Part shown: positions 1-64,000 of the stretch, in pieces | How the letters are laid out: the number at the start of each line of letters is the position of its first letter | How positions within the stretch are numbered: the first letter of the stretch is position 1 | Source of the DNA: a bacterium | Lineage (GTDB): Bacteria > Campylobacterota > Campylobacteria > Campylobacterales > Sulfurimonadaceae | Direction: 5' to 3' | DNA: 64,000 nt | Assembly: GCA_018825665.1 (NCBI GenBank) | Contig: JAHJEG010000037.1 | Span: 1-64,000, forward strand | Made by a program: the position numbers and the translations under genes | Notes under the pieces: generated by a model | Database searches by the model: none | What the model was told of the DNA's origin: nothing | Seen by the model: the letters and a program-made list of their open reading frames with translations, nothing else

Positions 1-58
1 AAAATATATATATTTTATAATAAACCCTTACGTTTAGATTTAAAAATGATGAGTATGC

Positions 59-463
59 TTGTATCAATATATCTACTTTTTAGATAGAGGAAATATTTTT
101 AATTCTATCGATTCGAAATCTAGAGGTGACAATATTTTTGCTAAGCCTCAAAAGCTCTATTTGAGTAATACAAATCTCAATAGTGCGGATTGTGAAAACA
201 GCGATATTGGAACTTTGCGAGAGAGTTTTTTTGTAAATCAACTTCGTGATAATAATAAAATAGAGTATTCGCAGGTTGGTGATTTTTTGGTCGATGATAA
301 GTATATCTTCGAAGTCGGTGGAAAAAACAAAAGTTTTCTCGAAGAGAGTGCAAAGCACAAGGATCAGATAAAAGATATGAAAAATAGCTATATTGCAGCT
401 GATGATATTGAGATTGATTCACAAAATAAAATTCCACTCTATCTTTTTGGATTTATGTATTGA
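59..463 (+). pseudogene. C-terminal remnant of an AAA ATPase with DUF4143-like C-terminus
   Basis: LRESFFVNQLRDNNKIEYSQVGDFLVDDKYIFEVGGKNKSF resembles the C-terminal region of DUF4143 ATPases. In-frame TGA at 50-52 and no P-loop portion in the window. Confidence 0.6.
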
Positions 464-474
464 ATTCAAGGTTG

Positions 475-509
475 GAACCTCCACACCTTGCGGCACCAGA
501 TCCTAAGTC
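475..509. repeat. 35-bp duplicate of the tRNA-Leu 3' region (att-like repeat, distal copy)
   Basis: gaacctccacaccttgcggcaccagatcctaagtc is identical to 2944-2978 inside tRNA-Leu. Confidence 0.9.
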
Positions 510-680
510 CATTTTTTAACATTTTTCATCTTTTCTTAAACTGCTTCATTTCCTTTCAAGATCCCTATATTTAGGTCTTTATAAAAGGTTTCAAATTTTC
601 ATTTCAAATCATCTATTTTCATTGTTTTTCAAATTTTGTAGTAAAAAATGTAGTAAAAAAATATGATTTTAGAAAAAACA

Positions 681-1898
681 TCAATCTACTTTTTGGGGAA
701 TAAGCTCTGGGATAATCTGCGAAGCAAAGAACGAATTTACTTTGAGGCGAAGTGGTGCTTTACTATGTTCACTCTCTATATAGCCCATTTTCGTTAGAGT
801 GCTTACAAGCTTTGTGGCTGTACTTACGCTTTTCCCTATAGCTGAAGGGACATATTTTCTCTCTAGTTCACCATTTAGCAACAAGTGAGAGAATAACAGT
901 TCAGAGTATTTTGGCAAGGCTTCTTGTTTGTAAAACATCCCCTCTTGTGAAAATTTTACAAATTTTCTAATTTTATCGTTAAGTTGATCAAGTCGCAAAC
1001 CATTGCCCATAAACTCTATTTGATCTAATGCTACCTCAAGCATATATTTTAAATATCCCTCAAGTCCTCTAAGTGACAATTCACCTCTGCCGTCAGTTGC
1101 ACCTTGTTGTTTCATGTCTGCATAAGATAAGTAGTGCTGATACTTTTTAACATCTCTTGCGAGTCCTCTTGATATATTCCATAGTCCGTAACCTTCAAGT
1201 TTCATATTCCAAAACATTGCATCAAGATGCAGTCTTGAAACCCTTCCATTTCCGTCTAAGAAAGGGTGAAGGTATACTAATCGATGATGAGAACTAAGCA
1301 CAGCAAGTAGTTTTATTGCTTTTGTAGAACTGCTAAATACTGTAGAGTACTCTTTTTCATAGTAGTTAAGAACTGTCGTGATTAAATCACTTGAAGGTGC
1401 AATATGGTTGCCAACTTGAACATCTCGATTTCTGAACTCACCGGGTATCATCTCTATGAGTTCATTTTCTTTTTCAAGTTTTGTGAATATTTGCATACCT
1501 TCACTAGAGTAAAAGAGTCGATGGATCTCTTTTATAAAATCTCTATTAATTACACTATCCTGCATAGAATAGCTTTCAACAAACTTTTGTGTTTTGATAT
1601 GTGCAACTGAAAGCTCTTGCAGTGCTTTTTCTTTAGAATCATCTGAGAATTGTTTCAGCATAGCTTTTTCAATATCTATAGGATGTGTACTTTCAGCTTC
1701 AATCCTGTTTGAATAGTAGCTGTTTGTGATCCGCAAAACATCTCTAAAAGCATTTACAACATGTTGGTTATATCCACTTGCAATCTTTGCACTTTCTATA
1801 CAAACTTTTTCTGCAAGCTCTAATAATTCTGGCTTTATCTGCCCTTTTAGATTATAGGGCATAATTGGAGATATTAACATTTTATTCTTCCTTGACAT
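681..1898 (-). CDS. Fic family protein (Fic/DOC with C-terminal winged-helix-like region)
   Basis: HPFLDGNGR Fic motif; upstream SNRIEAE resembles the (S/T)xxxE inhibitory helix. Confidence 0.9.
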   Translation of the reverse strand: MSRKNKMLISPIMPYNLKGQIKPELLELAEKVCIESAKIASGYNQHVVNAFRDVLRITNSYYSNRIEAESTHPIDIEKAMLKQFSDDSKEKALQELSVAHIKTQKFVESYSMQDSVINRDFIKEIHRLFYSSEGMQIFTKLEKENELIEMIPGEFRNRDVQVGNHIAPSSDLITTVLNYYEKEYSTVFSSSTKAIKLLAVLSSHHRLVYLHPFLDGNGRVSRLHLDAMFWNMKLEGYGLWNISRGLARDVKKYQHYLSYADMKQQGATDGRGELSLRGLEGYLKYMLEVALDQIEFMGNGLRLDQLNDKIRKFVKFSQEGMFYKQEALPKYSELLFSHLLLNGELERKYVPSAIGKSVSTATKLVSTLTKMGYIESEHSKAPLRLKVNSFFASQIIPELIPQKVD

Positions 1899-1930
1899 TA
1901 TTATACCTATTTTCTCTATTTTATAGCAAA

Positions 1931-2036
1931 TTTTACGAGATAAATTATGAGGAAAACAATGGCAAATAGTGCTAATTTTTAGGAATTTAAGGAGATATTT
2001 TAAATTTAATCAGTCTCTTTTTTACGAGATAAATTA
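1931..2036. repeat. Two 17-bp direct repeats TTTTACGAGATAAATTA (1931-1947 and 2020-2036)
   Basis: Exact repeat read from sequence; a third partial copy ATTACGAGAT follows near 2045. Confidence 0.75.
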
Positions 2037-2055
2037 CGGAATGTATTACGAGATC

Positions 2056-2166
2056 ATTTTGCTTTTAACATTTCACTAAATGCTTCGATAGGATACTTAT
2101 AGCCAATAGCTTTATAAGGGGTTCTATTGAGTTTTTTATTTATTTGGTAAATATCATCATCTCTTT
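2056..2166 (-). pseudogene. IS transposase C-terminal remnant (IS30-like)
   Basis: Minus-strand reading ...ERDDDIYQINKKLNRTPYKAIGYKYPIEAFSEMLKAK* resembles the C-terminal NxxPxKxLGYKTPxEVF motif of IS30-type transposases. Confidence 0.6.
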
Positions 2167-2167
2167 C

Positions 2168-2413
2168 CTAAAAACTCTCAATATGTCTTTTCATATCATT
2201 CATAGAGGCGATAACACTTCTATTGGAAGTTTTAGAGTAGTTAAATGTTTCCATGCTCTCTAAGATTTTTTCAAACTGACTTTGAGCTAACCCACTCTCT
2301 ATCAAAAGTTTAAATACTCTTTCTCTCACAACCTCTTCAAAATGTTTAAAATCATATGCTTTTAATCCAAACAAGAAAAATGAATACAGCGTTTTATTAT
2401 TAGTGATCAACAC
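2168..2413 (-). CDS. Short DUF6933-like protein, probably a fragment
   Basis: 81 aa ORF ending KTSNRSVIASMNDMKRHIESF; it abuts the transposase remnant. Confidence 0.4.
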   Translation of the reverse strand: MLITNNKTLYSFFLFGLKAYDFKHFEEVVRERVFKLLIESGLAQSQFEKILESMETFNYSKTSNRSVIASMNDMKRHIESF

Positions 2414-2561
2414 ACAATTTATTACGTTTTAAATGAATAAAAAAGATCTTTTATAAGTATAGCGCTATTCAATATGCTGGAAAAACCAGAAAAATTCAGC
2501 ATATGTTTTATACGTGTTGAAAAAACTTTAAACTTTAGTATATCTATAAAGGTTATATTAC

Positions 2562-2866
2562 ATGGCATTAAAACCAGCAGGTGGCAAATACGAAGGTGTT
2601 TGGATAAATATGGCGATATCTCTTATTACATCAATTATCGTGATGAATTTGGCAAGCCTGTCAAAGTTCAAGTTGGTAAGAAAACCGCAACATCGGACTT
2701 TAGTGTTAAAGATGCGTATGCAAAACTAATCGAAGTCAAATACAAACTTCAACACGATCAAGAACCTATCATCAAAGGCGGTAGAATTGGCGAAAAATAT
2801 TGGCGTAGCAAAATTTTATATGGAGTCAAGACTATGAGTTGTAGTAAAAAAGTAGTAAAAAGTTGA
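2562..2866 (+). pseudogene. Phage-type integrase N-terminal remnant, frameshifted and C-terminally truncated
   Basis: ATG at 2562 gives MALKPAGGKYEGVWIN; the adjacent frame continues KYGDISYYINYRDEFGKPVKVQVGKKTATSDFSVKDAYAKLIEVKYK. The frames switch near 2600. Confidence 0.7.
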
Positions 2867-2923
2867 TTTTGAAGTTTTCTTAAAGTGGCTGTTAAAAGTC
2901 TTGTGAAGCCCTATTTTAAAGGG

Positions 2924-3008
2924 TGGTGCGGATGAGAGGACTTGAACCTCCACACCTTGCGGCACCAGATCCTAAGTCTGGCGTGTATACCAATTTCACC
3001 ACATCCGC
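2924..3008 (-). tRNA. tRNA-Leu(TAG)
   Basis: Cloverleaf read on the minus strand: GCGGATG acceptor, CAGAC-TTAGGAT anticodon arm, variable arm, GGTTCAAGTCC T-arm, CCA encoded. Confidence 0.93.
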
Positions 3009-3040
3009 GCACGTTGTTGTAAGTTTAACAATAAAAAAAG

Positions 3041-3117
<77 letters not shown>

Positions 3118-3129
3118 ATCATAATAATA

Positions 3130-3206
3130 TGGTACGCCCGATAGGATTCGAACCTATAACCCTCGGAGCCGAAATCCGAAACTCTATCCAGTTGAGCCAC
3201 GAACGC
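3130..3206 (-). tRNA. tRNA-Arg(TCG)
   Basis: Minus strand GCGTTCG...TCGGATTTCGGCTCCGA...GGTTCGAATCC...CCA. Confidence 0.93.
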
Positions 3207-3249
3207 TACTATATTTGTTATTATCAAGCTATTATATCTTATTTTTTCA

Positions 3250-3327
3250 TGGGGTGGGATACGGGATTCGAACCCGCGACCCCCGGCACCACAAACCAGT
3301 GCTCTAACCAGCTGAGCTAATCCCACC
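3250..3327 (-). tRNA. tRNA-His(GTG)
   Basis: Minus strand GGTGGGAT...CTGGTTTGTGGTGCCGG...GGTTCGAATCC...CCA. Confidence 0.93.
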
Positions 3328-3354
3328 ATACATTAAAAATATAAATTTCAAAAG

Positions 3355-3432
3355 TGGTCGGGGTGAAAGGACTCGAACCTTCGGCCCCCTGGTCCCAAAC
3401 CAGGTACTCTAACCATACTGAGCTACACCCCG
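3355..3432 (-). tRNA. tRNA-Pro(TGG)
   Basis: Minus strand CGGGGTG...CCTGGTTTGGGACCAGG...GGTTCGAGTCC...CCA. Confidence 0.93.
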
Positions 3433-3581
3433 ACCTAACACATTAAACCAAGCTACTGGTAGCTGATTAATGAGGCGAAATTATAGTCAATAATAAAACT
3501 AATGTCAATACTTTTTTACAAATTCTTTTAAATATTTTTTTATTCCAGTATAATTACCCTGATTAAGGGGGATATTCATAT

Positions 3582-4919
3582 ATGAAGATAGCTAGATTTA
3601 GTAGAATTGGATTTATTTTGGCGGCGGCAGGCAGTGCTGTAGGACTTGGAAACATTTGGAAATTTCCCTATATTGCGGGTGAGTTTGGTGGCGGAGCTTT
3701 TGTTCTTGTATACCTGTTTACGGTACTTCTTATAGGGTTTTCCATTATGATAGCAGAAATGCTCATTGGCTATCTCGGCAGAAAAGATACCGTCACCTCA
3801 TTTGAAGAACTCGCACCAAAAAACAAAGGCATGTGGAAATACGGCGGTTTTCAAGGCTTGGCCGGTTTGTTTATCATGATATTTTATTCGGTAGTTATCG
3901 GCTGGATATTCAACTATATCGTTACCTCTATCTTTTCGCTTCCTGCTACCGTAGAAGAAGCGGAGATAACTTTTACGACCATGCTTCATACCGATTTTAT
4001 CACACAGCTCTTTTACCATACTGTTGCATTTATATGGATAACCTATGTAGTGAATAAGGGGATAAAAGGAGGTATAGAAAAATTAAACATGATTTTAATG
4101 CCTACTCTTATGCTGATCCTTTTAGGAATGTTTATTTATGCTACAACGCTTGGAGCCTTTTCTCAGGCATTGGAATTTATGTTCTCTCCGGATTGGTCTA
4201 AAATAGACTCAAACGCTTTTGTAACGGCCGTAGGTCATGCATTTTTCACACTCTCTCTTGGTATGGGTGCTATCATGACCTATTCCGCCTCGCTTGAGAA
4301 ACACTCCAATATTGTTAAAAATGCTTTTTGGGTTGTATTTTTAGATACTTCTATTGCTATTGTGGCGGGTCTGATGCTTTTTACGTTTTTATATCAGTAC
4401 GGCGGGGGTCCGGCAAAAGGTCCGGGTCTTGTTTTTATCTCTCTTCCGGCTGCATTTTACGAGATGGGCATAATCGGAAATATCTTTGCCGTACTGTTTT
4501 TTATAGCCTTGGCCTTTGCAGGTCTTACATCTTCCGTTTCTTTGGTTGAGCCTATGGTTCAATACTTTATCGACAGATTCAAGTGGAGCAGACTCAAATC
4601 TTCCCTAAGCATGGGATTGTTCTTTTATCTCGTTGGTATCATTGCCCTGCTTTCAAATATTGAAGGCTTTCAAGAGGCTCTCACATGGGGAGACAAAAGC
4701 TTTTTTGACTGGGTTGACTATGTTACGGCTGCCATAATGCTTCCTGCGGGCGGATTGGTTATGGCTCTTTTTATCGGTTTTGCCGTAGAAAAGTCAAGAG
4801 TTGAAGCCGTGATGAGACCTCAGCTTCGCGGTGCCTTTGAAATCTGGTATTTCAGCCTCAGATACATCACTCCCGTTGCTATGTTTATCGTCATGTTAAG
4901 CCTCATGGGAGCCATATAG
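3582..4919 (+). CDS. Sodium-dependent transporter, NSS/SNF family
   Basis: AAAGSAVGLGNIWKFPYIAGEFGGGAF signature of neurotransmitter:sodium symporters. Confidence 0.95.
   Translation: MKIARFSRIGFILAAAGSAVGLGNIWKFPYIAGEFGGGAFVLVYLFTVLLIGFSIMIAEMLIGYLGRKDTVTSFEELAPKNKGMWKYGGFQGLAGLFIMIFYSVVIGWIFNYIVTSIFSLPATVEEAEITFTTMLHTDFITQLFYHTVAFIWITYVVNKGIKGGIEKLNMILMPTLMLILLGMFIYATTLGAFSQALEFMFSPDWSKIDSNAFVTAVGHAFFTLSLGMGAIMTYSASLEKHSNIVKNAFWVVFLDTSIAIVAGLMLFTFLYQYGGGPAKGPGLVFISLPAAFYEMGIIGNIFAVLFFIALAFAGLTSSVSLVEPMVQYFIDRFKWSRLKSSLSMGLFFYLVGIIALLSNIEGFQEALTWGDKSFFDWVDYVTAAIMLPAGGLVMALFIGFAVEKSRVEAVMRPQLRGAFEIWYFSLRYITPVAMFIVMLSLMGAI
3828..3838 (+). repeat. GGCATGTGGAA motif copy 1
   Basis: Exact; encodes GMW in the NSS transporter. 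Confidence 0.9.
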
Positions 4920-5010
4920 ATATAAATCGCAAGGCCCTCTTGCCGGGCAGTGCAAAAAGCGATATATACTCAGGATACGGCTGCCTGTAGTTTTTTGCTA
5001 TAATTCGAAA

Positions 5011-6627
5011 ATGATTAAAAATTTGTACAAGCATATTATCCTCTATATTGTTTTTGCATTATCCGTATTTGCCCTCTATACTCTTATTGATGTTTTTAGT
5101 AAAAAAAATCTTGAGTTTCAAAAAGAGATACTTGTAACGCAGGCACAGACCCATTTTAACAATCAGGTAAACACAAGAAAATGGAATGCGAGCTATGGCG
5201 GTGTTTATGTTAAACCCCAAAATGACCAAAAACCAAATCCATATCTCAAAGACAATATACTCAAAGTGGATGAAAACCTCACGCTTATAAAAATAAATCC
5301 CGCCTGGATGACAAGACAGCTGTCTGAACTCTCCAATGTGGAAGGATTTCATTTTCGTATCACCAGTTTAAATCCGATTAATCCAAACAATACAACGAGC
5401 CCATTTGAGAAAAAGGCTTTAGAATACTTTGAAGCTACTAAAATGAGGGAATATTATGAATTCGGCGATACCGTGTTTAACTACATGGGCGCACTTGAGA
5501 CTACTCAGGATTGTTTGTATTGCCACCGGCAGCAAGGGTATAAACTAGGAGATATCCGGGGAGGAATAAGCCTTAGTCTGGAAAGTTCCAAATACAACGC
5601 AGTCGCAGACAGAATAAAAAGAAATGCCTTGATGCTGAAGTTTTTTGTGCTTATCTTTTTGCTCAGTATCACGCTCCTTATCCACAAACAGCTAAAAGAT
5701 AATGAAAAGCTCGAGTTTAAAGTGGCAAGCAGAACAAAAGAGATAGAATCCACAAAAGAACTGCTTCAAAAAATCCTGGATTCCGAGCTGAGCTTTCTTG
5801 TTCTTTGTGATGGCACAGAGGTCAAATATGTGAATAAAACAATGCTTGATTTTTTTGGATTTGAGACATTAAGCGAGCTGAAAAACAGATATTCAAGTAT
5901 TTTAGACGCTTTTGAAGCGCTAGAGGGTGAACATTCTCTAAACGACTGCATTGAGGGTGAGCATTGGACGAAGTATCTGCATAGAGAACAAAGCACTAAA
6001 GAACTGAAACTGATGATAACAAAGGATGGGGTCACAAGATATTTCAAGCCGCATGTGAAAGATATATTACTCGACAATAAAACAGTCTATGTCATTATCT
6101 TTGACGACATCACCAATGTATTGAAACAGATACATAAACTTGAACATGAAGCTTCAACGGATGCTCTTACAAAACTTCCAAACAGAGCAAAATTCAACGA
6201 TGTACTCCTCAAAGAGATGGCTCTCTCAGACGAGAGTGCAGCACCGCTGTCTTTGATCTTTATCGATATAGACTATTTTAAAAGGGTTAACGACAATTAC
6301 GGCCATGACGAAGGGGACAATGTGCTTATCGGTCTATCTGAAACACTGCTCTCTACATTAAGACAGGGCGACTTCGTGGCGAGATGGGGCGGTGAGGAGT
6401 TTATCGTTGTGCTGCACTCGACAAAGCTTGAACAGGCAGTTTTCATTGCAGAAAAGATAAGAGTAAAATTTGAAAAGAACCATTTTCCAATATCTGCAAA
6501 ACAGACTATCTCGTGTGGTGTTACGGAGTATATTCACGGTGAGAACAAAGATACTCTTTTAAAAAGAGCTGATGAGGCACTTTATGAAGCCAAGGAGGAA
6601 GGCAGAAACCGGGTCGTAGTCAAATAA
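5011..6627 (+). CDS. Diguanylate cyclase with Tll0287-like (DUF3365) haem-type sensor and PAS region
   Basis: CLYCH motif followed by GDIRGGIS; GGDEF domain with RWGGEEF. Confidence 0.88.
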   Translation: MIKNLYKHIILYIVFALSVFALYTLIDVFSKKNLEFQKEILVTQAQTHFNNQVNTRKWNASYGGVYVKPQNDQKPNPYLKDNILKVDENLTLIKINPAWMTRQLSELSNVEGFHFRITSLNPINPNNTTSPFEKKALEYFEATKMREYYEFGDTVFNYMGALETTQDCLYCHRQQGYKLGDIRGGISLSLESSKYNAVADRIKRNALMLKFFVLIFLLSITLLIHKQLKDNEKLEFKVASRTKEIESTKELLQKILDSELSFLVLCDGTEVKYVNKTMLDFFGFETLSELKNRYSSILDAFEALEGEHSLNDCIEGEHWTKYLHREQSTKELKLMITKDGVTRYFKPHVKDILLDNKTVYVIIFDDITNVLKQIHKLEHEASTDALTKLPNRAKFNDVLLKEMALSDESAAPLSLIFIDIDYFKRVNDNYGHDEGDNVLIGLSETLLSTLRQGDFVARWGGEEFIVVLHSTKLEQAVFIAEKIRVKFEKNHFPISAKQTISCGVTEYIHGENKDTLLKRADEALYEAKEEGRNRVVVK

Positions 6628-6648
6628 AAGCCAAAAAGGCTTTTATTT
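6622..6648. terminator. Bidirectional terminator between convergent genes
   Basis: Perfect 11-bp inverted repeat AAATAAAAGCC-aaaaa-GGCTTTTATTT. Confidence 0.75.
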
Positions 6649-7426
6649 AAAACTGTATCATTCCGTCTACAGGAGAAGATGCAGTCGCGTAAGGACGCTT
6701 AGGAATTCTTCCTGAGAGATAGCTCATACGGCCTGCTATAACCGCATGCTTCATAGCTTCGGCCATAAACATAGGATTTTGCGCCTGAGCGATTGCGGTG
6801 TTTGTCAAGACTCCCGCAGCTCCGAGTTCCATCGCATATGCGGCATCGCTCGCACAGCCTATACCGGCATCTACGATTACGGGAACACGCACCGCTTCAC
6901 GTATAAAAACAATATTGTAAGGGTTTTGAATCCCAAGACCGCTTCCGATAGGTGCAGCAAGAGGCATGATTGCATGTGCGCCTGCATCCTCAAGTCTTTT
7001 TGCCATAATAGGGTCATCCGACGTATATGCCATAATGGTAAAACCCTCTTTTGCCAAGACTTCACAAGCCTTTATCGTCTCCAAAACATCCGGGTAGAGA
7101 GTTTTTTGCGTATCGCCGATAACCTCAAGCTTGATAAGGTCAATCCCTGTAGCCTCACGCGTCAAACGAAAAGTCGTAATAGCTTCTTCGGCGGTCACAC
7201 AGCCTGCCGAGTTTGGCAAAAATTTGACATTCGTACCTTTAAACGTATCACGAAGATTCTCCTTGTCAGGATCGGTAATATTTAAACGGCGAACCGCAAC
7301 GGTGATGAGTTCACTGCCCGAAGCAAGTGTTGCAGCTTTTGTAGTCTCAAAATCTTTATATTTTCCGCTTCCCACTATCAGGCGGCTTCCAAGCTCATAT
7401 TTTCCAATTTTTAAAATGTTATCCAT
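6647..7426 (-). CDS. thiG: Thiazole synthase
   Basis: [60 protein letters not shown]. Confidence 0.96.
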
Positions 7427-7478
7427 AGTATTGATTTCCCTGTTTTATATTAATTATTTGTTTATAACATAAGCTATC

Positions 7479-8870
7479 TTATAGTTTACATATACCCTCT
7501 ATTAAGTCATCCGGTGTAAGAGAAAAATCAGCGCCTTCAAAATCCAGAGCCAGTCTGGCATGTGCAAGCGAAGCATTTTTTGCGGCCTCAAGAGGTTCGT
7601 ATCCCTGAGCCAGAAGTGCCCCAATCAGGCCGCTGAGAACATCTCCGCTTCCCCCTTTTGCAAGGACAGACGTGCCATGGGGGTTAATAAAGAATTCATC
7701 CCCTTTTGCAATAATCACGTTCGCACCTTTTAAAAGAAGGGTGGCATGTGGAAATCTCAAACAAAACTCCTCCACATATCTAAAACGGTTCTTTTGCAAA
7801 GTATCCACGCTGATATTTGCTATCTCCGTTTGTTTCAAAAGAGCAGTGAATTCTTTGGCATGTGGAGTCAGGACTATATTTTTTCTCTCCAGTATTTCTC
7901 TGAGTATCGGCATGTGGAAAATATCTGCATCTGCGACAAGAGGAAGCCAGTTATCCAAAAAAGTCTCCAGTTCCAAATCGCTAAACTCATCGCCCAAACC
8001 CATTCCCAAGGCCAGTGCCGTCGTATTTGCCGGAAGCTCATGCGAGTACATTATGCTTTGAGGGATTATCTCATCTTCAAATCCCACCAGAGTGACCAGA
8101 CCTGCTCCAAATCTAAGCGCGGTTTTTGCACTCATGATACTTGCTCCGGCTTTGTTTCCACATGCCAGGGCAAGATGTCCGAAACTGCCTTTATGAGAGT
8201 TCTTTGCCCTTCTGTATGGCAATTTCAAATCATCCATATCAAGCAGATTCCAGTCGCTCTTTGTCTCATATATCTCTCTGGATATTCCAAGGTCAATCAC
8301 TTTTATCTCACCGACAAAATCTTTCGCCTCATCCAAAAACATACTTTTCTTTAAAGCGCCCATGGTAAGCGAGACATCTGCGACAAAGGTTTCTCCGGCG
8401 CATTCGCCGTTTGCCCGTAAGCCGGAGGGAACATCACAGGCGATCTTGAAAGCCTTGAGCGCATTCATCTTTTTCATGATTGCTGAAAGCTCCTCACTAA
8501 ACTCACCCTCAAAACCTGTACCCACAAAAGCATCCACCAAGACATCGCAATCGACAAGTTCCCGGCATGTGGAAACTCCGAGGGCTTTATTGCGCCTCTC
8601 CTGCAAAAGCGCCATCTTTGACTTGGGCTCTTTGATATGAAAGATACAGACATCATAATCGCCATGCAGCAGTCGTGCAGCAGCAAGGCCGTCTGCACCG
8701 TTGTTTGCACTTCCACATGCCAGGATTATTTTGGAACCAAAAGCAAAATGATCGCGTATATACCCGGCTATGCCGTTTGCCGCATGCTCCATCAGGATAT
8801 CCTCGCTCAGGGCAAATTCCCCGTAGCATCTCTCATCAAGTGAAGAAACCTCGTCAAAGAGTTTTTGCAT
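7479..8870 (-). CDS. nnrD: Bifunctional NAD(P)H-hydrate repair enzyme (YjeF_N epimerase + ADP-dependent dehydratase)
   Basis: ILACGSANNGADGLAAARLL; KGSFGHLALACGNKAGASIM; GTSVLAKGGSGDVLSGLIGALLAQG. Confidence 0.93.
   Translation of the reverse strand: MQKLFDEVSSLDERCYGEFALSEDILMEHAANGIAGYIRDHFAFGSKIILACGSANNGADGLAAARLLHGDYDVCIFHIKEPKSKMALLQERRNKALGVSTCRELVDCDVLVDAFVGTGFEGEFSEELSAIMKKMNALKAFKIACDVPSGLRANGECAGETFVADVSLTMGALKKSMFLDEAKDFVGEIKVIDLGISREIYETKSDWNLLDMDDLKLPYRRAKNSHKGSFGHLALACGNKAGASIMSAKTALRFGAGLVTLVGFEDEIIPQSIMYSHELPANTTALALGMGLGDEFSDLELETFLDNWLPLVADADIFHMPILREILERKNIVLTPHAKEFTALLKQTEIANISVDTLQKNRFRYVEEFCLRFPHATLLLKGANVIIAKGDEFFINPHGTSVLAKGGSGDVLSGLIGALLAQGYEPLEAAKNASLAHARLALDFEGADFSLTPDDLIEGICKL
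7743..7753 (+). repeat. GGCATGTGGAA motif copy 2
   Basis: Exact; antisense in nnrD (FPHA). Confidence 0.9.
7909..7919 (+). repeat. GGCATGTGGAA motif copy 3
   Basis: Exact; nnrD (FHMP). Confidence 0.9.
8156..8166 (-). repeat. GGCATGTGGAA motif copy 4
   Basis: Exact; nnrD (ACG). Confidence 0.9.
8564..8574 (+). repeat. GGCATGTGGAA motif copy 5
   Basis: Exact; nnrD (STC). Confidence 0.9.
8711..8721 (-). repeat. GGCATGTGGAA motif copy 6
   Basis: Exact; nnrD (ACG). Confidence 0.9.
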
Positions 8871-8873
8871 CGC

Positions 8874-9635
8874 TTATTCTTCGAATCTGTATTCGTCGAT
8901 TTGAACAAAATCACTTCTGATATCGCTAAATAAAAGCGTGCGGTGTGCTGTTCTTTGTTGGTGAAAAAAGATATTCTTCTGAAGAGTTTTCAGTCTTGCC
9001 GTATTGAAGTAGTCCAGATTGGAACATTTTCCAAGATACAAGAATGTGAATAAAAGCTTTACCTGCTGACTTTCAAAAGTGCTGTGAGGCTGTGCAAGAA
9101 AGGTAAATCCGTATTTCATAAGGTTTGAAAAAGACAGCATATATAATAAAAAGTCTTCAAATTTCGTATAAAACCCGTTTAGGTTTTCAATATCGTGAAA
9201 GAAGTAGTAATAATTTTCTACCAGGTCTTTTTGCCCTATCGTTTGGGAAAGTTTACTTTTTAAATCTTTTTTATTGGAAAAATATTTAGGATTCGCAGCC
9301 ATGTATATATGTTTTTTCTCTTGGATCAACTTGGCTAATTCCTCCTCAAACGCCGCACTTTCTTCAAATCGTATGTAGTTAAAATGCTCGTCTTTGTATC
9401 TTATCTCAATCTCGTCTTCATTGGAATCCGAAAAATCCAGGTACAGAGTAGGCACCTCATTGTCCATTACAAAGTTTCGAATCTTACACGCCAGATTCGT
9501 CTTGCCTGCCCCTTCTTCCGCCAGAATCAGCGTGTTGTACTCAAGCATCCTTTTTTCGATTTTAAACACATCGATACTGCTCATGTATCTTCCCAATTTA
9601 TTTCTCATAGTCATCCTTAAAAATTTTCTTTTCAA
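8874..9635 (-). CDS. P-loop ATPase of unknown function
   Basis: LILAEEGAGKTNLACKI Walker A; intact ORF. Confidence 0.6.
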   Translation of the reverse strand: MKRKFLRMTMRNKLGRYMSSIDVFKIEKRMLEYNTLILAEEGAGKTNLACKIRNFVMDNEVPTLYLDFSDSNEDEIEIRYKDEHFNYIRFEESAAFEEELAKLIQEKKHIYMAANPKYFSNKKDLKSKLSQTIGQKDLVENYYYFFHDIENLNGFYTKFEDFLLYMLSFSNLMKYGFTFLAQPHSTFESQQVKLLFTFLYLGKCSNLDYFNTARLKTLQKNIFFHQQRTAHRTLLFSDIRSDFVQIDEYRFEE

Positions 9636-9671
9636 ATATTATATCTTATTTGTAAATACGATGTAATCATT

Positions 9672-10226
9672 TTAGCTTTTAAGCACCTGGGCAATTGCCT
9701 CGGGCATAATCTCAAACTCCAGTTCTTTTATCTTCCGGCTGAAACTCTCAAGGCTCTCATCCCCCGAGCGGATAAAGCTCTTTTGCAAAATGATCTCTCC
9801 TGCATCCAGTTCGCTGTTGACCCAGTGGACACTTACTCCGCATTCGGTATCCCCGCTTGAAAAACTCTGTTCTATCGCTTTTGCGCCCTTGTATTTCGGA
9901 AGCAGGGAGGGATGAAGATTTATCGCTTTTATATTCGAGGTGAACACCTCGCTCAGTATCCTCATAAATCCGCTAAGGACCACCAGGTCAGGCTCATAGG
10001 AGCGAATCAGCCCCACAAGTTTTGCATCAAAAGCCTCTCTGGAGTCAAAACCCGTATGGCACAGAACCTCTGTTCGTATCCCGAGGCTGCTTAATTTTTC
10101 TATCCCTTTGGCATCTGCCCTGTTTGTTATTCCACATGCCACGATACACTCTTTTTCATGCAGATTCTCTACAATATTTTGGGCATTAAACCCCTCTCCG
10201 CTAAATAATAATACTATTTTTTTCAT
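9672..10226 (-). CDS. purN: Phosphoribosylglycinamide formyltransferase
   Basis: LVVLSGFMRILSEVF...INLHPSLLPKYKGAKAIEQ. Confidence 0.94.
   Translation of the reverse strand: MKKIVLLFSGEGFNAQNIVENLHEKECIVACGITNRADAKGIEKLSSLGIRTEVLCHTGFDSREAFDAKLVGLIRSYEPDLVVLSGFMRILSEVFTSNIKAINLHPSLLPKYKGAKAIEQSFSSGDTECGVSVHWVNSELDAGEIILQKSFIRSGDESLESFSRKIKELEFEIMPEAIAQVLKS
10130..10140 (-). repeat. GGCATGTGGAA motif copy 7
   Basis: Exact; purN (ACG). Confidence 0.9.
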
Positions 10227-10304
10227 TTTAAAAGTTTCCGTTTTTGTATCTGCAAATTATAGCCAATATGCCAAAAATGAAGTTAAAAAAGGTATAATCA
10301 CACT

Positions 10305-11267
10305 ATGAATTACAAAGAGATTGCACAAGAAACACTTAACATCGAAGCACAAACTCTGCTTCAGGCTGCAAAAAACATGAATAATGTTTTTGAAGATGCC
10401 GTGAGTATGATACTTTCCTGCAAAGGCAAGCTTATAGTTACGGGTGTCGGCAAGTCTGGACTCATAGGTGCCAAGATGGCTGCGACCTTTGCCTCAACGG
10501 GGACTCCAAGCTTTTTTTTGCATCCGACCGAAGCGCTTCACGGCGACTTGGGGATGATAAGCAAAGATGACGTTGTCATAGCAATCAGCTACAGCGGAGA
10601 AAGCGAAGAACTCAGCTCGATTTTACCTCATATCAAAAGATTCGGCACTCCGCTCATAGGAATGACAAGAAGTGCAGCATCGACTCTGGGAAAATACAGC
10701 GACTTAGTCATAGACGTGATTGTGCAAAAAGAGGCATGTCCGCTGGACATAGCGCCTACAAGCTCGACCACTCTGACACTTGCGCTCGGAGATGCCCTGG
10801 CTGTGTGTCTTATGCGGGCGAGAGATTTTAAGAAGAGTGATTTTGCATCCTTTCATCCCGGAGGTGCCTTAGGCAAAAAGCTGTTTGTCAAAGTCAGCAA
10901 CCTGATGAGATATGAGGCCCTGCCGACTATCTCAAAAAATGCAAAAGTAAAAGAAGCAATCGTGAAGATCAGCGAGGGAAGACTCGGAACCGTTCTCATT
11001 ACGGATGAGGAGAATAGACTTCTAGCACTTGTCAGTGACGGCGATATTCGCCGCGCACTTTTGAGCAAAGACTTTTCACTCGATGATGAAGTTTTGAAGT
11101 ATGCTACGCAAAATCCGATGAGTATAGATGATGAAGATATGCTCGCTAGTGATGCGCTTGTGCTCATAGAAGAAAAAAAGATTCAGCTCTTGGTAATTAC
11201 AGACAAAAACAAGAGGGTAAAAGGTGTGTTGCACATCCATACCCTCATAGAAAAGGGCATATCATAA
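10305..11267 (+). CDS. kdsD: KpsF/GutQ-type arabinose-5-phosphate isomerase (SIS + CBS)
   Basis: GVGKSGLIGAKMAATFASTGTPSFFLHPTEALHGDLGMI plus CBS repeats. Confidence 0.94.
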   Translation: MNYKEIAQETLNIEAQTLLQAAKNMNNVFEDAVSMILSCKGKLIVTGVGKSGLIGAKMAATFASTGTPSFFLHPTEALHGDLGMISKDDVVIAISYSGESEELSSILPHIKRFGTPLIGMTRSAASTLGKYSDLVIDVIVQKEACPLDIAPTSSTTLTLALGDALAVCLMRARDFKKSDFASFHPGGALGKKLFVKVSNLMRYEALPTISKNAKVKEAIVKISEGRLGTVLITDEENRLLALVSDGDIRRALLSKDFSLDDEVLKYATQNPMSIDDEDMLASDALVLIEEKKIQLLVITDKNKRVKGVLHIHTLIEKGIS

Positions 11268-12055
11268 TGCGATTAAACAAATATATAGCACACCACTCAA
11301 GTTATTCAAGAAGAGAAGCCGACAAGGCTATCGAAGCCGGATACGTAAGAGTGGACGGCGAGATACAGACAAATCTTGCCACACAGGTTGACGAGAACAA
11401 GGCCGAAGTCTGGGTGAGCGGAAAAAAGATTACCCCATCCGACAAATATACCGTGATCGTCTACAACAAACCAAAAGGGGAACTTGTAACAAAGAGCGAT
11501 CCAAGAGGCAGAAAAACTATCTACGACACGCTTGAAAAAAAATACAAGCACTTTATCCCTGTCGGAAGACTTGACTATGCTACTGAAGGCGTACTTCTTC
11601 TGACGGACGCATCCAAGGTCGCAGCAGCGCTTATGACCTCAAATCTGGAACGCATCTACAAGGTCAAGATAAAAGGTCCTATCACTCCCGAAATGGAAGC
11701 GGCCATGCTAAACGGTCTTGAACTTAAAGACGCGACTGCCGGCGGACATGAAAAAAGCGATATCACCTCTATGACCTTTGCGCCCTTTATAGGATACAAG
11801 ATTCAAAAGAGCGAGCATAACTACTCTGTTTTAAAAATAGCCATCAGCGAGGGTCAAAATCGCGAGATCAGAAGATTTTTCGCACACTTTGGAGCAGAGG
11901 TGGCTGACCTTAAACGTGTAAGCTTTGCCGAGATTGAGTTAAACAATCTTCCTACAGGCAAATCAAGATTTTTGACCAGAAGCGAATACTCGGCACTGTT
12001 CACATTTTTAAAAGAAGAGAATAAAAAAGCAAAAGAAAGAGGAGAAAAACGATGA
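11267..12055 (+). CDS. rluB: Pseudouridine synthase, RsuA/RluB family
   Basis: S4 N-terminus; VGRLDYATEGVLLLT; EGQNREIRRFFAHFG. Confidence 0.92.
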   Translation: MRLNKYIAHHSSYSRREADKAIEAGYVRVDGEIQTNLATQVDENKAEVWVSGKKITPSDKYTVIVYNKPKGELVTKSDPRGRKTIYDTLEKKYKHFIPVGRLDYATEGVLLLTDASKVAAALMTSNLERIYKVKIKGPITPEMEAAMLNGLELKDATAGGHEKSDITSMTFAPFIGYKIQKSEHNYSVLKIAISEGQNREIRRFFAHFGAEVADLKRVSFAEIELNNLPTGKSRFLTRSEYSALFTFLKEENKKAKERGEKR

Positions 12056-12450
12056 AAAAAATGAAGTTTCCAACGAGTCACAAAACACAATTAATGGATA
12101 TAAGCAAAGAGGTGAACGAGGCTGTAATCACTTCAGGTATAAAAGATGGGATCTGCGTGATTTTCACTCCCCATACCACTTCAAGCATCTTTATGTTTGA
12201 AAACCAGGACCCTGCTCTTCGCCGTGACCTTTTAAATGCGCTTAACCGTGTTGCACCCAATGATGTGGAATACCTTCATTCAGGCGGAAATGCAGCCGCT
12301 CACCTGAAAAGCTCTCGTATGGGTAATTCGGTCAGTATCCCTGTTGTAAACGCAAAGCCTACAATCGGTCAATGGCAGGGTGTATTTTTCGGCGAATTTG
12401 ACGGCCCAAGACAAGAGCGGGAAGTGTATATAAAAGTCATAGCCGGATAA
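12052..12450 (+). CDS. YjbQ/UPF0047 family protein
   Basis: ICVIFTPHTTSSIFMFENQDPALRRD...GQWQGVFFGEFDGPRQEREVYIKVI. Confidence 0.9.
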   Translation: MKKMKFPTSHKTQLMDISKEVNEAVITSGIKDGICVIFTPHTTSSIFMFENQDPALRRDLLNALNRVAPNDVEYLHSGGNAAAHLKSSRMGNSVSIPVVNAKPTIGQWQGVFFGEFDGPRQEREVYIKVIAG

Positions 12451-12457
12451 GTCTACT

Positions 12458-13636
12458 TTGGCGGACTTCACACAACTCCTTCGTCCCACCAGCTTTGATG
12501 CCCTGGTCGGGCAAGAACACCTAAGCTCCAAAAATGCCCCTTTGCGTACTCTTTGTGAAAAAAATGTCCTGGGACATAGTTTTTTTTACGGACCGGCGGG
12601 ATGCGGGAAAACATCTATAGCAAGAATTATTGCAAAAAGTATGGAGCTTCCCTTTTACGAATTCAATGCCACCTCGCTAAAGATAGAACAGCTCAGAAAA
12701 ATCTTTGAACAATACAAAAATGCCCTGCAAAAACCGCTTATATTCATAGATGAAGTGCACAGACTCGCAAAAAACCAGCAAGAAGTCCTGCTCCCCGTCA
12801 TGGAAAACAATTCCGTTCTCATCATAGGTGCTTCAACCGAAAATCCTTTCTTTTCACTTACTTCGGCAATTCGTTCCCGTTCTATGCTTTTTGAGATAAA
12901 GCATATCTCCAATGAATCGCTCGAAATATTGGTTCAAAAGGCATTTGCACATGCCAAAATCAGTTGTGATGAAGATGCGAAAGAGTATCTCATAGCAAGC
13001 AGCGGAGGCGATGCCAGAAGCATGCTCAAGCTTTTGGAGTTTGCCTCGAACATCAGCACACATATCACACTCGATATCTTAAAGTCTCTTCGCCCAAATG
13101 CACTGAGTACAGGAAGCAGCGAAGCGGGTGTGCATTATGATTTGGCAAGCGCGATGATTAAGTCCATAAGGGGCTCAGATGCAGATGCTGCGGTGTATTA
13201 TCTGGCCCGTCTGATAGACGGCGGAGAGAGTGCCGAATTTATCGCCAGACGCCTTGTAATTCTCGCCAGCGAAGATGTGGGAAATGCCAATCCCCAAGCG
13301 CTCACGCTCTGCACCTCTGCAATGACCGGAGTCTCCAAGATAGGTTATCCCGAAGCCAGAATCATATTATCCCAGGCGGTTCTATATCTTTGCGCCTCTC
13401 CAAAGTCCAACTCCGCATATCTGGCAATCAATGCCGCACTTCATGCCGTCCGTGGTGGGGTGATGCTCGATATTCCAGAACATATCAAACAAAACGGAAG
13501 CGGCTATATGTATCCGCATGATTTTGGCGGCTATATAAAGCAGGACTATCTCTCAAAAACGATGCATTTCGTAGAATTTAAAGAGATCGGATATGAGAAA
13601 AAAATGAAAGAATGGTATGAGGAGATACGAAAGTAA
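12458..13636 (+). CDS. rarA: Replication-associated recombination protein A (MgsA/RarA AAA+ ATPase)
   Basis: LLRPTSFDALVGQEHL, GPAGCGKTSIARIIA, RRLVILASEDVGNANPQAL. TTG start. Confidence 0.93.
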   Translation: MADFTQLLRPTSFDALVGQEHLSSKNAPLRTLCEKNVLGHSFFYGPAGCGKTSIARIIAKSMELPFYEFNATSLKIEQLRKIFEQYKNALQKPLIFIDEVHRLAKNQQEVLLPVMENNSVLIIGASTENPFFSLTSAIRSRSMLFEIKHISNESLEILVQKAFAHAKISCDEDAKEYLIASSGGDARSMLKLLEFASNISTHITLDILKSLRPNALSTGSSEAGVHYDLASAMIKSIRGSDADAAVYYLARLIDGGESAEFIARRLVILASEDVGNANPQALTLCTSAMTGVSKIGYPEARIILSQAVLYLCASPKSNSAYLAINAALHAVRGGVMLDIPEHIKQNGSGYMYPHDFGGYIKQDYLSKTMHFVEFKEIGYEKKMKEWYEEIRK

Positions 13637-13704
13637 TCCTTTTTTATGGAATTTTATATAAATTAAGATACAATTTATGCAATAAATCAAGAGGGGTTTT
13701 TTTT

Positions 13705-13998
13705 ATGGAAATTTCAATATATTCAAATACAGCTACAATCAAAGGCAACATAAAAAGCATCGGTGATTTTCAAGCCATAAAGAGCGCTATAGACGCTCTG
13801 GTCCTTAAAAACAAAAGTATTGTCCTGCTTATTCCCGATTCACTCTCAATCACCTCCTCTGTCATCGGTTATCTCAACAAACTTGTATTAAAAGACCGTG
13901 TTACAATCGATATGAGAGTCGGTAATGAGTCACTCATTGATCTGCTGAACGATTTAAATTTGACCTCAACACTTAATGCGAGAAGACTCAAAGTTTAA
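13705..13998 (+). CDS. Small STAS-like protein
   Basis: 97 aa; position directly upstream of a PP2C-type regulator; weak STAS-like pattern. Confidence 0.5.
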   Translation: MEISIYSNTATIKGNIKSIGDFQAIKSAIDALVLKNKSIVLLIPDSLSITSSVIGYLNKLVLKDRVTIDMRVGNESLIDLLNDLNLTSTLNARRLKV

Positions 13999-15671
13999 TG
14001 TCTAACAATACTGCCTTAGAGTATGCCAAATCTTTAAAGCTCTTATGCATTACCGACAACATGGAGAATAAAGATTTTTATTCTGCTGTTTTTGAAGAGT
14101 TGATCCCGACAATCTTCTTTGCAAATGAGAGCGAAGATATTCTTCAAATATTTAGTGACAACGACAGTGACCTCATACTGCTGGATTACACTATTTTAAA
14201 AACAGAAGACTTAAATCTGGTGCAAAAAATCAGAAAGACAAACAAAAGCATTCCTATAATCCTGGTGAGCGACACAAAGGATGCCGACATACTCATCAGA
14301 GCCCTCAATCTCAATGTCACCCATTTTATCAAAAAACCTTTGCAGATACATGAACTCCTGAATATTATCGGTGAGGATACAAAAAATCTAATCTCCAACA
14401 GATATATCCAAGATAAGCAACACGACAAGATGGAAATTCTCGAACAAAAGGACAAATACAGCCTGTATCAGGAAGATCTAGCCTTTCAAAAAGAACTAAA
14501 CATCCTCAGAAACGACTACTACTACCAGATGATAGACTCCAAATGCAGCTCTCTTGTCGACCTGCTGTATAAACCTTTGGATATCATCAGCGGAGATTCT
14601 TATTCTGCCAGAAAAATAGATAAAAATACCACACTGTATCTTATCGTTGATGGGATGGGAAAAGGCTTGTCCGCTTCCCTGAGTTCTATGCTTATGACCT
14701 CCTATATAAATCACACCGTAGACAAAATGAAAAAAAATGAGAGTTTTAATTTTTATTCCCTCATAGAAGAATCGATAGAATATATCAGGCCTATTTTGCT
14801 TGAAGAGGAAGCTCTTGCCATAGACTATATACTTATAGACAGTCTTAATGATACAATGGAGTATTCAAAATTTGCCATGCCTGTAGCATTACTGCAGGAT
14901 ACGCATTATAAAATCACAAAAGTAAAATCAAACAACCCTCCACTAAGTAAATATACAGACAATTTTAAACTCTCAAAGATAAGCACTGCCGATATTTTTA
15001 AATTTTTATTTTACAGTGACGGCCTTGTGGAGTGCGATACATACGACAATGAGAAAACCTACGCATCTTTTATAGAAGAAGACTTTTTGGACTCTTTTAC
15101 AAAAGAGGAGCTCAAAGAAAAACTCTTTGAGAGAATCACGGCACAAGAGGATGACATAACACTTATCTTTATAAACAGTTCCACATGTACGCACAACGTC
15201 GTAGCCAAAAAAAGCTTTGAGAGTACCCTGGAGAGTGTGGATGAAGCAAATGAATGGTACGAGCAAGAATGGAATCTGCTCAACGCAAAGAATGAAAGCA
15301 GATACAAATCAGGCGTAGTTTTTACAGAGCTCTTTATGAATGCCTATGAACACGGCAATCTTGGTATTGGCTCGATTGAGAAAAACGCTCTTTTAGAAAA
15401 TGACACCTACTTTGATACGCTCCAAAAGATGGAAAAAACATGCTCCAAAAAGATTACAGTGAGTATAAACAAGGTTCACTACAAGGCATCTACCTATATA
15501 AGCACTCAAATAACGGACGAGGGTGATGGTTTTGACACACAGATATTGAGCACGATATTCAGGAACTCACATACTTTTAACGGAAGGGGTGTTTTTGTAT
15601 CAAGACAATCGTCTTTGGGGATTTATTATAATTCGAAGGGAAATTCAGTTTTATACCTGAATAAGATTTAA
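13998..15671 (+). CDS. REC - PP2C/SpoIIE phosphatase - HATPase regulator
   Basis: REC core LILLDYTILK...PIILVSDTKDADILIRALN; SpoIIE GDSYSARKID...DGMGKGLSASLSS; RsbW-like FTELFMNAYEHG...DEGDGFD. Confidence 0.85.
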   Translation: MSNNTALEYAKSLKLLCITDNMENKDFYSAVFEELIPTIFFANESEDILQIFSDNDSDLILLDYTILKTEDLNLVQKIRKTNKSIPIILVSDTKDADILIRALNLNVTHFIKKPLQIHELLNIIGEDTKNLISNRYIQDKQHDKMEILEQKDKYSLYQEDLAFQKELNILRNDYYYQMIDSKCSSLVDLLYKPLDIISGDSYSARKIDKNTTLYLIVDGMGKGLSASLSSMLMTSYINHTVDKMKKNESFNFYSLIEESIEYIRPILLEEEALAIDYILIDSLNDTMEYSKFAMPVALLQDTHYKITKVKSNNPPLSKYTDNFKLSKISTADIFKFLFYSDGLVECDTYDNEKTYASFIEEDFLDSFTKEELKEKLFERITAQEDDITLIFINSSTCTHNVVAKKSFESTLESVDEANEWYEQEWNLLNAKNESRYKSGVVFTELFMNAYEHGNLGIGSIEKNALLENDTYFDTLQKMEKTCSKKITVSINKVHYKASTYISTQITDEGDGFDTQILSTIFRNSHTFNGRGVFVSRQSSLGIYYNSKGNSVLYLNKI

Positions 15672-15707
15672 AAATTTAGCATAAGCTAAACCCCGGAGGG
15701 TCTAAAC

Positions 15708-16067
15708 TTATTTGCTAAGTGCTGCTTTTGAAGCTTCAGCTACAGCAGTAAATGCTGCTGCGTCATTCATCGCCATATCAGCAAGAATTTTACGGTCAAG
15801 CTCGATACCAGATTTATGAAGACCATTCATGAAAGTTGAATAGTTCATTCCGTTTAAACGACAAGCTGCATTGATACGAACGATCCATAGTTTACGGAAC
15901 TCACGTTTCTTTTGCTTACGGTCACGGAATGCGTACATCATTGAGCGCTCTAACTGCTCTTTGGCTTTTCTAAAGTGTTTACGGCGTCCGCTGTAAAAAC
16001 CTTTTGCTAATTTTAATATCTTTTTGTGTCTTCTTCTACGAACAACACCTGTTTTTACTCTTGGCAT
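15708..16067 (-). CDS. rplT: 50S ribosomal protein L20
   Basis: [38 protein letters not shown]. Confidence 0.98.
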
Positions 16068-16167
16068 ATTTTTCCTTTTTCTTTACCCAGTCACTTCTGT
16101 GATCAAGGTGCCACATCGTCGGTGGTCTTGCCCAATTAAAATTGGAGATTTATGAGTCAACTAATAA

Positions 16168-16359
16168 TTAGTTGATCATAGCCTTAACATTTGCTTCATC
16201 TACTTTAGCAATTATCTTAGGTGTGTTTTGCTTACGACGCGTGCCCGCATCTTGCTTAGTCAGAATATGGCTTCTAAACGCAGTTCCACGTTTGATAGTA
16301 CCATTTTTCTTAACCTTAAAACGCTTAACAGCGCCTTTTACCGATTTCATTTTTGGCAT
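16168..16359 (-). CDS. rpmI: 50S ribosomal protein L35
   Basis: [45 protein letters not shown]; start reset to MPKMK. Confidence 0.97.
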
Positions 16360-16441
16360 CGATTGCTCCTTTTGTAAAATTCTCATAACTTGAGAGCGGG
16401 ATTATACCCAAATAATTATAAAAATTTGCTACAATTAGAGT

Positions 16442-16669
16442 ATGAACTCAATAAAACATATACAAAACGCACTCAAAGAACTAGATGACGAAGTACAAAA
16501 AATCCTTCTGGATTGGAGTATTCCTTTAAATGAAAAAGACAATCTTATGCTTCCTATCTTGCAGCAAAAAAGAGTTTTAAGCCAAACTCTTGAAGATTTG
16601 ACCTATCTAAAAGAAAATCCACCCTCCCCGAATCAACCATGCGGGATTTCTAAATACAGAGAAGACTAA
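16442..16669 (+). CDS. Small hypothetical protein
   Basis: 75 aa ORF with clear initiation region, not overlapping other genes. Confidence 0.6.
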   Translation: MNSIKHIQNALKELDDEVQKILLDWSIPLNEKDNLMLPILQQKRVLSQTLEDLTYLKENPPSPNQPCGISKYRED

Positions 16670-16681
16670 GTAGCATTTATG

Positions 16682-17203
16682 CTACTTTTCATTGAGCACC
16701 TTGACCTTAAACAAAACATCCTCTTCATCCTTGAAATCAATATGGATCAGATAAAGCTCTTTGTTCTCGTTGGAAGATTTATACACCCTAAAACTCTCCA
16801 CATCTCCAAGATAATCAACAACCGCTTCAGTGTCTCGGCTTAAGGGGTATTCCTTAAACTCTTTGGATGACTCGAGTCTGTAAAGTTTGGATTCTTTTAC
16901 GATGTATGCGAGATAGGGGTTGTATCGTTTATGGATAGAATTTGTACTTTGAAAAAACACGACATCCTCTTTTTTACCTTGGTTCATCGATTTTACGGAG
17001 TTGGCTAGAGCAAGTGAAAAATCTAAAAAAATCACCCGTTTTTTTATCTGCTGCGTTTGAATCTTCCTAAGCTCATCTTTATACACCGCATTTGATTTAT
17101 TAAGCTGTGCATACCCCTCATACAAAAATATCATCATTATGGAGAGTATGCTTATCGATATAAGCAGTTCAAGCAAGGTAAACCCTCTTTTAGCTCTCAT
17201 CAT
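16682..17203 (-). CDS. Type II secretion minor pseudopilin (GspJ-like)
   Basis: RGFTLLELLISISILSIMMIFLY prepilin signal; operon position. Confidence 0.75.
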   Translation of the reverse strand: MMRAKRGFTLLELLISISILSIMMIFLYEGYAQLNKSNAVYKDELRKIQTQQIKKRVIFLDFSLALANSVKSMNQGKKEDVVFFQSTNSIHKRYNPYLAYIVKESKLYRLESSKEFKEYPLSRDTEAVVDYLGDVESFRVYKSSNENKELYLIHIDFKDEEDVLFKVKVLNEK

Positions 17204-17652
17204 TGGAATCTCAGTCTCATAAGACCCGAAGTGGAGTCTCCTGTTTTTAAAACAGTCTTGCCCACTTCAAAGATAAGATTCGAATCAGAAGCCGACATAT
17301 CCCCTTCTGATAAATCGGCATCGCTTTGTTCAAATTCTCTTAAATCTATTGTGTTTAATTCTTGATACACAAGTTCTACTTTTATGTTTTTAAGCTCTCT
17401 TCTGAGTTCATCCTCAACCTTGAAGTCACTGACAAGTTCATCCATATCCACACTCTTTTTCTCAAATCCGTATTCTGCATTTGAGATAAAAAACGAAGTA
17501 TACTGATTCATTTTGAGCTGTTTTTTCAAGCCGGAAAAGATATGGGTACTGTTTCCCTGCATCTCTAAAAGAGCAAGGATTACCACAGATATTATCACGA
17601 CCGATATCATTACCTCAATCAGAGTGAAAGCATCTCTGGATTTTTTAGTCAT
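17200..17652 (-). CDS. Type II secretion minor pseudopilin (GspI-like)
   Basis: RDAFTLIEVMISVVIISVVILALL prepilin signal. Confidence 0.75.
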   Translation of the reverse strand: MTKKSRDAFTLIEVMISVVIISVVILALLEMQGNSTHIFSGLKKQLKMNQYTSFFISNAEYGFEKKSVDMDELVSDFKVEDELRRELKNIKVELVYQELNTIDLREFEQSDADLSEGDMSASDSNLIFEVGKTVLKTGDSTSGLMRLRFQ

Positions 17653-19162
17653 TCCCTAGACCGATACGAATAGCTTCATCCAATGATGTTTCGCCATTGA
17701 GCAGCATGATTAGAAGTTGCGTGGAGATTGTTTTGAGTCCGTCTTTTTCAAGTTCTGTTTTTATAGAATGCTCATCCGTCGTGGTTTTTAGCAGATCCCT
17801 GACCTTGTCATTCATAACCAAAAGCTCCCCTATGGAACGGCGACCGGCATAACCGCTGTAATTACAGGCCTTGCATCCGCATGATTTATAGATTTTGGCA
17901 TCTTTTGGTATCTTGTAGTCGTCCGCGTATTCCTGAGCGACCGCATCTTCTTCTTTACACTTGTCACACAAAATACGCACAAGTCTTTGGGCCAAAATTC
18001 CCAAGAGCGAGGAGGAGATTAAAAACGGTTCTATTTTCATATCGGCAAGTCTTGAGATTGTAGCCGCTGCCGAGTTTGTGTGCAGGGTTGAGAACACAAG
18101 GTGTCCCGTGAGCGCTGCACGAACAGCTATCGCCGCCGTTTCTTCATCACGAATCTCCCCAATCATAATGACATCTGGATCTTGTCGTAAAATAGAGCGA
18201 AGTGCTGCCGCAAAGGTAAGCCCCACTTTTTCGTTTACCTGAATCTGGGAGATATTATCTGACTTATACTCCACTGGGTCTTCCACTGTCAAGAGATTGA
18301 TATTCGGCTGTTCCACCTCACGTAAAAATGAGTGAAGAGATGTGGTTTTACCGCTGCCCGTCGGTCCTGTCACAAGGATGATACCGTGTGATGCACGCAA
18401 AAGCCTTTTAACATCTCCGATAAGTTCGTTGTTGAATCCTAGTTCTGAGATTTGAGGTATCTGGGAACTTTGCATCAAAAGCCTCATAACCACTCTCTCG
18501 CCATAAAAGGTTGGAAGAACCGAAACACGGATATCCAGGGTCTCGCCCGCTATTTTTATCTGTGTTCGCCCATCTTGGGGGATTCTCTTTTCTGAAATAT
18601 CAAGATTGGAAATAACCTTGATACGGCTTACTATAAGATTCACCACTTTTTTTTCAAGGTCTGCATTTTTTATCAGCATACCGTCAATTCTGAACCTTAC
18701 TTCACCGCGCTTTTCCTGAACTTCGATATGAATATCCGAAGCCCGTTTTTTCACGGCCTGATAAAAAAGAGCATTAACAAATTTTATTATCGGAGCAGAT
18801 TCTTCGGATGTCAAGATATCTGATGATGTTCTTAAAAAATCTGTTAAAGAGAGCTCCTCTTCACTTTGCGTCTCAGTTGAGTCTTCTTGCATAGTTTCTA
18901 TGGCTTTGTCTGTTCGAAGCTCCAAAAAACGGTTGTACAGTCTGTCGTAAGAGTCCTCGTCGAGCATATGAAGCGGATATCTGGTATCTAGTTTTGTGTA
19001 AAAGTTACTCGCCTCTACCAGATATCTCTCACACATAAAAGCGCTCACTTGACCCTCTAGTTCACTAAAGAGAAGATAGTTTTTGACGCTGAGCTCGGTT
19101 ACAACATCAGAGGGTTCAAAAACTTCAAGTTTCAGATTATGGAGCGGTTCGAGGCTAAGCAT
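17645..19162 (-). CDS. gspE: Type II secretion ATPase GspE
   Basis: GPTGSGKTTSLHSFLREV; LRSILRQDPDVIMIGEIRDEETAAIAVRAALTGHLVFSTLHTN. Confidence 0.95.
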   Translation of the reverse strand: MLSLEPLHNLKLEVFEPSDVVTELSVKNYLLFSELEGQVSAFMCERYLVEASNFYTKLDTRYPLHMLDEDSYDRLYNRFLELRTDKAIETMQEDSTETQSEEELSLTDFLRTSSDILTSEESAPIIKFVNALFYQAVKKRASDIHIEVQEKRGEVRFRIDGMLIKNADLEKKVVNLIVSRIKVISNLDISEKRIPQDGRTQIKIAGETLDIRVSVLPTFYGERVVMRLLMQSSQIPQISELGFNNELIGDVKRLLRASHGIILVTGPTGSGKTTSLHSFLREVEQPNINLLTVEDPVEYKSDNISQIQVNEKVGLTFAAALRSILRQDPDVIMIGEIRDEETAAIAVRAALTGHLVFSTLHTNSAAATISRLADMKIEPFLISSSLLGILAQRLVRILCDKCKEEDAVAQEYADDYKIPKDAKIYKSCGCKACNYSGYAGRRSIGELLVMNDKVRDLLKTTTDEHSIKTELEKDGLKTISTQLLIMLLNGETSLDEAIRIGLGND

Positions 19163-21069
19163 CAGTATTCCTCTCCTGAACTTTTCACATTGAAAATATT
19201 ATCGCGATTTGGTTCTTGTTTTTGCGCTCCTTCTTGCGATGAAGAACCCTTGATATTTGCATTTTCTTCTATCCTTTCAAACACTTTTTGATTGTATTCG
19301 TTTTGAAGCTGCGTCAATACACCCAAATCTTTTTGCAATAAAGAGAGTTTTTCACTTTTGTCTACCACATAAGGCGTTAAAATAACCACCAGATTATCCT
19401 CTTCATTTTTTATGGAAGTAGAGGAAAAGAGCCATTCGCCAAGCCATGGAATGTCCCCTAAAAACGGGATTTTGCTTTTTGCTTTTATATCGTAAATCTT
19501 AACAAGACCTCCGATGATTATACTCTCGCCATGGCGCAGGATTGCTTGGGTTTTCACCTCTTGTTTTGAAGTAACGGGCTGACCTGTCGCATTATTGCTT
19601 CCGTCATCCGTAACATTTTCCAAGATAGTTTCCACATCCAGAGTCACCTTGTCCGTGGAAGAGACGCGGGGTTTTATTTTGAGCGTTAAACCTACATCTT
19701 CTCTTTTATAGCTGTTTGTGACTCCCGGAACCGTACCTGCAGATACCGACCCCGTGGATACGGAGATAGTTTTACCCACATATATGGAGGATTCTTTGTT
19801 ATTGACACAAAGGATTGACGGGTTTGAGATAGATTTGCTCGCACCGTTCGTCTGCAAAAAGTCCAGTGTGGCTCCAAGAGCAAATCCCGTTTTTGCAACA
19901 GAACCGATATCTCCCAAATATTCTAATACGCTGGCTGAAGCCGTCGCGGTTAAGGCATTGTCCCCAAAGTTTGCACTCATGGCATACAAGCCGGAAGAGG
20001 AGACGTCACCCGCCGCAAATCCATATTTGATACCCAGATTTTCAGCATCATTTTTATTTATCTCTACGATTCTTGCCTGAACATACACCTGATATTTTTC
20101 TTTGTCAAGTTCGTCAAGTATAAGCTTTATCCCTTTGATTACCACAGGCTCACCTATAGCGATTATCGCATTGATCTCTTCACTCGCGGAGACGTTCGGC
20201 TTCATTGCAGGGTCTGCAAAAGTCTGCTTTGAGATGATTTCCGTCAAACTTGCAAGCACCCCTTTTGCATCGGAGTTTTTAAGATGGAATATCTCTACCC
20301 CCTGGCTTATATGTGATTCTACATCCAGTTTTTTTACAAGATCCTGTATTTTTGCGACATTTGCGGCATTCCCGACAACGATAAGTCCGTTCACATTGTC
20401 ATCGAGAATGATTTTGACTGTCTGTGAAGCCACCTTGTCGTTAAAAAGTGATTTTGTGATATCAACCAGACGTATTTGCAGTTTTTTTGCCTCAGCGTTT
20501 ACGATTGGGATCACTTTTACTATCATCTGATTATTTGTGTCTATATCTTTTATAACTTTTTTTATTGTCTCAATATTGCTTGGATAGTCTGTGATTAAAA
20601 GGATATTGCTCTCTTTCATCGTCATAAGCTTTGCGGTTTTGGAGATCAGATATCTTATTTTAGCCGCAACCACGTCTACGTTTTCACCCTTTATCTCTAT
20701 AGACTGCGTAACCATCAAAGAGCCGCTGAGCTTTTGCCCGGGCTTGACCACTTCGGCATTGTTTTTGGCAGCGTCCGTAGAGCGGACAACCTCAAAAATA
20801 GAGCCTTGGCGCATAATGGTAAACCCTTTGGACTCCAAGACGGAGATAAGGATCCCCATAAGCTCATCATCATAGACGGGTGCCGTACTGACGAAGTCTA
20901 CCGTACCCGATATTTTGTGATTTATCAAAATATTTTTATTCGTAATCTTAGATATCAGCTTGATAAAGTCATCTATCTCCAAGTTTGAAAAATTCACATT
21001 CACCTGCTCCCTTGCAGACAAAACCAAAACTAAACTCAGCGTTAAAAATACTATTCTAATTAATCTCAT
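19162..21069 (-). CDS. gspD: Type II secretion secretin GspD
   Basis: N0/N1 repeats and C-terminal VGLTLKIKPRVSSTDKVTLDVETILE...IIIGGLVKI...PFLGDIPWLGEWLFSS. Confidence 0.95.
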   Translation of the reverse strand: MRLIRIVFLTLSLVLVLSAREQVNVNFSNLEIDDFIKLISKITNKNILINHKISGTVDFVSTAPVYDDELMGILISVLESKGFTIMRQGSIFEVVRSTDAAKNNAEVVKPGQKLSGSLMVTQSIEIKGENVDVVAAKIRYLISKTAKLMTMKESNILLITDYPSNIETIKKVIKDIDTNNQMIVKVIPIVNAEAKKLQIRLVDITKSLFNDKVASQTVKIILDDNVNGLIVVGNAANVAKIQDLVKKLDVESHISQGVEIFHLKNSDAKGVLASLTEIISKQTFADPAMKPNVSASEEINAIIAIGEPVVIKGIKLILDELDKEKYQVYVQARIVEINKNDAENLGIKYGFAAGDVSSSGLYAMSANFGDNALTATASASVLEYLGDIGSVAKTGFALGATLDFLQTNGASKSISNPSILCVNNKESSIYVGKTISVSTGSVSAGTVPGVTNSYKREDVGLTLKIKPRVSSTDKVTLDVETILENVTDDGSNNATGQPVTSKQEVKTQAILRHGESIIIGGLVKIYDIKAKSKIPFLGDIPWLGEWLFSSTSIKNEEDNLVVILTPYVVDKSEKLSLLQKDLGVLTQLQNEYNQKVFERIEENANIKGSSSQEGAQKQEPNRDNIFNVKSSGEEY

Positions 21070-21868
21070 ATACTAACTCCATCTCTTGATTATTTCTCAT
21101 TATCACTATCTCTACCGCATCCAATTTGTTGATATTGTTATAGATCTCTATTGCATCTCTGTAGGATTTCAAAGTCACGTTATTCGCCTTTATGATAATA
21201 TCTCCTTTTTTAAGCCCCAGAGTCTCAAACTTGGAACCTGCCGATATTTTTGTTACCTTGAAACCTTTGATTACATTGCCTTCTTTTATCTCATGTATAG
21301 AAATATCTTTCCAAATATCGTTTGGATTTTTTGCATAAAAGGAGATGTCGTTTCGCGATACTCCTATGGGCTCATCATAATTGACCTGTTTTGGCACTTT
21401 TGTAATCGAAGAGGCTGTTTTGAGCTCTTCAAGTTCCAGCACATAGTCTTTTCCCCCTTTTTCAAATATGGCGCTGTATCCGGTGATAGACTTCAGGGTA
21501 AACCCCTGGTAGACCTCTTTAACGGCTATGATAGAAGTATCTTTGGGTTTTGATTTCATAGCTACGATCACATAACCCCTCTCTTTCGTTCCGTAGAGCC
21601 CTTTTAAGACCATATTTGTTATGCTGATACCCGAATTCGTATCCTGCTTGTCCTGTGGATTCTCTGCACTCTTGGCATCGTTTATCATATTTTTGAAATC
21701 GACTCTTTGGTATTTGGGCTGAAAATTACTCTCTATATTGAGTTCAACGCCCTCGCTGGGAAAATACCACCATACGCCCAAAGAGACAGTTTTGGCAAGA
21801 GCCAGCAAAATCAGTAGCTTTACAAATATTTTCATAAAAACGGAGTTAGAAATTTTTGTCATAAACAT
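21056..21868 (-). CDS. GspC-like protein with C-terminal PDZ
   Basis: Single N-terminal TM; GFKVTKISAGSKFETLGLKKGDIIIKANNVTLKSYRDAIEIYNNI. Confidence 0.8.
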   Translation of the reverse strand: MFMTKISNSVFMKIFVKLLILLALAKTVSLGVWWYFPSEGVELNIESNFQPKYQRVDFKNMINDAKSAENPQDKQDTNSGISITNMVLKGLYGTKERGYVIVAMKSKPKDTSIIAVKEVYQGFTLKSITGYSAIFEKGGKDYVLELEELKTASSITKVPKQVNYDEPIGVSRNDISFYAKNPNDIWKDISIHEIKEGNVIKGFKVTKISAGSKFETLGLKKGDIIIKANNVTLKSYRDAIEIYNNINKLDAVEIVIMRNNQEMELVYEIN

Positions 21869-22379
21869 ACTCCCCGTTTTCAGATTTTTTCAGATTTCTC
21901 AGTGTGCTCTGATAATTTCTCAGCATTAATGCAGAGGGTTTGAGCACCAGACGAACAGCCTTTTGCATAATATCAAAAGAAACTGCCGCTTCGCCGAATT
22001 CTCCAAGAGCCTGGGCATTTACATGCAGAGGGTCGAGTACCGAATGAACGATTTTGGCATTTTGGATTTTCAAGGGTACAAATGCTCCGGCTGCACTTGA
22101 GAGCTTTATATCCTGAAACTCCGCCGAGTTGTAGAGCCCGAATATCCCGATATCGATCTCTGCAATATTTGCGCTCTCTATAGACTTCGCAGAGATACTC
22201 GCATGCTCGATTTTTAGTGTCAGACCCTTATCCGTAAGGGATTCGCGACTGATAACTACCCCAAAAGGTTTTATCTGCTCTTCCAAAAAGTAATACACGC
22301 TCAGCTTGGGGGTAAAATACATAAGAGCCAGTAAAAAGAAAAACAGATAGGCAAAAAATACAAAAATTCTTCTTACCAT
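21846..22379 (-). CDS. GspN-like membrane-anchored protein
   Basis: N-terminal TM, AsmA/GspN-like repetitive strands, position in T2SS operon. Confidence 0.45.
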   Translation of the reverse strand: MVRRIFVFFAYLFFFLLALMYFTPKLSVYYFLEEQIKPFGVVISRESLTDKGLTLKIEHASISAKSIESANIAEIDIGIFGLYNSAEFQDIKLSSAAGAFVPLKIQNAKIVHSVLDPLHVNAQALGEFGEAAVSFDIMQKAVRLVLKPSALMLRNYQSTLRNLKKSENGEYVYDKNF

Positions 22380-22780
22380 TTTATCTCCATATAAAAGCTT
22401 GTCTTCGTGTCACTGAGCTTTTTTATCTTAAAAGACGTGATGTTGTACGCTCCGTTTAAAAGCTTCGACATCAAGATATTCAGAGACTTCGCATCCATAC
22501 TCTCAGAACTGATGGTAATACCCGAGTTCTTCACTTTTTGCTCAATCTTTGCAGATTGCAGCGATGTATGTTTCAAGACAGCCTGTATTGCATTGCTGGT
22601 TTTTTTGCTCTGGTCATATACATTTTTCAGGCCGTTTAACTCCGTAGATACTTTCAGAGTCTCTTTGTAGAGCTCTTTTGCTTCGATTAAATCTGCTTTT
22701 GAGCCGTTGAGTTTAAACACAAGAAAACCTAGGATTATCAGCAGAAGAACACCTATATAGAGTGGATTTATACGATTCAT
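22373..22780 (-). CDS. GspM-like protein
   Basis: Short single-TM protein between GspL-like and GspN-like genes. Confidence 0.55.
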   Translation of the reverse strand: MNRINPLYIGVLLLIILGFLVFKLNGSKADLIEAKELYKETLKVSTELNGLKNVYDQSKKTSNAIQAVLKHTSLQSAKIEQKVKNSGITISSESMDAKSLNILMSKLLNGAYNITSFKIKKLSDTKTSFYMEIKW

Positions 22781-23724
22781 ATCACAATCTCCACATGCCA
22801 GGTCTGGTCATTGAAAGAGGATTTATATTTGATATTTTGTGCTTTGAGCTCCCTGAGTATTCCGGTCTCTTTCCCCTGGGCAACCCCTTCAAATTCGACG
22901 ACCAGCGTATCATTCTTAAGACTCATAAGTGAGATTTTTTCTGTATCTTTGAGTTTTAGTGTCAAAAAGCAGGAGATATGCGCTCTGAGTGCTGTCTGTT
23001 TTTCATGGATCGTCTGGTATTTTTTTAGCATCGATTCGTTTTGCATCATTGTTGATTTGAGATTGTATTTTGCAAAAAGCGCATCTTTTGACTCCAGGAT
23101 ACCCTCCGATTTCTGCTTGGTTATAAAATATTCCGTCCCCACAAGCAGGGAAATAATCAGCAAAACCGTTGCTATTTTATAAATGATCGTATTATCTACG
23201 ATATGCGCATACTGCTGAAGTGCCACCGTATTTTTTGAAAGGGATATCTGTGAGATATCCAAATCCGCGGCATCTTTTATCCAGTCTGAAGGGACCAAGA
23301 CCAAAAGCCCCTCTTTGAGATACAGGCTCTGTTGCTCATTGATACGCACCGCACCCTTTATATCGGCAAGTTCACTCTGGGCAAAATACACGTTTGCCAC
23401 GTTGGATGGGGCAATCCCTTTTTTTGCCATAGTGTCAAGTATACGTTTGTCTTCATAGGCAAAAACAAAGAACGTATCTTCGCTTTTATAGGCGGCATAA
23501 CTGTAGTGCCCCTCAGGCAGAGTATCTTCAAATATGGAGGGGAGAAGCTTTTTTACCTGTCGGACGTATTTTACGGGAAGAGAAAGCTTTTTTACCCAGT
23601 AAAGAGACGGGGACAATATCACATTTACCTTGTTTTTTGTATCGCCCGCTTCATCCAGGGCAATGTTTGGAGATTGCGGGTCCAGAAAAACAGTAGTTAA
23701 TTTTTTGTTAAATATCGTAAACAA
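22777..23724 (-). CDS. GspL-like protein
   Basis: Cytoplasmic domain, central TM ATVLLIISLLVGTEYFI, C-terminal ferredoxin-like end. Confidence 0.6.
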   Translation of the reverse strand: MFTIFNKKLTTVFLDPQSPNIALDEAGDTKNKVNVILSPSLYWVKKLSLPVKYVRQVKKLLPSIFEDTLPEGHYSYAAYKSEDTFFVFAYEDKRILDTMAKKGIAPSNVANVYFAQSELADIKGAVRINEQQSLYLKEGLLVLVPSDWIKDAADLDISQISLSKNTVALQQYAHIVDNTIIYKIATVLLIISLLVGTEYFITKQKSEGILESKDALFAKYNLKSTMMQNESMLKKYQTIHEKQTALRAHISCFLTLKLKDTEKISLMSLKNDTLVVEFEGVAQGKETGILRELKAQNIKYKSSFNDQTWHVEIVI

Positions 23725-24622
23725 AGTTCGATCCCTTTTTTGTTTTCATATCGTATTCGAATCCTATTTTTGCACTTTTTTCATCCTGGACAATCTCTAC
23801 AGTCACGTCCAAAAAGCGTTCATCAAATTTGGGATTAAATCTAAGCAATTGCTCTTTTTCCTCATCGCTCAGCCCTATATCCTCAATCGTTTTATAGATT
23901 CCAGAACCGGCGCCCATACTCAGTTCCAAGGCTCTTGCACTGTCACATCCGAGTATCATCTCCCAGACCTCGGCCGTTGCATAGTTCACATCGATTCCGA
24001 GATTTCTGTCACTACTGTAATAAAATAAATTATCATAGTTTATATTTTTAACACTTTTATCATGATAAATTTTCATATAAGAATCGATTATCTCCTCCAT
24101 ATGTCTCCTGGATGCTATGTAATCTCTAAAAAGATAGGGTTTTTCATTAAAGATGTCGCTTCTGTAGCCGTCTTGCCTTACCTTGCCCATACTGTCAAGC
24201 AGCAAATCCACAAAGCTGATATTGACCATATTCCTGTTCAAATACTGCTCCAGGGCAAACTTTCTGCTCTCGTTCACCGTAGCGTTTGCATCCGTAAGAG
24301 AGTTTATATTAAACCTGGACCTTGCGCTCTTTAGCCCAACCATAACCTTAACTCCCGAATATTCGGGGAGCATAAGGGGAAACTGGTTCAAAAATTCGTA
24401 AAAAGCTTCGCTTGAGTCTATGGCATCAAGCTCCTTGGATGTTCTCAAAAGAGTTAAGACATCATCTAAGAGCGTGCTCGTCTGAAGTAAAAAGCTTTCA
24501 TTTTCCACATGCCCGGATGCCTCTTTTACCTGTTTGAGGCCAAGGCCTATGGCAAGAGTGATGGCAATGATAAATAAGACTGTGATAAGCAATGCAATCG
24601 CATCTCTTTTGTTTTTTAACAC
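23708..24622 (-). CDS. GspK-like protein
   Basis: DAIALLITVLFIIAITLAIGLG N-terminus; RSRFNINSL motif. Confidence 0.75.
   Translation of the reverse strand: MLKNKRDAIALLITVLFIIAITLAIGLGLKQVKEASGHVENESFLLQTSTLLDDVLTLLRTSKELDAIDSSEAFYEFLNQFPLMLPEYSGVKVMVGLKSARSRFNINSLTDANATVNESRKFALEQYLNRNMVNISFVDLLLDSMGKVRQDGYRSDIFNEKPYLFRDYIASRRHMEEIIDSYMKIYHDKSVKNINYDNLFYYSSDRNLGIDVNYATAEVWEMILGCDSARALELSMGAGSGIYKTIEDIGLSDEEKEQLLRFNPKFDERFLDVTVEIVQDEKSAKIGFEYDMKTKKGSNFVYDI
24503..24513 (-). repeat. GGCATGTGGAA motif copy 8
   Basis: Exact; gspK-like (HVE). Confidence 0.9.
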
Positions 24623-24626
24623 TTTT

Positions 24627-25841
24627 TCAACCTACGCTCATTGAAAATATCGGAAGGAGCATTGCGGCGACTATAAAGCCTATACTTCCTCCTACAAACA
24701 GCATAAGCGCCGGTTCAAGAAGGGTAAGAAGTGTGCTTATCTTGTCTCTGTTTTCCTCAAAATAAAGCTCAGACACATTTGTTAGCACGCTTTCAACCTG
24801 TGATGTTTCCTCGCCCAGAGCAATCGACTGTATAAAGGCATAATCTATCTTGGTCTTTGAATCGTTCAAAGCGTTTGAGAGCAGTTTTCCCTCCACCACT
24901 TTTTTTGAGGCTCCCACAAACAGCTCTTTTAAAACCAGATTGTTCAGAATATTTGCACTCAGGTTTATCGTCTGCACAAAAGGCACGCCTGAACGGACAA
25001 GCAGTGAGGCTATATACGAGAACCTCGCAAGCTCGCTCTTTTGTGCGATCTCTCCAAACAAAGGGAGTTTGAGTATCAGTTTGTGAACCGCATAGGCGAA
25101 GACATGGCTCTTTTTCATAAAAAACATAAATGCGGAAACAAAGACAAAGATCAGCCCTAAGATCGTTGTGAAATTATCATTAAAAAAGTCACCCATCGCG
25201 ATGACCACTTTTGTGGCTGTGGGCAGTTCCTGATCCATACTCTCAAAGATACCCGTGATTTGCGGAACCACAAAAGCCAGCATAAAAGAGATCATCAAAA
25301 GAGAGATTATTATCATAAAGGACGGGTAGGCGAAGGCTCCCTTAATCTCTTTGTTTATCCTGTCCTGCTCTTTTAAAAATCTGGATAGCTCCAAAAGGAC
25401 CTCATCCAAAATACCGCCGCTCTCACTGACCTTGATAGACTGCTTAAAAAATTCCGGCAGAATGACTATGCTCTGGGTATCGAGTGCGGTAAAAAAGTTT
25501 TTTCCCTCGTCGAGATGGGTACTGACCGTGCTTAAGAACAATGCCATTTTTTTATTGTTCTGATAATGGGTTTGGACTATCTTCAAAGCCGAAACGATAC
25601 TGATTCCGGAGCGGATATACATTGAGAGTTCGCGAGAAAGAGCGGAAAGCTCTTTTGCGGGGATCTTGTATTTTCGTGAAAACTCCAGCCCTTCAAAAAA
25701 AGAGGGTGTATCCTCACTGATGCTCTGGTATATAATCTTTTTGGCTTTTAATTTGCTCTTCGCTTCAACCAAGGAAGCAGCTTCAATCTTATCGCTGAGC
25801 CCTTTGCCGCTTGAATCTATCCCTTTGAATTTAAAAATCAT
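24627..25841 (-). CDS. gspF: Type II secretion inner-membrane protein GspF
   Basis: ELSALSRELSMYIRSGISIVSALKI...AFAYPSFMIIISLLMISFML...LVRSGVPFVQTINLS. Confidence 0.93.
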   Translation of the reverse strand: MIFKFKGIDSSGKGLSDKIEAASLVEAKSKLKAKKIIYQSISEDTPSFFEGLEFSRKYKIPAKELSALSRELSMYIRSGISIVSALKIVQTHYQNNKKMALFLSTVSTHLDEGKNFFTALDTQSIVILPEFFKQSIKVSESGGILDEVLLELSRFLKEQDRINKEIKGAFAYPSFMIIISLLMISFMLAFVVPQITGIFESMDQELPTATKVVIAMGDFFNDNFTTILGLIFVFVSAFMFFMKKSHVFAYAVHKLILKLPLFGEIAQKSELARFSYIASLLVRSGVPFVQTINLSANILNNLVLKELFVGASKKVVEGKLLSNALNDSKTKIDYAFIQSIALGEETSQVESVLTNVSELYFEENRDKISTLLTLLEPALMLFVGGSIGFIVAAMLLPIFSMSVG

Positions 25842-26365
25842 TTCAGCACTTTGTCCAGAAGGGTTTCTTTGGCTTTTACAGCTTCTTCAATCGAGTCGAA
25901 CTTAGTGACTTTTTCAAGATACTGCGAAAAATCATAAACACTGTTTTTATATTCTACAAACACTTGCTCACCTACCCCTTTCTTATCTACCGTATAAGAA
26001 AAACAGACATCTTCTTCAACATCTTCTTCATTGAAATACACCTCTTTTTCCTGCTCAAAAACACCAAAAGACGCTTCATATCTGTATACTTTGATACTGT
26101 TATCCAAAAATCCGTCAAATACACCCTCAAGATCTTTTTGTTTTTCATCATCCACAAAAATATCACAGCTTGCACAAGAGTCAAGACAGAGAAACTTTAC
26201 GCTTCGCTCATGCGGGATTCCCTGTAGATACTCTTTGAGGGTGGCAAGTGTCAGGGAATTGCTTTTTTCTTCCATCTTTTGGAAATTGCTAATCGCCAGA
26301 GTGTAGACCACGCCCACTATCATAACGACGATCAACAGCTCCACAAGAGAGAAAGCCTTTCTCAA
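25838..26365 (-). CDS. Type II secretion pseudopilin (GspH-like)
   Basis: RKAFSLVELLIVVMIVGVVYTLAI prepilin signal. Confidence 0.7.
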   Translation of the reverse strand: MRKAFSLVELLIVVMIVGVVYTLAISNFQKMEEKSNSLTLATLKEYLQGIPHERSVKFLCLDSCASCDIFVDDEKQKDLEGVFDGFLDNSIKVYRYEASFGVFEQEKEVYFNEEDVEEDVCFSYTVDKKGVGEQVFVEYKNSVYDFSQYLEKVTKFDSIEEAVKAKETLLDKVLK

Positions 26366-26367
26366 TT

Positions 26368-26802
26368 TTATTTACACTCACTCATCTTGATATCGGCAGC
26401 TTCATCTTTTCCGCCCTCTTTTTTATCCGCGCCCAGTGAGATTATCTCGACTGAGCCCTCGTTGTTCACATAGATAAAATTATTGCCCCAGGAATCTTTT
26501 GGCATCTTTGAATCTTTGAAATAGCCGCTCGTAGAATACCCGGGATATTTTTCTTCATCGGGATTTGCGACAAGCGCTTCGAGCCCTTCTTCTGTGGACG
26601 GATACACGCTGTTGTTTATTTTAAACATATCCAGAGCCCCGTTATAGATGCTCTTCATCTGAACGCAGACCAGATTTCTTTTGGCTTCTTCCCCTTTTCC
26701 CGTAAGACTGGGCATAACCATAGCGGCCAAAAGACCCAGAATAACGATAACGATCATCAGCTCTATAAGTGAGAATCCACTTCTTGATTTTTTATTTTGC
26801 AT
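26368..26802 (-). CDS. gspG: Type II secretion major pseudopilin GspG
   Basis: RSGFSLIELMIVIVILGLLAAMVMPSLTGKGEEAKR; YPSTEEGLEALV; PGYSTSGYFKDSKMPKDSWGNNFIY. Confidence 0.95.
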   Translation of the reverse strand: MQNKKSRSGFSLIELMIVIVILGLLAAMVMPSLTGKGEEAKRNLVCVQMKSIYNGALDMFKINNSVYPSTEEGLEALVANPDEEKYPGYSTSGYFKDSKMPKDSWGNNFIYVNNEGSVEIISLGADKKEGGKDEAADIKMSECK

Positions 26803-26832
26803 ATTAGGTAACCTTTTTGTAATTGCTGTATT

Positions 26833-26874
26833 ATTATAGTAAAAAAATGTTACTTTTGAGTTACATCCGGTTAC
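26833..26874 (-). promoter_or_regulatory. Putative gspG promoter: TATAAT -10 (26833-26838) plus three GTTAC direct repeats (26849, 26860, 26870) over the -35 region
   Basis: Plus-strand text attata...GTTACttttgaGTTACatccgGTTACgtaa; 11- and 10-bp repeat phasing. Confidence 0.55.
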
Positions 26875-27031
26875 GTAAAGCTATTTTTTAAGCCTTGGAG
26901 CTGTTTTGTGCAGTTTTGTTTTTGTATAGATTTTCATCGTCTCTCCTTAAAACCATCAGCTGCAATATTACACCTCGGGTGTTACATTCTAATTTTTTTC
27001 ATTTTAATAATGAACGTGCTACAATGGCCGG

Positions 27032-28861
27032 ATGAGAACTTTAAGATATATATTTAAACTGTTGTTTCTTATTTTGGCAGTTGTGGATCTTCATGCCATA
27101 GAGATAGATTCAAAGACATCCGGGATTGATCTTCTCTCCCGCTCAAGCATCTTCATAGATGACACGAACACTCTCTCGCTGGATGAAGTGCGCAGCAGAC
27201 AGTTCACACAATGCGAAAAAGAGATTTTGGGGTTTGGCTTTGTTCCCGATAAAGTTTTGTGGATTCGGTTCACGCTCAAAAATACTACGGACGCCACTCT
27301 GCATAAAGTGCTTCAGTTTGATAATGCCACTACGGAAAACATCCGCTTGTATTACGATGACAAGGTTATAAACGACGGCATGTGGAACATGGACAACACC
27401 CGAACAAGCCTGCATCCGAGCTTTGAGATATCTTTGGAGCCTTATGAAGAAAAAAGCTTTTATATCAAGGCACACTCCAAAATATCCACACTTATCGCCA
27501 AACTTGTTTTATGGGAAAAAGAACCCTTCCTCCAATATGAATACGAAAGAAAAACCTATCTGTTCCTATTTTTTGCAGTGCTTGTCACTCTGTTGCTCTA
27601 CAATCTTATGCTCTATGTTTTTACCAAAGACAGAGCCTACCTCTACTATATTCTCTACCTTGCATCCGTTATATTCTTTCAGTCCAATTATCTTGGGATC
27701 TCTCAGCTGTATCTCTTCTCAAACGAGATAACAGCCATTGTCGCCAAGGCAAGCATGACATACATCTCTTTTTTGATTATAAGTATCCTCCTCTTTACCA
27801 GAGAGTTTTTACATACCTCCAAATTTGAAAAACTTGATTTTGTGCTGAAGGTCTATCTCTACATCACGCCCGTAATCGCGCTTTTGAGTTACGACAATTT
27901 CCTCTTTGACATGAATATCATCCTCGTTTTTATTCCCTTGGGAATGCTTGTCGTATTTACGGGATTTTATGCCTTGTACAAGGGTGTAAAACAGGCGAAA
28001 TTTTATGTACTTGGATGGAGTTTTGTCATCTTCTCGCTTATCTTCATAAACCTTAAGGCTACGGGGCTCTTTGATATCACCAAATATTTTTTGTATATCA
28101 ACGAACTTGCCTTTGTTCTTGAAGCCCTGCTCTTTTCCATCGCACTCGCGCACCGTATAAAGATACTCTCAGAAGAAAAAAGCGAAGCAGACACAAGACT
28201 CATAGAGTTTCAAAAACAAGAGCAGTTAACACTCAAAAGACTTGTAGATGAAAAAACCGCCGATCTGCTGCTGGCACTCAACCAAAAAGAGCTGCTCTAT
28301 AAAGAGTTAAACCACAGAGTAAAGAACAATCTTCAGATGGTTCTCTCCCTGATAAAACTGCAGATTCTTAAAAGCAGTTCGCATCAGACGAAAAACGAAC
28401 TTGAAATCACAAAAAACAGGATAAATTCTATCTCCCATCTCTATGAGACCCTGCATCTCGACACCAAGAGTGAAAATATCAGCACCTATGAATACTGCAA
28501 GAAAATTGCACAAAACCTTGATATCAACCCTGCCGTAAAAATAGATGTCGTATACGATATCAAACATAACCTGAGCATAGACCATCTGGTGTACTGCGGT
28601 CTAATCCTCAACGAACTGATGACCAATGCTATCAAATACGCTTTTACAAACAGCGGTGAGCTGAAAATAGATCTATACAAAATAGGAAGAACCGTTTTTC
28701 TCACAGTGCAGGATAACGGAGCGGGATTTGAACAAAAAGGGAATATCTCTTTGGGACTTGAGATTGTCAGGACCCTGGTAACAAAACAGCTTTTGGGGGA
28801 TATGGTCATTGATTCCAAAGATGGAACTGTAGTAAAAATAAAGTGGGACGAAAATGAATAA
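27032..28861 (+). CDS. 7TMR-DISM sensor histidine kinase (HisKA_2 type)
   Basis: DISM extracellular region, seven hydrophobic segments, YKELNHRVKNNLQMVLSLIKLQ, HATPase LILNELMTNAIKYAF. Confidence 0.92.
   Translation: MRTLRYIFKLLFLILAVVDLHAIEIDSKTSGIDLLSRSSIFIDDTNTLSLDEVRSRQFTQCEKEILGFGFVPDKVLWIRFTLKNTTDATLHKVLQFDNATTENIRLYYDDKVINDGMWNMDNTRTSLHPSFEISLEPYEEKSFYIKAHSKISTLIAKLVLWEKEPFLQYEYERKTYLFLFFAVLVTLLLYNLMLYVFTKDRAYLYYILYLASVIFFQSNYLGISQLYLFSNEITAIVAKASMTYISFLIISILLFTREFLHTSKFEKLDFVLKVYLYITPVIALLSYDNFLFDMNIILVFIPLGMLVVFTGFYALYKGVKQAKFYVLGWSFVIFSLIFINLKATGLFDITKYFLYINELAFVLEALLFSIALAHRIKILSEEKSEADTRLIEFQKQEQLTLKRLVDEKTADLLLALNQKELLYKELNHRVKNNLQMVLSLIKLQILKSSSHQTKNELEITKNRINSISHLYETLHLDTKSENISTYEYCKKIAQNLDINPAVKIDVVYDIKHNLSIDHLVYCGLILNELMTNAIKYAFTNSGELKIDLYKIGRTVFLTVQDNGAGFEQKGNISLGLEIVRTLVTKQLLGDMVIDSKDGTVVKIKWDENE
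27377..27387 (+). repeat. GGCATGTGGAA motif copy 9
   Basis: Exact; histidine kinase (GMW). Confidence 0.9.
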
Positions 28862-29531
28862 TCTGAATATACTCATCGTCGAAGATGAAAGCCTTGTAGC
28901 TATGGAACTCTCAAACAGTATCACCGCACTTGGCTACAATGTGGTGGAGTTCGCCACAAACGCAAAAATGGCAAGAGAGTTTATGCAAAATGAGGCAATA
29001 AACCTGATTTTAATGGATATCAATCTCAGAGAATCTCTCGACGGGATAGACCTGTACAAAAGTCTCCGGACAAAGACACCCGTCATTTATCTCACCGCCT
29101 ACAAGGATGAAGACACTATCTCAAAAGCCATTATAACCAACCCTCTGGGCTACCTGATAAAACCGCATAATGAAGATGAATTAAAAGCACTTTTGAAATT
29201 GGCTCTTTACAAGCTCCAAAACAACTCACAGCTGAGAGATTCGGGTGAAAGGATAGATATAGGGAAAAAATACTTCTATCATTGCGATGAGGAGAAGGTG
29301 TATTTGAACGACACCTATGTACGGCTCACCAAAAAAGAGCTGCAGCTGCTCAAACTTCTTATCAATGCGAGAGGCAATATTGTCAGCTATCAGACTATAG
29401 AAAATGAGATATGGGATAATGAAATAGTCGGTAACTCGTCTGTGAGAACACTGATATACAGATTAAGAGGCAAACTTGCCGATGATTTGATAAAAAGTGA
29501 ATTTAATCATGGATTGAAACTGGAGGTTTAA
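28854..29531 (+). CDS. OmpR-type response regulator
   Basis: REC NILIVEDESLVAMEL...LILMDINLRESLDGIDL plus C-terminal winged helix LTKKELQLLKLLINARGNIVSYQTIENEIW. Confidence 0.92.
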   Translation: MNNLNILIVEDESLVAMELSNSITALGYNVVEFATNAKMAREFMQNEAINLILMDINLRESLDGIDLYKSLRTKTPVIYLTAYKDEDTISKAIITNPLGYLIKPHNEDELKALLKLALYKLQNNSQLRDSGERIDIGKKYFYHCDEEKVYLNDTYVRLTKKELQLLKLLINARGNIVSYQTIENEIWDNEIVGNSSVRTLIYRLRGKLADDLIKSEFNHGLKLEV

Positions 29532-29535
29532 AAAG

Positions 29536-29642
29536 ACTCCCCTCCAGATACCTGCGGCACATGATAAATCAAGGTGTGCTGCTGTATTCCTACCCTGACA
29601 CATTGTCTCAAGATACCATTGCACAGGTCTAAAGGGAAGCGG
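29536..29642 (-). ncRNA. ffs: Bacterial small SRP RNA (4.5S)
   Basis: Minus strand TGTGTCAGGGTAGGAATACAGCAGCACACC matches the SRP apical core (GUCAGG..GGAA..AGCAGC), with long flanking complementarity CTTCCCTTTAGACCTGTG / CGCAGGTATCTGGAGGGGAG. Confidence 0.88.
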
Positions 29643-29697
29643 TGGAATTATAGCGAAAAAAGATATAATTACAAAACTTTTAAGGGATTTTTTTATT

Positions 29698-30252
29698 ATG
29701 TTGTATATTATAGCCGCACTTAAACCTGAAGCACAAGCTTTCGTAGACAAATACAGACTCAAAAAAACAAAACTTAATGCCTATACTCTTTACTTTAACG
29801 ATGATATGAGACTTATCATCAGCGGTCTTGGCAATGATAAGGCCAGAGAAGCCACCCAAACCCTTATCGACAACTATGACATCACAAATGAGGATATCTA
29901 TCTCAATATAGGCATTTGCGCGGCAAACACCCGCTACTCCATCGGCGAACTCATAGAGGCGGGCTCCATCGCCTATAAGGGCGAAATCTATCCGCTTCAA
30001 AACAGTTCCCCTAAAAGACTCACCTGTCTGGATGCAGAAGCCGCAGAGGCTGTTTGTGAGATAGCGGATATGGAATCATTCGGATTCTATGATGCCATCA
30101 GACACTCCCCCGCCATCAAAAATTTTCATGTTCTGAAGGTGGTGAGCGATCATTTTGAGCCTCAAACCGTTACAAAAGAAAAGACAAAATCACTTATCTT
30201 TAATATGATTGATGCTATAAATAAACTGATTTTAAATCACCCATACAAATAA
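29698..30252 (+). CDS. Divergent phosphorylase-superfamily (MTA/SAH nucleosidase-like) protein
   Basis: MLYIIAALKPEAQAFVDKY; ISGLGNDKAREATQTL; LKVVSDHFE. Confidence 0.6.
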   Translation: MLYIIAALKPEAQAFVDKYRLKKTKLNAYTLYFNDDMRLIISGLGNDKAREATQTLIDNYDITNEDIYLNIGICAANTRYSIGELIEAGSIAYKGEIYPLQNSSPKRLTCLDAEAAEAVCEIADMESFGFYDAIRHSPAIKNFHVLKVVSDHFEPQTVTKEKTKSLIFNMIDAINKLILNHPYK

Positions 30253-30268
30253 ATAAAAGGCAAGAGAC

Positions 30269-31945
30269 TTGAAATTTTTACTACTCTTTATACCCATTTT
30301 GCTGACACTTCATGCCCAAAACTTTGATGAGGATACTCTAAAAAAACAGATAGGACGGATGCTTGTTGTAGGTTTCAACGACAAGAGCCTTGATGAAAAT
30401 TCAAGGATTGCCCGAGAGATTCGCAAGTATGAACTCGGAGGGGTAATCTTGTTTGACCGTTTTTACAATGATAAAAACCGCACGAAGAACATCAGTTCCC
30501 CCCAACAGCTCCGGGAACTCACGGCAAAACTGCACTCCTTCTCAAAAAAACCTCTTTTTGTCTGCATAGACCAGGAGGGGGGAAGGGTCGCAAGACTCAA
30601 GCCGCAATACGGTTTTACAAAAATCCCCTCTGCAAAAAAAATATCCCTGATGGAGAGTGCGGATGTTCAAAACATTTATGCGGCTCAGGCAAAAATGCTC
30701 AGACAAAACGGCATCAACTGCAATTTTGCCCCTGTTCTTGATTTGGCACTCAATCCAAAAAACAAGGTGATTGTGGGATTGGAGCGCTCTTTTTCTGAGA
30801 GCTCTTTGCAGGTGCTTAAATATGCCAAAATCCTTATAGAGGCACAAAGAGCCCAGCATGTCATCTCGGTCCTAAAACATTTTCCGGGACACGGCTCCTC
30901 TTTGGGCGACTCGCATCAGGGCTTTGTCGATGTCAGCAAGAGCTGGAACGAAAAGGAGCTTGAACCCTATCAGGAGCTTATAGATTCGCAAGACGCAGAT
31001 ATGATAATGACCGCCCATGTCTTTAACTCCCGTCTTGACAAGACCTATCCCGCCACCCTCTCCTACAAGGTCAACACCGAGCTTTTAAGAAAAAAGATGG
31101 GCTTTAGGGGTGTGGTTATCTCCGATGATTTGCAGATGAAGGCGATCTCAGAACATTTCACCCTCAAAGAGACCCTCACCCTTGCCATCAACTCCGGCGT
31201 GGATATGCTCCTCTTTGGCAATCAGCTTGCATCCCAAAGCGTCGATGTGCTTATCGATATGATCTACTCCCAGGTAAAAAGCAAGAAGATTCCACATGCC
31301 AGGATTCTAGAAGCAAACCGCAGGATTGAGAACCTCCATACCAAAAACTCCATTGTCTCCAGAGCGATAAAGTTTGAAGAAGAGCGTATCGCCATGACAA
31401 AAGAGTATATCAAACAGCATTACGGTCTGAGCGTTGCTGATATCAAGATAAAGCCAAAAATAATCGTTCTTCACTGGACGGCGGTTATGGATTTTGAAAA
31501 GAGTTTTAAAAGACTTTACCCCCAAACGCTCTACAGCGACAGGGCAGACATAGCAAATGCAGGCGCACTGAATGTATCGGCGCATTTTTTGATAAAGCGC
31601 AACGGAGAGATTATCCGGCTTATGCCGAGCGACCATATGGCAAGACATGTGATAGGGCTGAACTATTCAAGCATAGGGATTGAGAATGTAGGGGGAGAGA
31701 ACAATACCGAAGATGATTTGACACCCGCGCAGCTGCAGGCCAATATCGCACTTGTACACTACCTCAAAGCCCAATACCCTGATATACAATACCTCATCGG
31801 CCACCACGAATACACAAAGATGCAGGACACGCCCCTATGGCTGGAAAAGGATGCTTCCTACAGAACCAAAAAAGCCGATCCCGGAGACAGGTTTATGCGT
31901 GAGATCAGAGCTTCGCTTCAGGAGCTTGGATTGAAGAGACCCTGA
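30269..31945 (+). CDS. Exported GH3 beta-N-acetylglucosaminidase (NagZ-like) fused to N-acetylmuramoyl-L-alanine amidase (Amidase_2)
   Basis: Signal peptide; CIDQEGGRVARLKP, KHFPGHGSSLGDSHQG; C-terminal IIVLHWTAV...SAHFLIKRNGEIIRLMPSDHMARHVIG...IGIENVGG...YLIGHHEY. Confidence 0.92.
   Translation: MKFLLLFIPILLTLHAQNFDEDTLKKQIGRMLVVGFNDKSLDENSRIAREIRKYELGGVILFDRFYNDKNRTKNISSPQQLRELTAKLHSFSKKPLFVCIDQEGGRVARLKPQYGFTKIPSAKKISLMESADVQNIYAAQAKMLRQNGINCNFAPVLDLALNPKNKVIVGLERSFSESSLQVLKYAKILIEAQRAQHVISVLKHFPGHGSSLGDSHQGFVDVSKSWNEKELEPYQELIDSQDADMIMTAHVFNSRLDKTYPATLSYKVNTELLRKKMGFRGVVISDDLQMKAISEHFTLKETLTLAINSGVDMLLFGNQLASQSVDVLIDMIYSQVKSKKIPHARILEANRRIENLHTKNSIVSRAIKFEEERIAMTKEYIKQHYGLSVADIKIKPKIIVLHWTAVMDFEKSFKRLYPQTLYSDRADIANAGALNVSAHFLIKRNGEIIRLMPSDHMARHVIGLNYSSIGIENVGGENNTEDDLTPAQLQANIALVHYLKAQYPDIQYLIGHHEYTKMQDTPLWLEKDASYRTKKADPGDRFMREIRASLQELGLKRP
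31290..31300 (-). repeat. GGCATGTGGAA motif copy 10
   Basis: Exact; nagZ-amidase fusion (PHA). Confidence 0.9.
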
Positions 31946-33414
31946 TGCAGAGTTCTTTTAGCACCCTTGACTGGTCTATATTTGCAGGCTACTTTGCCCT
32001 GCTTGGCATAAGCTCCTACATGCTCAGCCGTGTAAAGATCACAAGTTCCAGAGAGTATTTTATAAGTGCAAACTCTATGCCTATGTTTGCAGTCGCCGTC
32101 TCAGTGCTTGCCACCTCACAATCGGCCGCCACCTTTTTGGGCGCACCGGAGTTTTCCTACAAAAACGATTTTACTTTTATCGGTTTTTACCTCTCTGCCC
32201 TTGTCGCGGTCGTTTTTGTAGCCTACGTTCTTATCCCGAGGTTTTACGAGATACGGGCTGTCACCGTGTATGAACTTCTTGAAAAAAGATACGGAAAAAC
32301 CGCAAAGGTGCAGGCGGGGATTATGTTTTTGCTCGGCCGTATTCTTGCCAGCGGAGCCAGACTCTATATCGGCGCTCTTGCCATCTCCATGATTTTGTTT
32401 ACGGATATCAGCGCCTGGCATGTGGGAATCTCCATACTCATCTTAGTCCTCTGCGCCCTCGCCTATACCTATTTTGGCGGGGTGAAATCCGTCATACTCA
32501 GCGATGTCATCCAGGCGCTTACCTATGTGGGAGCAGGAGTTGTCGTGCTTGTGTTTCTCTACATCCAGCTTGAGAGCGTGGAGATTTTTGCCACGCTTGA
32601 GGCGTACGGCAAACTCCGTTTTATTGACACTTCCCTCGGGGGAAACTTTTCTGTTGCAGGGCTTTTGAGTGGTTGGCTGCTGCTTAATATCGCCGCCTTC
32701 GGACTTGATCAGGATATGACACAAAGGGTTCTCAGCTGCAAGAACAAAAAAGAAGCCGCAAAGTCTCTGATTGTCTCAATCCTTTTAACCATACCCGTAG
32801 TCTTGCTCTTTTTAGCCATAGGCGCTCTGCTCTTTGTTTTTTATCAGCAAAGCGAGGTTGTCCAGAATTTTGAGGGGGAGAAGATCACGATTTTTATGTA
32901 CTATATTTTACATGAGATGCCCGAGGGTCTGCGGGGGCTTGTTACCGTCGGAGCCATTGCAGCGGCACTCTCAAGCACAAACTCTGTTTTGGGAGCCATG
33001 GCCTCGGTAGCCGTAGAGGATATATACAAACCCTGGCGGCTCAAAAAAGGGGATGTGGATGAGATGCACTTTGTCCATGCATCACGAAAGGCTGTTTTAT
33101 TTTTTGCCCTGATCTTGTCTGCTATGGCGATAGTGAGTTACTTTTGGCAGCGCTACTCTGAACTCTCGCTTATCAGCTTTGCCCTGGGAGTGATGGCTTT
33201 TGCGTATACGGGGCTTTTGGGAGTTTTTTTCTCAGCCATTTTTACCTCCCGCGGAAATTCCAAAACGGTTCCATGGGCTTTGGCAGGCGGATTTTTTACC
33301 GTACTGGCACTTCAGCCTTATTCCTTTGGGATCACGCTTGGTTTTTCATGGCAGATCGTAATAGGAACCCTAGTTGCTTTTGGTGTGATGCAAACAGGAG
33401 CCAAAGATGAGTGA
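31945..33414 (+). CDS. Sodium:solute symporter (SSS family)
   Basis: Multi-TM; SVLATSQSAATFLGAPEFSYKNDF; AAALSSTNSVLGAMASVAVEDIYKPW. Confidence 0.93.
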   Translation: MQSSFSTLDWSIFAGYFALLGISSYMLSRVKITSSREYFISANSMPMFAVAVSVLATSQSAATFLGAPEFSYKNDFTFIGFYLSALVAVVFVAYVLIPRFYEIRAVTVYELLEKRYGKTAKVQAGIMFLLGRILASGARLYIGALAISMILFTDISAWHVGISILILVLCALAYTYFGGVKSVILSDVIQALTYVGAGVVVLVFLYIQLESVEIFATLEAYGKLRFIDTSLGGNFSVAGLLSGWLLLNIAAFGLDQDMTQRVLSCKNKKEAAKSLIVSILLTIPVVLLFLAIGALLFVFYQQSEVVQNFEGEKITIFMYYILHEMPEGLRGLVTVGAIAAALSSTNSVLGAMASVAVEDIYKPWRLKKGDVDEMHFVHASRKAVLFFALILSAMAIVSYFWQRYSELSLISFALGVMAFAYTGLLGVFFSAIFTSRGNSKTVPWALAGGFFTVLALQPYSFGITLGFSWQIVIGTLVAFGVMQTGAKDE

Positions 33415-34489
33415 ACTTTATATCGGTGTGATGAGCGGTACGAGTCTCGATGGGATTGATATAGCGCTTTGTGAGATAGACGCACTAAGATGCACCCTTG
33501 TCGCATCAAAAGAATACCCTTTTGAGCAGGCACTCAAAAAAGAGATTTTGGCTCTGATAGACACCCCCTCCACGCTCATGCAAATCGGTACTGCAGACAA
33601 AAAACTCGGGCTTATGTTTGCAGATGCCATCAACTCTTTTATACAAACACACAAGATAGTTCCACATGCCATCACCGCCGTGGGACTTCATGCTCAAACA
33701 CTCTGGCACAACCCGGACTCGGAGTTTTCTTTTTCCATGCAGCTGGGCGATGCAAACACCGTATCTGCCAAGACAGGCTTGCAGGTTGTCGCGGATTTTA
33801 GAAGGATGGATATGGCAAACGGCGGTCAGGGCGCTCCTTTTGCTCCCGCTTTTCACCAGTTCGTGTTTGGCTCGCTTGAAGAAAAAACGGCAGTTCTCAA
33901 TATCGGCGGAATGGCAAATATTACGATTTTGGGGGAGGAGCTCAAAGGCTGGGACACGGGTCCGGGCAATGTCCTGATGGATATGTGGATACAAAAGTCC
34001 CAAAACCAGGCCTATGACAAAGAGGGTGCATTCTCGGCATGTGGAACCCTGGACGAAGAGCTCCTAAAAGCCATGCTTGGCGACGAATATTTCCAAAGAC
34101 CTCCCCCAAAAAGTACGGGCAGAGAGTATTTTAATGAGACCTGGCTTGCCAAACATCTGCCTCTCTTTCAGACCATAAAAGATGAGGATATACAAAGAAC
34201 CCTTGCAGAACTCACCGCCTGGAGTATCGCAAACGATGTGAATAAAACCGATACCCGGCTTCTTCTCGTCTGTGGCGGGGGAGCAAAAAACAGCTTTTTG
34301 ATGCAGAGGCTCCAAAAGCTTTGCAGATGCACAATCGCGACAAGCGATGCATACGGTCTCAACAGCGACTTCTTAGAAGCGATGGCTTTTGCCTGGCTTG
34401 CATACAAAAGAGTACATAGAGAAGAAGTGAACCTCAAATCCGTGACAGGTGCTTCAAAAAATTCAATTCTGGGCGGTATATATGGATAA
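33407..34489 (+). CDS. anmK: Anhydro-N-acetylmuramic acid kinase
   Basis: GVMSGTSLDGIDIALCEI; NIGGMANITIL; GWDTGPGNVLMDMW. Confidence 0.95.
   Translation: MSELYIGVMSGTSLDGIDIALCEIDALRCTLVASKEYPFEQALKKEILALIDTPSTLMQIGTADKKLGLMFADAINSFIQTHKIVPHAITAVGLHAQTLWHNPDSEFSFSMQLGDANTVSAKTGLQVVADFRRMDMANGGQGAPFAPAFHQFVFGSLEEKTAVLNIGGMANITILGEELKGWDTGPGNVLMDMWIQKSQNQAYDKEGAFSACGTLDEELLKAMLGDEYFQRPPPKSTGREYFNETWLAKHLPLFQTIKDEDIQRTLAELTAWSIANDVNKTDTRLLLVCGGGAKNSFLMQRLQKLCRCTIATSDAYGLNSDFLEAMAFAWLAYKRVHREEVNLKSVTGASKNSILGGIYG
33660..33670 (-). repeat. GGCATGTGGAA motif copy 11
   Basis: Exact; anmK (PHA). Confidence 0.9.
34036..34046 (+). repeat. GGCATGTGGAA motif copy 12
   Basis: Exact; anmK (ACG). Confidence 0.9.
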
Positions 34490-35420
34490 GATACAAGCAT
34501 GGCTAGACACAACTCCCTATAAAGGTTTTGGGATAAGTCCGGCCTCGGCAGATGCCAGTTTTCGCAAATACTACAGGATCACTTCCGGGGGGATATCGTA
34601 TCTGCTTATGGACTCATCACTTGAAAAACACTCCCTGGCACCCTTTTTGGACGTAACTGCAAGGCTTTTGAAGATAGGCGTGCATGCACCCGATATTTTG
34701 GAGCAAAACTTGGCAGAGGGGTATCTCATTATCAAAGATTTTGGAAATACCCACTATCTCAATCTTTTGCACAGCGGTAATTTTACAGAACTATACTCCA
34801 GAGCCATAGAGCAGATTCTCTTGATGCAAAAAGCCTCAACTGCAGATCTTCCCCTGTACGACAGGGCTTTTTTGCATATGGAGATGGATTTGATGCAGGA
34901 GTGGTATCTGCAAAAGCTCTTGGATAAAAAGCTCAGCGACACGCAGCTGCAGATACTCGACATCTCCTTAAAGAGCATCTCGGATGTGGTTTTGTCACAG
35001 CCCCAGAATGTTTTTGTACATCGTGATTTTCACTCAAGAAACATTATGCTCACTCCCGCAGACGAGATTGGGGTGATTGACTATCAAGACGCAATGAACG
35101 GGGCCCTCACCTATGATTTGGTCTCCCTTTTAAAAGACTGCTATATAGAGTTTCAAAGAGAGGATATCTTAAGACTTGTTCTTGAGTTTCGGGATAAAAA
35201 AGGGGTGGATGCGGACGATGAAACATTTATAAAATGGTTCGATTTTATGGGGCTCCAAAGACACATAAAGGTGCTGGGCGTCTTTTCAAGGCTTTATCTG
35301 CGTGACGCCAAAGAGGGGTATCTCAAAGATATTCCGCTCACCCTGAAATATCTCCTGGACACCGCCTCTTTGTATGATGAGACCAAAGAGCTGGCAAAGC
35401 TGCTAAAAGAGCTGCAATGA
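34449..35420 (+). CDS. amgK: N-acetylmuramate/N-acetylglucosamine kinase AmgK-like (APH family)
   Basis: ASFRKYYRI; VFVHRDFHSRNIMLTPADEIGVIDYQDAMNGALTYDLVSLLKDCY; followed by murU. Confidence 0.88.
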   Translation: MLQKIQFWAVYMDKIQAWLDTTPYKGFGISPASADASFRKYYRITSGGISYLLMDSSLEKHSLAPFLDVTARLLKIGVHAPDILEQNLAEGYLIIKDFGNTHYLNLLHSGNFTELYSRAIEQILLMQKASTADLPLYDRAFLHMEMDLMQEWYLQKLLDKKLSDTQLQILDISLKSISDVVLSQPQNVFVHRDFHSRNIMLTPADEIGVIDYQDAMNGALTYDLVSLLKDCYIEFQREDILRLVLEFRDKKGVDADDETFIKWFDFMGLQRHIKVLGVFSRLYLRDAKEGYLKDIPLTLKYLLDTASLYDETKELAKLLKELQ

Positions 35421-36079
35421 AGGCTATGATCTTATGTGCGGGACGCGGCGAAAGGATGCGCCCCTTGAGCGACACGCTTCCAAAACCCCTCTTGGAAGTG
35501 CGGGGAAAACCGCTGCTTCTTTGGCATGTGGAAAGACTCAGGGCATGTGGATTTAGCGACATCATCATCAACATCGCATATTTGGGGTACAAGATATCCG
35601 AGTATCTGGGTGACGGTTCGAAATACGGGGTGCATATACACTATTCGGATGAGCAAGACAGCGGAGCATTGGAGAGTGCAGGCGGAATCATAAAGGCTCT
35701 TCCTCTACTTGGGGAGGAGCCTTTTTTGGTCGTAAACGGCGACGTGTTTTGTGATTATGATTTTGACCCCTCTTTTGATTTGGGCGACAAACTGGCACAT
35801 CTGATTTTGGTGCCAAATCCTGAACATAATCTTAACGGTGATTTTGGTCTGCAAAACTTTCTTTTGATTAATGAGAATCAAGTAAAATACACTTTTTCCG
35901 GTATAGGCTACTATTCACCCGGGCTCTTTGAGGGTCTTAGGTGTGAAAAACTGCCGCTGGCTCCGATACTCCGAGAAAAGGCAGAAGAAAAAAAGATCTC
36001 TGCCTCTTTATACCTTGGCATGTGGAATGATATCGGAACACCAAAAAGGCTCAAAGAAATAAATATGGATACGCGATGA
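35417..36079 (+). CDS. murU: N-acetylmuramate-1-phosphate uridylyltransferase MurU-like
   Basis: MKAMILCAGRGERMRPLSDTLPKPLLEVRGKPLLLWHVERL; FLVVNGDVFCDYDF. Confidence 0.88.
   Translation: MKAMILCAGRGERMRPLSDTLPKPLLEVRGKPLLLWHVERLRACGFSDIIINIAYLGYKISEYLGDGSKYGVHIHYSDEQDSGALESAGGIIKALPLLGEEPFLVVNGDVFCDYDFDPSFDLGDKLAHLILVPNPEHNLNGDFGLQNFLLINENQVKYTFSGIGYYSPGLFEGLRCEKLPLAPILREKAEEKKISASLYLGMWNDIGTPKRLKEINMDTR
35523..35533 (+). repeat. GGCATGTGGAA motif copy 13
   Basis: Exact; murU (HVE). Confidence 0.9.
36017..36027 (+). repeat. GGCATGTGGAA motif copy 14
   Basis: Exact; murU (GMW). Confidence 0.9.
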
Positions 36080-37050
36080 TACAACTGATTTTACTGGCTT
36101 TTCTTGCTACTTTTGCATCTGCACAATATACGGACTGTACTTTTAAGAACAAAGACTATACGGATATCTGCGAAAAGGTTGTAAAAGAGGGCGTTTCATA
36201 CGAATACGCAAACAGATTTCTCCTCTCTTATTTTAAAACCCAGAAATTTGACGAGATAAGCTGGAAATATCTTCAGCCGCGCCACATAAAGATACATACG
36301 CAAAATGAGAAAAAAGCCAATAACGTACTTGTAAAATATATCCCAAGATTGGTGGAACATCTCAAAGAGTACAAAGAAGTCTACGATTACAGTGAGAAAA
36401 AATACGGTGTCAACAGAGAGATAATCGCCGCCATACTGATGAAAGAGACTCATCTGGGCAGAATCCGGCCCACGCATGACGCTTTTATAGTTTTTAACAC
36501 CATGGTGGTTCGAACCAATCCCCAAAGCAGCCGCGAGAAATGGCTTTTGAACATGGGCAAAACCAACATGGCTTCCATCATAGGCTACTGCTATAAAAAA
36601 GACCTCAGCCCCGAGGAGTGCAATCTGCCGAGTTCTTACGCCGGAGCGGTGGGAATCCCACAGTTCATGCCCAACAGTTTTGTGTATATGGACGGCTACA
36701 AAAGCAAAATGGGTGATTTGACAAAAATGGAAGATGCGATCATGTCGGCAAGCAAATTCTTAAACCTCAAGGCTGATTTTAATGAACTCATCCAATGGGA
36801 TAAGATCCCGAGTATGCCGGAGCTGGAATCCGCCTGGTATGATTATGAGTTTGAAAACGAAAACGCTTCCTTCGCCTACAGCCACAGCAGCAGGTCGGAC
36901 AAGGTATATGCATGTTTTTCGTGCGCAGACAGCGAACTTGATTATCTAAGAGAGTACACCAAAAAAATCATGCGCTACAACAACTCCTCCAATTATGCCA
37001 TAGGAGTCCTGCGACTCGCATACGATGCGAATCTTCTGCTCAAAGAATAA
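36076..37050 (+). CDS. Lytic murein transglycosylase, MltB-like (SLT_2)
   Basis: NREIIAAILMKETHLGRIRPTHDAFIVFNTM; SYAGAVGIPQFMPNSFVYMDGY. Confidence 0.88.
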   Translation: MIQLILLAFLATFASAQYTDCTFKNKDYTDICEKVVKEGVSYEYANRFLLSYFKTQKFDEISWKYLQPRHIKIHTQNEKKANNVLVKYIPRLVEHLKEYKEVYDYSEKKYGVNREIIAAILMKETHLGRIRPTHDAFIVFNTMVVRTNPQSSREKWLLNMGKTNMASIIGYCYKKDLSPEECNLPSSYAGAVGIPQFMPNSFVYMDGYKSKMGDLTKMEDAIMSASKFLNLKADFNELIQWDKIPSMPELESAWYDYEFENENASFAYSHSSRSDKVYACFSCADSELDYLREYTKKIMRYNNSSNYAIGVLRLAYDANLLLKE

Positions 37051-37058
37051 GGCGGACT

Positions 37059-37892
37059 TTAGCTGATAAGAGCCTTGAGCGTGTGCGATGCACGGGGTTT
37101 TAGTATTTTGAAATCCCCATAGGCGTTTGCCGATTCAATGCAGACCATTCCCAAATAGGCGTCCTCTTTCATCCCGCTCATTCTGGAGCATTTTTCTATC
37201 CACGGGTTCCACACCACGACCGAAGAGGAGCCTTCATTTTGTATCTTTATCACTCTGTTCTTGTCTGATAAGAACAGAGCCTCTTTTACATCCTGATAGA
37301 CCCTGTCCACTTCTTCCATAAAGACAACATCCCCTTTTTGCACACATGTTTGCGCGCTTAATGCGTCAAAATAGGGCTTCGCATCCAAACCTTTTACAGC
37401 TGCATCTGAGATATCCGAAACCAAAAAATAACTGTGAAGCGCCTGTGTTATTTTGAATTCCCTCTCATCCGTATTGGTCGTGGTCAGCTCCATGCAAAGA
37501 GTGTCCGATACGCGAATCCTCAACTCCAAATGAAACCTGTAGGGCCACAGTTTGAGGGACTCGGGTGTTTCGTTGAGTTCCAAAACCAGCTGCGTTGTTT
37601 TTGAATCTGTCTCTTGGCTCCTTGCTACTTTCCACATGCCGAGTCTGGCAAAGCCGTGCTGGGGAAGGTCCGGATTGTTCATCCCAAAAGAGGGCCAGCA
37701 GAGGGGAACGCCGCCTCGTATCGCCTTGCCCTTTTCAAAATCGCTTGTCTCGCTGAGCCAGAGGATATCCTCTTCCCCTTTGCGTTTGTATTCAAAGATA
37801 TGCGCACCCTGCAAAGCGATTTTTGCCTGTGAAGCCTCATTGCTTATCTCGATATATTCGAAACCGTTTTCCAATTGTTTATGCTGTATCAT
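37059..37892 (-). CDS. Aldose 1-epimerase / D-hexose-6-phosphate mutarotase family
   Basis: AIRGGVPLCWPSFGMNNPDLPQHGFARLGMWKV. Confidence 0.9.
   Translation of the reverse strand: MIQHKQLENGFEYIEISNEASQAKIALQGAHIFEYKRKGEEDILWLSETSDFEKGKAIRGGVPLCWPSFGMNNPDLPQHGFARLGMWKVARSQETDSKTTQLVLELNETPESLKLWPYRFHLELRIRVSDTLCMELTTTNTDEREFKITQALHSYFLVSDISDAAVKGLDAKPYFDALSAQTCVQKGDVVFMEEVDRVYQDVKEALFLSDKNRVIKIQNEGSSSVVVWNPWIEKCSRMSGMKEDAYLGMVCIESANAYGDFKILKPRASHTLKALIS
37630..37640 (-). repeat. GGCATGTGGAA motif copy 15
   Basis: Exact; mutarotase-like gene (GMW). Confidence 0.9.
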
Positions 37893-37893
37893 C

Positions 37894-39159
37894 TTAGTTC
37901 CATGAAGTGATTTTATGCCATTTCAAGGCATACATAAGTATAAAGATATAACAGACTATACCCAGAATATAGCTCGACTGCATATCCCCCGAGACCTGCG
38001 CCGCTTTTCCAAAGACAAGAGGGAGGATTGCTCCTCCGGCTATTGCCATAATAAGCAAGGCGCTCCCCTTTGCCGTGTACTTTGCTAGCCCCTCAAGCGC
38101 CAAAGGCCAGATACTCGGCCATACAAGGGCATTTGTAAATCCCAGAAGTGCCACAAAGCTTACACTGTCAGGCAGGGTCGGAATCCCGCTCCAGCCCCAG
38201 AGTATCTCAGAGATTCCAGAGCTTGAGCTTGAACCAAAGACCACGGCAGCTATAAGCACTATCCCCCCAAGGGCAGAGCCGGCAAGAGCTTTTTCCTGCG
38301 AAAGATATTTGGGTATGCACAAGATGCCCACAATATACCCAAGCACCATAAAGACCATAGTATACGAAGTGAGCGAACTTGCATTGGCGACACCTAGGCT
38401 TTGTCCGTAAAGCCCTATGGTATCGCCTGCGATAACCTCGATACCGACATAGAAAAAAAGTGCGGCCGCTCCAAGGACAAGACGCGGAAATTGCAGGATA
38501 CTCCCCCCGCCATCAGGACCATCCTCCTCGAACTCAAGCTCCGGAAGCGATGAGAACTTCACCAGAGCGATGAGCGCGATAAGCACAATCGCCATGATGA
38601 TATAGGGGCTTATCAGCCTTGAGGCAAGGGTGTGTCTCTGTACATCTGACAAATCAGCAGATATGCTCCCGATGTCAGAAAGGATGAGCGCCGTAAAAAG
38701 CAGGGGGACAAGAACGCCCGCACTCTTATTTATAAGTCCCATAATACTTATGCGCATGGCGGCGCTCTCAATGGGACCTATAAGCACTACATAGGGGTTT
38801 GAGGCGGTCTGCAGGATTGTAAGACCCGTCCCGAGGGTAAAAAGAGCGATAAGAAATAAAACAAAATCGGCACTTAAAGCCGCGGGAATGAAGAGCAGAC
38901 TGCCGATAGCCATCACGGCCAAACCTATAGCCATGGCGTTTTTGTATCCGGTTCGCTCAAGCACAAACGACATAGGAAGTGCCATCACCGTATATGCGAT
39001 ATAAAATGCAAAAGTGACAAGAAGAGCCTGAAATTCATTCAAATCGCAAATCACCTTTAAAAAAGGGATAAGAGAGCCGTTAAGCCAAGTGACAAAGCCG
39101 AATATAAAAAATAAGATCCCTATGATAATCATAGGAAAGATGCTTGAGTTATTTTTCAT
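37894..39159 (-). CDS. MFS sugar transporter (FucP/GluP-like)
   Basis: FFIFGFVTWLNGSLIPFLKVICDLNEFQALLVTFAFYIAY; LQTASNPYVVLIGP. Confidence 0.9.
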   Translation of the reverse strand: MKNNSSIFPMIIIGILFFIFGFVTWLNGSLIPFLKVICDLNEFQALLVTFAFYIAYTVMALPMSFVLERTGYKNAMAIGLAVMAIGSLLFIPAALSADFVLFLIALFTLGTGLTILQTASNPYVVLIGPIESAAMRISIMGLINKSAGVLVPLLFTALILSDIGSISADLSDVQRHTLASRLISPYIIMAIVLIALIALVKFSSLPELEFEEDGPDGGGSILQFPRLVLGAAALFFYVGIEVIAGDTIGLYGQSLGVANASSLTSYTMVFMVLGYIVGILCIPKYLSQEKALAGSALGGIVLIAAVVFGSSSSSGISEILWGWSGIPTLPDSVSFVALLGFTNALVWPSIWPLALEGLAKYTAKGSALLIMAIAGGAILPLVFGKAAQVSGDMQSSYILGIVCYIFILMYALKWHKITSWN

Positions 39160-39979
39160 CCAGAAGACCTTTTAGATAGCGCGCCACACCGTCCTCATCG
39201 TTGGTATGGGGCAGGACGATGTGGGCATATTTTTTCACACCCTCTTGAGCATTCGCCATGGCTACGGCGGTTCTTGCAAGCTCAAACATCCCCACGTCAT
39301 TAAAATTATCCCCAAAAACCGTGAGCTTTGAGAGGTCGAATCCCAGATATTGGCTTACACTTCTTATGCCGTGTGATTTATCCGCGTCTTTATGCAGTAT
39401 GGTCAGAAAATAACACCCCACATAAGCCTCTGGAGCTAAAATATATTTCAGTGCATCTCCGTAAATGCTCTTGAGATGCACTTCCATAGAGCGCAAAAGC
39501 TGCTCCTCACCCATATATACTATCTTGAAATTGTCATCCATGGCACGGATATTCGTTTGTTCTTGCAGGTTGTCGTCTTTTACATATCTTGAGAGGACAT
39601 TTTTCTGGTCTTCATTTAAAATCGAGGAGTGGATAAAGGCCTCATTGAGATTTTTATCCGCCAAAGAGAGGATAAAGGGGTAGATACCAAACCTGCTCCC
39701 CTCATCGATAATACTGTCTGCGATCTCTTTGTTTATAAATTTCGTATCAATTATCTTTTTGTCCATTGTCGCAATCAGCGCGCCGTCAAGCAAGATCATG
39801 GGAGCATTGATATGCACGCCCTGTAAAAGCTGTTGCGTTTTTTTGTATGTCCGGGCAGTCGCCACACTCAAAATAGAGCTTTGGGCTTTTGCATTCCAGA
39901 TACTTTTAGTATAATCGCTTATCGATAAATCATTGCGTAAAAATGTATGGTCAAGGTCTGTGATATATATATTTTTCAT
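39149..39979 (-). CDS. HAD hydrolase, Cof-like
   Basis: ITDLDHTFLRND; GDNFNDVGMFELARTAVAMANAQEGVKKYA. Confidence 0.88.
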   Translation of the reverse strand: MKNIYITDLDHTFLRNDLSISDYTKSIWNAKAQSSILSVATARTYKKTQQLLQGVHINAPMILLDGALIATMDKKIIDTKFINKEIADSIIDEGSRFGIYPFILSLADKNLNEAFIHSSILNEDQKNVLSRYVKDDNLQEQTNIRAMDDNFKIVYMGEEQLLRSMEVHLKSIYGDALKYILAPEAYVGCYFLTILHKDADKSHGIRSVSQYLGFDLSKLTVFGDNFNDVGMFELARTAVAMANAQEGVKKYAHIVLPHTNDEDGVARYLKGLLDEK

Positions 39980-40024
39980 GATGCAAGTATAACGAAACTC
40001 ATAGCCAAAGCAGAAGGTACATAT

Positions 40025-40738
40025 ATGAAAACAGCAGTAGTGACGGGTGCGAGCAGCGGGATTGGAAAAGAGATAGCCGGGCGACTTCTCTCTTTGGGCT
40101 ACAGCGTGACGGGCATAAGCAGAACGATCAGCGACAAAGATTTTGATGATACCCGTTTCACTCCCCTGCAGGCGGATCTCTCCTGCGAGGCATCCACCCT
40201 TCTGGCATGTGCAAAACTAAAAGATTATGATCTAAGCATCCTGATAAACTGTGCCGGTTTTGGCAGGTTTGAACCGCATGAGGAGCTGAGCCTGCAGACC
40301 ATTACAAAGATGACTTTTTTAAATCTGACAGCACCCATGCTCCTGAGCAACACCCTGCTTCGCTCTCTTAAAAAAAACGGAGGCTACCTTATAAACATAA
40401 ATTCCATAGAGGCGGTAAGGGCGAGCAAGTTTGCAGGGGTATATTCCGCTACGAAGGCGGGACTGAGAGCTTTTGGCGATTCGCTGTTTGAAGAAACAAG
40501 AAAAAGCGCTCTGAGCATCACAAATATAAATCCGGATATGACCCAAAGCGGTTTTTATGATGCACTCAGATTTGAGACAAGCCAAAAAGAGGATGAGAAA
40601 CTGCTTGCTTCGGATATCGCGGATGCGGTCGAGCATATACTCAAAATGAGAAAAGGTGCGGTAGTGAGCGATTACACCATCAGAAGTCTTAATTTTGGAA
40701 TTTCTAAAAAAAGCTTAGGAGCGAATATCAAATTTTGA
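40025..40738 (+). CDS. Short-chain dehydrogenase/reductase (start reset to MKTAVVTGASSG)
   Basis: MKTAVVTGASSGIGKEIAGRL; YSATKAGLRAFGDSL. Confidence 0.88.
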   Translation: MKTAVVTGASSGIGKEIAGRLLSLGYSVTGISRTISDKDFDDTRFTPLQADLSCEASTLLACAKLKDYDLSILINCAGFGRFEPHEELSLQTITKMTFLNLTAPMLLSNTLLRSLKKNGGYLININSIEAVRASKFAGVYSATKAGLRAFGDSLFEETRKSALSITNINPDMTQSGFYDALRFETSQKEDEKLLASDIADAVEHILKMRKGAVVSDYTIRSLNFGISKKSLGANIKF

Positions 40739-40969
40739 GCTGGACCTTGATTCTGTAGAGCGTAAAAACTGTAGATTTTTTTTGATTTGTTTCATCGAGT
40801 TTGCCGTATCATCCTGTAAGCCGTGCACCAGCTCGGCGGCTTCTCTTAAGAGATAGATCGCCTCTTGCGTCTCATTTGCTCCGCTAAGCTCAGGAATATC
40901 TTCCAAAAGCTTATTTAAAGCATCCGTATTTTTTTCTATTATGGCTATTTTGAGCTTAGTAAGCCACAT
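40715..40969 (-). CDS. Small protein downstream of fliS, possible FliT-like chaperone
   Basis: Helical 84 aa protein in the fliD-fliS operon. Confidence 0.4.
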   Translation of the reverse strand: MWLTKLKIAIIEKNTDALNKLLEDIPELSGANETQEAIYLLREAAELVHGLQDDTANSMKQIKKNLQFLRSTESRSSSKFDIRS

Positions 40970-41369
40970 CTGTGGTTTCTCTCCATGCTTCTAAAAGACC
41001 TTTAAAAACATTGCTGACCTCGTCAAGATGCGCCATATTGTTCTGTGATCCGGCAGATGTAAGAAGCTGTATCTCATAGTTGTACAGACCTTCGAGGTAT
41101 TGTGACACATCACCGTGGGAGTGATCCAAAATCGAGATAAGCTCCGTGATTATAGAGATAGAACGGTTCGTCCAATACACTCTTTTTTCCACATCCTTGT
41201 CTTTTATCGCTTTTTTTGCCTGTGCATTAAACTTCAACACACCCTCATACAACATCTCTATAAGCTTGGCAGGAGACTCCACCCCTACATTATTCTGTGC
41301 ATAAATATTATGAGCTAAATTACCATACATCTTAAATCCTTTTTCTTTTTCATCATCTAAATCATCCAT
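40956..41369 (-). CDS. fliS: Flagellar export chaperone FliS
   Basis: AYAQNNVGVESPAKLIEMLYEGVLKFNAQAKKAI-type FliS pattern. Confidence 0.93.
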   Translation of the reverse strand: MDDLDDEKEKGFKMYGNLAHNIYAQNNVGVESPAKLIEMLYEGVLKFNAQAKKAIKDKDVEKRVYWTNRSISIITELISILDHSHGDVSQYLEGLYNYEIQLLTSAGSQNNMAHLDEVSNVFKGLLEAWRETTDVAY

Positions 41370-41421
41370 GTTAAAGTATATCGGTCCGCAAAAGAATTTC
41401 TTTAACTATTTTCTATTATAT

Positions 41422-42804
41422 TTAGCTGTTTTGCGCCGCTGTCTGAGCATCTGCCATTTGAGTGAACATAGATGAAGCAGAGTTTATTTGGCTTATTATC
41501 AAATCGTATGCAGCGTATTGTTTTTTCAATATTTCATACTTGGTATCGAGTCTGCTTGTCGCGGATTCTTTTCTGTCTTCAAGTGCTGAAATGCTTTGCG
41601 TGATAGAGTCTTCAAACAAATCCAATGTGGCATTGTATTTCGTATACCCCTCCACCACGGTAGCAAGCTCGTTGAATGCCCCCGTGAGTTCAACCGTCGT
41701 AGTGTCTGCGTTTGTGTAGGTGCCTCCGGAAAAAAAGGCTTCGACATTTGCAGGATTTTCATCAAGTGCTGCATTAAAGACGGTTTTATCGATTGTCATC
41801 TTGCCGTCTACATCCAGATCAAAGCCGTAATCAGCCATATACCCCACACCGCCGCCGATGGTGGAGATAAGATCCTGAAGAGTGCTCTTCATATTTTTTA
41901 TAGTGCTCTCGCCCGAAAATATACCCCTTTGAGCACTGTCCGTACTCTGCTTTGTCATCTTGCCGAGTTCCGTGATGGCAGAGTTGTACTTCTCTACGAA
42001 ACTGTCAATTTTTTCTATGATATTGTCGCGGTTTTGCTCTACGCTCACAACTGAAGTGCCTGCTTCTTTGAGCGTGATATCAAGACCTGCAATCAAATCA
42101 TCCACACTGTTGCTCTCACGCTCAATTGCCTGTCCGTTAAATGAAAAACTGGCATTTATGCCTGTTTGAACGGCACTTGCGTCAAAAGAGGTGGTCAAAC
42201 GCGTATCTTTTAAATTTCCGCTTGTATCGCTTATCGCTATATTTTGTGCGTCTCCCGTATTGGCTGCACTGATAAAAAGACGAAATTCCCCGCTGTTTAT
42301 CTGGACTATCGTAGCATCCACCAAGTCACCTGCCTGGTCATTTATCAGCTTTTTAAAGTCATCCAGCGTCGTGGTTTCATCATAGTCTATAGTAATCGGA
42401 GCAGCCGCGCCCACACTAAAAGATACGCTTCCGGCTGCATTTGCGATTGTTTCTGTACGTGCCGTAAAAGCACCCGATTGCTCTATCTGCTTCGTTGCGA
42501 TATTTGTAACGCTTAACGTAAAGTCCTGAATATCGCTGTTGGCCTCTGCCGTTACTTCGACGGCTGTTCCCGATACGGTAGTTGAACGCTCATCAAAAAG
42601 CGACTGCGTCTTAATCTCCGTGATACTGTCTATAAGATTCGTCATACTCGCATCAATCAGAGCCAGCGCATCTTTTTTGTCATTTTCATTTGCAAGGCTA
42701 AGGTCGATGGGTGTTATCTGTGCAGACTCATCTGCAGCACGCAACTGGTCTAAGACATCCTGTGTTAAAATACTTGAACCGACACCTAATGAACTGATAC
42801 CCAT
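41422..42804 (-). CDS. fliD: Flagellar hook-associated protein 2 (filament cap)
   Basis: FliD N- and C-terminal patterns; ISSLGVGSSILTQDVLDQLRAADE. Confidence 0.93.
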   Translation of the reverse strand: MGISSLGVGSSILTQDVLDQLRAADESAQITPIDLSLANENDKKDALALIDASMTNLIDSITEIKTQSLFDERSTTVSGTAVEVTAEANSDIQDFTLSVTNIATKQIEQSGAFTARTETIANAAGSVSFSVGAAAPITIDYDETTTLDDFKKLINDQAGDLVDATIVQINSGEFRLFISAANTGDAQNIAISDTSGNLKDTRLTTSFDASAVQTGINASFSFNGQAIERESNSVDDLIAGLDITLKEAGTSVVSVEQNRDNIIEKIDSFVEKYNSAITELGKMTKQSTDSAQRGIFSGESTIKNMKSTLQDLISTIGGGVGYMADYGFDLDVDGKMTIDKTVFNAALDENPANVEAFFSGGTYTNADTTTVELTGAFNELATVVEGYTKYNATLDLFEDSITQSISALEDRKESATSRLDTKYEILKKQYAAYDLIISQINSASSMFTQMADAQTAAQNS

Positions 42805-42826
42805 GACACATCCTTTTTATGCCTTC

Positions 42827-42853
42827 AAATCGGCACTTCGTAAATAATCTTTC
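42827..42853 (-). promoter_or_regulatory. Putative sigma-28 promoter for fliD
   Basis: Minus strand GAAAGATT-N11-GCCGATTT, near sigma-28 consensus TAAAGTTT-N11-GCCGATAA. Confidence 0.55.
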
Positions 42854-42929
42854 ATTACTTATAGTTTTTCTGTTAGCTATAACATCGGCAGATTATATTA
42901 TATTTTTAATAAACCGCATAAAATTTTAA

Positions 42930-42944
42930 TGGTACCTTTTTTGC
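42930..42944 (+). promoter_or_regulatory. Putative sigma-54 promoter upstream of pseB
   Basis: TGGTAC-N5-TTGC with GG/GC at canonical 10-bp separation, 34 bp upstream of the pseB ATG. Confidence 0.6.
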
Positions 42945-42947
42945 TAG

Positions 42948-43985
<1,038 letters not shown>

Positions 43986-45119
43986 ATGACCAGGCTTGAC
44001 TACTCCACTCAGTGCATAGAAGAAGATGATATCAAAGGGGTTATGGAGGTTTTAAACAGTCCATTTTTGACACAGGGCAGAAAAGTTGAAGAGTTTGAAA
44101 AAGCTCTATGCGACTACACAGGCGCAAAATATGCCATAACGTTTAATTCTGCGACCTCAGCTCTATCGGGCGCTTACCTGGCATGTGGAATCAGTGAAGG
44201 TGATGAGATAATCACTTCGCCTATCAGTTTTGTGGCAACCTCAAATATGTTTGTAACACTTGGAGCAAGACCTGTCTGGTGTGACGTAAAACTTGATGGC
44301 AACATAGATGAAACACAAATCCAAAGACTTATAACTCCAAAAACAAAAGCAATAGTACCCGTTGACTTTGCAGGCAAACCTGTTGCTATTGAGCTTATAA
44401 ACTCCATTGCCAAACAACACAACCTGCTTGTGATTCAAGACGCTTCACATGCTCTAGGCTCAAGCATGAATGGCAAGAAAATAGGAATATTGGCTGACAT
44501 GACAATATTTAGCTTTCACGCCATAAAACCAATAACGACCAGCGAAGGCGGCGCTGTTCTTACGGACAATGAAGAGTATGCTAAAGAGCTCAGACTCATC
44601 CGTTCTCACGGCATGATAAAAAAAGAGTTGTGGAACTCTGACATGGTACGCATGGGTTATAACTTTAGAATGACCGAGGTGGCTGGTTCACTGGGTGTCA
44701 CACAAATAAAAAAACTTGATACTTTCATAAAAAAAAGAAATGAAATTTCAGCTTATTATGATGAAAGATTTAAAAACGAGAAGCTGTTTTTAACCCAAAA
44801 AATCAGTTCCGGGCAGATCAGTTCAAGACACCTCTACCCCGTCATCTTGGCTCCACAGCTGCACTGTTCAAAAGAAGATATCTTTAAAGAGCTCCAAGAG
44901 CTTGGTCTTGGTGTGCAGGTTCACTATAAACCGATCTATCAAAACAGTTTTTACAAAGAAAAATTTGGAGAGATTTCACTTCCGGTAGCAAACGACTTTT
45001 ACCGTTCAGAAATTTCCATACCATGCCATCAGCAAATGAGTTTAGAAGATGCTGAGTTTGTAGCCGATATTTTTTTGAAAGTTATAAACAAATACAGTTT
45101 TAGAGGGTGCAGTTTTTAA
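43986..45119 (+). CDS. pseC: UDP-4-amino-4,6-dideoxy-N-acetyl-beta-L-altrosamine transaminase
   Basis: DegT family directly after pseB; LTQGRKVEEFEKALCDYTGAKYAITFNSATSAL. Confidence 0.94.
   Translation: MTRLDYSTQCIEEDDIKGVMEVLNSPFLTQGRKVEEFEKALCDYTGAKYAITFNSATSALSGAYLACGISEGDEIITSPISFVATSNMFVTLGARPVWCDVKLDGNIDETQIQRLITPKTKAIVPVDFAGKPVAIELINSIAKQHNLLVIQDASHALGSSMNGKKIGILADMTIFSFHAIKPITTSEGGAVLTDNEEYAKELRLIRSHGMIKKELWNSDMVRMGYNFRMTEVAGSLGVTQIKKLDTFIKKRNEISAYYDERFKNEKLFLTQKISSGQISSRHLYPVILAPQLHCSKEDIFKELQELGLGVQVHYKPIYQNSFYKEKFGEISLPVANDFYRSEISIPCHQQMSLEDAEFVADIFLKVINKYSFRGCSF
44180..44190 (+). repeat. GGCATGTGGAA motif copy 16
   Basis: Exact; pseC (ACG). Confidence 0.9.
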
Positions 45120-45137
45120 TTAAAATAAGGTAGTTCA

Positions 45138-46625
45138 ATGTTAGAGTATCCAATTGTAGATTTTTTAAAAGATTTAAAAGCGGAAGATAAACAACTGTTT
45201 GCAGAGACTTTACAGTACTTGCATACAAGTACACATTCCAATGTCGGCAGTTTTTTGATCGATTTAGCAGTGAATGATCATAACGAGACGCTCACAAAAC
45301 TCTTTGAGTTCATGGTCACAAAAGAAGAATATGTAGAAACTCTGCCCGAAGTCTGTATCAGAGACCTGCATGAAAAAAATAATTTTGGACTTATTACAGA
45401 GGCTGTCCTCTCCGATGAACTCCCTTTATCTCAAAGAAATACTCTTTATTGGCTGGCAATGCAATTATCGGCTAGATATAATGACAGAGAATTCTTAAAC
45501 CAAAAAGAGTGTTATCTCTCCTTGTTAAACTCTGCAAAAGAACTGCTTGATTTATCTGTGCTTAAAGATCTTGAAATAAACGTTGATGAAAAAAGGGTTT
45601 TTTTATATATTAACCAATATATCAAAGAACCCCATGCGCCGACAACTATTGCAAATAGCTGGGCAAATGTGTTTAAATATCTCGGCTATAAAGTCATTAT
45701 CATATCCTGTGCTCCCTCAAAATTCGCCTTTCCTTCTCTTGTATCCTATGCATATCACAAACTGCTCAGCCTTGGTGAGTCCAAAGAGATAGACAAGGGG
45801 ATATTTCTTATTGAAATAGGCTCAAATCTGGTTGTCAATGATATATATGTAAAACTCATTGAAGCAGTTCATATGAATAAAAATGATAAATTTTTACTGA
45901 TAGGGGATTCGTGTCTGCCTTTTGACATTTTGCCATTTGAGCATAAATATGTAGTTCCGACAATTGCTGCTAAAACATTCTTGACAACTACTGCAAAATC
46001 ATACATATTGAATAAAAATTTAGACCTCGTAAATATTTATGATGAAAATATACATTTTGTAAAAGGTCCGAACGATTACACGAAGTCAGACAACGAAAAT
46101 TTCAACCCGCAAGATATTAAAGATAATGACACGATAAATATTGCACTCATAGGCAATCGCTTAAAAAATGAACTCGATGATGTGTTTTGGGAACATATCG
46201 ATACTTTGATTACACAAAGACAAAATATAAAAATCCATATCATTGGGGTAGTACCCGAAGAGTTCATACCTCAAAAGCTCTCAAGTAAAATAATATTGGC
46301 AGGGTTTCAGACAGACTTGAATGCGTATCTAAAAAATATGCAGTTTTATCTTAATCCGGATAGGCAAGGTGGCGGACAATCAGCCATATCTGCCATCAAA
46401 CTTGGCCTCCCTGTCATTACGCTTCCAAAACATGATGTATATCACGCCATACAAGAAAAATATTTTATAGAAGATTTAAGCCAAATTAATACTTTTATAG
46501 ACAGCTATATACACGATGCAGAGTTTAAAACACATATTGACAATAGCAACCACATGTTAAACAAGCAATACAATGACTCTGAAAATGAGCTCCGACAAGC
46601 CGTACAAACACTCCTGGGAATATGA
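45138..46625 (+). CDS. Putative glycosyltransferase (GT-B-like C-terminus)
   Basis: NIALIGNRLKNELDDVFW...NIKIHIIGVVPEEFIPQKLSSKIILAGFQTDLNAYLKNMQFYLNPDRQGGGQSAISAIKLGLPVI. Confidence 0.65.
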   Translation: MLEYPIVDFLKDLKAEDKQLFAETLQYLHTSTHSNVGSFLIDLAVNDHNETLTKLFEFMVTKEEYVETLPEVCIRDLHEKNNFGLITEAVLSDELPLSQRNTLYWLAMQLSARYNDREFLNQKECYLSLLNSAKELLDLSVLKDLEINVDEKRVFLYINQYIKEPHAPTTIANSWANVFKYLGYKVIIISCAPSKFAFPSLVSYAYHKLLSLGESKEIDKGIFLIEIGSNLVVNDIYVKLIEAVHMNKNDKFLLIGDSCLPFDILPFEHKYVVPTIAAKTFLTTTAKSYILNKNLDLVNIYDENIHFVKGPNDYTKSDNENFNPQDIKDNDTINIALIGNRLKNELDDVFWEHIDTLITQRQNIKIHIIGVVPEEFIPQKLSSKIILAGFQTDLNAYLKNMQFYLNPDRQGGGQSAISAIKLGLPVITLPKHDVYHAIQEKYFIEDLSQINTFIDSYIHDAEFKTHIDNSNHMLNKQYNDSENELRQAVQTLLGI

Positions 46626-47254
46626 TTGTGAATCAAATATACCAAGATGTAAATACCTACTATAGCAATAAGGTCAACAAATTTGGTGCTACTCCAAAAG
46701 GTGTAGATTGGAATGGAGCAGAGTCTCAGATACTTAGATTCACACAACTCTTAAAGATTATAGATCATAATGAATTTTCACTAACAGACATTGGCTGCGG
46801 ATACGGAAGACTATACGAATATATGGATGAAAAATATGATTCTTTTGAATATTACGGATATGATATTTCAGAAGATATGATCCAAAAAGCAAAAGAAACC
46901 TACACCGGCAACACAAACAAAACATTTCTTCACATCTCATCCGTAAACGACATAAAGATTTCAGATTACTTAGTTGCAAGCGGCATTTTTAATGTAAAAA
47001 TGAATTACAGCGATACGCAATGGTTGGATTATATTTTGGAGACTTTAGATGTTTTAAACAGCAAATGCCTCCACGGATTTTCATTCAATATACTTACCTC
47101 CTATTCTGATAAGGAGTACATGAAAGATACTCTTTATTATGCCGATCCTCTTTTTTTATTTGACTATTGCAAAAAACACTTTTCTCAAAATGTAGCGCTG
47201 CTTCATGATTATGATCTATACGAATTTACAATATTGGTTAAAAAGGCTGCATAA
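46622..47254 (+). CDS. SAM-dependent methyltransferase
   Basis: LTDIGCGYGRLYEYM. Confidence 0.85.
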   Translation: MIVNQIYQDVNTYYSNKVNKFGATPKGVDWNGAESQILRFTQLLKIIDHNEFSLTDIGCGYGRLYEYMDEKYDSFEYYGYDISEDMIQKAKETYTGNTNKTFLHISSVNDIKISDYLVASGIFNVKMNYSDTQWLDYILETLDVLNSKCLHGFSFNILTSYSDKEYMKDTLYYADPLFLFDYCKKHFSQNVALLHDYDLYEFTILVKKAA

Positions 47255-47916
47255 TGGAAAAAGTAATCATCTTTGGTTTGGGAAATATCTCTGAAATAGC
47301 AAATTTTTATTTCTCAGGTGATGATAAATATGACGTGGTCGCATTTACAATAGACAAAGATTTTCTTACCTGCGATACGTTCAATGAGCTGCCTGTTATA
47401 GCTTTTGAAAATATAGAACAACACTATCCGCCATCAAAATTCAAAATATTCATTCCCCTTAGTTACACAAAAATCAATAAATTAAGAGAAGAGAAATTTT
47501 TGCAGGCAAAAGCGAAAGGATACAGTTTTGTTACATATATCAGCCCAAATGCAACTGTAGCAACAAATGCAAAAATTGGTGAGAATTGTTTTATTTTCGA
47601 AGACAATACCATACAGCCATTTGTAGAGATTAAAGACAATTGCATCTTATGGAGCGGTAATCATATAGGGCATCATTCAACTATTGAAGAGAACTGCTTC
47701 ATAGCATCACATGTAGTTGTCTCAGGCGGCGTAGAAATTGGTCAGAACACATTTATAGGTGTAAACGCGACTCTAAGAGATCATATCAAAATAGGCAAAG
47801 CCAATGTTATTGGAGCCGGCAGCTTAATATTATCAGACACGAAAGATAACGAGGTCTATATGGCAAAAGCCACTGAGGCTTCAAAAGTTCCCAGCAATAG
47901 ACTCAGGGGGATTTAA
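47254..47916 (+). CDS. NeuD/PglD-like sugar acyltransferase (hexapeptide repeat)
   Basis: N-terminal binding fold plus left-handed beta-helix repeats IGENCFIFEDNTIQPFVEIKDNCILWSGNHIGHHS. Confidence 0.85.
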   Translation: MEKVIIFGLGNISEIANFYFSGDDKYDVVAFTIDKDFLTCDTFNELPVIAFENIEQHYPPSKFKIFIPLSYTKINKLREEKFLQAKAKGYSFVTYISPNATVATNAKIGENCFIFEDNTIQPFVEIKDNCILWSGNHIGHHSTIEENCFIASHVVVSGGVEIGQNTFIGVNATLRDHIKIGKANVIGAGSLILSDTKDNEVYMAKATEASKVPSNRLRGI

Positions 47917-47917
47917 A

Positions 47918-48724
47918 ATGAAAGAGAGCTATTATGGAAGACTCAAGCAAGTTGATTATAACTCAAAAGTTGATTTGTATGTTGAAGAGATAAAAAATAA
48001 CGGATTTACTATTATCGAAGGTTTATTGGACGAAGATGAATTACTGCAATATCGCAAAAAGATAGACGCAATATATAAAATACAAGAGACTGAGTTTGGC
48101 AAAGACAGGTTACACTCAATACAAGAAACAAATGTATGCAGAATGCCATTAAAGTATGATGATTATTTCATAAATATTGCAACAAAGGATACTGTACTTA
48201 ATATTGTTGAAAAATTTCTTGGCAGGTATTTTATACTAAATCTCCAAAATGCAATTATCAACACCCCAAAGGAAGAGCATCATCAAAGCGCATGGCATAG
48301 AGATTTACCATACCAAAACTTTGTTATTTCTAATCCTATTGCAATCAATGCCCTCTTTTGTATAGATGATTTTTCAGCCAAAACAGGCGGAACACTTGTG
48401 GTGCCCTATACACACAAGATGGAAGTTTTACCATCAGATGAATATATACAAAAAAACTCTCTTACGGTACATGCAAAAGCCGGTTCTGTTGTAATATTTG
48501 ATTCAATGCTATTTCACAAAGCCGGATACAACACATCAGATATAATAAGAAGAGCAGTAAATCATATCTATTCAGTACCTATCATGAAACAGTTTTATGA
48601 CTTTCCAAAGGCACTTGAGGGTAAATTTTCAGACAATGTATTTTTAGGTCAATTACTCGGGTACACATCACAGACTCCATTAGATGATAAACAGTGGAGA
48701 GAAAACAGAGCAAAAAACATATGA
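47918..48724 (+). CDS. Phytanoyl-CoA dioxygenase family protein
   Basis: HHQSAWHRDLPYQNF (HxD) and AKAGSVVIFDSMLFHKAGYNTSDIIRRAV. Confidence 0.85.
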   Translation: MKESYYGRLKQVDYNSKVDLYVEEIKNNGFTIIEGLLDEDELLQYRKKIDAIYKIQETEFGKDRLHSIQETNVCRMPLKYDDYFINIATKDTVLNIVEKFLGRYFILNLQNAIINTPKEEHHQSAWHRDLPYQNFVISNPIAINALFCIDDFSAKTGGTLVVPYTHKMEVLPSDEYIQKNSLTVHAKAGSVVIFDSMLFHKAGYNTSDIIRRAVNHIYSVPIMKQFYDFPKALEGKFSDNVFLGQLLGYTSQTPLDDKQWRENRAKNI

Positions 48725-49830
48725 AAAAAAGCTGTTGTCTCTGCGGTAGTCAAGATTTTAAAAATATACTTTTACTCGATAAAGGAGTTATGAGTGACGG
48801 TTCCGGTACAAAATACCCTTTGATTAAAGAAGAATGTTCGAGATGCGGCACAATTAGAACGGGGATTAATTTTGATACAGACAGCTTTTATGAAGACAAT
48901 TACACTCCAAGCAGGAGTCTTGATACATTAGCTATAAAAAACAATAATGCCACAACAAGAAGTCTCTTCATTTATGAATGGATCACAAAACTAATCAAAG
49001 AATCCATTCATTCATTTACAAGCATATTGGAGATTGGTTGTGGTCAAGGTTACCTCCTAGAGAAATTTAATATTAAAAACCGATATGGCATTGAGCCTAA
49101 CGCATCTGCAGCGAAAGAAGCAAAAAACATAGCTAATATCAGAGAGATGGGCTTTGAGCAATTAGACGATAGTGAAGGCTATGACCTCTTAGTATCCTAC
49201 TGTGTCATAGAGCATATTAAAAACCCGGCTTTCATGCTTGAAAAGATGCATAACATATTAAATGAAAATGGCTTGATGGTGATTGCTCTGCCAATACAGG
49301 ACAAGCTTAATTATGACCTGTTATTTTTAGATCACCTTCACCACTTTCATCATAAAAACTTTGAAGTTTTTTTAAACAACAATCACTTCTCTGTTATAAA
49401 CTATGAGCTGGGAAGCGGCTCCTATTCAAATATAGCTCTTTATATCTGTAAAAAAAATGCGACCGCACAAATGAAGCCGTACAGCTATATACACAATAAA
49501 AATATTTATAATATTCACATCATACTAAACTCTCTCCATAATATCAAAAATCAATATATCCATAAGGAACTCTATGCGTTTGGCTTTGGAGAGATAGCAA
49601 AGACTATCCTTCCTTATGCAGAGTTGGATACTTTAATAAAATACTATATTGACGATTATACATCGGGTGAGAAGGTCATCACATCCATCAAAGCTAAAAA
49701 TATTTTTAGAGAAAAAGAGAGGGTGGCGGTCTTGCTCTTGGTAAATGTCAGCCATATTCAAAAAGTTAAAAGCATATTTCAAGAATTTAAAAATATAAAC
49801 TTTATAGATATATTTGATGGCACAAAGTAA
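48694..49830 (+). CDS. Class I SAM methyltransferase with N-terminal Cys4-like zinc region
   Basis: CCLCGSQDF...CSRCGTIR; ILEIGCGQGYLLEKF. Confidence 0.88.
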   Translation: MERKQSKKHMKKSCCLCGSQDFKNILLLDKGVMSDGSGTKYPLIKEECSRCGTIRTGINFDTDSFYEDNYTPSRSLDTLAIKNNNATTRSLFIYEWITKLIKESIHSFTSILEIGCGQGYLLEKFNIKNRYGIEPNASAAKEAKNIANIREMGFEQLDDSEGYDLLVSYCVIEHIKNPAFMLEKMHNILNENGLMVIALPIQDKLNYDLLFLDHLHHFHHKNFEVFLNNNHFSVINYELGSGSYSNIALYICKKNATAQMKPYSYIHNKNIYNIHIILNSLHNIKNQYIHKELYAFGFGEIAKTILPYAELDTLIKYYIDDYTSGEKVITSIKAKNIFREKERVAVLLLVNVSHIQKVKSIFQEFKNINFIDIFDGTK

Positions 49831-50734
49831 ACATATGAGATGGAAAAAACTGGGAAAGATTTTTGACTTCCAAGCTATCAACGATAATCTCTTTACTCAT
49901 GCCTCCAATCCGTTGGCAAAACACCTGGAGGGTGATGTATTTAGAATCTTTTTCAGTTCAAGAGATAAAGAGAACAAATCATCAGTGGGTTTTGTGGATT
50001 TGAATATTTTTACAAAAGATATCATAAATCTCTCTACTCAAGCAATTTTTAAATATGGTGATACCGACAGTTTTTACTCACATGGTGTCAGTATAGGCAA
50101 TCTATATTCAGCCGATGATAAAGAATACATGCTTTTCATGGGTTGGCAGATAAAAGATAATGCGCATTGGAGAGGTGAAATAGGCAGGCTTCGTTTAGAT
50201 GACAATCAACTCTCTTTAGACCCAAACGCTCTCTTTATCGGTTGTGATACAGAGGATAAAGTCAGTTTATCTTACCCTTGGGTGATGCTTGATGAGGGAA
50301 TATATAAGATGTGGTACGGTTCGACGATTAGCTGGACATCTAAAAATAAAGAGATGGTACATGTTATAAAATATGCCACTTCTAAAGATGGTGAAACATG
50401 GAAGAAGCATGGCTTAGCCGTTCCCTATGAAATAGGAGTAGCACAAGCTTTTTCAAGACCTAGCGTTATAAGAGATGCGCGAGCTTACCATATGTGGTAT
50501 TCTTATCGAAGCGGTGAGGGATCGAAGTACAAAATAGGCTATGCCCACAGTGCTGATGGTGTTAACTGGGTCAGAAAAAACAGCTTAGGCTTGGGGGTTA
50601 GTGACTATGGATGGGATTGTGAAATGGTATGCTATCCCTTTGTCTTTGAACATAAGAACAATATGTATATGCTTTACAATGGAAATGCCTATGGCAAAAC
50701 TGGCTTTGGCTTGGCAATATGGGAGCACTCATGA
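49814..50734 (+). CDS. Five-bladed beta-propeller glycosidase-like protein
   Basis: FFSSRDKENKSSVGFVDL; YKMWYGSTISW; AYHMWYSYRSGEGSKYKIGYAHSADGVNW repeats. Confidence 0.8.
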   Translation: MMAQSKHMRWKKLGKIFDFQAINDNLFTHASNPLAKHLEGDVFRIFFSSRDKENKSSVGFVDLNIFTKDIINLSTQAIFKYGDTDSFYSHGVSIGNLYSADDKEYMLFMGWQIKDNAHWRGEIGRLRLDDNQLSLDPNALFIGCDTEDKVSLSYPWVMLDEGIYKMWYGSTISWTSKNKEMVHVIKYATSKDGETWKKHGLAVPYEIGVAQAFSRPSVIRDARAYHMWYSYRSGEGSKYKIGYAHSADGVNWVRKNSLGLGVSDYGWDCEMVCYPFVFEHKNNMYMLYNGNAYGKTGFGLAIWEHS

Positions 50735-51429
50735 AAAAAATCGCCATTTCGCAATCAAACTATATTCCATGGAAGGGATATTTTGACATGATAAACATGG
50801 TGGATGAATTTATTCTCTATGATGATGTGCAATACACAAGAAGAGACTGGAGAAACAGGAATAAGATAAAAACACAACACGGCCTCAAATGGCTTTCTAT
50901 TCCTGTCGAAGCCAAAGGCAAGTACTTTCAAAAAATCAACGAGACTAAGATTTCAGATAAAGAGTGGGGAGCCAGGCACTGGAGCATCCTACAACAAAAC
51001 TACGCTCACACAAAATATTTTACTAGGTACAAAGAGATATTTGAAGAGCTATATCTCAACAGCAATGAAGAGTATTTAAGTAAAATAAATTATAAATTCA
51101 TCATGGCTATCAATAAACTTCTAGGAATCACTACAAAAATAAGAGATTCCGGTGAGTTTAATTTGGCAGACGGACAGACTGAGAGACTTTTAACTATTTG
51201 TAAAGATTCTAATGCCGATATATACCTGAGCGGTCCTGCGGCTAAAGAGTATTTTGATGAAGATTTAGCGCAAAAAGAGGGCATTAAGGTGGAGTGGATG
51301 GATTACAGCGGCTATAGAGAGTATCATCAGTGTTTTGAGCCGTTTGAGCATGCCGTGAGTATACTTGACCTGCTTTTTAATGAAGGGCACAATGCGCATA
51401 AATTTATGAAAAGTTTTACAAAACAATGA
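50719..51429 (+). CDS. WbqC family protein
   Basis: KKIAISQSNYIPWKGYFDMINMVDEFILYDDVQYTRRDWRNRNKIK. Confidence 0.92.
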   Translation: MGALMKKIAISQSNYIPWKGYFDMINMVDEFILYDDVQYTRRDWRNRNKIKTQHGLKWLSIPVEAKGKYFQKINETKISDKEWGARHWSILQQNYAHTKYFTRYKEIFEELYLNSNEEYLSKINYKFIMAINKLLGITTKIRDSGEFNLADGQTERLLTICKDSNADIYLSGPAAKEYFDEDLAQKEGIKVEWMDYSGYREYHQCFEPFEHAVSILDLLFNEGHNAHKFMKSFTKQ

Positions 51430-52577
51430 ATATATCATTCAACAAGCCACCCTACACCGGCAACGAAGAACAGTATGTTCTAAAGTCTATGCGAAGTGAT
51501 AAAATCTCCGGAAACGGAGAGTACACACAAAAAGTCGAGAAGTGGTTTGAAAAAGAACTATTGTGCAAAAAAGCACTTTTAAGCACCTCCTGCACGCATG
51601 CTTTGGAGATGGCGGCTATACTGCTCGATATAAAAGATGGCGACGAAGTTATCATGCCAAGCTATACTTTTGTAAGCAGTGCAAATGCTTTTGTCCTAAG
51701 AGGTGCAAAAATCGTTTTTGTTGATATCCGTCCTGATACGATGAACATAGATGAGACAAAAATAGAAGCGGCTATAACACACAAGACAAAAGTTATAGTA
51801 CCCGTGCATTACGCCGGTATTGCCTGCGAGATGGACACTATCATGAATATAGCAGACAGACACAAACTGTTTGTTGTAGAGGATGCCGCTCAGGGGATGA
51901 TGTCGACGTACAAGGGAAAAGCACTTGGAACTATAGGGCACATGGGGGCCTACAGTTTTCATGAGACTAAGAATTATACCAGTGCCGGTGAGGGTGGACT
52001 TCTTATCATTAATGATGACACATTCACAGAAAAAGCCGAAATCATCAGAGAAAAAGGAACAAACAGAGCCCTCTTTTTTCAGGGAAAAGTAGATAAATAC
52101 AGCTGGGTAAATATAGGAAGCAGTTATCTTTTAAGCGATGTAAGTGCCGCTTACCTATGGGGACAGCTTGAAAATACAGATACTATCAACAGTAATAGGC
52201 TTGCCAGCTGGAACCTGTATCACAACGGCCTCAAAGAGCTGGAAGAAAAAGGTTTTTTTGAACTGCCAAAAGTACCCGCAAAAACAGTTCACAACGGGCA
52301 TATTTTTTATCTCAAAGTTAAAGACCTAGGGACGAGAACTGAGATCTTAGACTATCTGAAAGTTCAAGGCATCAATGCAATATTTCACTATGTCCCGCTT
52401 CATTCTTCAGAAGCCGGAAGAAAATTTGCCAGATTTAACGGAGATGACATCTATACTACCAAAGAGAGCAACAGATTGCTTAGACTTCCTATGTACTACG
52501 CTCTTTTAAAATCTGAAATAGATTTTGTAGTCAAAGCGATACATGATTTTTACACATATAAAGAAGTTTCAAAATGA
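51426..52577 (+). CDS. DegT/DnrJ/EryC1 aminotransferase (RffA/WecE-like)
   Basis: NKPPYTGNEEQYVLKSM...SYTFVSSANAFVLRGAKIVFVDIRPDTMNID; SFHETKNYTSAGEGG. Confidence 0.9.
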   Translation: MNISFNKPPYTGNEEQYVLKSMRSDKISGNGEYTQKVEKWFEKELLCKKALLSTSCTHALEMAAILLDIKDGDEVIMPSYTFVSSANAFVLRGAKIVFVDIRPDTMNIDETKIEAAITHKTKVIVPVHYAGIACEMDTIMNIADRHKLFVVEDAAQGMMSTYKGKALGTIGHMGAYSFHETKNYTSAGEGGLLIINDDTFTEKAEIIREKGTNRALFFQGKVDKYSWVNIGSSYLLSDVSAAYLWGQLENTDTINSNRLASWNLYHNGLKELEEKGFFELPKVPAKTVHNGHIFYLKVKDLGTRTEILDYLKVQGINAIFHYVPLHSSEAGRKFARFNGDDIYTTKESNRLLRLPMYYALLKSEIDFVVKAIHDFYTYKEVSK

Positions 52578-53278
52578 ACCATACAGATAAAGCAGTAGCT
52601 ATCATACCCGCAAGAGGCGGCAGCAAGAGGATACCCAGAAAAAACATCAAAGATTTTTTTGGAAAACCACTTATTGCCTATTCGATACAAACCGCACTTG
52701 ATTCACAGCTTTTTGATAAAGTCATCGTATCAACCGATGATGAAGAGATTGCAGACATTGCAAAAAAGTATGGAGCAGAGGTTCCGTTTTTGCGGCCTTC
52801 AGAGTTAAGTGATGACTACAGCGGTACAACCGACGTCACAAAACATGCTTTAAAATGGCTGCAGGAACATGGAGAGAATTATGATTACGTTTGCACCATC
52901 TATGCCACTGCTCCGCTGCTGGATAAAAAATATTTAAAAGAGAGCTTGGAAAAACTGAAAAATTCCACCGCCGTCAACGCTTTTTCTGCCACGACAATGC
53001 CATTTCCCATTCAAAGAACATTTAAAATAAACAAAGACGGCAGATGCCAGATGTTTACTCCCGAGCATTACTCTGCAAGAAGCCAGGATCTGGAGGAAGC
53101 CTATCAGGATGCCGGACAGTTTTATTTCACAAAAACAGGAAAAAAATCTGATGAGATTATGTTTGGTAAAGAAAGCATACCGGTTATTTTGCCAAGATAT
53201 TTAGTACAGGACATTGACACTTTAGAAGATTGGAAAAGAGCTGAATATATGTACCAGGCGATAAAAGCTTCACAATGA
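52574..53278 (+). CDS. pseF: Pseudaminic acid cytidylyltransferase
   Basis: AIIPARGGSKRIPRKNIKDFFGKPLIAYSI; operon context with pseG/H/I. Confidence 0.94.
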   Translation: MNHTDKAVAIIPARGGSKRIPRKNIKDFFGKPLIAYSIQTALDSQLFDKVIVSTDDEEIADIAKKYGAEVPFLRPSELSDDYSGTTDVTKHALKWLQEHGENYDYVCTIYATAPLLDKKYLKESLEKLKNSTAVNAFSATTMPFPIQRTFKINKDGRCQMFTPEHYSARSQDLEEAYQDAGQFYFTKTGKKSDEIMFGKESIPVILPRYLVQDIDTLEDWKRAEYMYQAIKASQ

Positions 53279-54198
53279 AAACGATCCTTTTTCGGGCCGA
53301 CTCCTCCTCAGACATTGGAACCGGACATATCATGCGCGATTTGGTTTTGGCATCACAGTTCAAAAAAAAGTTTCCACATGCCGAGATTTTCTTTGCTGCA
53401 CAAGACTTAGACGGCAATATCAACCACAAAATAGTGGATGCGGGATATGAACTTAAAAGAGTAACTTCCAATGCAAAAGAGGAACTTTTAGAGCTTATAA
53501 GAACACGGCATGTGGAAATGCTGGTGATAGACCATTACGGCATCGATTATAACTACGAAAGCTTCCTGAAAAACAATTCAAACATAAAGATTTTCTCTTT
53601 GGATGACACCTATGAAAAACACGATTGCGACATACTTCTCAACCACAACATAAGTGCGGATAAAAAAAGATACAAAGGTTTGGTACCGGAGGGATGTGAA
53701 CTCAGATGCGGAGCAAAATACACGCTTCTAAGAGATGAGTTTAACAAAGAGAAAAAGAAAAAGAAAAAAGCAAATAAAGAAAAAACAATATTCTTAGCCA
53801 TGGGTGGAGCTGACCACAGCAATATAAACATAGAGATATTAAAAGTTTTAAAAGCGTTTAAAAATATAAAAGTCAAGCTTGTAACAACGAGTGCGAACAA
53901 AAATATCAAAGCCCTCAAAGGATACGCACAGAATAAAAAATGGATTACATTGCATATAAACTCAAACTCTATCGCCAAACTTATGAGAAAAAGCGACGTA
54001 GCGCTTATTACACCCAGTGTTACGCTCAACGAAGTCTACTATATGGGTCTTCCCTTTATCGCTATTAAGACAGCCTCAAACCAGAATGAGATATATGAGT
54101 ATTTAAAAAAGAAGAAGTTTTTAACTTTAAGCAGGTTCGACAGACACAAGCTAAAATCAAAACTCAAAACTCTCTTAAAGAAGATACAAAATGCTTGA
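53275..54198 (+). CDS. pseG: UDP-2,4-diacetamido-2,4,6-trideoxy-beta-L-altropyranose hydrolase
   Basis: FRADSSSDIGTGHIMRDLVLASQFK; position after pseF. Confidence 0.93.
   Translation: MKTILFRADSSSDIGTGHIMRDLVLASQFKKKFPHAEIFFAAQDLDGNINHKIVDAGYELKRVTSNAKEELLELIRTRHVEMLVIDHYGIDYNYESFLKNNSNIKIFSLDDTYEKHDCDILLNHNISADKKRYKGLVPEGCELRCGAKYTLLRDEFNKEKKKKKKANKEKTIFLAMGGADHSNINIEILKVLKAFKNIKVKLVTTSANKNIKALKGYAQNKKWITLHINSNSIAKLMRKSDVALITPSVTLNEVYYMGLPFIAIKTASNQNEIYEYLKKKKFLTLSRFDRHKLKSKLKTLLKKIQNA
53372..53382 (-). repeat. GGCATGTGGAA motif copy 17
   Basis: Exact; pseG (PHA). Confidence 0.9.
53507..53517 (+). repeat. GGCATGTGGAA motif copy 18
   Basis: Exact; pseG (HVE). Confidence 0.9.
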
Positions 54199-54679
54199 GA
54201 CTGTAAGCCTTATAAATTTTATAGATTTGACGCAAAAAGAAAAAGAGATGGTTCTTTCATGGCGAAATCACAGTGAGATAAAAAAATGGATGCATACCTC
54301 ACATGATATTTCACTTGAGTCGCATTTAAACTTTATTGATACTCTGAAAAACTCTCAACAAAAGCTCTATCTCTTGGTAAAACAAGGCAGCGAGCCTATA
54401 GGCATAATCGATTTTACCGATATTACCGATACGAGTGCAGAGATTGGGATCTATAAAAATCCATATGCCAAAAAGAAAGGGCATCTGCTTTTACATACTC
54501 TCATCACATATGCTTTTGAGACTCTTGATTTAGATAAAATTCATGCGGAAGTCTACAAAACAAACACAAGAGCATTAAATTTGTATGAGAAATACAACTT
54601 TAAAAAAACAAAAACAAAGAAAATAGATAACAAAGAAGTTCTTTGTTTGGAGCTGAAAAATGAAAATAGATACTTTTGA
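54191..54679 (+). CDS. pseH: GNAT N-acetyltransferase PseH
   Basis: VLSWRNHSEIKKWMHTSHDISLESHLNFI; operon context. Confidence 0.93.
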   Translation: MLETVSLINFIDLTQKEKEMVLSWRNHSEIKKWMHTSHDISLESHLNFIDTLKNSQQKLYLLVKQGSEPIGIIDFTDITDTSAEIGIYKNPYAKKKGHLLLHTLITYAFETLDLDKIHAEVYKTNTRALNLYEKYNFKKTKTKKIDNKEVLCLELKNENRYF

Positions 54680-55706
54680 TTTGACTAAAGACGGCACTTT
54701 CATAATAGCTGAAGTGTCCGCCAATCATAACGGTGATTATGCAATAGCAAAAGAGATGATAAAAGCGGCATATGATGCGGGAGCCGATGCTGTTAAACTT
54801 CAAACTTATACAGCTGACACCATGACACTCGATGTGAAAAATGAATACTTTATGATAGACCAAGGGACTATCTGGGATGGCAAAAATCTGTATGATCTGT
54901 ATAAAGAAGCATACACCCCTTGGGAGTGGCAGCCTAAACTAAAAGAGTATGCGGATGAACTTGGCATCATACTTTTTTCATCCCCGTTTGACAAAACATC
55001 TGTAGATTTTTTGGAAGATATGAATGTCGCAGCATACAAAATCGCCTCTTTTGAGATTACAGACATTCCGCTCATCCGCTATGTCGCTTCAAAACAAAAG
55101 CCTGTGATTATCTCAACCGGGATTGCCTCACTTGAAGATATTGAAGAGGCTGTCAAAACTTGCAAAGAATCAGGCAATGATGAGATTATTTTGCTCCAAT
55201 GCACCTCTGCATACCCTGCCCCGCTTGAGGATGCGAATCTTTTAACCATACAGGATTTAGCAGAGAGATTTGGTGTGATTGCAGGGTTCTCTGACCACAC
55301 TTTAGGTATTACGGCACCCGTAACTGCCGTAGCTTTGGGTGCGAAAGTTATAGAAAAACATTTTATACTCGACCGTGCCATGGGCGGAGTTGACAGTGAG
55401 TTTTCACTTAATATTGATGAGTTTAAAGAGATGGTCAAAGCCGTCAGGGAAACCGAAAAACTTATGGGCAAAGCAACTTACGAGATGACACCAAAAAAGC
55501 TAAAATCCCGTGAATTTTCAAGAAGTATCTTTATTTCACAAGATATCAAAAAAGGGGAACCTTTTACAGAAAAAAATCTAAAGATTGTACGTCCAAATTA
55601 CGGTCTTGCACCAAAATATATAGATAAAGTTTTAGGTAAAATAGCCGATAAAGATTACACAAAAGGTACTCCGCTGACAAGTTTACCAAAAGAGGATAAG
55701 AGATGA
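54660..55706 (+). CDS. pseI: Pseudaminic acid synthase
   Basis: FIIAEVSANHNGDYAIAKEMIKAAYDAGADAVKLQTYTADTMT; NeuB family plus SAF domain. Confidence 0.96.
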   Translation: MKIDTFDLTKDGTFIIAEVSANHNGDYAIAKEMIKAAYDAGADAVKLQTYTADTMTLDVKNEYFMIDQGTIWDGKNLYDLYKEAYTPWEWQPKLKEYADELGIILFSSPFDKTSVDFLEDMNVAAYKIASFEITDIPLIRYVASKQKPVIISTGIASLEDIEEAVKTCKESGNDEIILLQCTSAYPAPLEDANLLTIQDLAERFGVIAGFSDHTLGITAPVTAVALGAKVIEKHFILDRAMGGVDSEFSLNIDEFKEMVKAVRETEKLMGKATYEMTPKKLKSREFSRSIFISQDIKKGEPFTEKNLKIVRPNYGLAPKYIDKVLGKIADKDYTKGTPLTSLPKEDKR

Positions 55707-56839
55707 GATACTGCACGAAATGTGTTATGCCGGACACAAAACCGGAACTGACTTTTGATGAGAAGGGCGTATGCAATGCCTGTCGTGCTCATGAAAGAAA
55801 AGTTGGTACTATTGACTGGAAGCAGAGAGAAAAAGAGTTTTTAGAGATTGTTAAAACTAACAAAAAGAATGACGGTTATGATGTTTTAATCCCTGTTAGC
55901 GGAGGGAAAGACTCGACGTACCAAACAATCAAAGCACTTGAGCTTGGATTGAAACCGCTTTGTGTATGTTTTGAGCCCACTATCGCCACAGAGCTTGGAA
56001 AAAGAAATCTTGATAACCTGCAAAATCTTGGCGTGGATTTGATTCTTGTTAAAAAAGACCCCAAAGTATATAAAAGTATGGTTATTGAAGGCTTTAAAAC
56101 ACTCGGCGACAATGAATGGCCTGACCATGTGGGAATATTTACGGTTCCTGCCCACTTTGCCGTCAAATTTAATATTCCTCTGCTTTTATGGGGAGAAAAT
56201 TCTCAGTTTGAGTACGGCGGACCTGCAACTTCACAAGACAACAAACATCTCAACAGAAGATGGCTTGAAGAATTTGGCGGACTTCTTGGCTACAGAGTTG
56301 AAGATATGATAGGAATTGATGGAATAACCAAAAAAGATCTCTATCTCTACAATTATCCCTCAGACGAGGAGATACAGAGAGTCGGAGTTACAGGCGTATT
56401 TCTAGGCTACTACTTTCCCTGGGATACAAGAAGACAAACAGATGTATCTGTAGCGCACGGCTTTGAGACTGCATCACGACATATAGAGACCACCTATACA
56501 AACTTTGAGAACCTTGACTGTCACTCTATGACGATACATGATTATCTGAAATATGTGAAGTACGGTTTTGGCCGCGCGACAGATCATGCATGTTTAGATA
56601 TCAGAAACGGCGATATAAACAGAGAAGAAGGGGTAAGGCTGGCAACTCGCTATGACGGACGCTATCCTTATGAAGCCGTGACTGAGTTTTGCAATTACAC
56701 AGGTATGAGCAAAGAGGAATTTGATGAGACCGTAGATACTTTCACCAACAAAAAGATTTTCCTCCAAGATGAAAACGGTGAATTTTTAAGAGATATAGAC
56801 GGCTCTTTGGTAAGAAACAGCGAGTATGTTTTAAGATAA
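55703..56839 (+). CDS. N-acetyl sugar amidotransferase (PseA/WbpG family)
   Basis: YCTKCVMPDTKPELTFDEKGVCNACRAHERK; PVSGGKDSTYQTIKALELGLKPLCVCFEP. Confidence 0.93.
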   Translation: MRYCTKCVMPDTKPELTFDEKGVCNACRAHERKVGTIDWKQREKEFLEIVKTNKKNDGYDVLIPVSGGKDSTYQTIKALELGLKPLCVCFEPTIATELGKRNLDNLQNLGVDLILVKKDPKVYKSMVIEGFKTLGDNEWPDHVGIFTVPAHFAVKFNIPLLLWGENSQFEYGGPATSQDNKHLNRRWLEEFGGLLGYRVEDMIGIDGITKKDLYLYNYPSDEEIQRVGVTGVFLGYYFPWDTRRQTDVSVAHGFETASRHIETTYTNFENLDCHSMTIHDYLKYVKYGFGRATDHACLDIRNGDINREEGVRLATRYDGRYPYEAVTEFCNYTGMSKEEFDETVDTFTNKKIFLQDENGEFLRDIDGSLVRNSEYVLR

Positions 56840-57447
56840 TGGTCAGCATCATAGACTACGGGATGGGAAACTCCGCCTCTGTAAAAAAAGCATTTGATTT
56901 TTTAAATATACCGTGCCGGATAACAAACAAAGCTCAAGACATAAAAACTGCAGACAAGCTTCTTATCCCGGGTGTCGGCTCTTACGGCGATGCGATTCAG
57001 GCTCTTCACGCTCTGGAACTTTTTGAGCTTCTAAAAGAGGAAGTCTTAGTCAACAAAAAACCTATTTTGGGAATATGCCTCGGGATGCAGCTTATGGGAT
57101 GCTCAAGTGCAGAAAGCGAAGGGGTCAGTGGATTCGGGTTTATCGATTCCACATGCCAAAGATTTGACATTGACCTGAAAGTTCCACATGTCGGCTGGAA
57201 CAACGCAAAAATTGTGAATAAGGATTCCCGGCTCTTTAAAAACATACCCGATAACAGTGACTTCTATTTTGTCCACTCTTACCATTTTGGCATCAACACC
57301 AAAGAGAAGAGCACAACTGTAAAATACGGTTATGATTTTGCAAGCTCTTTTGAGAAAGATAATATTTTCGGCGTACAGTTTCACCCTGAAAAAAGCCAAA
57401 AATATGGTCTTGAACTTCTCAAAAATTTCGGTGAACTTCAATGCTAA
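56839..57447 (+). CDS. HisH-type glutamine amidotransferase subunit, accessory to the sugar amidotransferase
   Basis: IDYGMGNSASVKKAFDFL; GICLGMQLMG; GVQFHPEKSQKYGLELLKNF. Confidence 0.93.
   Translation: MVSIIDYGMGNSASVKKAFDFLNIPCRITNKAQDIKTADKLLIPGVGSYGDAIQALHALELFELLKEEVLVNKKPILGICLGMQLMGCSSAESEGVSGFGFIDSTCQRFDIDLKVPHVGWNNAKIVNKDSRLFKNIPDNSDFYFVHSYHFGINTKEKSTTVKYGYDFASSFEKDNIFGVQFHPEKSQKYGLELLKNFGELQC
57147..57157 (-). repeat. GGCATGTGGAA motif copy 19
   Basis: Exact; hisH-like (STC). Confidence 0.9.
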
Positions 57448-58193
57448 AACACAGAATCATACCCTGCGTACTTTTAAAAGACTGGCAGCTTACCAAAAGT
57501 GTCAAGTTTAAAGAATTTCGTACGATCGGGCATCCTAAAGTTACCTCTAAAATATATAACAGAAGAAATGTTGATGAGCTTATCGTCTTGGACATCGATG
57601 CAAGCGGTTCAGACAACAGCATAAACTATAAAACTCTCAGCGACATCGCAAAAGAGTGCTTTATGCCGCTCACACTTGGCGGAGGGATAAAATCACTCCA
57701 AGACATAAACTCCCTTTTGGCTATAGGCGCGGACAAGGTCTCCATCAATACAATAGCGATTAAAAATCCGGATTTTATAAGAGAAGCAAGCAAAAAATTT
57801 GGTTCACAATGCATAGTTGTAAGCATAGATGTCATCGAAGATTCCGGCATGTGGAAAGTTTATAACAAAAACCTTGGCATCTTGGAAGAACCGGAGCTTT
57901 TGGAATGGGCAAAGAGGTGTGAAGAACTGGGTGCAGGCGAGATTCTTCTTACCAGTGTCGACAGAGACGGATGTGAAAGCGGTTATGACACAAAACTCAT
58001 ATCTCTTCTTGCCAAAGAGCTGACTATCCCTATTATCGCCAATGGCGGAGCATCTACGCCCGAAGATGCCGTACAAGCTGTAAAAAGCGGCGCAGATGCG
58101 GTAGCAGCCGCCAGTATTTTCCATTTTACACAATATACTCCCAACAATATCAAAGAAGCTTTGCAAGAGGCAGGCTTTGCTGTCAGGTTATAA
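57441..58193 (+). CDS. HisF-type cyclase paralogue
   Basis: RIIPCVLLKDWQLTKSVKFKEFRTIGHP; PIIANGGASTPEDAVQAVKSGADAVAAASIFHF. Confidence 0.92.
   Translation: MLKHRIIPCVLLKDWQLTKSVKFKEFRTIGHPKVTSKIYNRRNVDELIVLDIDASGSDNSINYKTLSDIAKECFMPLTLGGGIKSLQDINSLLAIGADKVSINTIAIKNPDFIREASKKFGSQCIVVSIDVIEDSGMWKVYNKNLGILEEPELLEWAKRCEELGAGEILLTSVDRDGCESGYDTKLISLLAKELTIPIIANGGASTPEDAVQAVKSGADAVAAASIFHFTQYTPNNIKEALQEAGFAVRL
57846..57856 (+). repeat. GGCATGTGGAA motif copy 20
   Basis: Exact; hisF-like (GMW). Confidence 0.9.
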
Positions 58194-58240
58194 GGAATAT
58201 TTATTGCTTTGCTCTCATAAAAATTAAACAAGAGTATTGA

Positions 58241-61200
58241 ATGAACACTATAATCACAAAAGAAGAATCTATTCACTCTTGTGATGATTTTGAATTAAAC
58301 ATCAAGCGGGAAAATCAACTTAGCTACAAATATTCTTATCCGGATTCCAAAGAGCTCAAAGGGATTGTTTTTATAGTGGCCGGATTCGGTGAAGATACAA
58401 ACAGTGACTATATCGATAAACTAAGAACCTATATCGCAGATACATTCTCTGTTGTAGCTGTGAATGTCTTTTACCACTGCTTCTATTCAAGACCGGAAAA
58501 TGGTGCTATCGTAAATGCGGATGTTGATGATATGCAAACCCTCAAAGCCTATGCAAATCATGAGGGAATCTCCTACGGCATTCAAGATACGGCGGAAAGT
58601 CTGCTCACTAAAATCAATGCCGTACTCCAAACAAAAAAAGACTTAGGCGAGATAAACGAACAAGACAGAGCTGCAATCTCCATGACAATTTTTCCAAAAC
58701 ACGGAGAATACCAGAACTTCGGCATCATGCAGGCACTTGATCATCTGAATGTTTTAAATACGCTCGAAAAAAAATCTTTTAATTTTCAAACAGACTACAG
58801 TGTCACAATGATGGGAAGCAGTCATGGCGGCTATATATCTTATCTTTGTGCCAAACTTGCTCCACACAGAATCGATTGTGTTATAGACAACTCTTCATAT
58901 GTCAAACCGCCCTATAATTATTTTCTCGGAAAAGAGTATGATGCTTCGTCAGCTGAATATCATGCTACATATCAAGAAAATATAATTTTGTACTGCTTCG
59001 TAAAAACCAACTGGACTTTAGATAAAAATTCCAAAAACTATTTTTCAAATGACAGATACAGGATCAGGGATATATCAGACCAGGAACATCTACAGACAAT
59101 GGGAACGTGCGCCCACAATAGAACCAGATATATATCCTACCACTCATCTAAGGACGCCATTGCACCCATTGAAGACAAAATCAATTTTTTCAATGAGCTT
59201 CAAGCACTGGGTTTTGATGTAAAACTGCATATCATCGACAATGAATCCTATGTAGAGGGCAGATTTATAAAGAACCTGCATCACGGCATGGATATGTCTC
59301 TCAAAGAGTTGGCAAACAGAGAACTCCCGGGTGCGCTCAATATAAAAAACAAAAAATCCAAAACGAAAAAAATAAGTTACACATGCGATACCTTGGCATA
59401 TGAATTTGAAATCAAAGACGACTCCTATGTATGCAAACAGCCAAGCCTGCATGATGAGACAAAAGAAGAAACCCTCTATTTAGACAATATATCCTATTTC
59501 CAAGAAAATCATCCACACATCTACAATAAACTCGCAGCACTGGATGCAGCGATAGAACAAAAACTTCATAAGAGCAGATACGAACTCATGATGAAAGATA
59601 CCTACTATGATGTTCTTGAGATTGTATCAGGCAACTATCTTTATGGCAGCAACAGCAATGAGTATGCGGATATTGCCGCTCAAAGCATTACTTTTAAAAC
59701 GAATGAAAATGTTTTTGAGACATTCAAAAAAACACAGATACAAAAACAGAATCTACAAAAATATGCAAAAGAGAGCATCCTGGATAATAATCTCAGCGGC
59801 CTGGCGCCTATTCTTCACTATATAAACGAAAACAAACCTCCCCATTCTGAATTAAAAACAATAGACAAGTTTATCTTTTTCGGTGTCGGCTTAGGGGGGC
59901 ATCTTTTGGCAATTGATAAAAAAATCCATGCCAAAGTGTATTTCATCATTGAAGATGATCTAGAACTTTTCAGACTGTCACTTTTTACGACTCCATACTA
60001 TAAGTTAGCCTCCAAAAGTCAACTTATTTTTTCTGTATTTGATACAGCACAGGAGTTTAGCTCATATGCCTTTTCATTTCTAGAAAAACGTTTTTACAAC
60101 AACCATTATCTAAAATATTTTCAGATGCTCAACCATAGTGATGACAAACTCAAAGAGTTTCATATTAAAGTTGCCTCGCAGTCACATAATCTTTTTTATT
60201 ACAATGCGATATTAAAACAGTATTTAAGACCGCTTGAGTACCTGCAAGATAATTTCAAATTCTTAAATATACTAAAACTCTACACAAACCCTTCACTGGA
60301 TTCCAGGCCCTTTTTACTCTTGGCGGCTGGACCGTCCCTGCATAAAAATATACAATGGCTCAAACAAAATCATACTAAATTTATAACTGTAGCCTTGTCG
60401 GCGACATTAAGCATTTTAGAACAAGAGGGAATCGCACCGGACATTGTCACGCATATAGATGGGCTTGAAGAGAGCATCATTCACTTTGACAAGCTAAAAT
60501 CTTTAAATTTTTTTAAAAACAGCATCTTTTTAATCTCTGCAAGAACTCTCAGAGAAATAGTTGAGAGACTCGATAAGGAAAATATATTTTTCTTTGAAAA
60601 CGGCACGAGCTATAAAAAAGATTTTGGGAACCTCTCCGCTCCCTGTGTCGGTTCAACCACATATCTCCTCTTGTTGGCGCTGGGAATCAAAGAACTCTAC
60701 CTTTTAGGTCTGGATCTGGCACTTGACTCTGCAACCGGTGCTACACATGCCACAGGGCATGAATACAGCCAAACTTTAGACTTAAAGCTCTCAGATACAC
60801 ATGAGGATATACTGACGTTTAAAGACAGCGTTATAAAAACACTCGGGAACTTCAGGAATGAAGTATATACTACACCTGATTTTATGCAATCCATAGACTC
60901 CATCAATGCATCTTCAAAGAGTTTTAAAAGAACAGATCAAAATGTTTACAATCTCAATGACGGGGCAAAATTTGAAAATACTATCACATTGGATATCGAT
61001 GCACTCAATACTCAGAATTTTGCGGATATAAACAAAACAGTTTCACACACCAAAATACATGAAATATTTTCTCTTCACTCTTCAAACAGAATAACCGATG
61101 ATGAATTTACAGGCTTAAAAGAGCGGTTAGACAATGCGATACGCATCCAGGAGATTATAATAGCCCAACAACACAGCCTATTTGATTCATCCGTCGAGTT

Positions 61201-61462
61201 TCTTGATTCACTGGTAACTATTTCTGATAAACTTACATACAGCACATCGGCGATTAGCTACGATTTAGCTTTGGTGTATCAGGAATATTTTAGATTTATC
61301 TACACATTTATCTTTGATTTTTTCAACACAGACAAGACAGACAAAAAAATACATGTAGATGAAATAAATAAATTATTATGCACCCAGCTGATGAGAATCG
61401 TACACGGGTATAAAGAAGAACTGGAAAATATACTTTTAAAGGATACTATATGCAAGAGATAG
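58241..61462 (+). CDS. DUF2920 alpha/beta-hydrolase-like domain fused to Maf flagellin glycosyltransferase (DUF115)
   Basis: N-terminus FIVAGFGEDTNSDYIDKLRTYIAD...MMGSSHGGYISYLCAK; C-terminus LLAAGPSLHKNIQWLKQNHTKFITVALSATLSILEQEGIAPDIVTHID. Confidence 0.85.
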   Translation: MNTIITKEESIHSCDDFELNIKRENQLSYKYSYPDSKELKGIVFIVAGFGEDTNSDYIDKLRTYIADTFSVVAVNVFYHCFYSRPENGAIVNADVDDMQTLKAYANHEGISYGIQDTAESLLTKINAVLQTKKDLGEINEQDRAAISMTIFPKHGEYQNFGIMQALDHLNVLNTLEKKSFNFQTDYSVTMMGSSHGGYISYLCAKLAPHRIDCVIDNSSYVKPPYNYFLGKEYDASSAEYHATYQENIILYCFVKTNWTLDKNSKNYFSNDRYRIRDISDQEHLQTMGTCAHNRTRYISYHSSKDAIAPIEDKINFFNELQALGFDVKLHIIDNESYVEGRFIKNLHHGMDMSLKELANRELPGALNIKNKKSKTKKISYTCDTLAYEFEIKDDSYVCKQPSLHDETKEETLYLDNISYFQENHPHIYNKLAALDAAIEQKLHKSRYELMMKDTYYDVLEIVSGNYLYGSNSNEYADIAAQSITFKTNENVFETFKKTQIQKQNLQKYAKESILDNNLSGLAPILHYINENKPPHSELKTIDKFIFFGVGLGGHLLAIDKKIHAKVYFIIEDDLELFRLSLFTTPYYKLASKSQLIFSVFDTAQEFSSYAFSFLEKRFYNNHYLKYFQMLNHSDDKLKEFHIKVASQSHNLFYYNAILKQYLRPLEYLQDNFKFLNILKLYTNPSLDSRPFLLLAAGPSLHKNIQWLKQNHTKFITVALSATLSILEQEGIAPDIVTHIDGLEESIIHFDKLKSLNFFKNSIFLISARTLREIVERLDKENIFFFENGTSYKKDFGNLSAPCVGSTTYLLLLALGIKELYLLGLDLALDSATGATHATGHEYSQTLDLKLSDTHEDILTFKDSVIKTLGNFRNEVYTTPDFMQSIDSINASSKSFKRTDQNVYNLNDGAKFENTITLDIDALNTQNFADINKTVSHTKIHEIFSLHSSNRITDDEFTGLKERLDNAIRIQEIIIAQQHSLFDSSVEFLDSLVTISDKLTYSTSAISYDLALVYQEYFRFIYTFIFDFFNTDKTDKKIHVDEINKLLCTQLMRIVHGYKEELENILLKDTICKR

Positions 61463-63462
61463 AGCTCCAAGCCATGAGGAATTATGAAAACAATCTAAAA
61501 TTTTTATCCAATAACAACCCGTCACTTTTTAAAAAAATACAACTTTTTGATTTAGGCCAAGAGAATGAAGATCTTCAAGCCAGATATGATTTAGAGTACA
61601 AAGAGAACTATTTTGACGTTAAGGACATAGCATCCAATAATTACCTTTATAACATGGACTCTATCAAATATTCCCAACAGGTCGCCCAGAATATAAACTA
61701 TAAAAAAACATCTTTTCTTTTTAACGGTATGCTCGATTATGAAATATCCAAAGAGCAGATGCAAAAAATTCAAGAACAAAAGGCTTTTGCATACAATAAC
61801 ATAAAAGATATACTGCCGATTATGAAATATGCTATGGAGCTTGCACCCAAAAGTACCACAATGAAACATATTGATAAATTCATCTTCATAGGTACAGGTC
61901 TTGGTTTGCATATAGCCGATGTCCACCGGCAAATACATTCTACAGAATACTTAATAATTGAAGATGATTTAGAGCTTTTTAGACTTTCTCTTTTTACTAC
62001 TGCCTATCATGAAATAGCTCAAGATGCCAATTTGCACTTTAGCATTTCAAAAAACGAAAATGAATTTACCGCTGTTATGGCCGGATTTTTAGAGGGTTCC
62101 TTTTTTAATAACAGATATATAAAATACTTTCACTTTCCTGCACACTCAACAAATAAAATGAAATTGATTCAAAATAATTTAGCCACGCAAACACATCAGA
62201 TCTTTCCCTATGACATTCAACTTGAAAAATGCCTAAGACCATTAAAGAGAATAAAACAAGAGTATAAAACTATTGATATTTCAAAAAAATTTCCAGAATC
62301 TGCCATATCGCAAAAACCTCTTCTCATCTTGGCAGCCGGTCCTTCAATGAAAAAAAATCTCGATTGGCTTAAAACCAATAAAGATAAATTCATCATACTT
62401 GCCGTTACTGCTGTGCTAAAAACGCTTCACGATAACAACATCAAGCCTGATATCGTTACGCATATCGACGGGGTTGAAAGTGAGGGAAACAGCTGTATGG
62501 TTCATTTTGAAGGGTTTAATGCAAAAGAATTTTTAAAAGACAGTCTCTTTATCCTAGGTTCGCACACTCCAAACTCTGTTTTGGACTTGGTAAAAAAAGA
62601 GAATGTATTTTTCTTTGAAAGTTTTACATTCTACTTCAAGAATTTCGGTTCCTTGTCTACGCCGTGCATTGGTTCAACATCAACAGTGCTTTCCTTGTGG
62701 CTCAATGCCAAAGAGATATATCTGCTTGGTTTAGATCTGGCCCTTGACCAGGAAACCGGAGCGACACACTCTGGAGACCATGAGTACAACGCAACGCACG
62801 ATCTCAGCAATACAGACGAAATAGACTACACTATTTCACTCAGAAACAATCTCATTCCGATTAAAGGCAACTTTTCCAAAACAGTGTTTTCAACTCCGAT
62901 ATTTATCGCTTCGGTTCAATCTTTATATAATAATATACCGCAAATCATCGATGATTCCCAAACTATCTATAACCTAAATGACGGCGCCTATTTCTATCAG
63001 ACAACACCGCTAAAAATAGAAAATATAAACAAATATAAGGACATAGACAAGAAGGATTTAGCTGTCGAATTAAATGCTCTGTTTAACTCAAAATCCAAAT
63101 CAAAACTAGATCAAGAAGATATGGCATCTCTGAAAAAACGTCTTAACAATGCAAAAGAGGTGCAGAAGAATTTTCAAGAATATGAAAATAAAAACTTTAC
63201 AAATGAAGAGGCATACCTTTATGACTTGCTTGGAATCGTTTCATCTACCTTAAAGTATCATGGTCGGGAGGGCAATAACCTCACACTGGTTTTTGCCTCA
63301 TATTTTCAATACACTTTACCCTATATAGTGGATGTTATCAATACAAAAGAGGTAACTAAGATTATGAAACATCTAAAAAAGCTCGATAAAATGTTTGTAG
63401 ATGGCTCCTATAATATTCTGCATAGATATATTCAAGAGATTGAGGAGTTTTTCAATACTTAA
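61450..63462 (+). CDS. Maf-family flagellin glycosyltransferase (DUF115)
   Basis: LLILAAGPSMKKNLDWLKTNKDKFIILAVTAVLKTLHDNNIKPDIVTHIDG; adjacent to flagellin. Confidence 0.9.
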   Translation: MQEIELQAMRNYENNLKFLSNNNPSLFKKIQLFDLGQENEDLQARYDLEYKENYFDVKDIASNNYLYNMDSIKYSQQVAQNINYKKTSFLFNGMLDYEISKEQMQKIQEQKAFAYNNIKDILPIMKYAMELAPKSTTMKHIDKFIFIGTGLGLHIADVHRQIHSTEYLIIEDDLELFRLSLFTTAYHEIAQDANLHFSISKNENEFTAVMAGFLEGSFFNNRYIKYFHFPAHSTNKMKLIQNNLATQTHQIFPYDIQLEKCLRPLKRIKQEYKTIDISKKFPESAISQKPLLILAAGPSMKKNLDWLKTNKDKFIILAVTAVLKTLHDNNIKPDIVTHIDGVESEGNSCMVHFEGFNAKEFLKDSLFILGSHTPNSVLDLVKKENVFFFESFTFYFKNFGSLSTPCIGSTSTVLSLWLNAKEIYLLGLDLALDQETGATHSGDHEYNATHDLSNTDEIDYTISLRNNLIPIKGNFSKTVFSTPIFIASVQSLYNNIPQIIDDSQTIYNLNDGAYFYQTTPLKIENINKYKDIDKKDLAVELNALFNSKSKSKLDQEDMASLKKRLNNAKEVQKNFQEYENKNFTNEEAYLYDLLGIVSSTLKYHGREGNNLTLVFASYFQYTLPYIVDVINTKEVTKIMKHLKKLDKMFVDGSYNILHRYIQEIEEFFNT

Positions 63463-63480
63463 AATTTTGATGTTTTGAAA

Positions 63481-64000
63481 TTACTGTAATAATTTCAAAA
63501 CATTTTGCTGAACGGCATTTGCCTGACTCATAGCGTATGAACCCGACTGTGCAAGAATATTGTGTTTTGCAAAGTTTGCAGACTCTGCTGCGAAGTCAAC
63601 ATCTCTGATTTGAGACTCTGCCGCTGCAATATTAACTTCAGTAACAGAAATATTTCGAATTGTAGCTTCAAGTTTGTTCTGTGCAGCACCCAATGTCGCA
63701 CGCAAACCGTCCACTTCTTTGATAGCATCATCCATTGAAGAAATTGTAGCCTCTGCAGAAACTTGTGACCCTACTGTTTTAGATCCTGTGACTAATACGG
63801 CAACATCTGCATCGCCTATGTTTAGAGTTTGTGTTTCACTGCTGTATGCACCTGTGTGAAAAACAAATATTCCGGCATTGTATGTGCCGTCTAACAGATT
63901 AAGCCCATTAAATTTAGTTGTGCCTGCTATATCACTTGCTTCTTCTAGCAGAGCTGTTATCTCCTGAGAAATATATCCGCGAGAATCCGCATCCTGTGTA
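63481..64000 (-). CDS. Flagellin, C-terminal part (gene continues past the window edge)
   Basis: [16 protein letters not shown]...[70 protein letters not shown]; frame open to 64000. Confidence 0.95.

Follow-up and report, generated by a model that had tools for sequence, protein, structure and literature searches.

An 11-letter DNA word concentrated in nnrD and dispersed through Sulfurimonas genomes as a candidate uptake-sequence-like dialect

The gene nnrD, which encodes a bifunctional NAD(P)H-hydrate epimerase/dehydratase, was explored together with its neighbour, purN, in a 64-kb window of a Sulfurimonas genome. The window is the whole stretch of DNA that was analysed. There are five exact copies of the 11-letter DNA word GGCATGTGGAA within 979 bp of nnrD, and two near-copies are present in addition. 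An earlier note on this DNA had listed these sites, along with one in purN, and each was found where it had been placed (Table 1). As the note had also claimed, the exact copies lie in both orientations and in four frame contexts, where they encode FPHA, FHMP, LACGN, VSTCR, and LACGS. For this word, the gene is the densest spot in the window, which the note had seen, and also in the 383 kb sampled. The window further contains a type II secretion-like cluster. Genes for GspE, GspD, GspC, GspF, GspG, and three further prepilin-like proteins were identified there, for a total of four (pseudo)pilins, and several of the cluster's ORFs have no Pfam or NCBIfam match.

Table 1. Genes, the secretion-like cluster, and sites of the word in the 64-kb window
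Feature	Positions	Strand	Remark
nnrD, bifunctional NAD(P)H-hydrate epimerase/dehydratase	7479..8870	-	Pfam YjeF_N 4e-32, Carb_kinase 3e-40
purN, formyltransferase, neighbour of nnrD	9672-10226		1 exact GGCATGTGGAA copy
Type II secretion-like cluster	16682-26802		
GGCATGTGGAA exact copy	3828..3838	+	sequence match
Near-copy GGCATGTGCAA in nnrD	7557..7567	+	position 9 G>C, the variant most often tolerated there in own genome
GGCATGTGGAA exact copy in nnrD	7743..7753	+	encodes FPHA
Near-copy GGCATGTGGAG in nnrD	7857..7867	+	variant at position 11
GGCATGTGGAA exact copy in nnrD	7909..7919	+	encodes FHMP
GGCATGTGGAA exact copy in nnrD	8156..8166	-	encodes LACGN
GGCATGTGGAA exact copy in nnrD	8564..8574	+	encodes VSTCR; otherwise present in L038 alone
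GGCATGTGGAA exact copy in nnrD	8711..8721	-	encodes LACGS; in 8/8 motif-species nnrD genes
GGCATGTGGAA exact copy in purN	10130..10140	-	sequence match
GGCATGTGGAA exact copy, inside type II secretion cluster	24503..24513	-	sequence match
GGCATGTGGAA exact copy	27377..27387	+	sequence match
GGCATGTGGAA exact copy	31290..31300	-	sequence match
GGCATGTGGAA exact copy	33660..33670	-	sequence match
GGCATGTGGAA exact copy	34036..34046	+	sequence match
GGCATGTGGAA exact copy	35523..35533	+	followed by near-copy GGCATGTGGAT at 35542
GGCATGTGGAA exact copy	36017..36027	+	sequence match
GGCATGTGGAA exact copy	37630..37640	-	sequence match
GGCATGTGGAA exact copy	44180..44190	+	sequence match
GGCATGTGGAA exact copy	53372..53382	-	sequence match
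GGCATGTGGAA exact copy	53507..53517	+	sequence match
GGCATGTGGAA exact copy	57147..57157	-	sequence match
GGCATGTGGAA exact copy	57846..57856	+	sequence match

A total of 20 exact copies were found in the window, where dinucleotide shuffles give an expectation of 0.04. The 2.34-Mb genome to which the window belongs contains 539 copies, split 255 to 284 between the strands and thus largely free in orientation, and the reversed word, used as a control, has none. The density of GGCATGTGGAA in nnrD is a local peak of this genome-wide phenomenon. When 20 copies are placed at random over 64 kb, at least five fall within 1392 bp in ~1% of cases; for 539 copies over the whole genome, the figure is ~14%. 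By random placement, the cluster in nnrD is mildly unusual or at most moderately surprising, and at the scale of the genome it falls short of significance.

Three word-rich genomes supplied the 742 kb in which the anatomy of the word was determined. The core, CATGTG (positions 3-8), is near invariant, with 1 one-off variant against 242 exact copies and a chance expectation of 4.25, and positions 1, 9, 10, and 11 at the edges are variable. The word thus has a strict core and tolerant flanks. Its extended form is y-GGCATGTGGA-a, and a T or C is favoured before it. No long conserved flanks surround the copies in these 742 kb, and a mobile repeat was rejected for this reason. The copies are dispersed and occupy all six reading frames. 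In the window's own genome, ~79% are within predicted ORFs and 21% are outside, where 8% of the sequence lies; for genome G102, the values are 47% of copies outside and 12% of the sequence. Close pairs (40 bp or less) number 18, about 4 of any kind being expected, and 15 of the 18 are inverted.

The nnrD orthologues of the eight species that carry the motif possess 5, 4, 4, 3, 4, 7, 1, and 3 copies, compared with about 0.4 expected per gene. Nine different exact positions are used in varying combinations, and the position at residue 51 is occupied in all eight. In the nnrD genes of 54 other Sulfurimonas, the homologous 11 nucleotides are mostly 1-5 mismatches away from the word at four of the five sites; at the residue-102 site, which corresponds to the copy at 8564, they are mostly at least 8 mismatches away. 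Alanine at residue 51 is found in 8/8 motif species and 8/54 of the others (Fisher p=4e-6), and A376 in 6/8 and 11/54 (p=0.004). The earlier note had proposed that orthologues be aligned for motif gain at variable sites, and had named invariant residues at the motif positions as evidence against its reading. At the five sites the encoded residues are not invariant, with changes such as V51A, and the motif species carry the compatible ones, so that the check favours the note on the accumulation of the repeat. The copies in nnrD appear to have been gained at conservatively variable sites.

Peptides that are strictly compatible with the word number 0.52 in word-free nnrD orthologues, some of which belong to close relatives where the word may have been present earlier, versus 0.041 per 463 amino acids in other ORFs. 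This is a ~13x difference. It is based on strict patterns only, and relaxed patterns were left out because they had been shaped by looking at nnrD. Thus, judging from these protein sequences, nnrD is probably a predisposed gene whose density comes from its motif-compatible peptides.

Counts of GGCATGTGGAA differ widely among 136 Sulfurimonas genomes. There are 318-946 copies in 8 genomes, 19-156 in 10, and 0-8 in the rest. In the other genera represented among 398 genomes of the class, the word never exceeds 5 copies, which is chance level. The species with intermediate counts (G123, G157, G151, and others) have a ratio of one-off to exact sites of 2-7, versus 0.45-0.75 in the rich genomes. 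The sites of G123, the only one of these species with a 40-kb sample, retain GCATGTGGA and differ at the edges. Decay after loss of ComEC was considered for the intermediate species and was rejected on the evidence of G123, in which a slightly different dialect fits better. Two relatives within a word-bearing clade, L033 and L039, have few exact copies along with altered sites, and they are possibly losing the word.

Sampled relatives without GGCATGTGGAA often carry another word, such as TACATGTA types, AAACGCAG, CTCACGCA, or AACGCCA. The palindrome YTACATGTAR (loci L093-L095, L087-L089, and L202-L203), which is HIP1-like in form, has at least 100 sites in 23 Sulfurimonas genomes and up to 551, with controls at 18 or fewer. 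AAACGCAGC has at least 100 sites in 18 genomes and up to 1027. No genome has at least 100 sites for two of these three counted words. AAACGCAG(C) is a genome-wide word in other species (L102, L103, L119-L122, L214, and L215). CTCACGCA (L210-L211 and L188-L189) and AACGCCA (L216-L217 and L084-L086) are candidate words from samples of 40-60 kb. The dialects that contain CATG have ACATG in common. One of the sampled genomes, G016 (L102-L103 and L119-L122), also has a longer repeated segment with GTCATTCTGGACTCGATCC-type sequence, which is distinct from its uptake-like word. On a tree of nnrD, a single gene that is itself loaded with the word, the words are patchy, and L040, with GGCATGTGG, falls in a well-supported clade apart from other carriers. 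This placement is a lead towards a possible transfer of a receptor and no proof of one.

ComEC was found in 126 of the 136 Sulfurimonas genomes, including the window's own. Many ComEC-bearing species among the sampled genomes have no detectable word, and G157, which is 99% complete and has 104 copies, has no ComEC match. The window's own genome contains at least 10 prepilin-like genes, none of which is linked to the word. Word-like signals are present in 14 of 19 sampled genomes with a type II secretion system and in 4 of 11 without one. A secretin orthologue is absent from the word-rich genomes G006, G084, G086, G095, and G125. The cluster in the window was rejected as an obligate uptake machine because such genomes exist. 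It also fits poorly as a member of the Campylobacter Cts transformation system, as it is not present wherever the word is maintained. In two related genomes, the orthologue of the type II secretin is interrupted by internal stops (G031:C1:1606931-1608790 and G072:C4:29350-31197).

Sulfurimonas probably has an uptake-sequence-like system of which GGCATGTGGAA is the local dialect, because the features match those of the Neisseriaceae DUS: a short core that is strict, the existence of dialects, coding sites that are permissive, and inverted pairs between genes. In such a system, the transformation machinery would have an outer DNA receptor, such as a minor pilin or its equivalent, with a preference for DNA that bears the word, and ComEC would be the inner channel. 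Word-bearing alleles would enter the cell and be recombined into the chromosome more often than word-free alleles. Through this biased uptake and homologous recombination, the word could be spread and repaired wherever the protein sequence tolerates it. The gene nnrD would be dense because its conserved protein happens to have several peptides (xACGx, FHMP, and FPHA/FPHV) for which one or a few changes suffice to encode the word. Points against the uptake reading are the word-rich genomes that lack the secretin, the 104 copies in G157 with no ComEC match, the many ComEC-bearing species with no word, the palindromic form of YTACATGTAR, and a weak strand preference in the window's own genome. 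A broader reading is more tentative, at somewhat below even chances. Sulfurimonas may possess a family of uptake-sequence dialects of independent origin (at least GGCATGTGGAA, YTACATGTAR, and AAACGCAGC, and probably also CTCACGCA and AACGCCA) that splits this free-living genus into genetic-exchange groups by DNA words, and the patchiness could come from horizontal exchange or switching of the specificity receptor.

The cluster in nnrD could also be due to selection or a recombination hotspot specific to this gene, and the 3-7 copies in seven of the eight motif species count in favour of this. However, several copies are at shared positions, and the genome-wide p for the cluster is about 0.14. 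A locus-specific hotspot is superfluous because nnrD is predisposed by its peptides, and it appears improbable as the cause. The earlier note had read the cluster as motif accumulation through repeated recombination in one locus. The accumulation of an uptake-sequence-like repeat is retained from that reading, and a hotspot in nnrD is not supported, the predisposition of the peptides being simpler.

Explanations for the word itself other than uptake were weighed as well. It could be a HIP1-like or methyltransferase-linked word that marks a solitary methyltransferase or a repair bias, and it might be read through methylation during uptake, as in Campylobacter jejuni, and not by direct sequence recognition. 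YTACATGTAR is a palindrome, as HIP1 is, ACATG is common to the dialects with CATG, and Campylobacter jejuni discriminates DNA by CtsM-methylated sites (PMC8468864). Yet GGCATGTGGAA and AAACGCAGC are non-palindromic, most methyltransferase sites do not resemble an 11-bp word whose edges are tolerant by degrees, and methylated sites do not need enrichment of several hundredfold, so that this origin is unlikely. A nucleoid or regulatory protein could bind the word, which would agree with the intergenic enrichment. The placement of most copies within ORFs and in every frame speaks against this, as does the mutual exclusion of the genome-wide words, and the near-invariant core together with the amino-acid replacements accommodated in nnrD exceeds what a regulator needs. 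A binding site is therefore very unlikely. The chance is slimmer still that the word acts like Chi, in stimulating RecBCD or AddAB, or orients FtsK in chromosome segregation. It is short, dispersed, and abundant in genes, and the window's own genome has a weak strand preference (67/106, p=0.008). The strong leading-strand bias of such words is nevertheless absent from 220 kb of G101 (35/40) and 140 kb of G102 (27/26). In addition, GGCATGTGGAA is longer than a typical Chi, its close pairs are inverted, and unrelated words are swapped from species to species within one genus.

The uptake-like reading can be set beside known systems, such as the DNA-uptake tags of Neisseria and Haemophilus, which the Sulfurimonas words resemble. 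To our knowledge, uptake sequences are well established in just two groups, Neisseriaceae and Pasteurellaceae, which are mostly host-associated. No report of them in Sulfurimonas or Campylobacterota was found in the open-access literature. If true, the reading would add to these two groups an independent third, in which a single environmental genus has several mutually exclusive dialects, and would mean that evolution has arrived at self-recognition through iterated words time and again. It would also provide a system for tracing the co-evolution and switching of words and specificity, and it would predict barriers to gene exchange among the sulfur-oxidising bacteria of vents and redoxclines.

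HIP1 of cyanobacteria is an abundant dispersed palindrome. YTACATGTAR is likewise abundant, dispersed, and palindromic, but GGCATGTGGAA is non-palindromic and is not of the HIP1 type. The DUS of Neisseriaceae has dialects, a strict short core, permissive coding sites, and inverted pairs at terminators (Frye et al., 2013, PMC3630211). GGCATGTGGAA resembles it in being short, non-palindromic, and iterated, with a strict core, dialects in relatives, inverted pairs, and both intragenic and intergenic copies. Unlike the DUS, it belongs to a different phylum, is an unrelated word, and occurs at about 0.2-0.4 copies per kb. The GCCGTCTGAA-type word of the DUS family has a CTG core; GGCATGTGGAA, with its core CATGTG, lacks CTG on either strand. 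The Sulfurimonas dialects also differ in being patchy on the nnrD tree, and YTACATGTAR is palindromic, unlike both the DUS and the USS. Like the USS of Pasteurellaceae, GGCATGTGGAA is genome-wide, dispersed, and mostly coding in several frames, although the word and the lineage are different. For the USS, the candidate receptor, ComN, is itself a prediction (PMC12616744). Campylobacter jejuni is in the same phylum as Sulfurimonas and uses sites methylated by CtsM for self-DNA discrimination (PMC8468864), and Sulfurimonas would likewise discriminate its own DNA at uptake. In Campylobacter jejuni the site is short, methylated, and frequent, whereas in Sulfurimonas it is a long iterated word.
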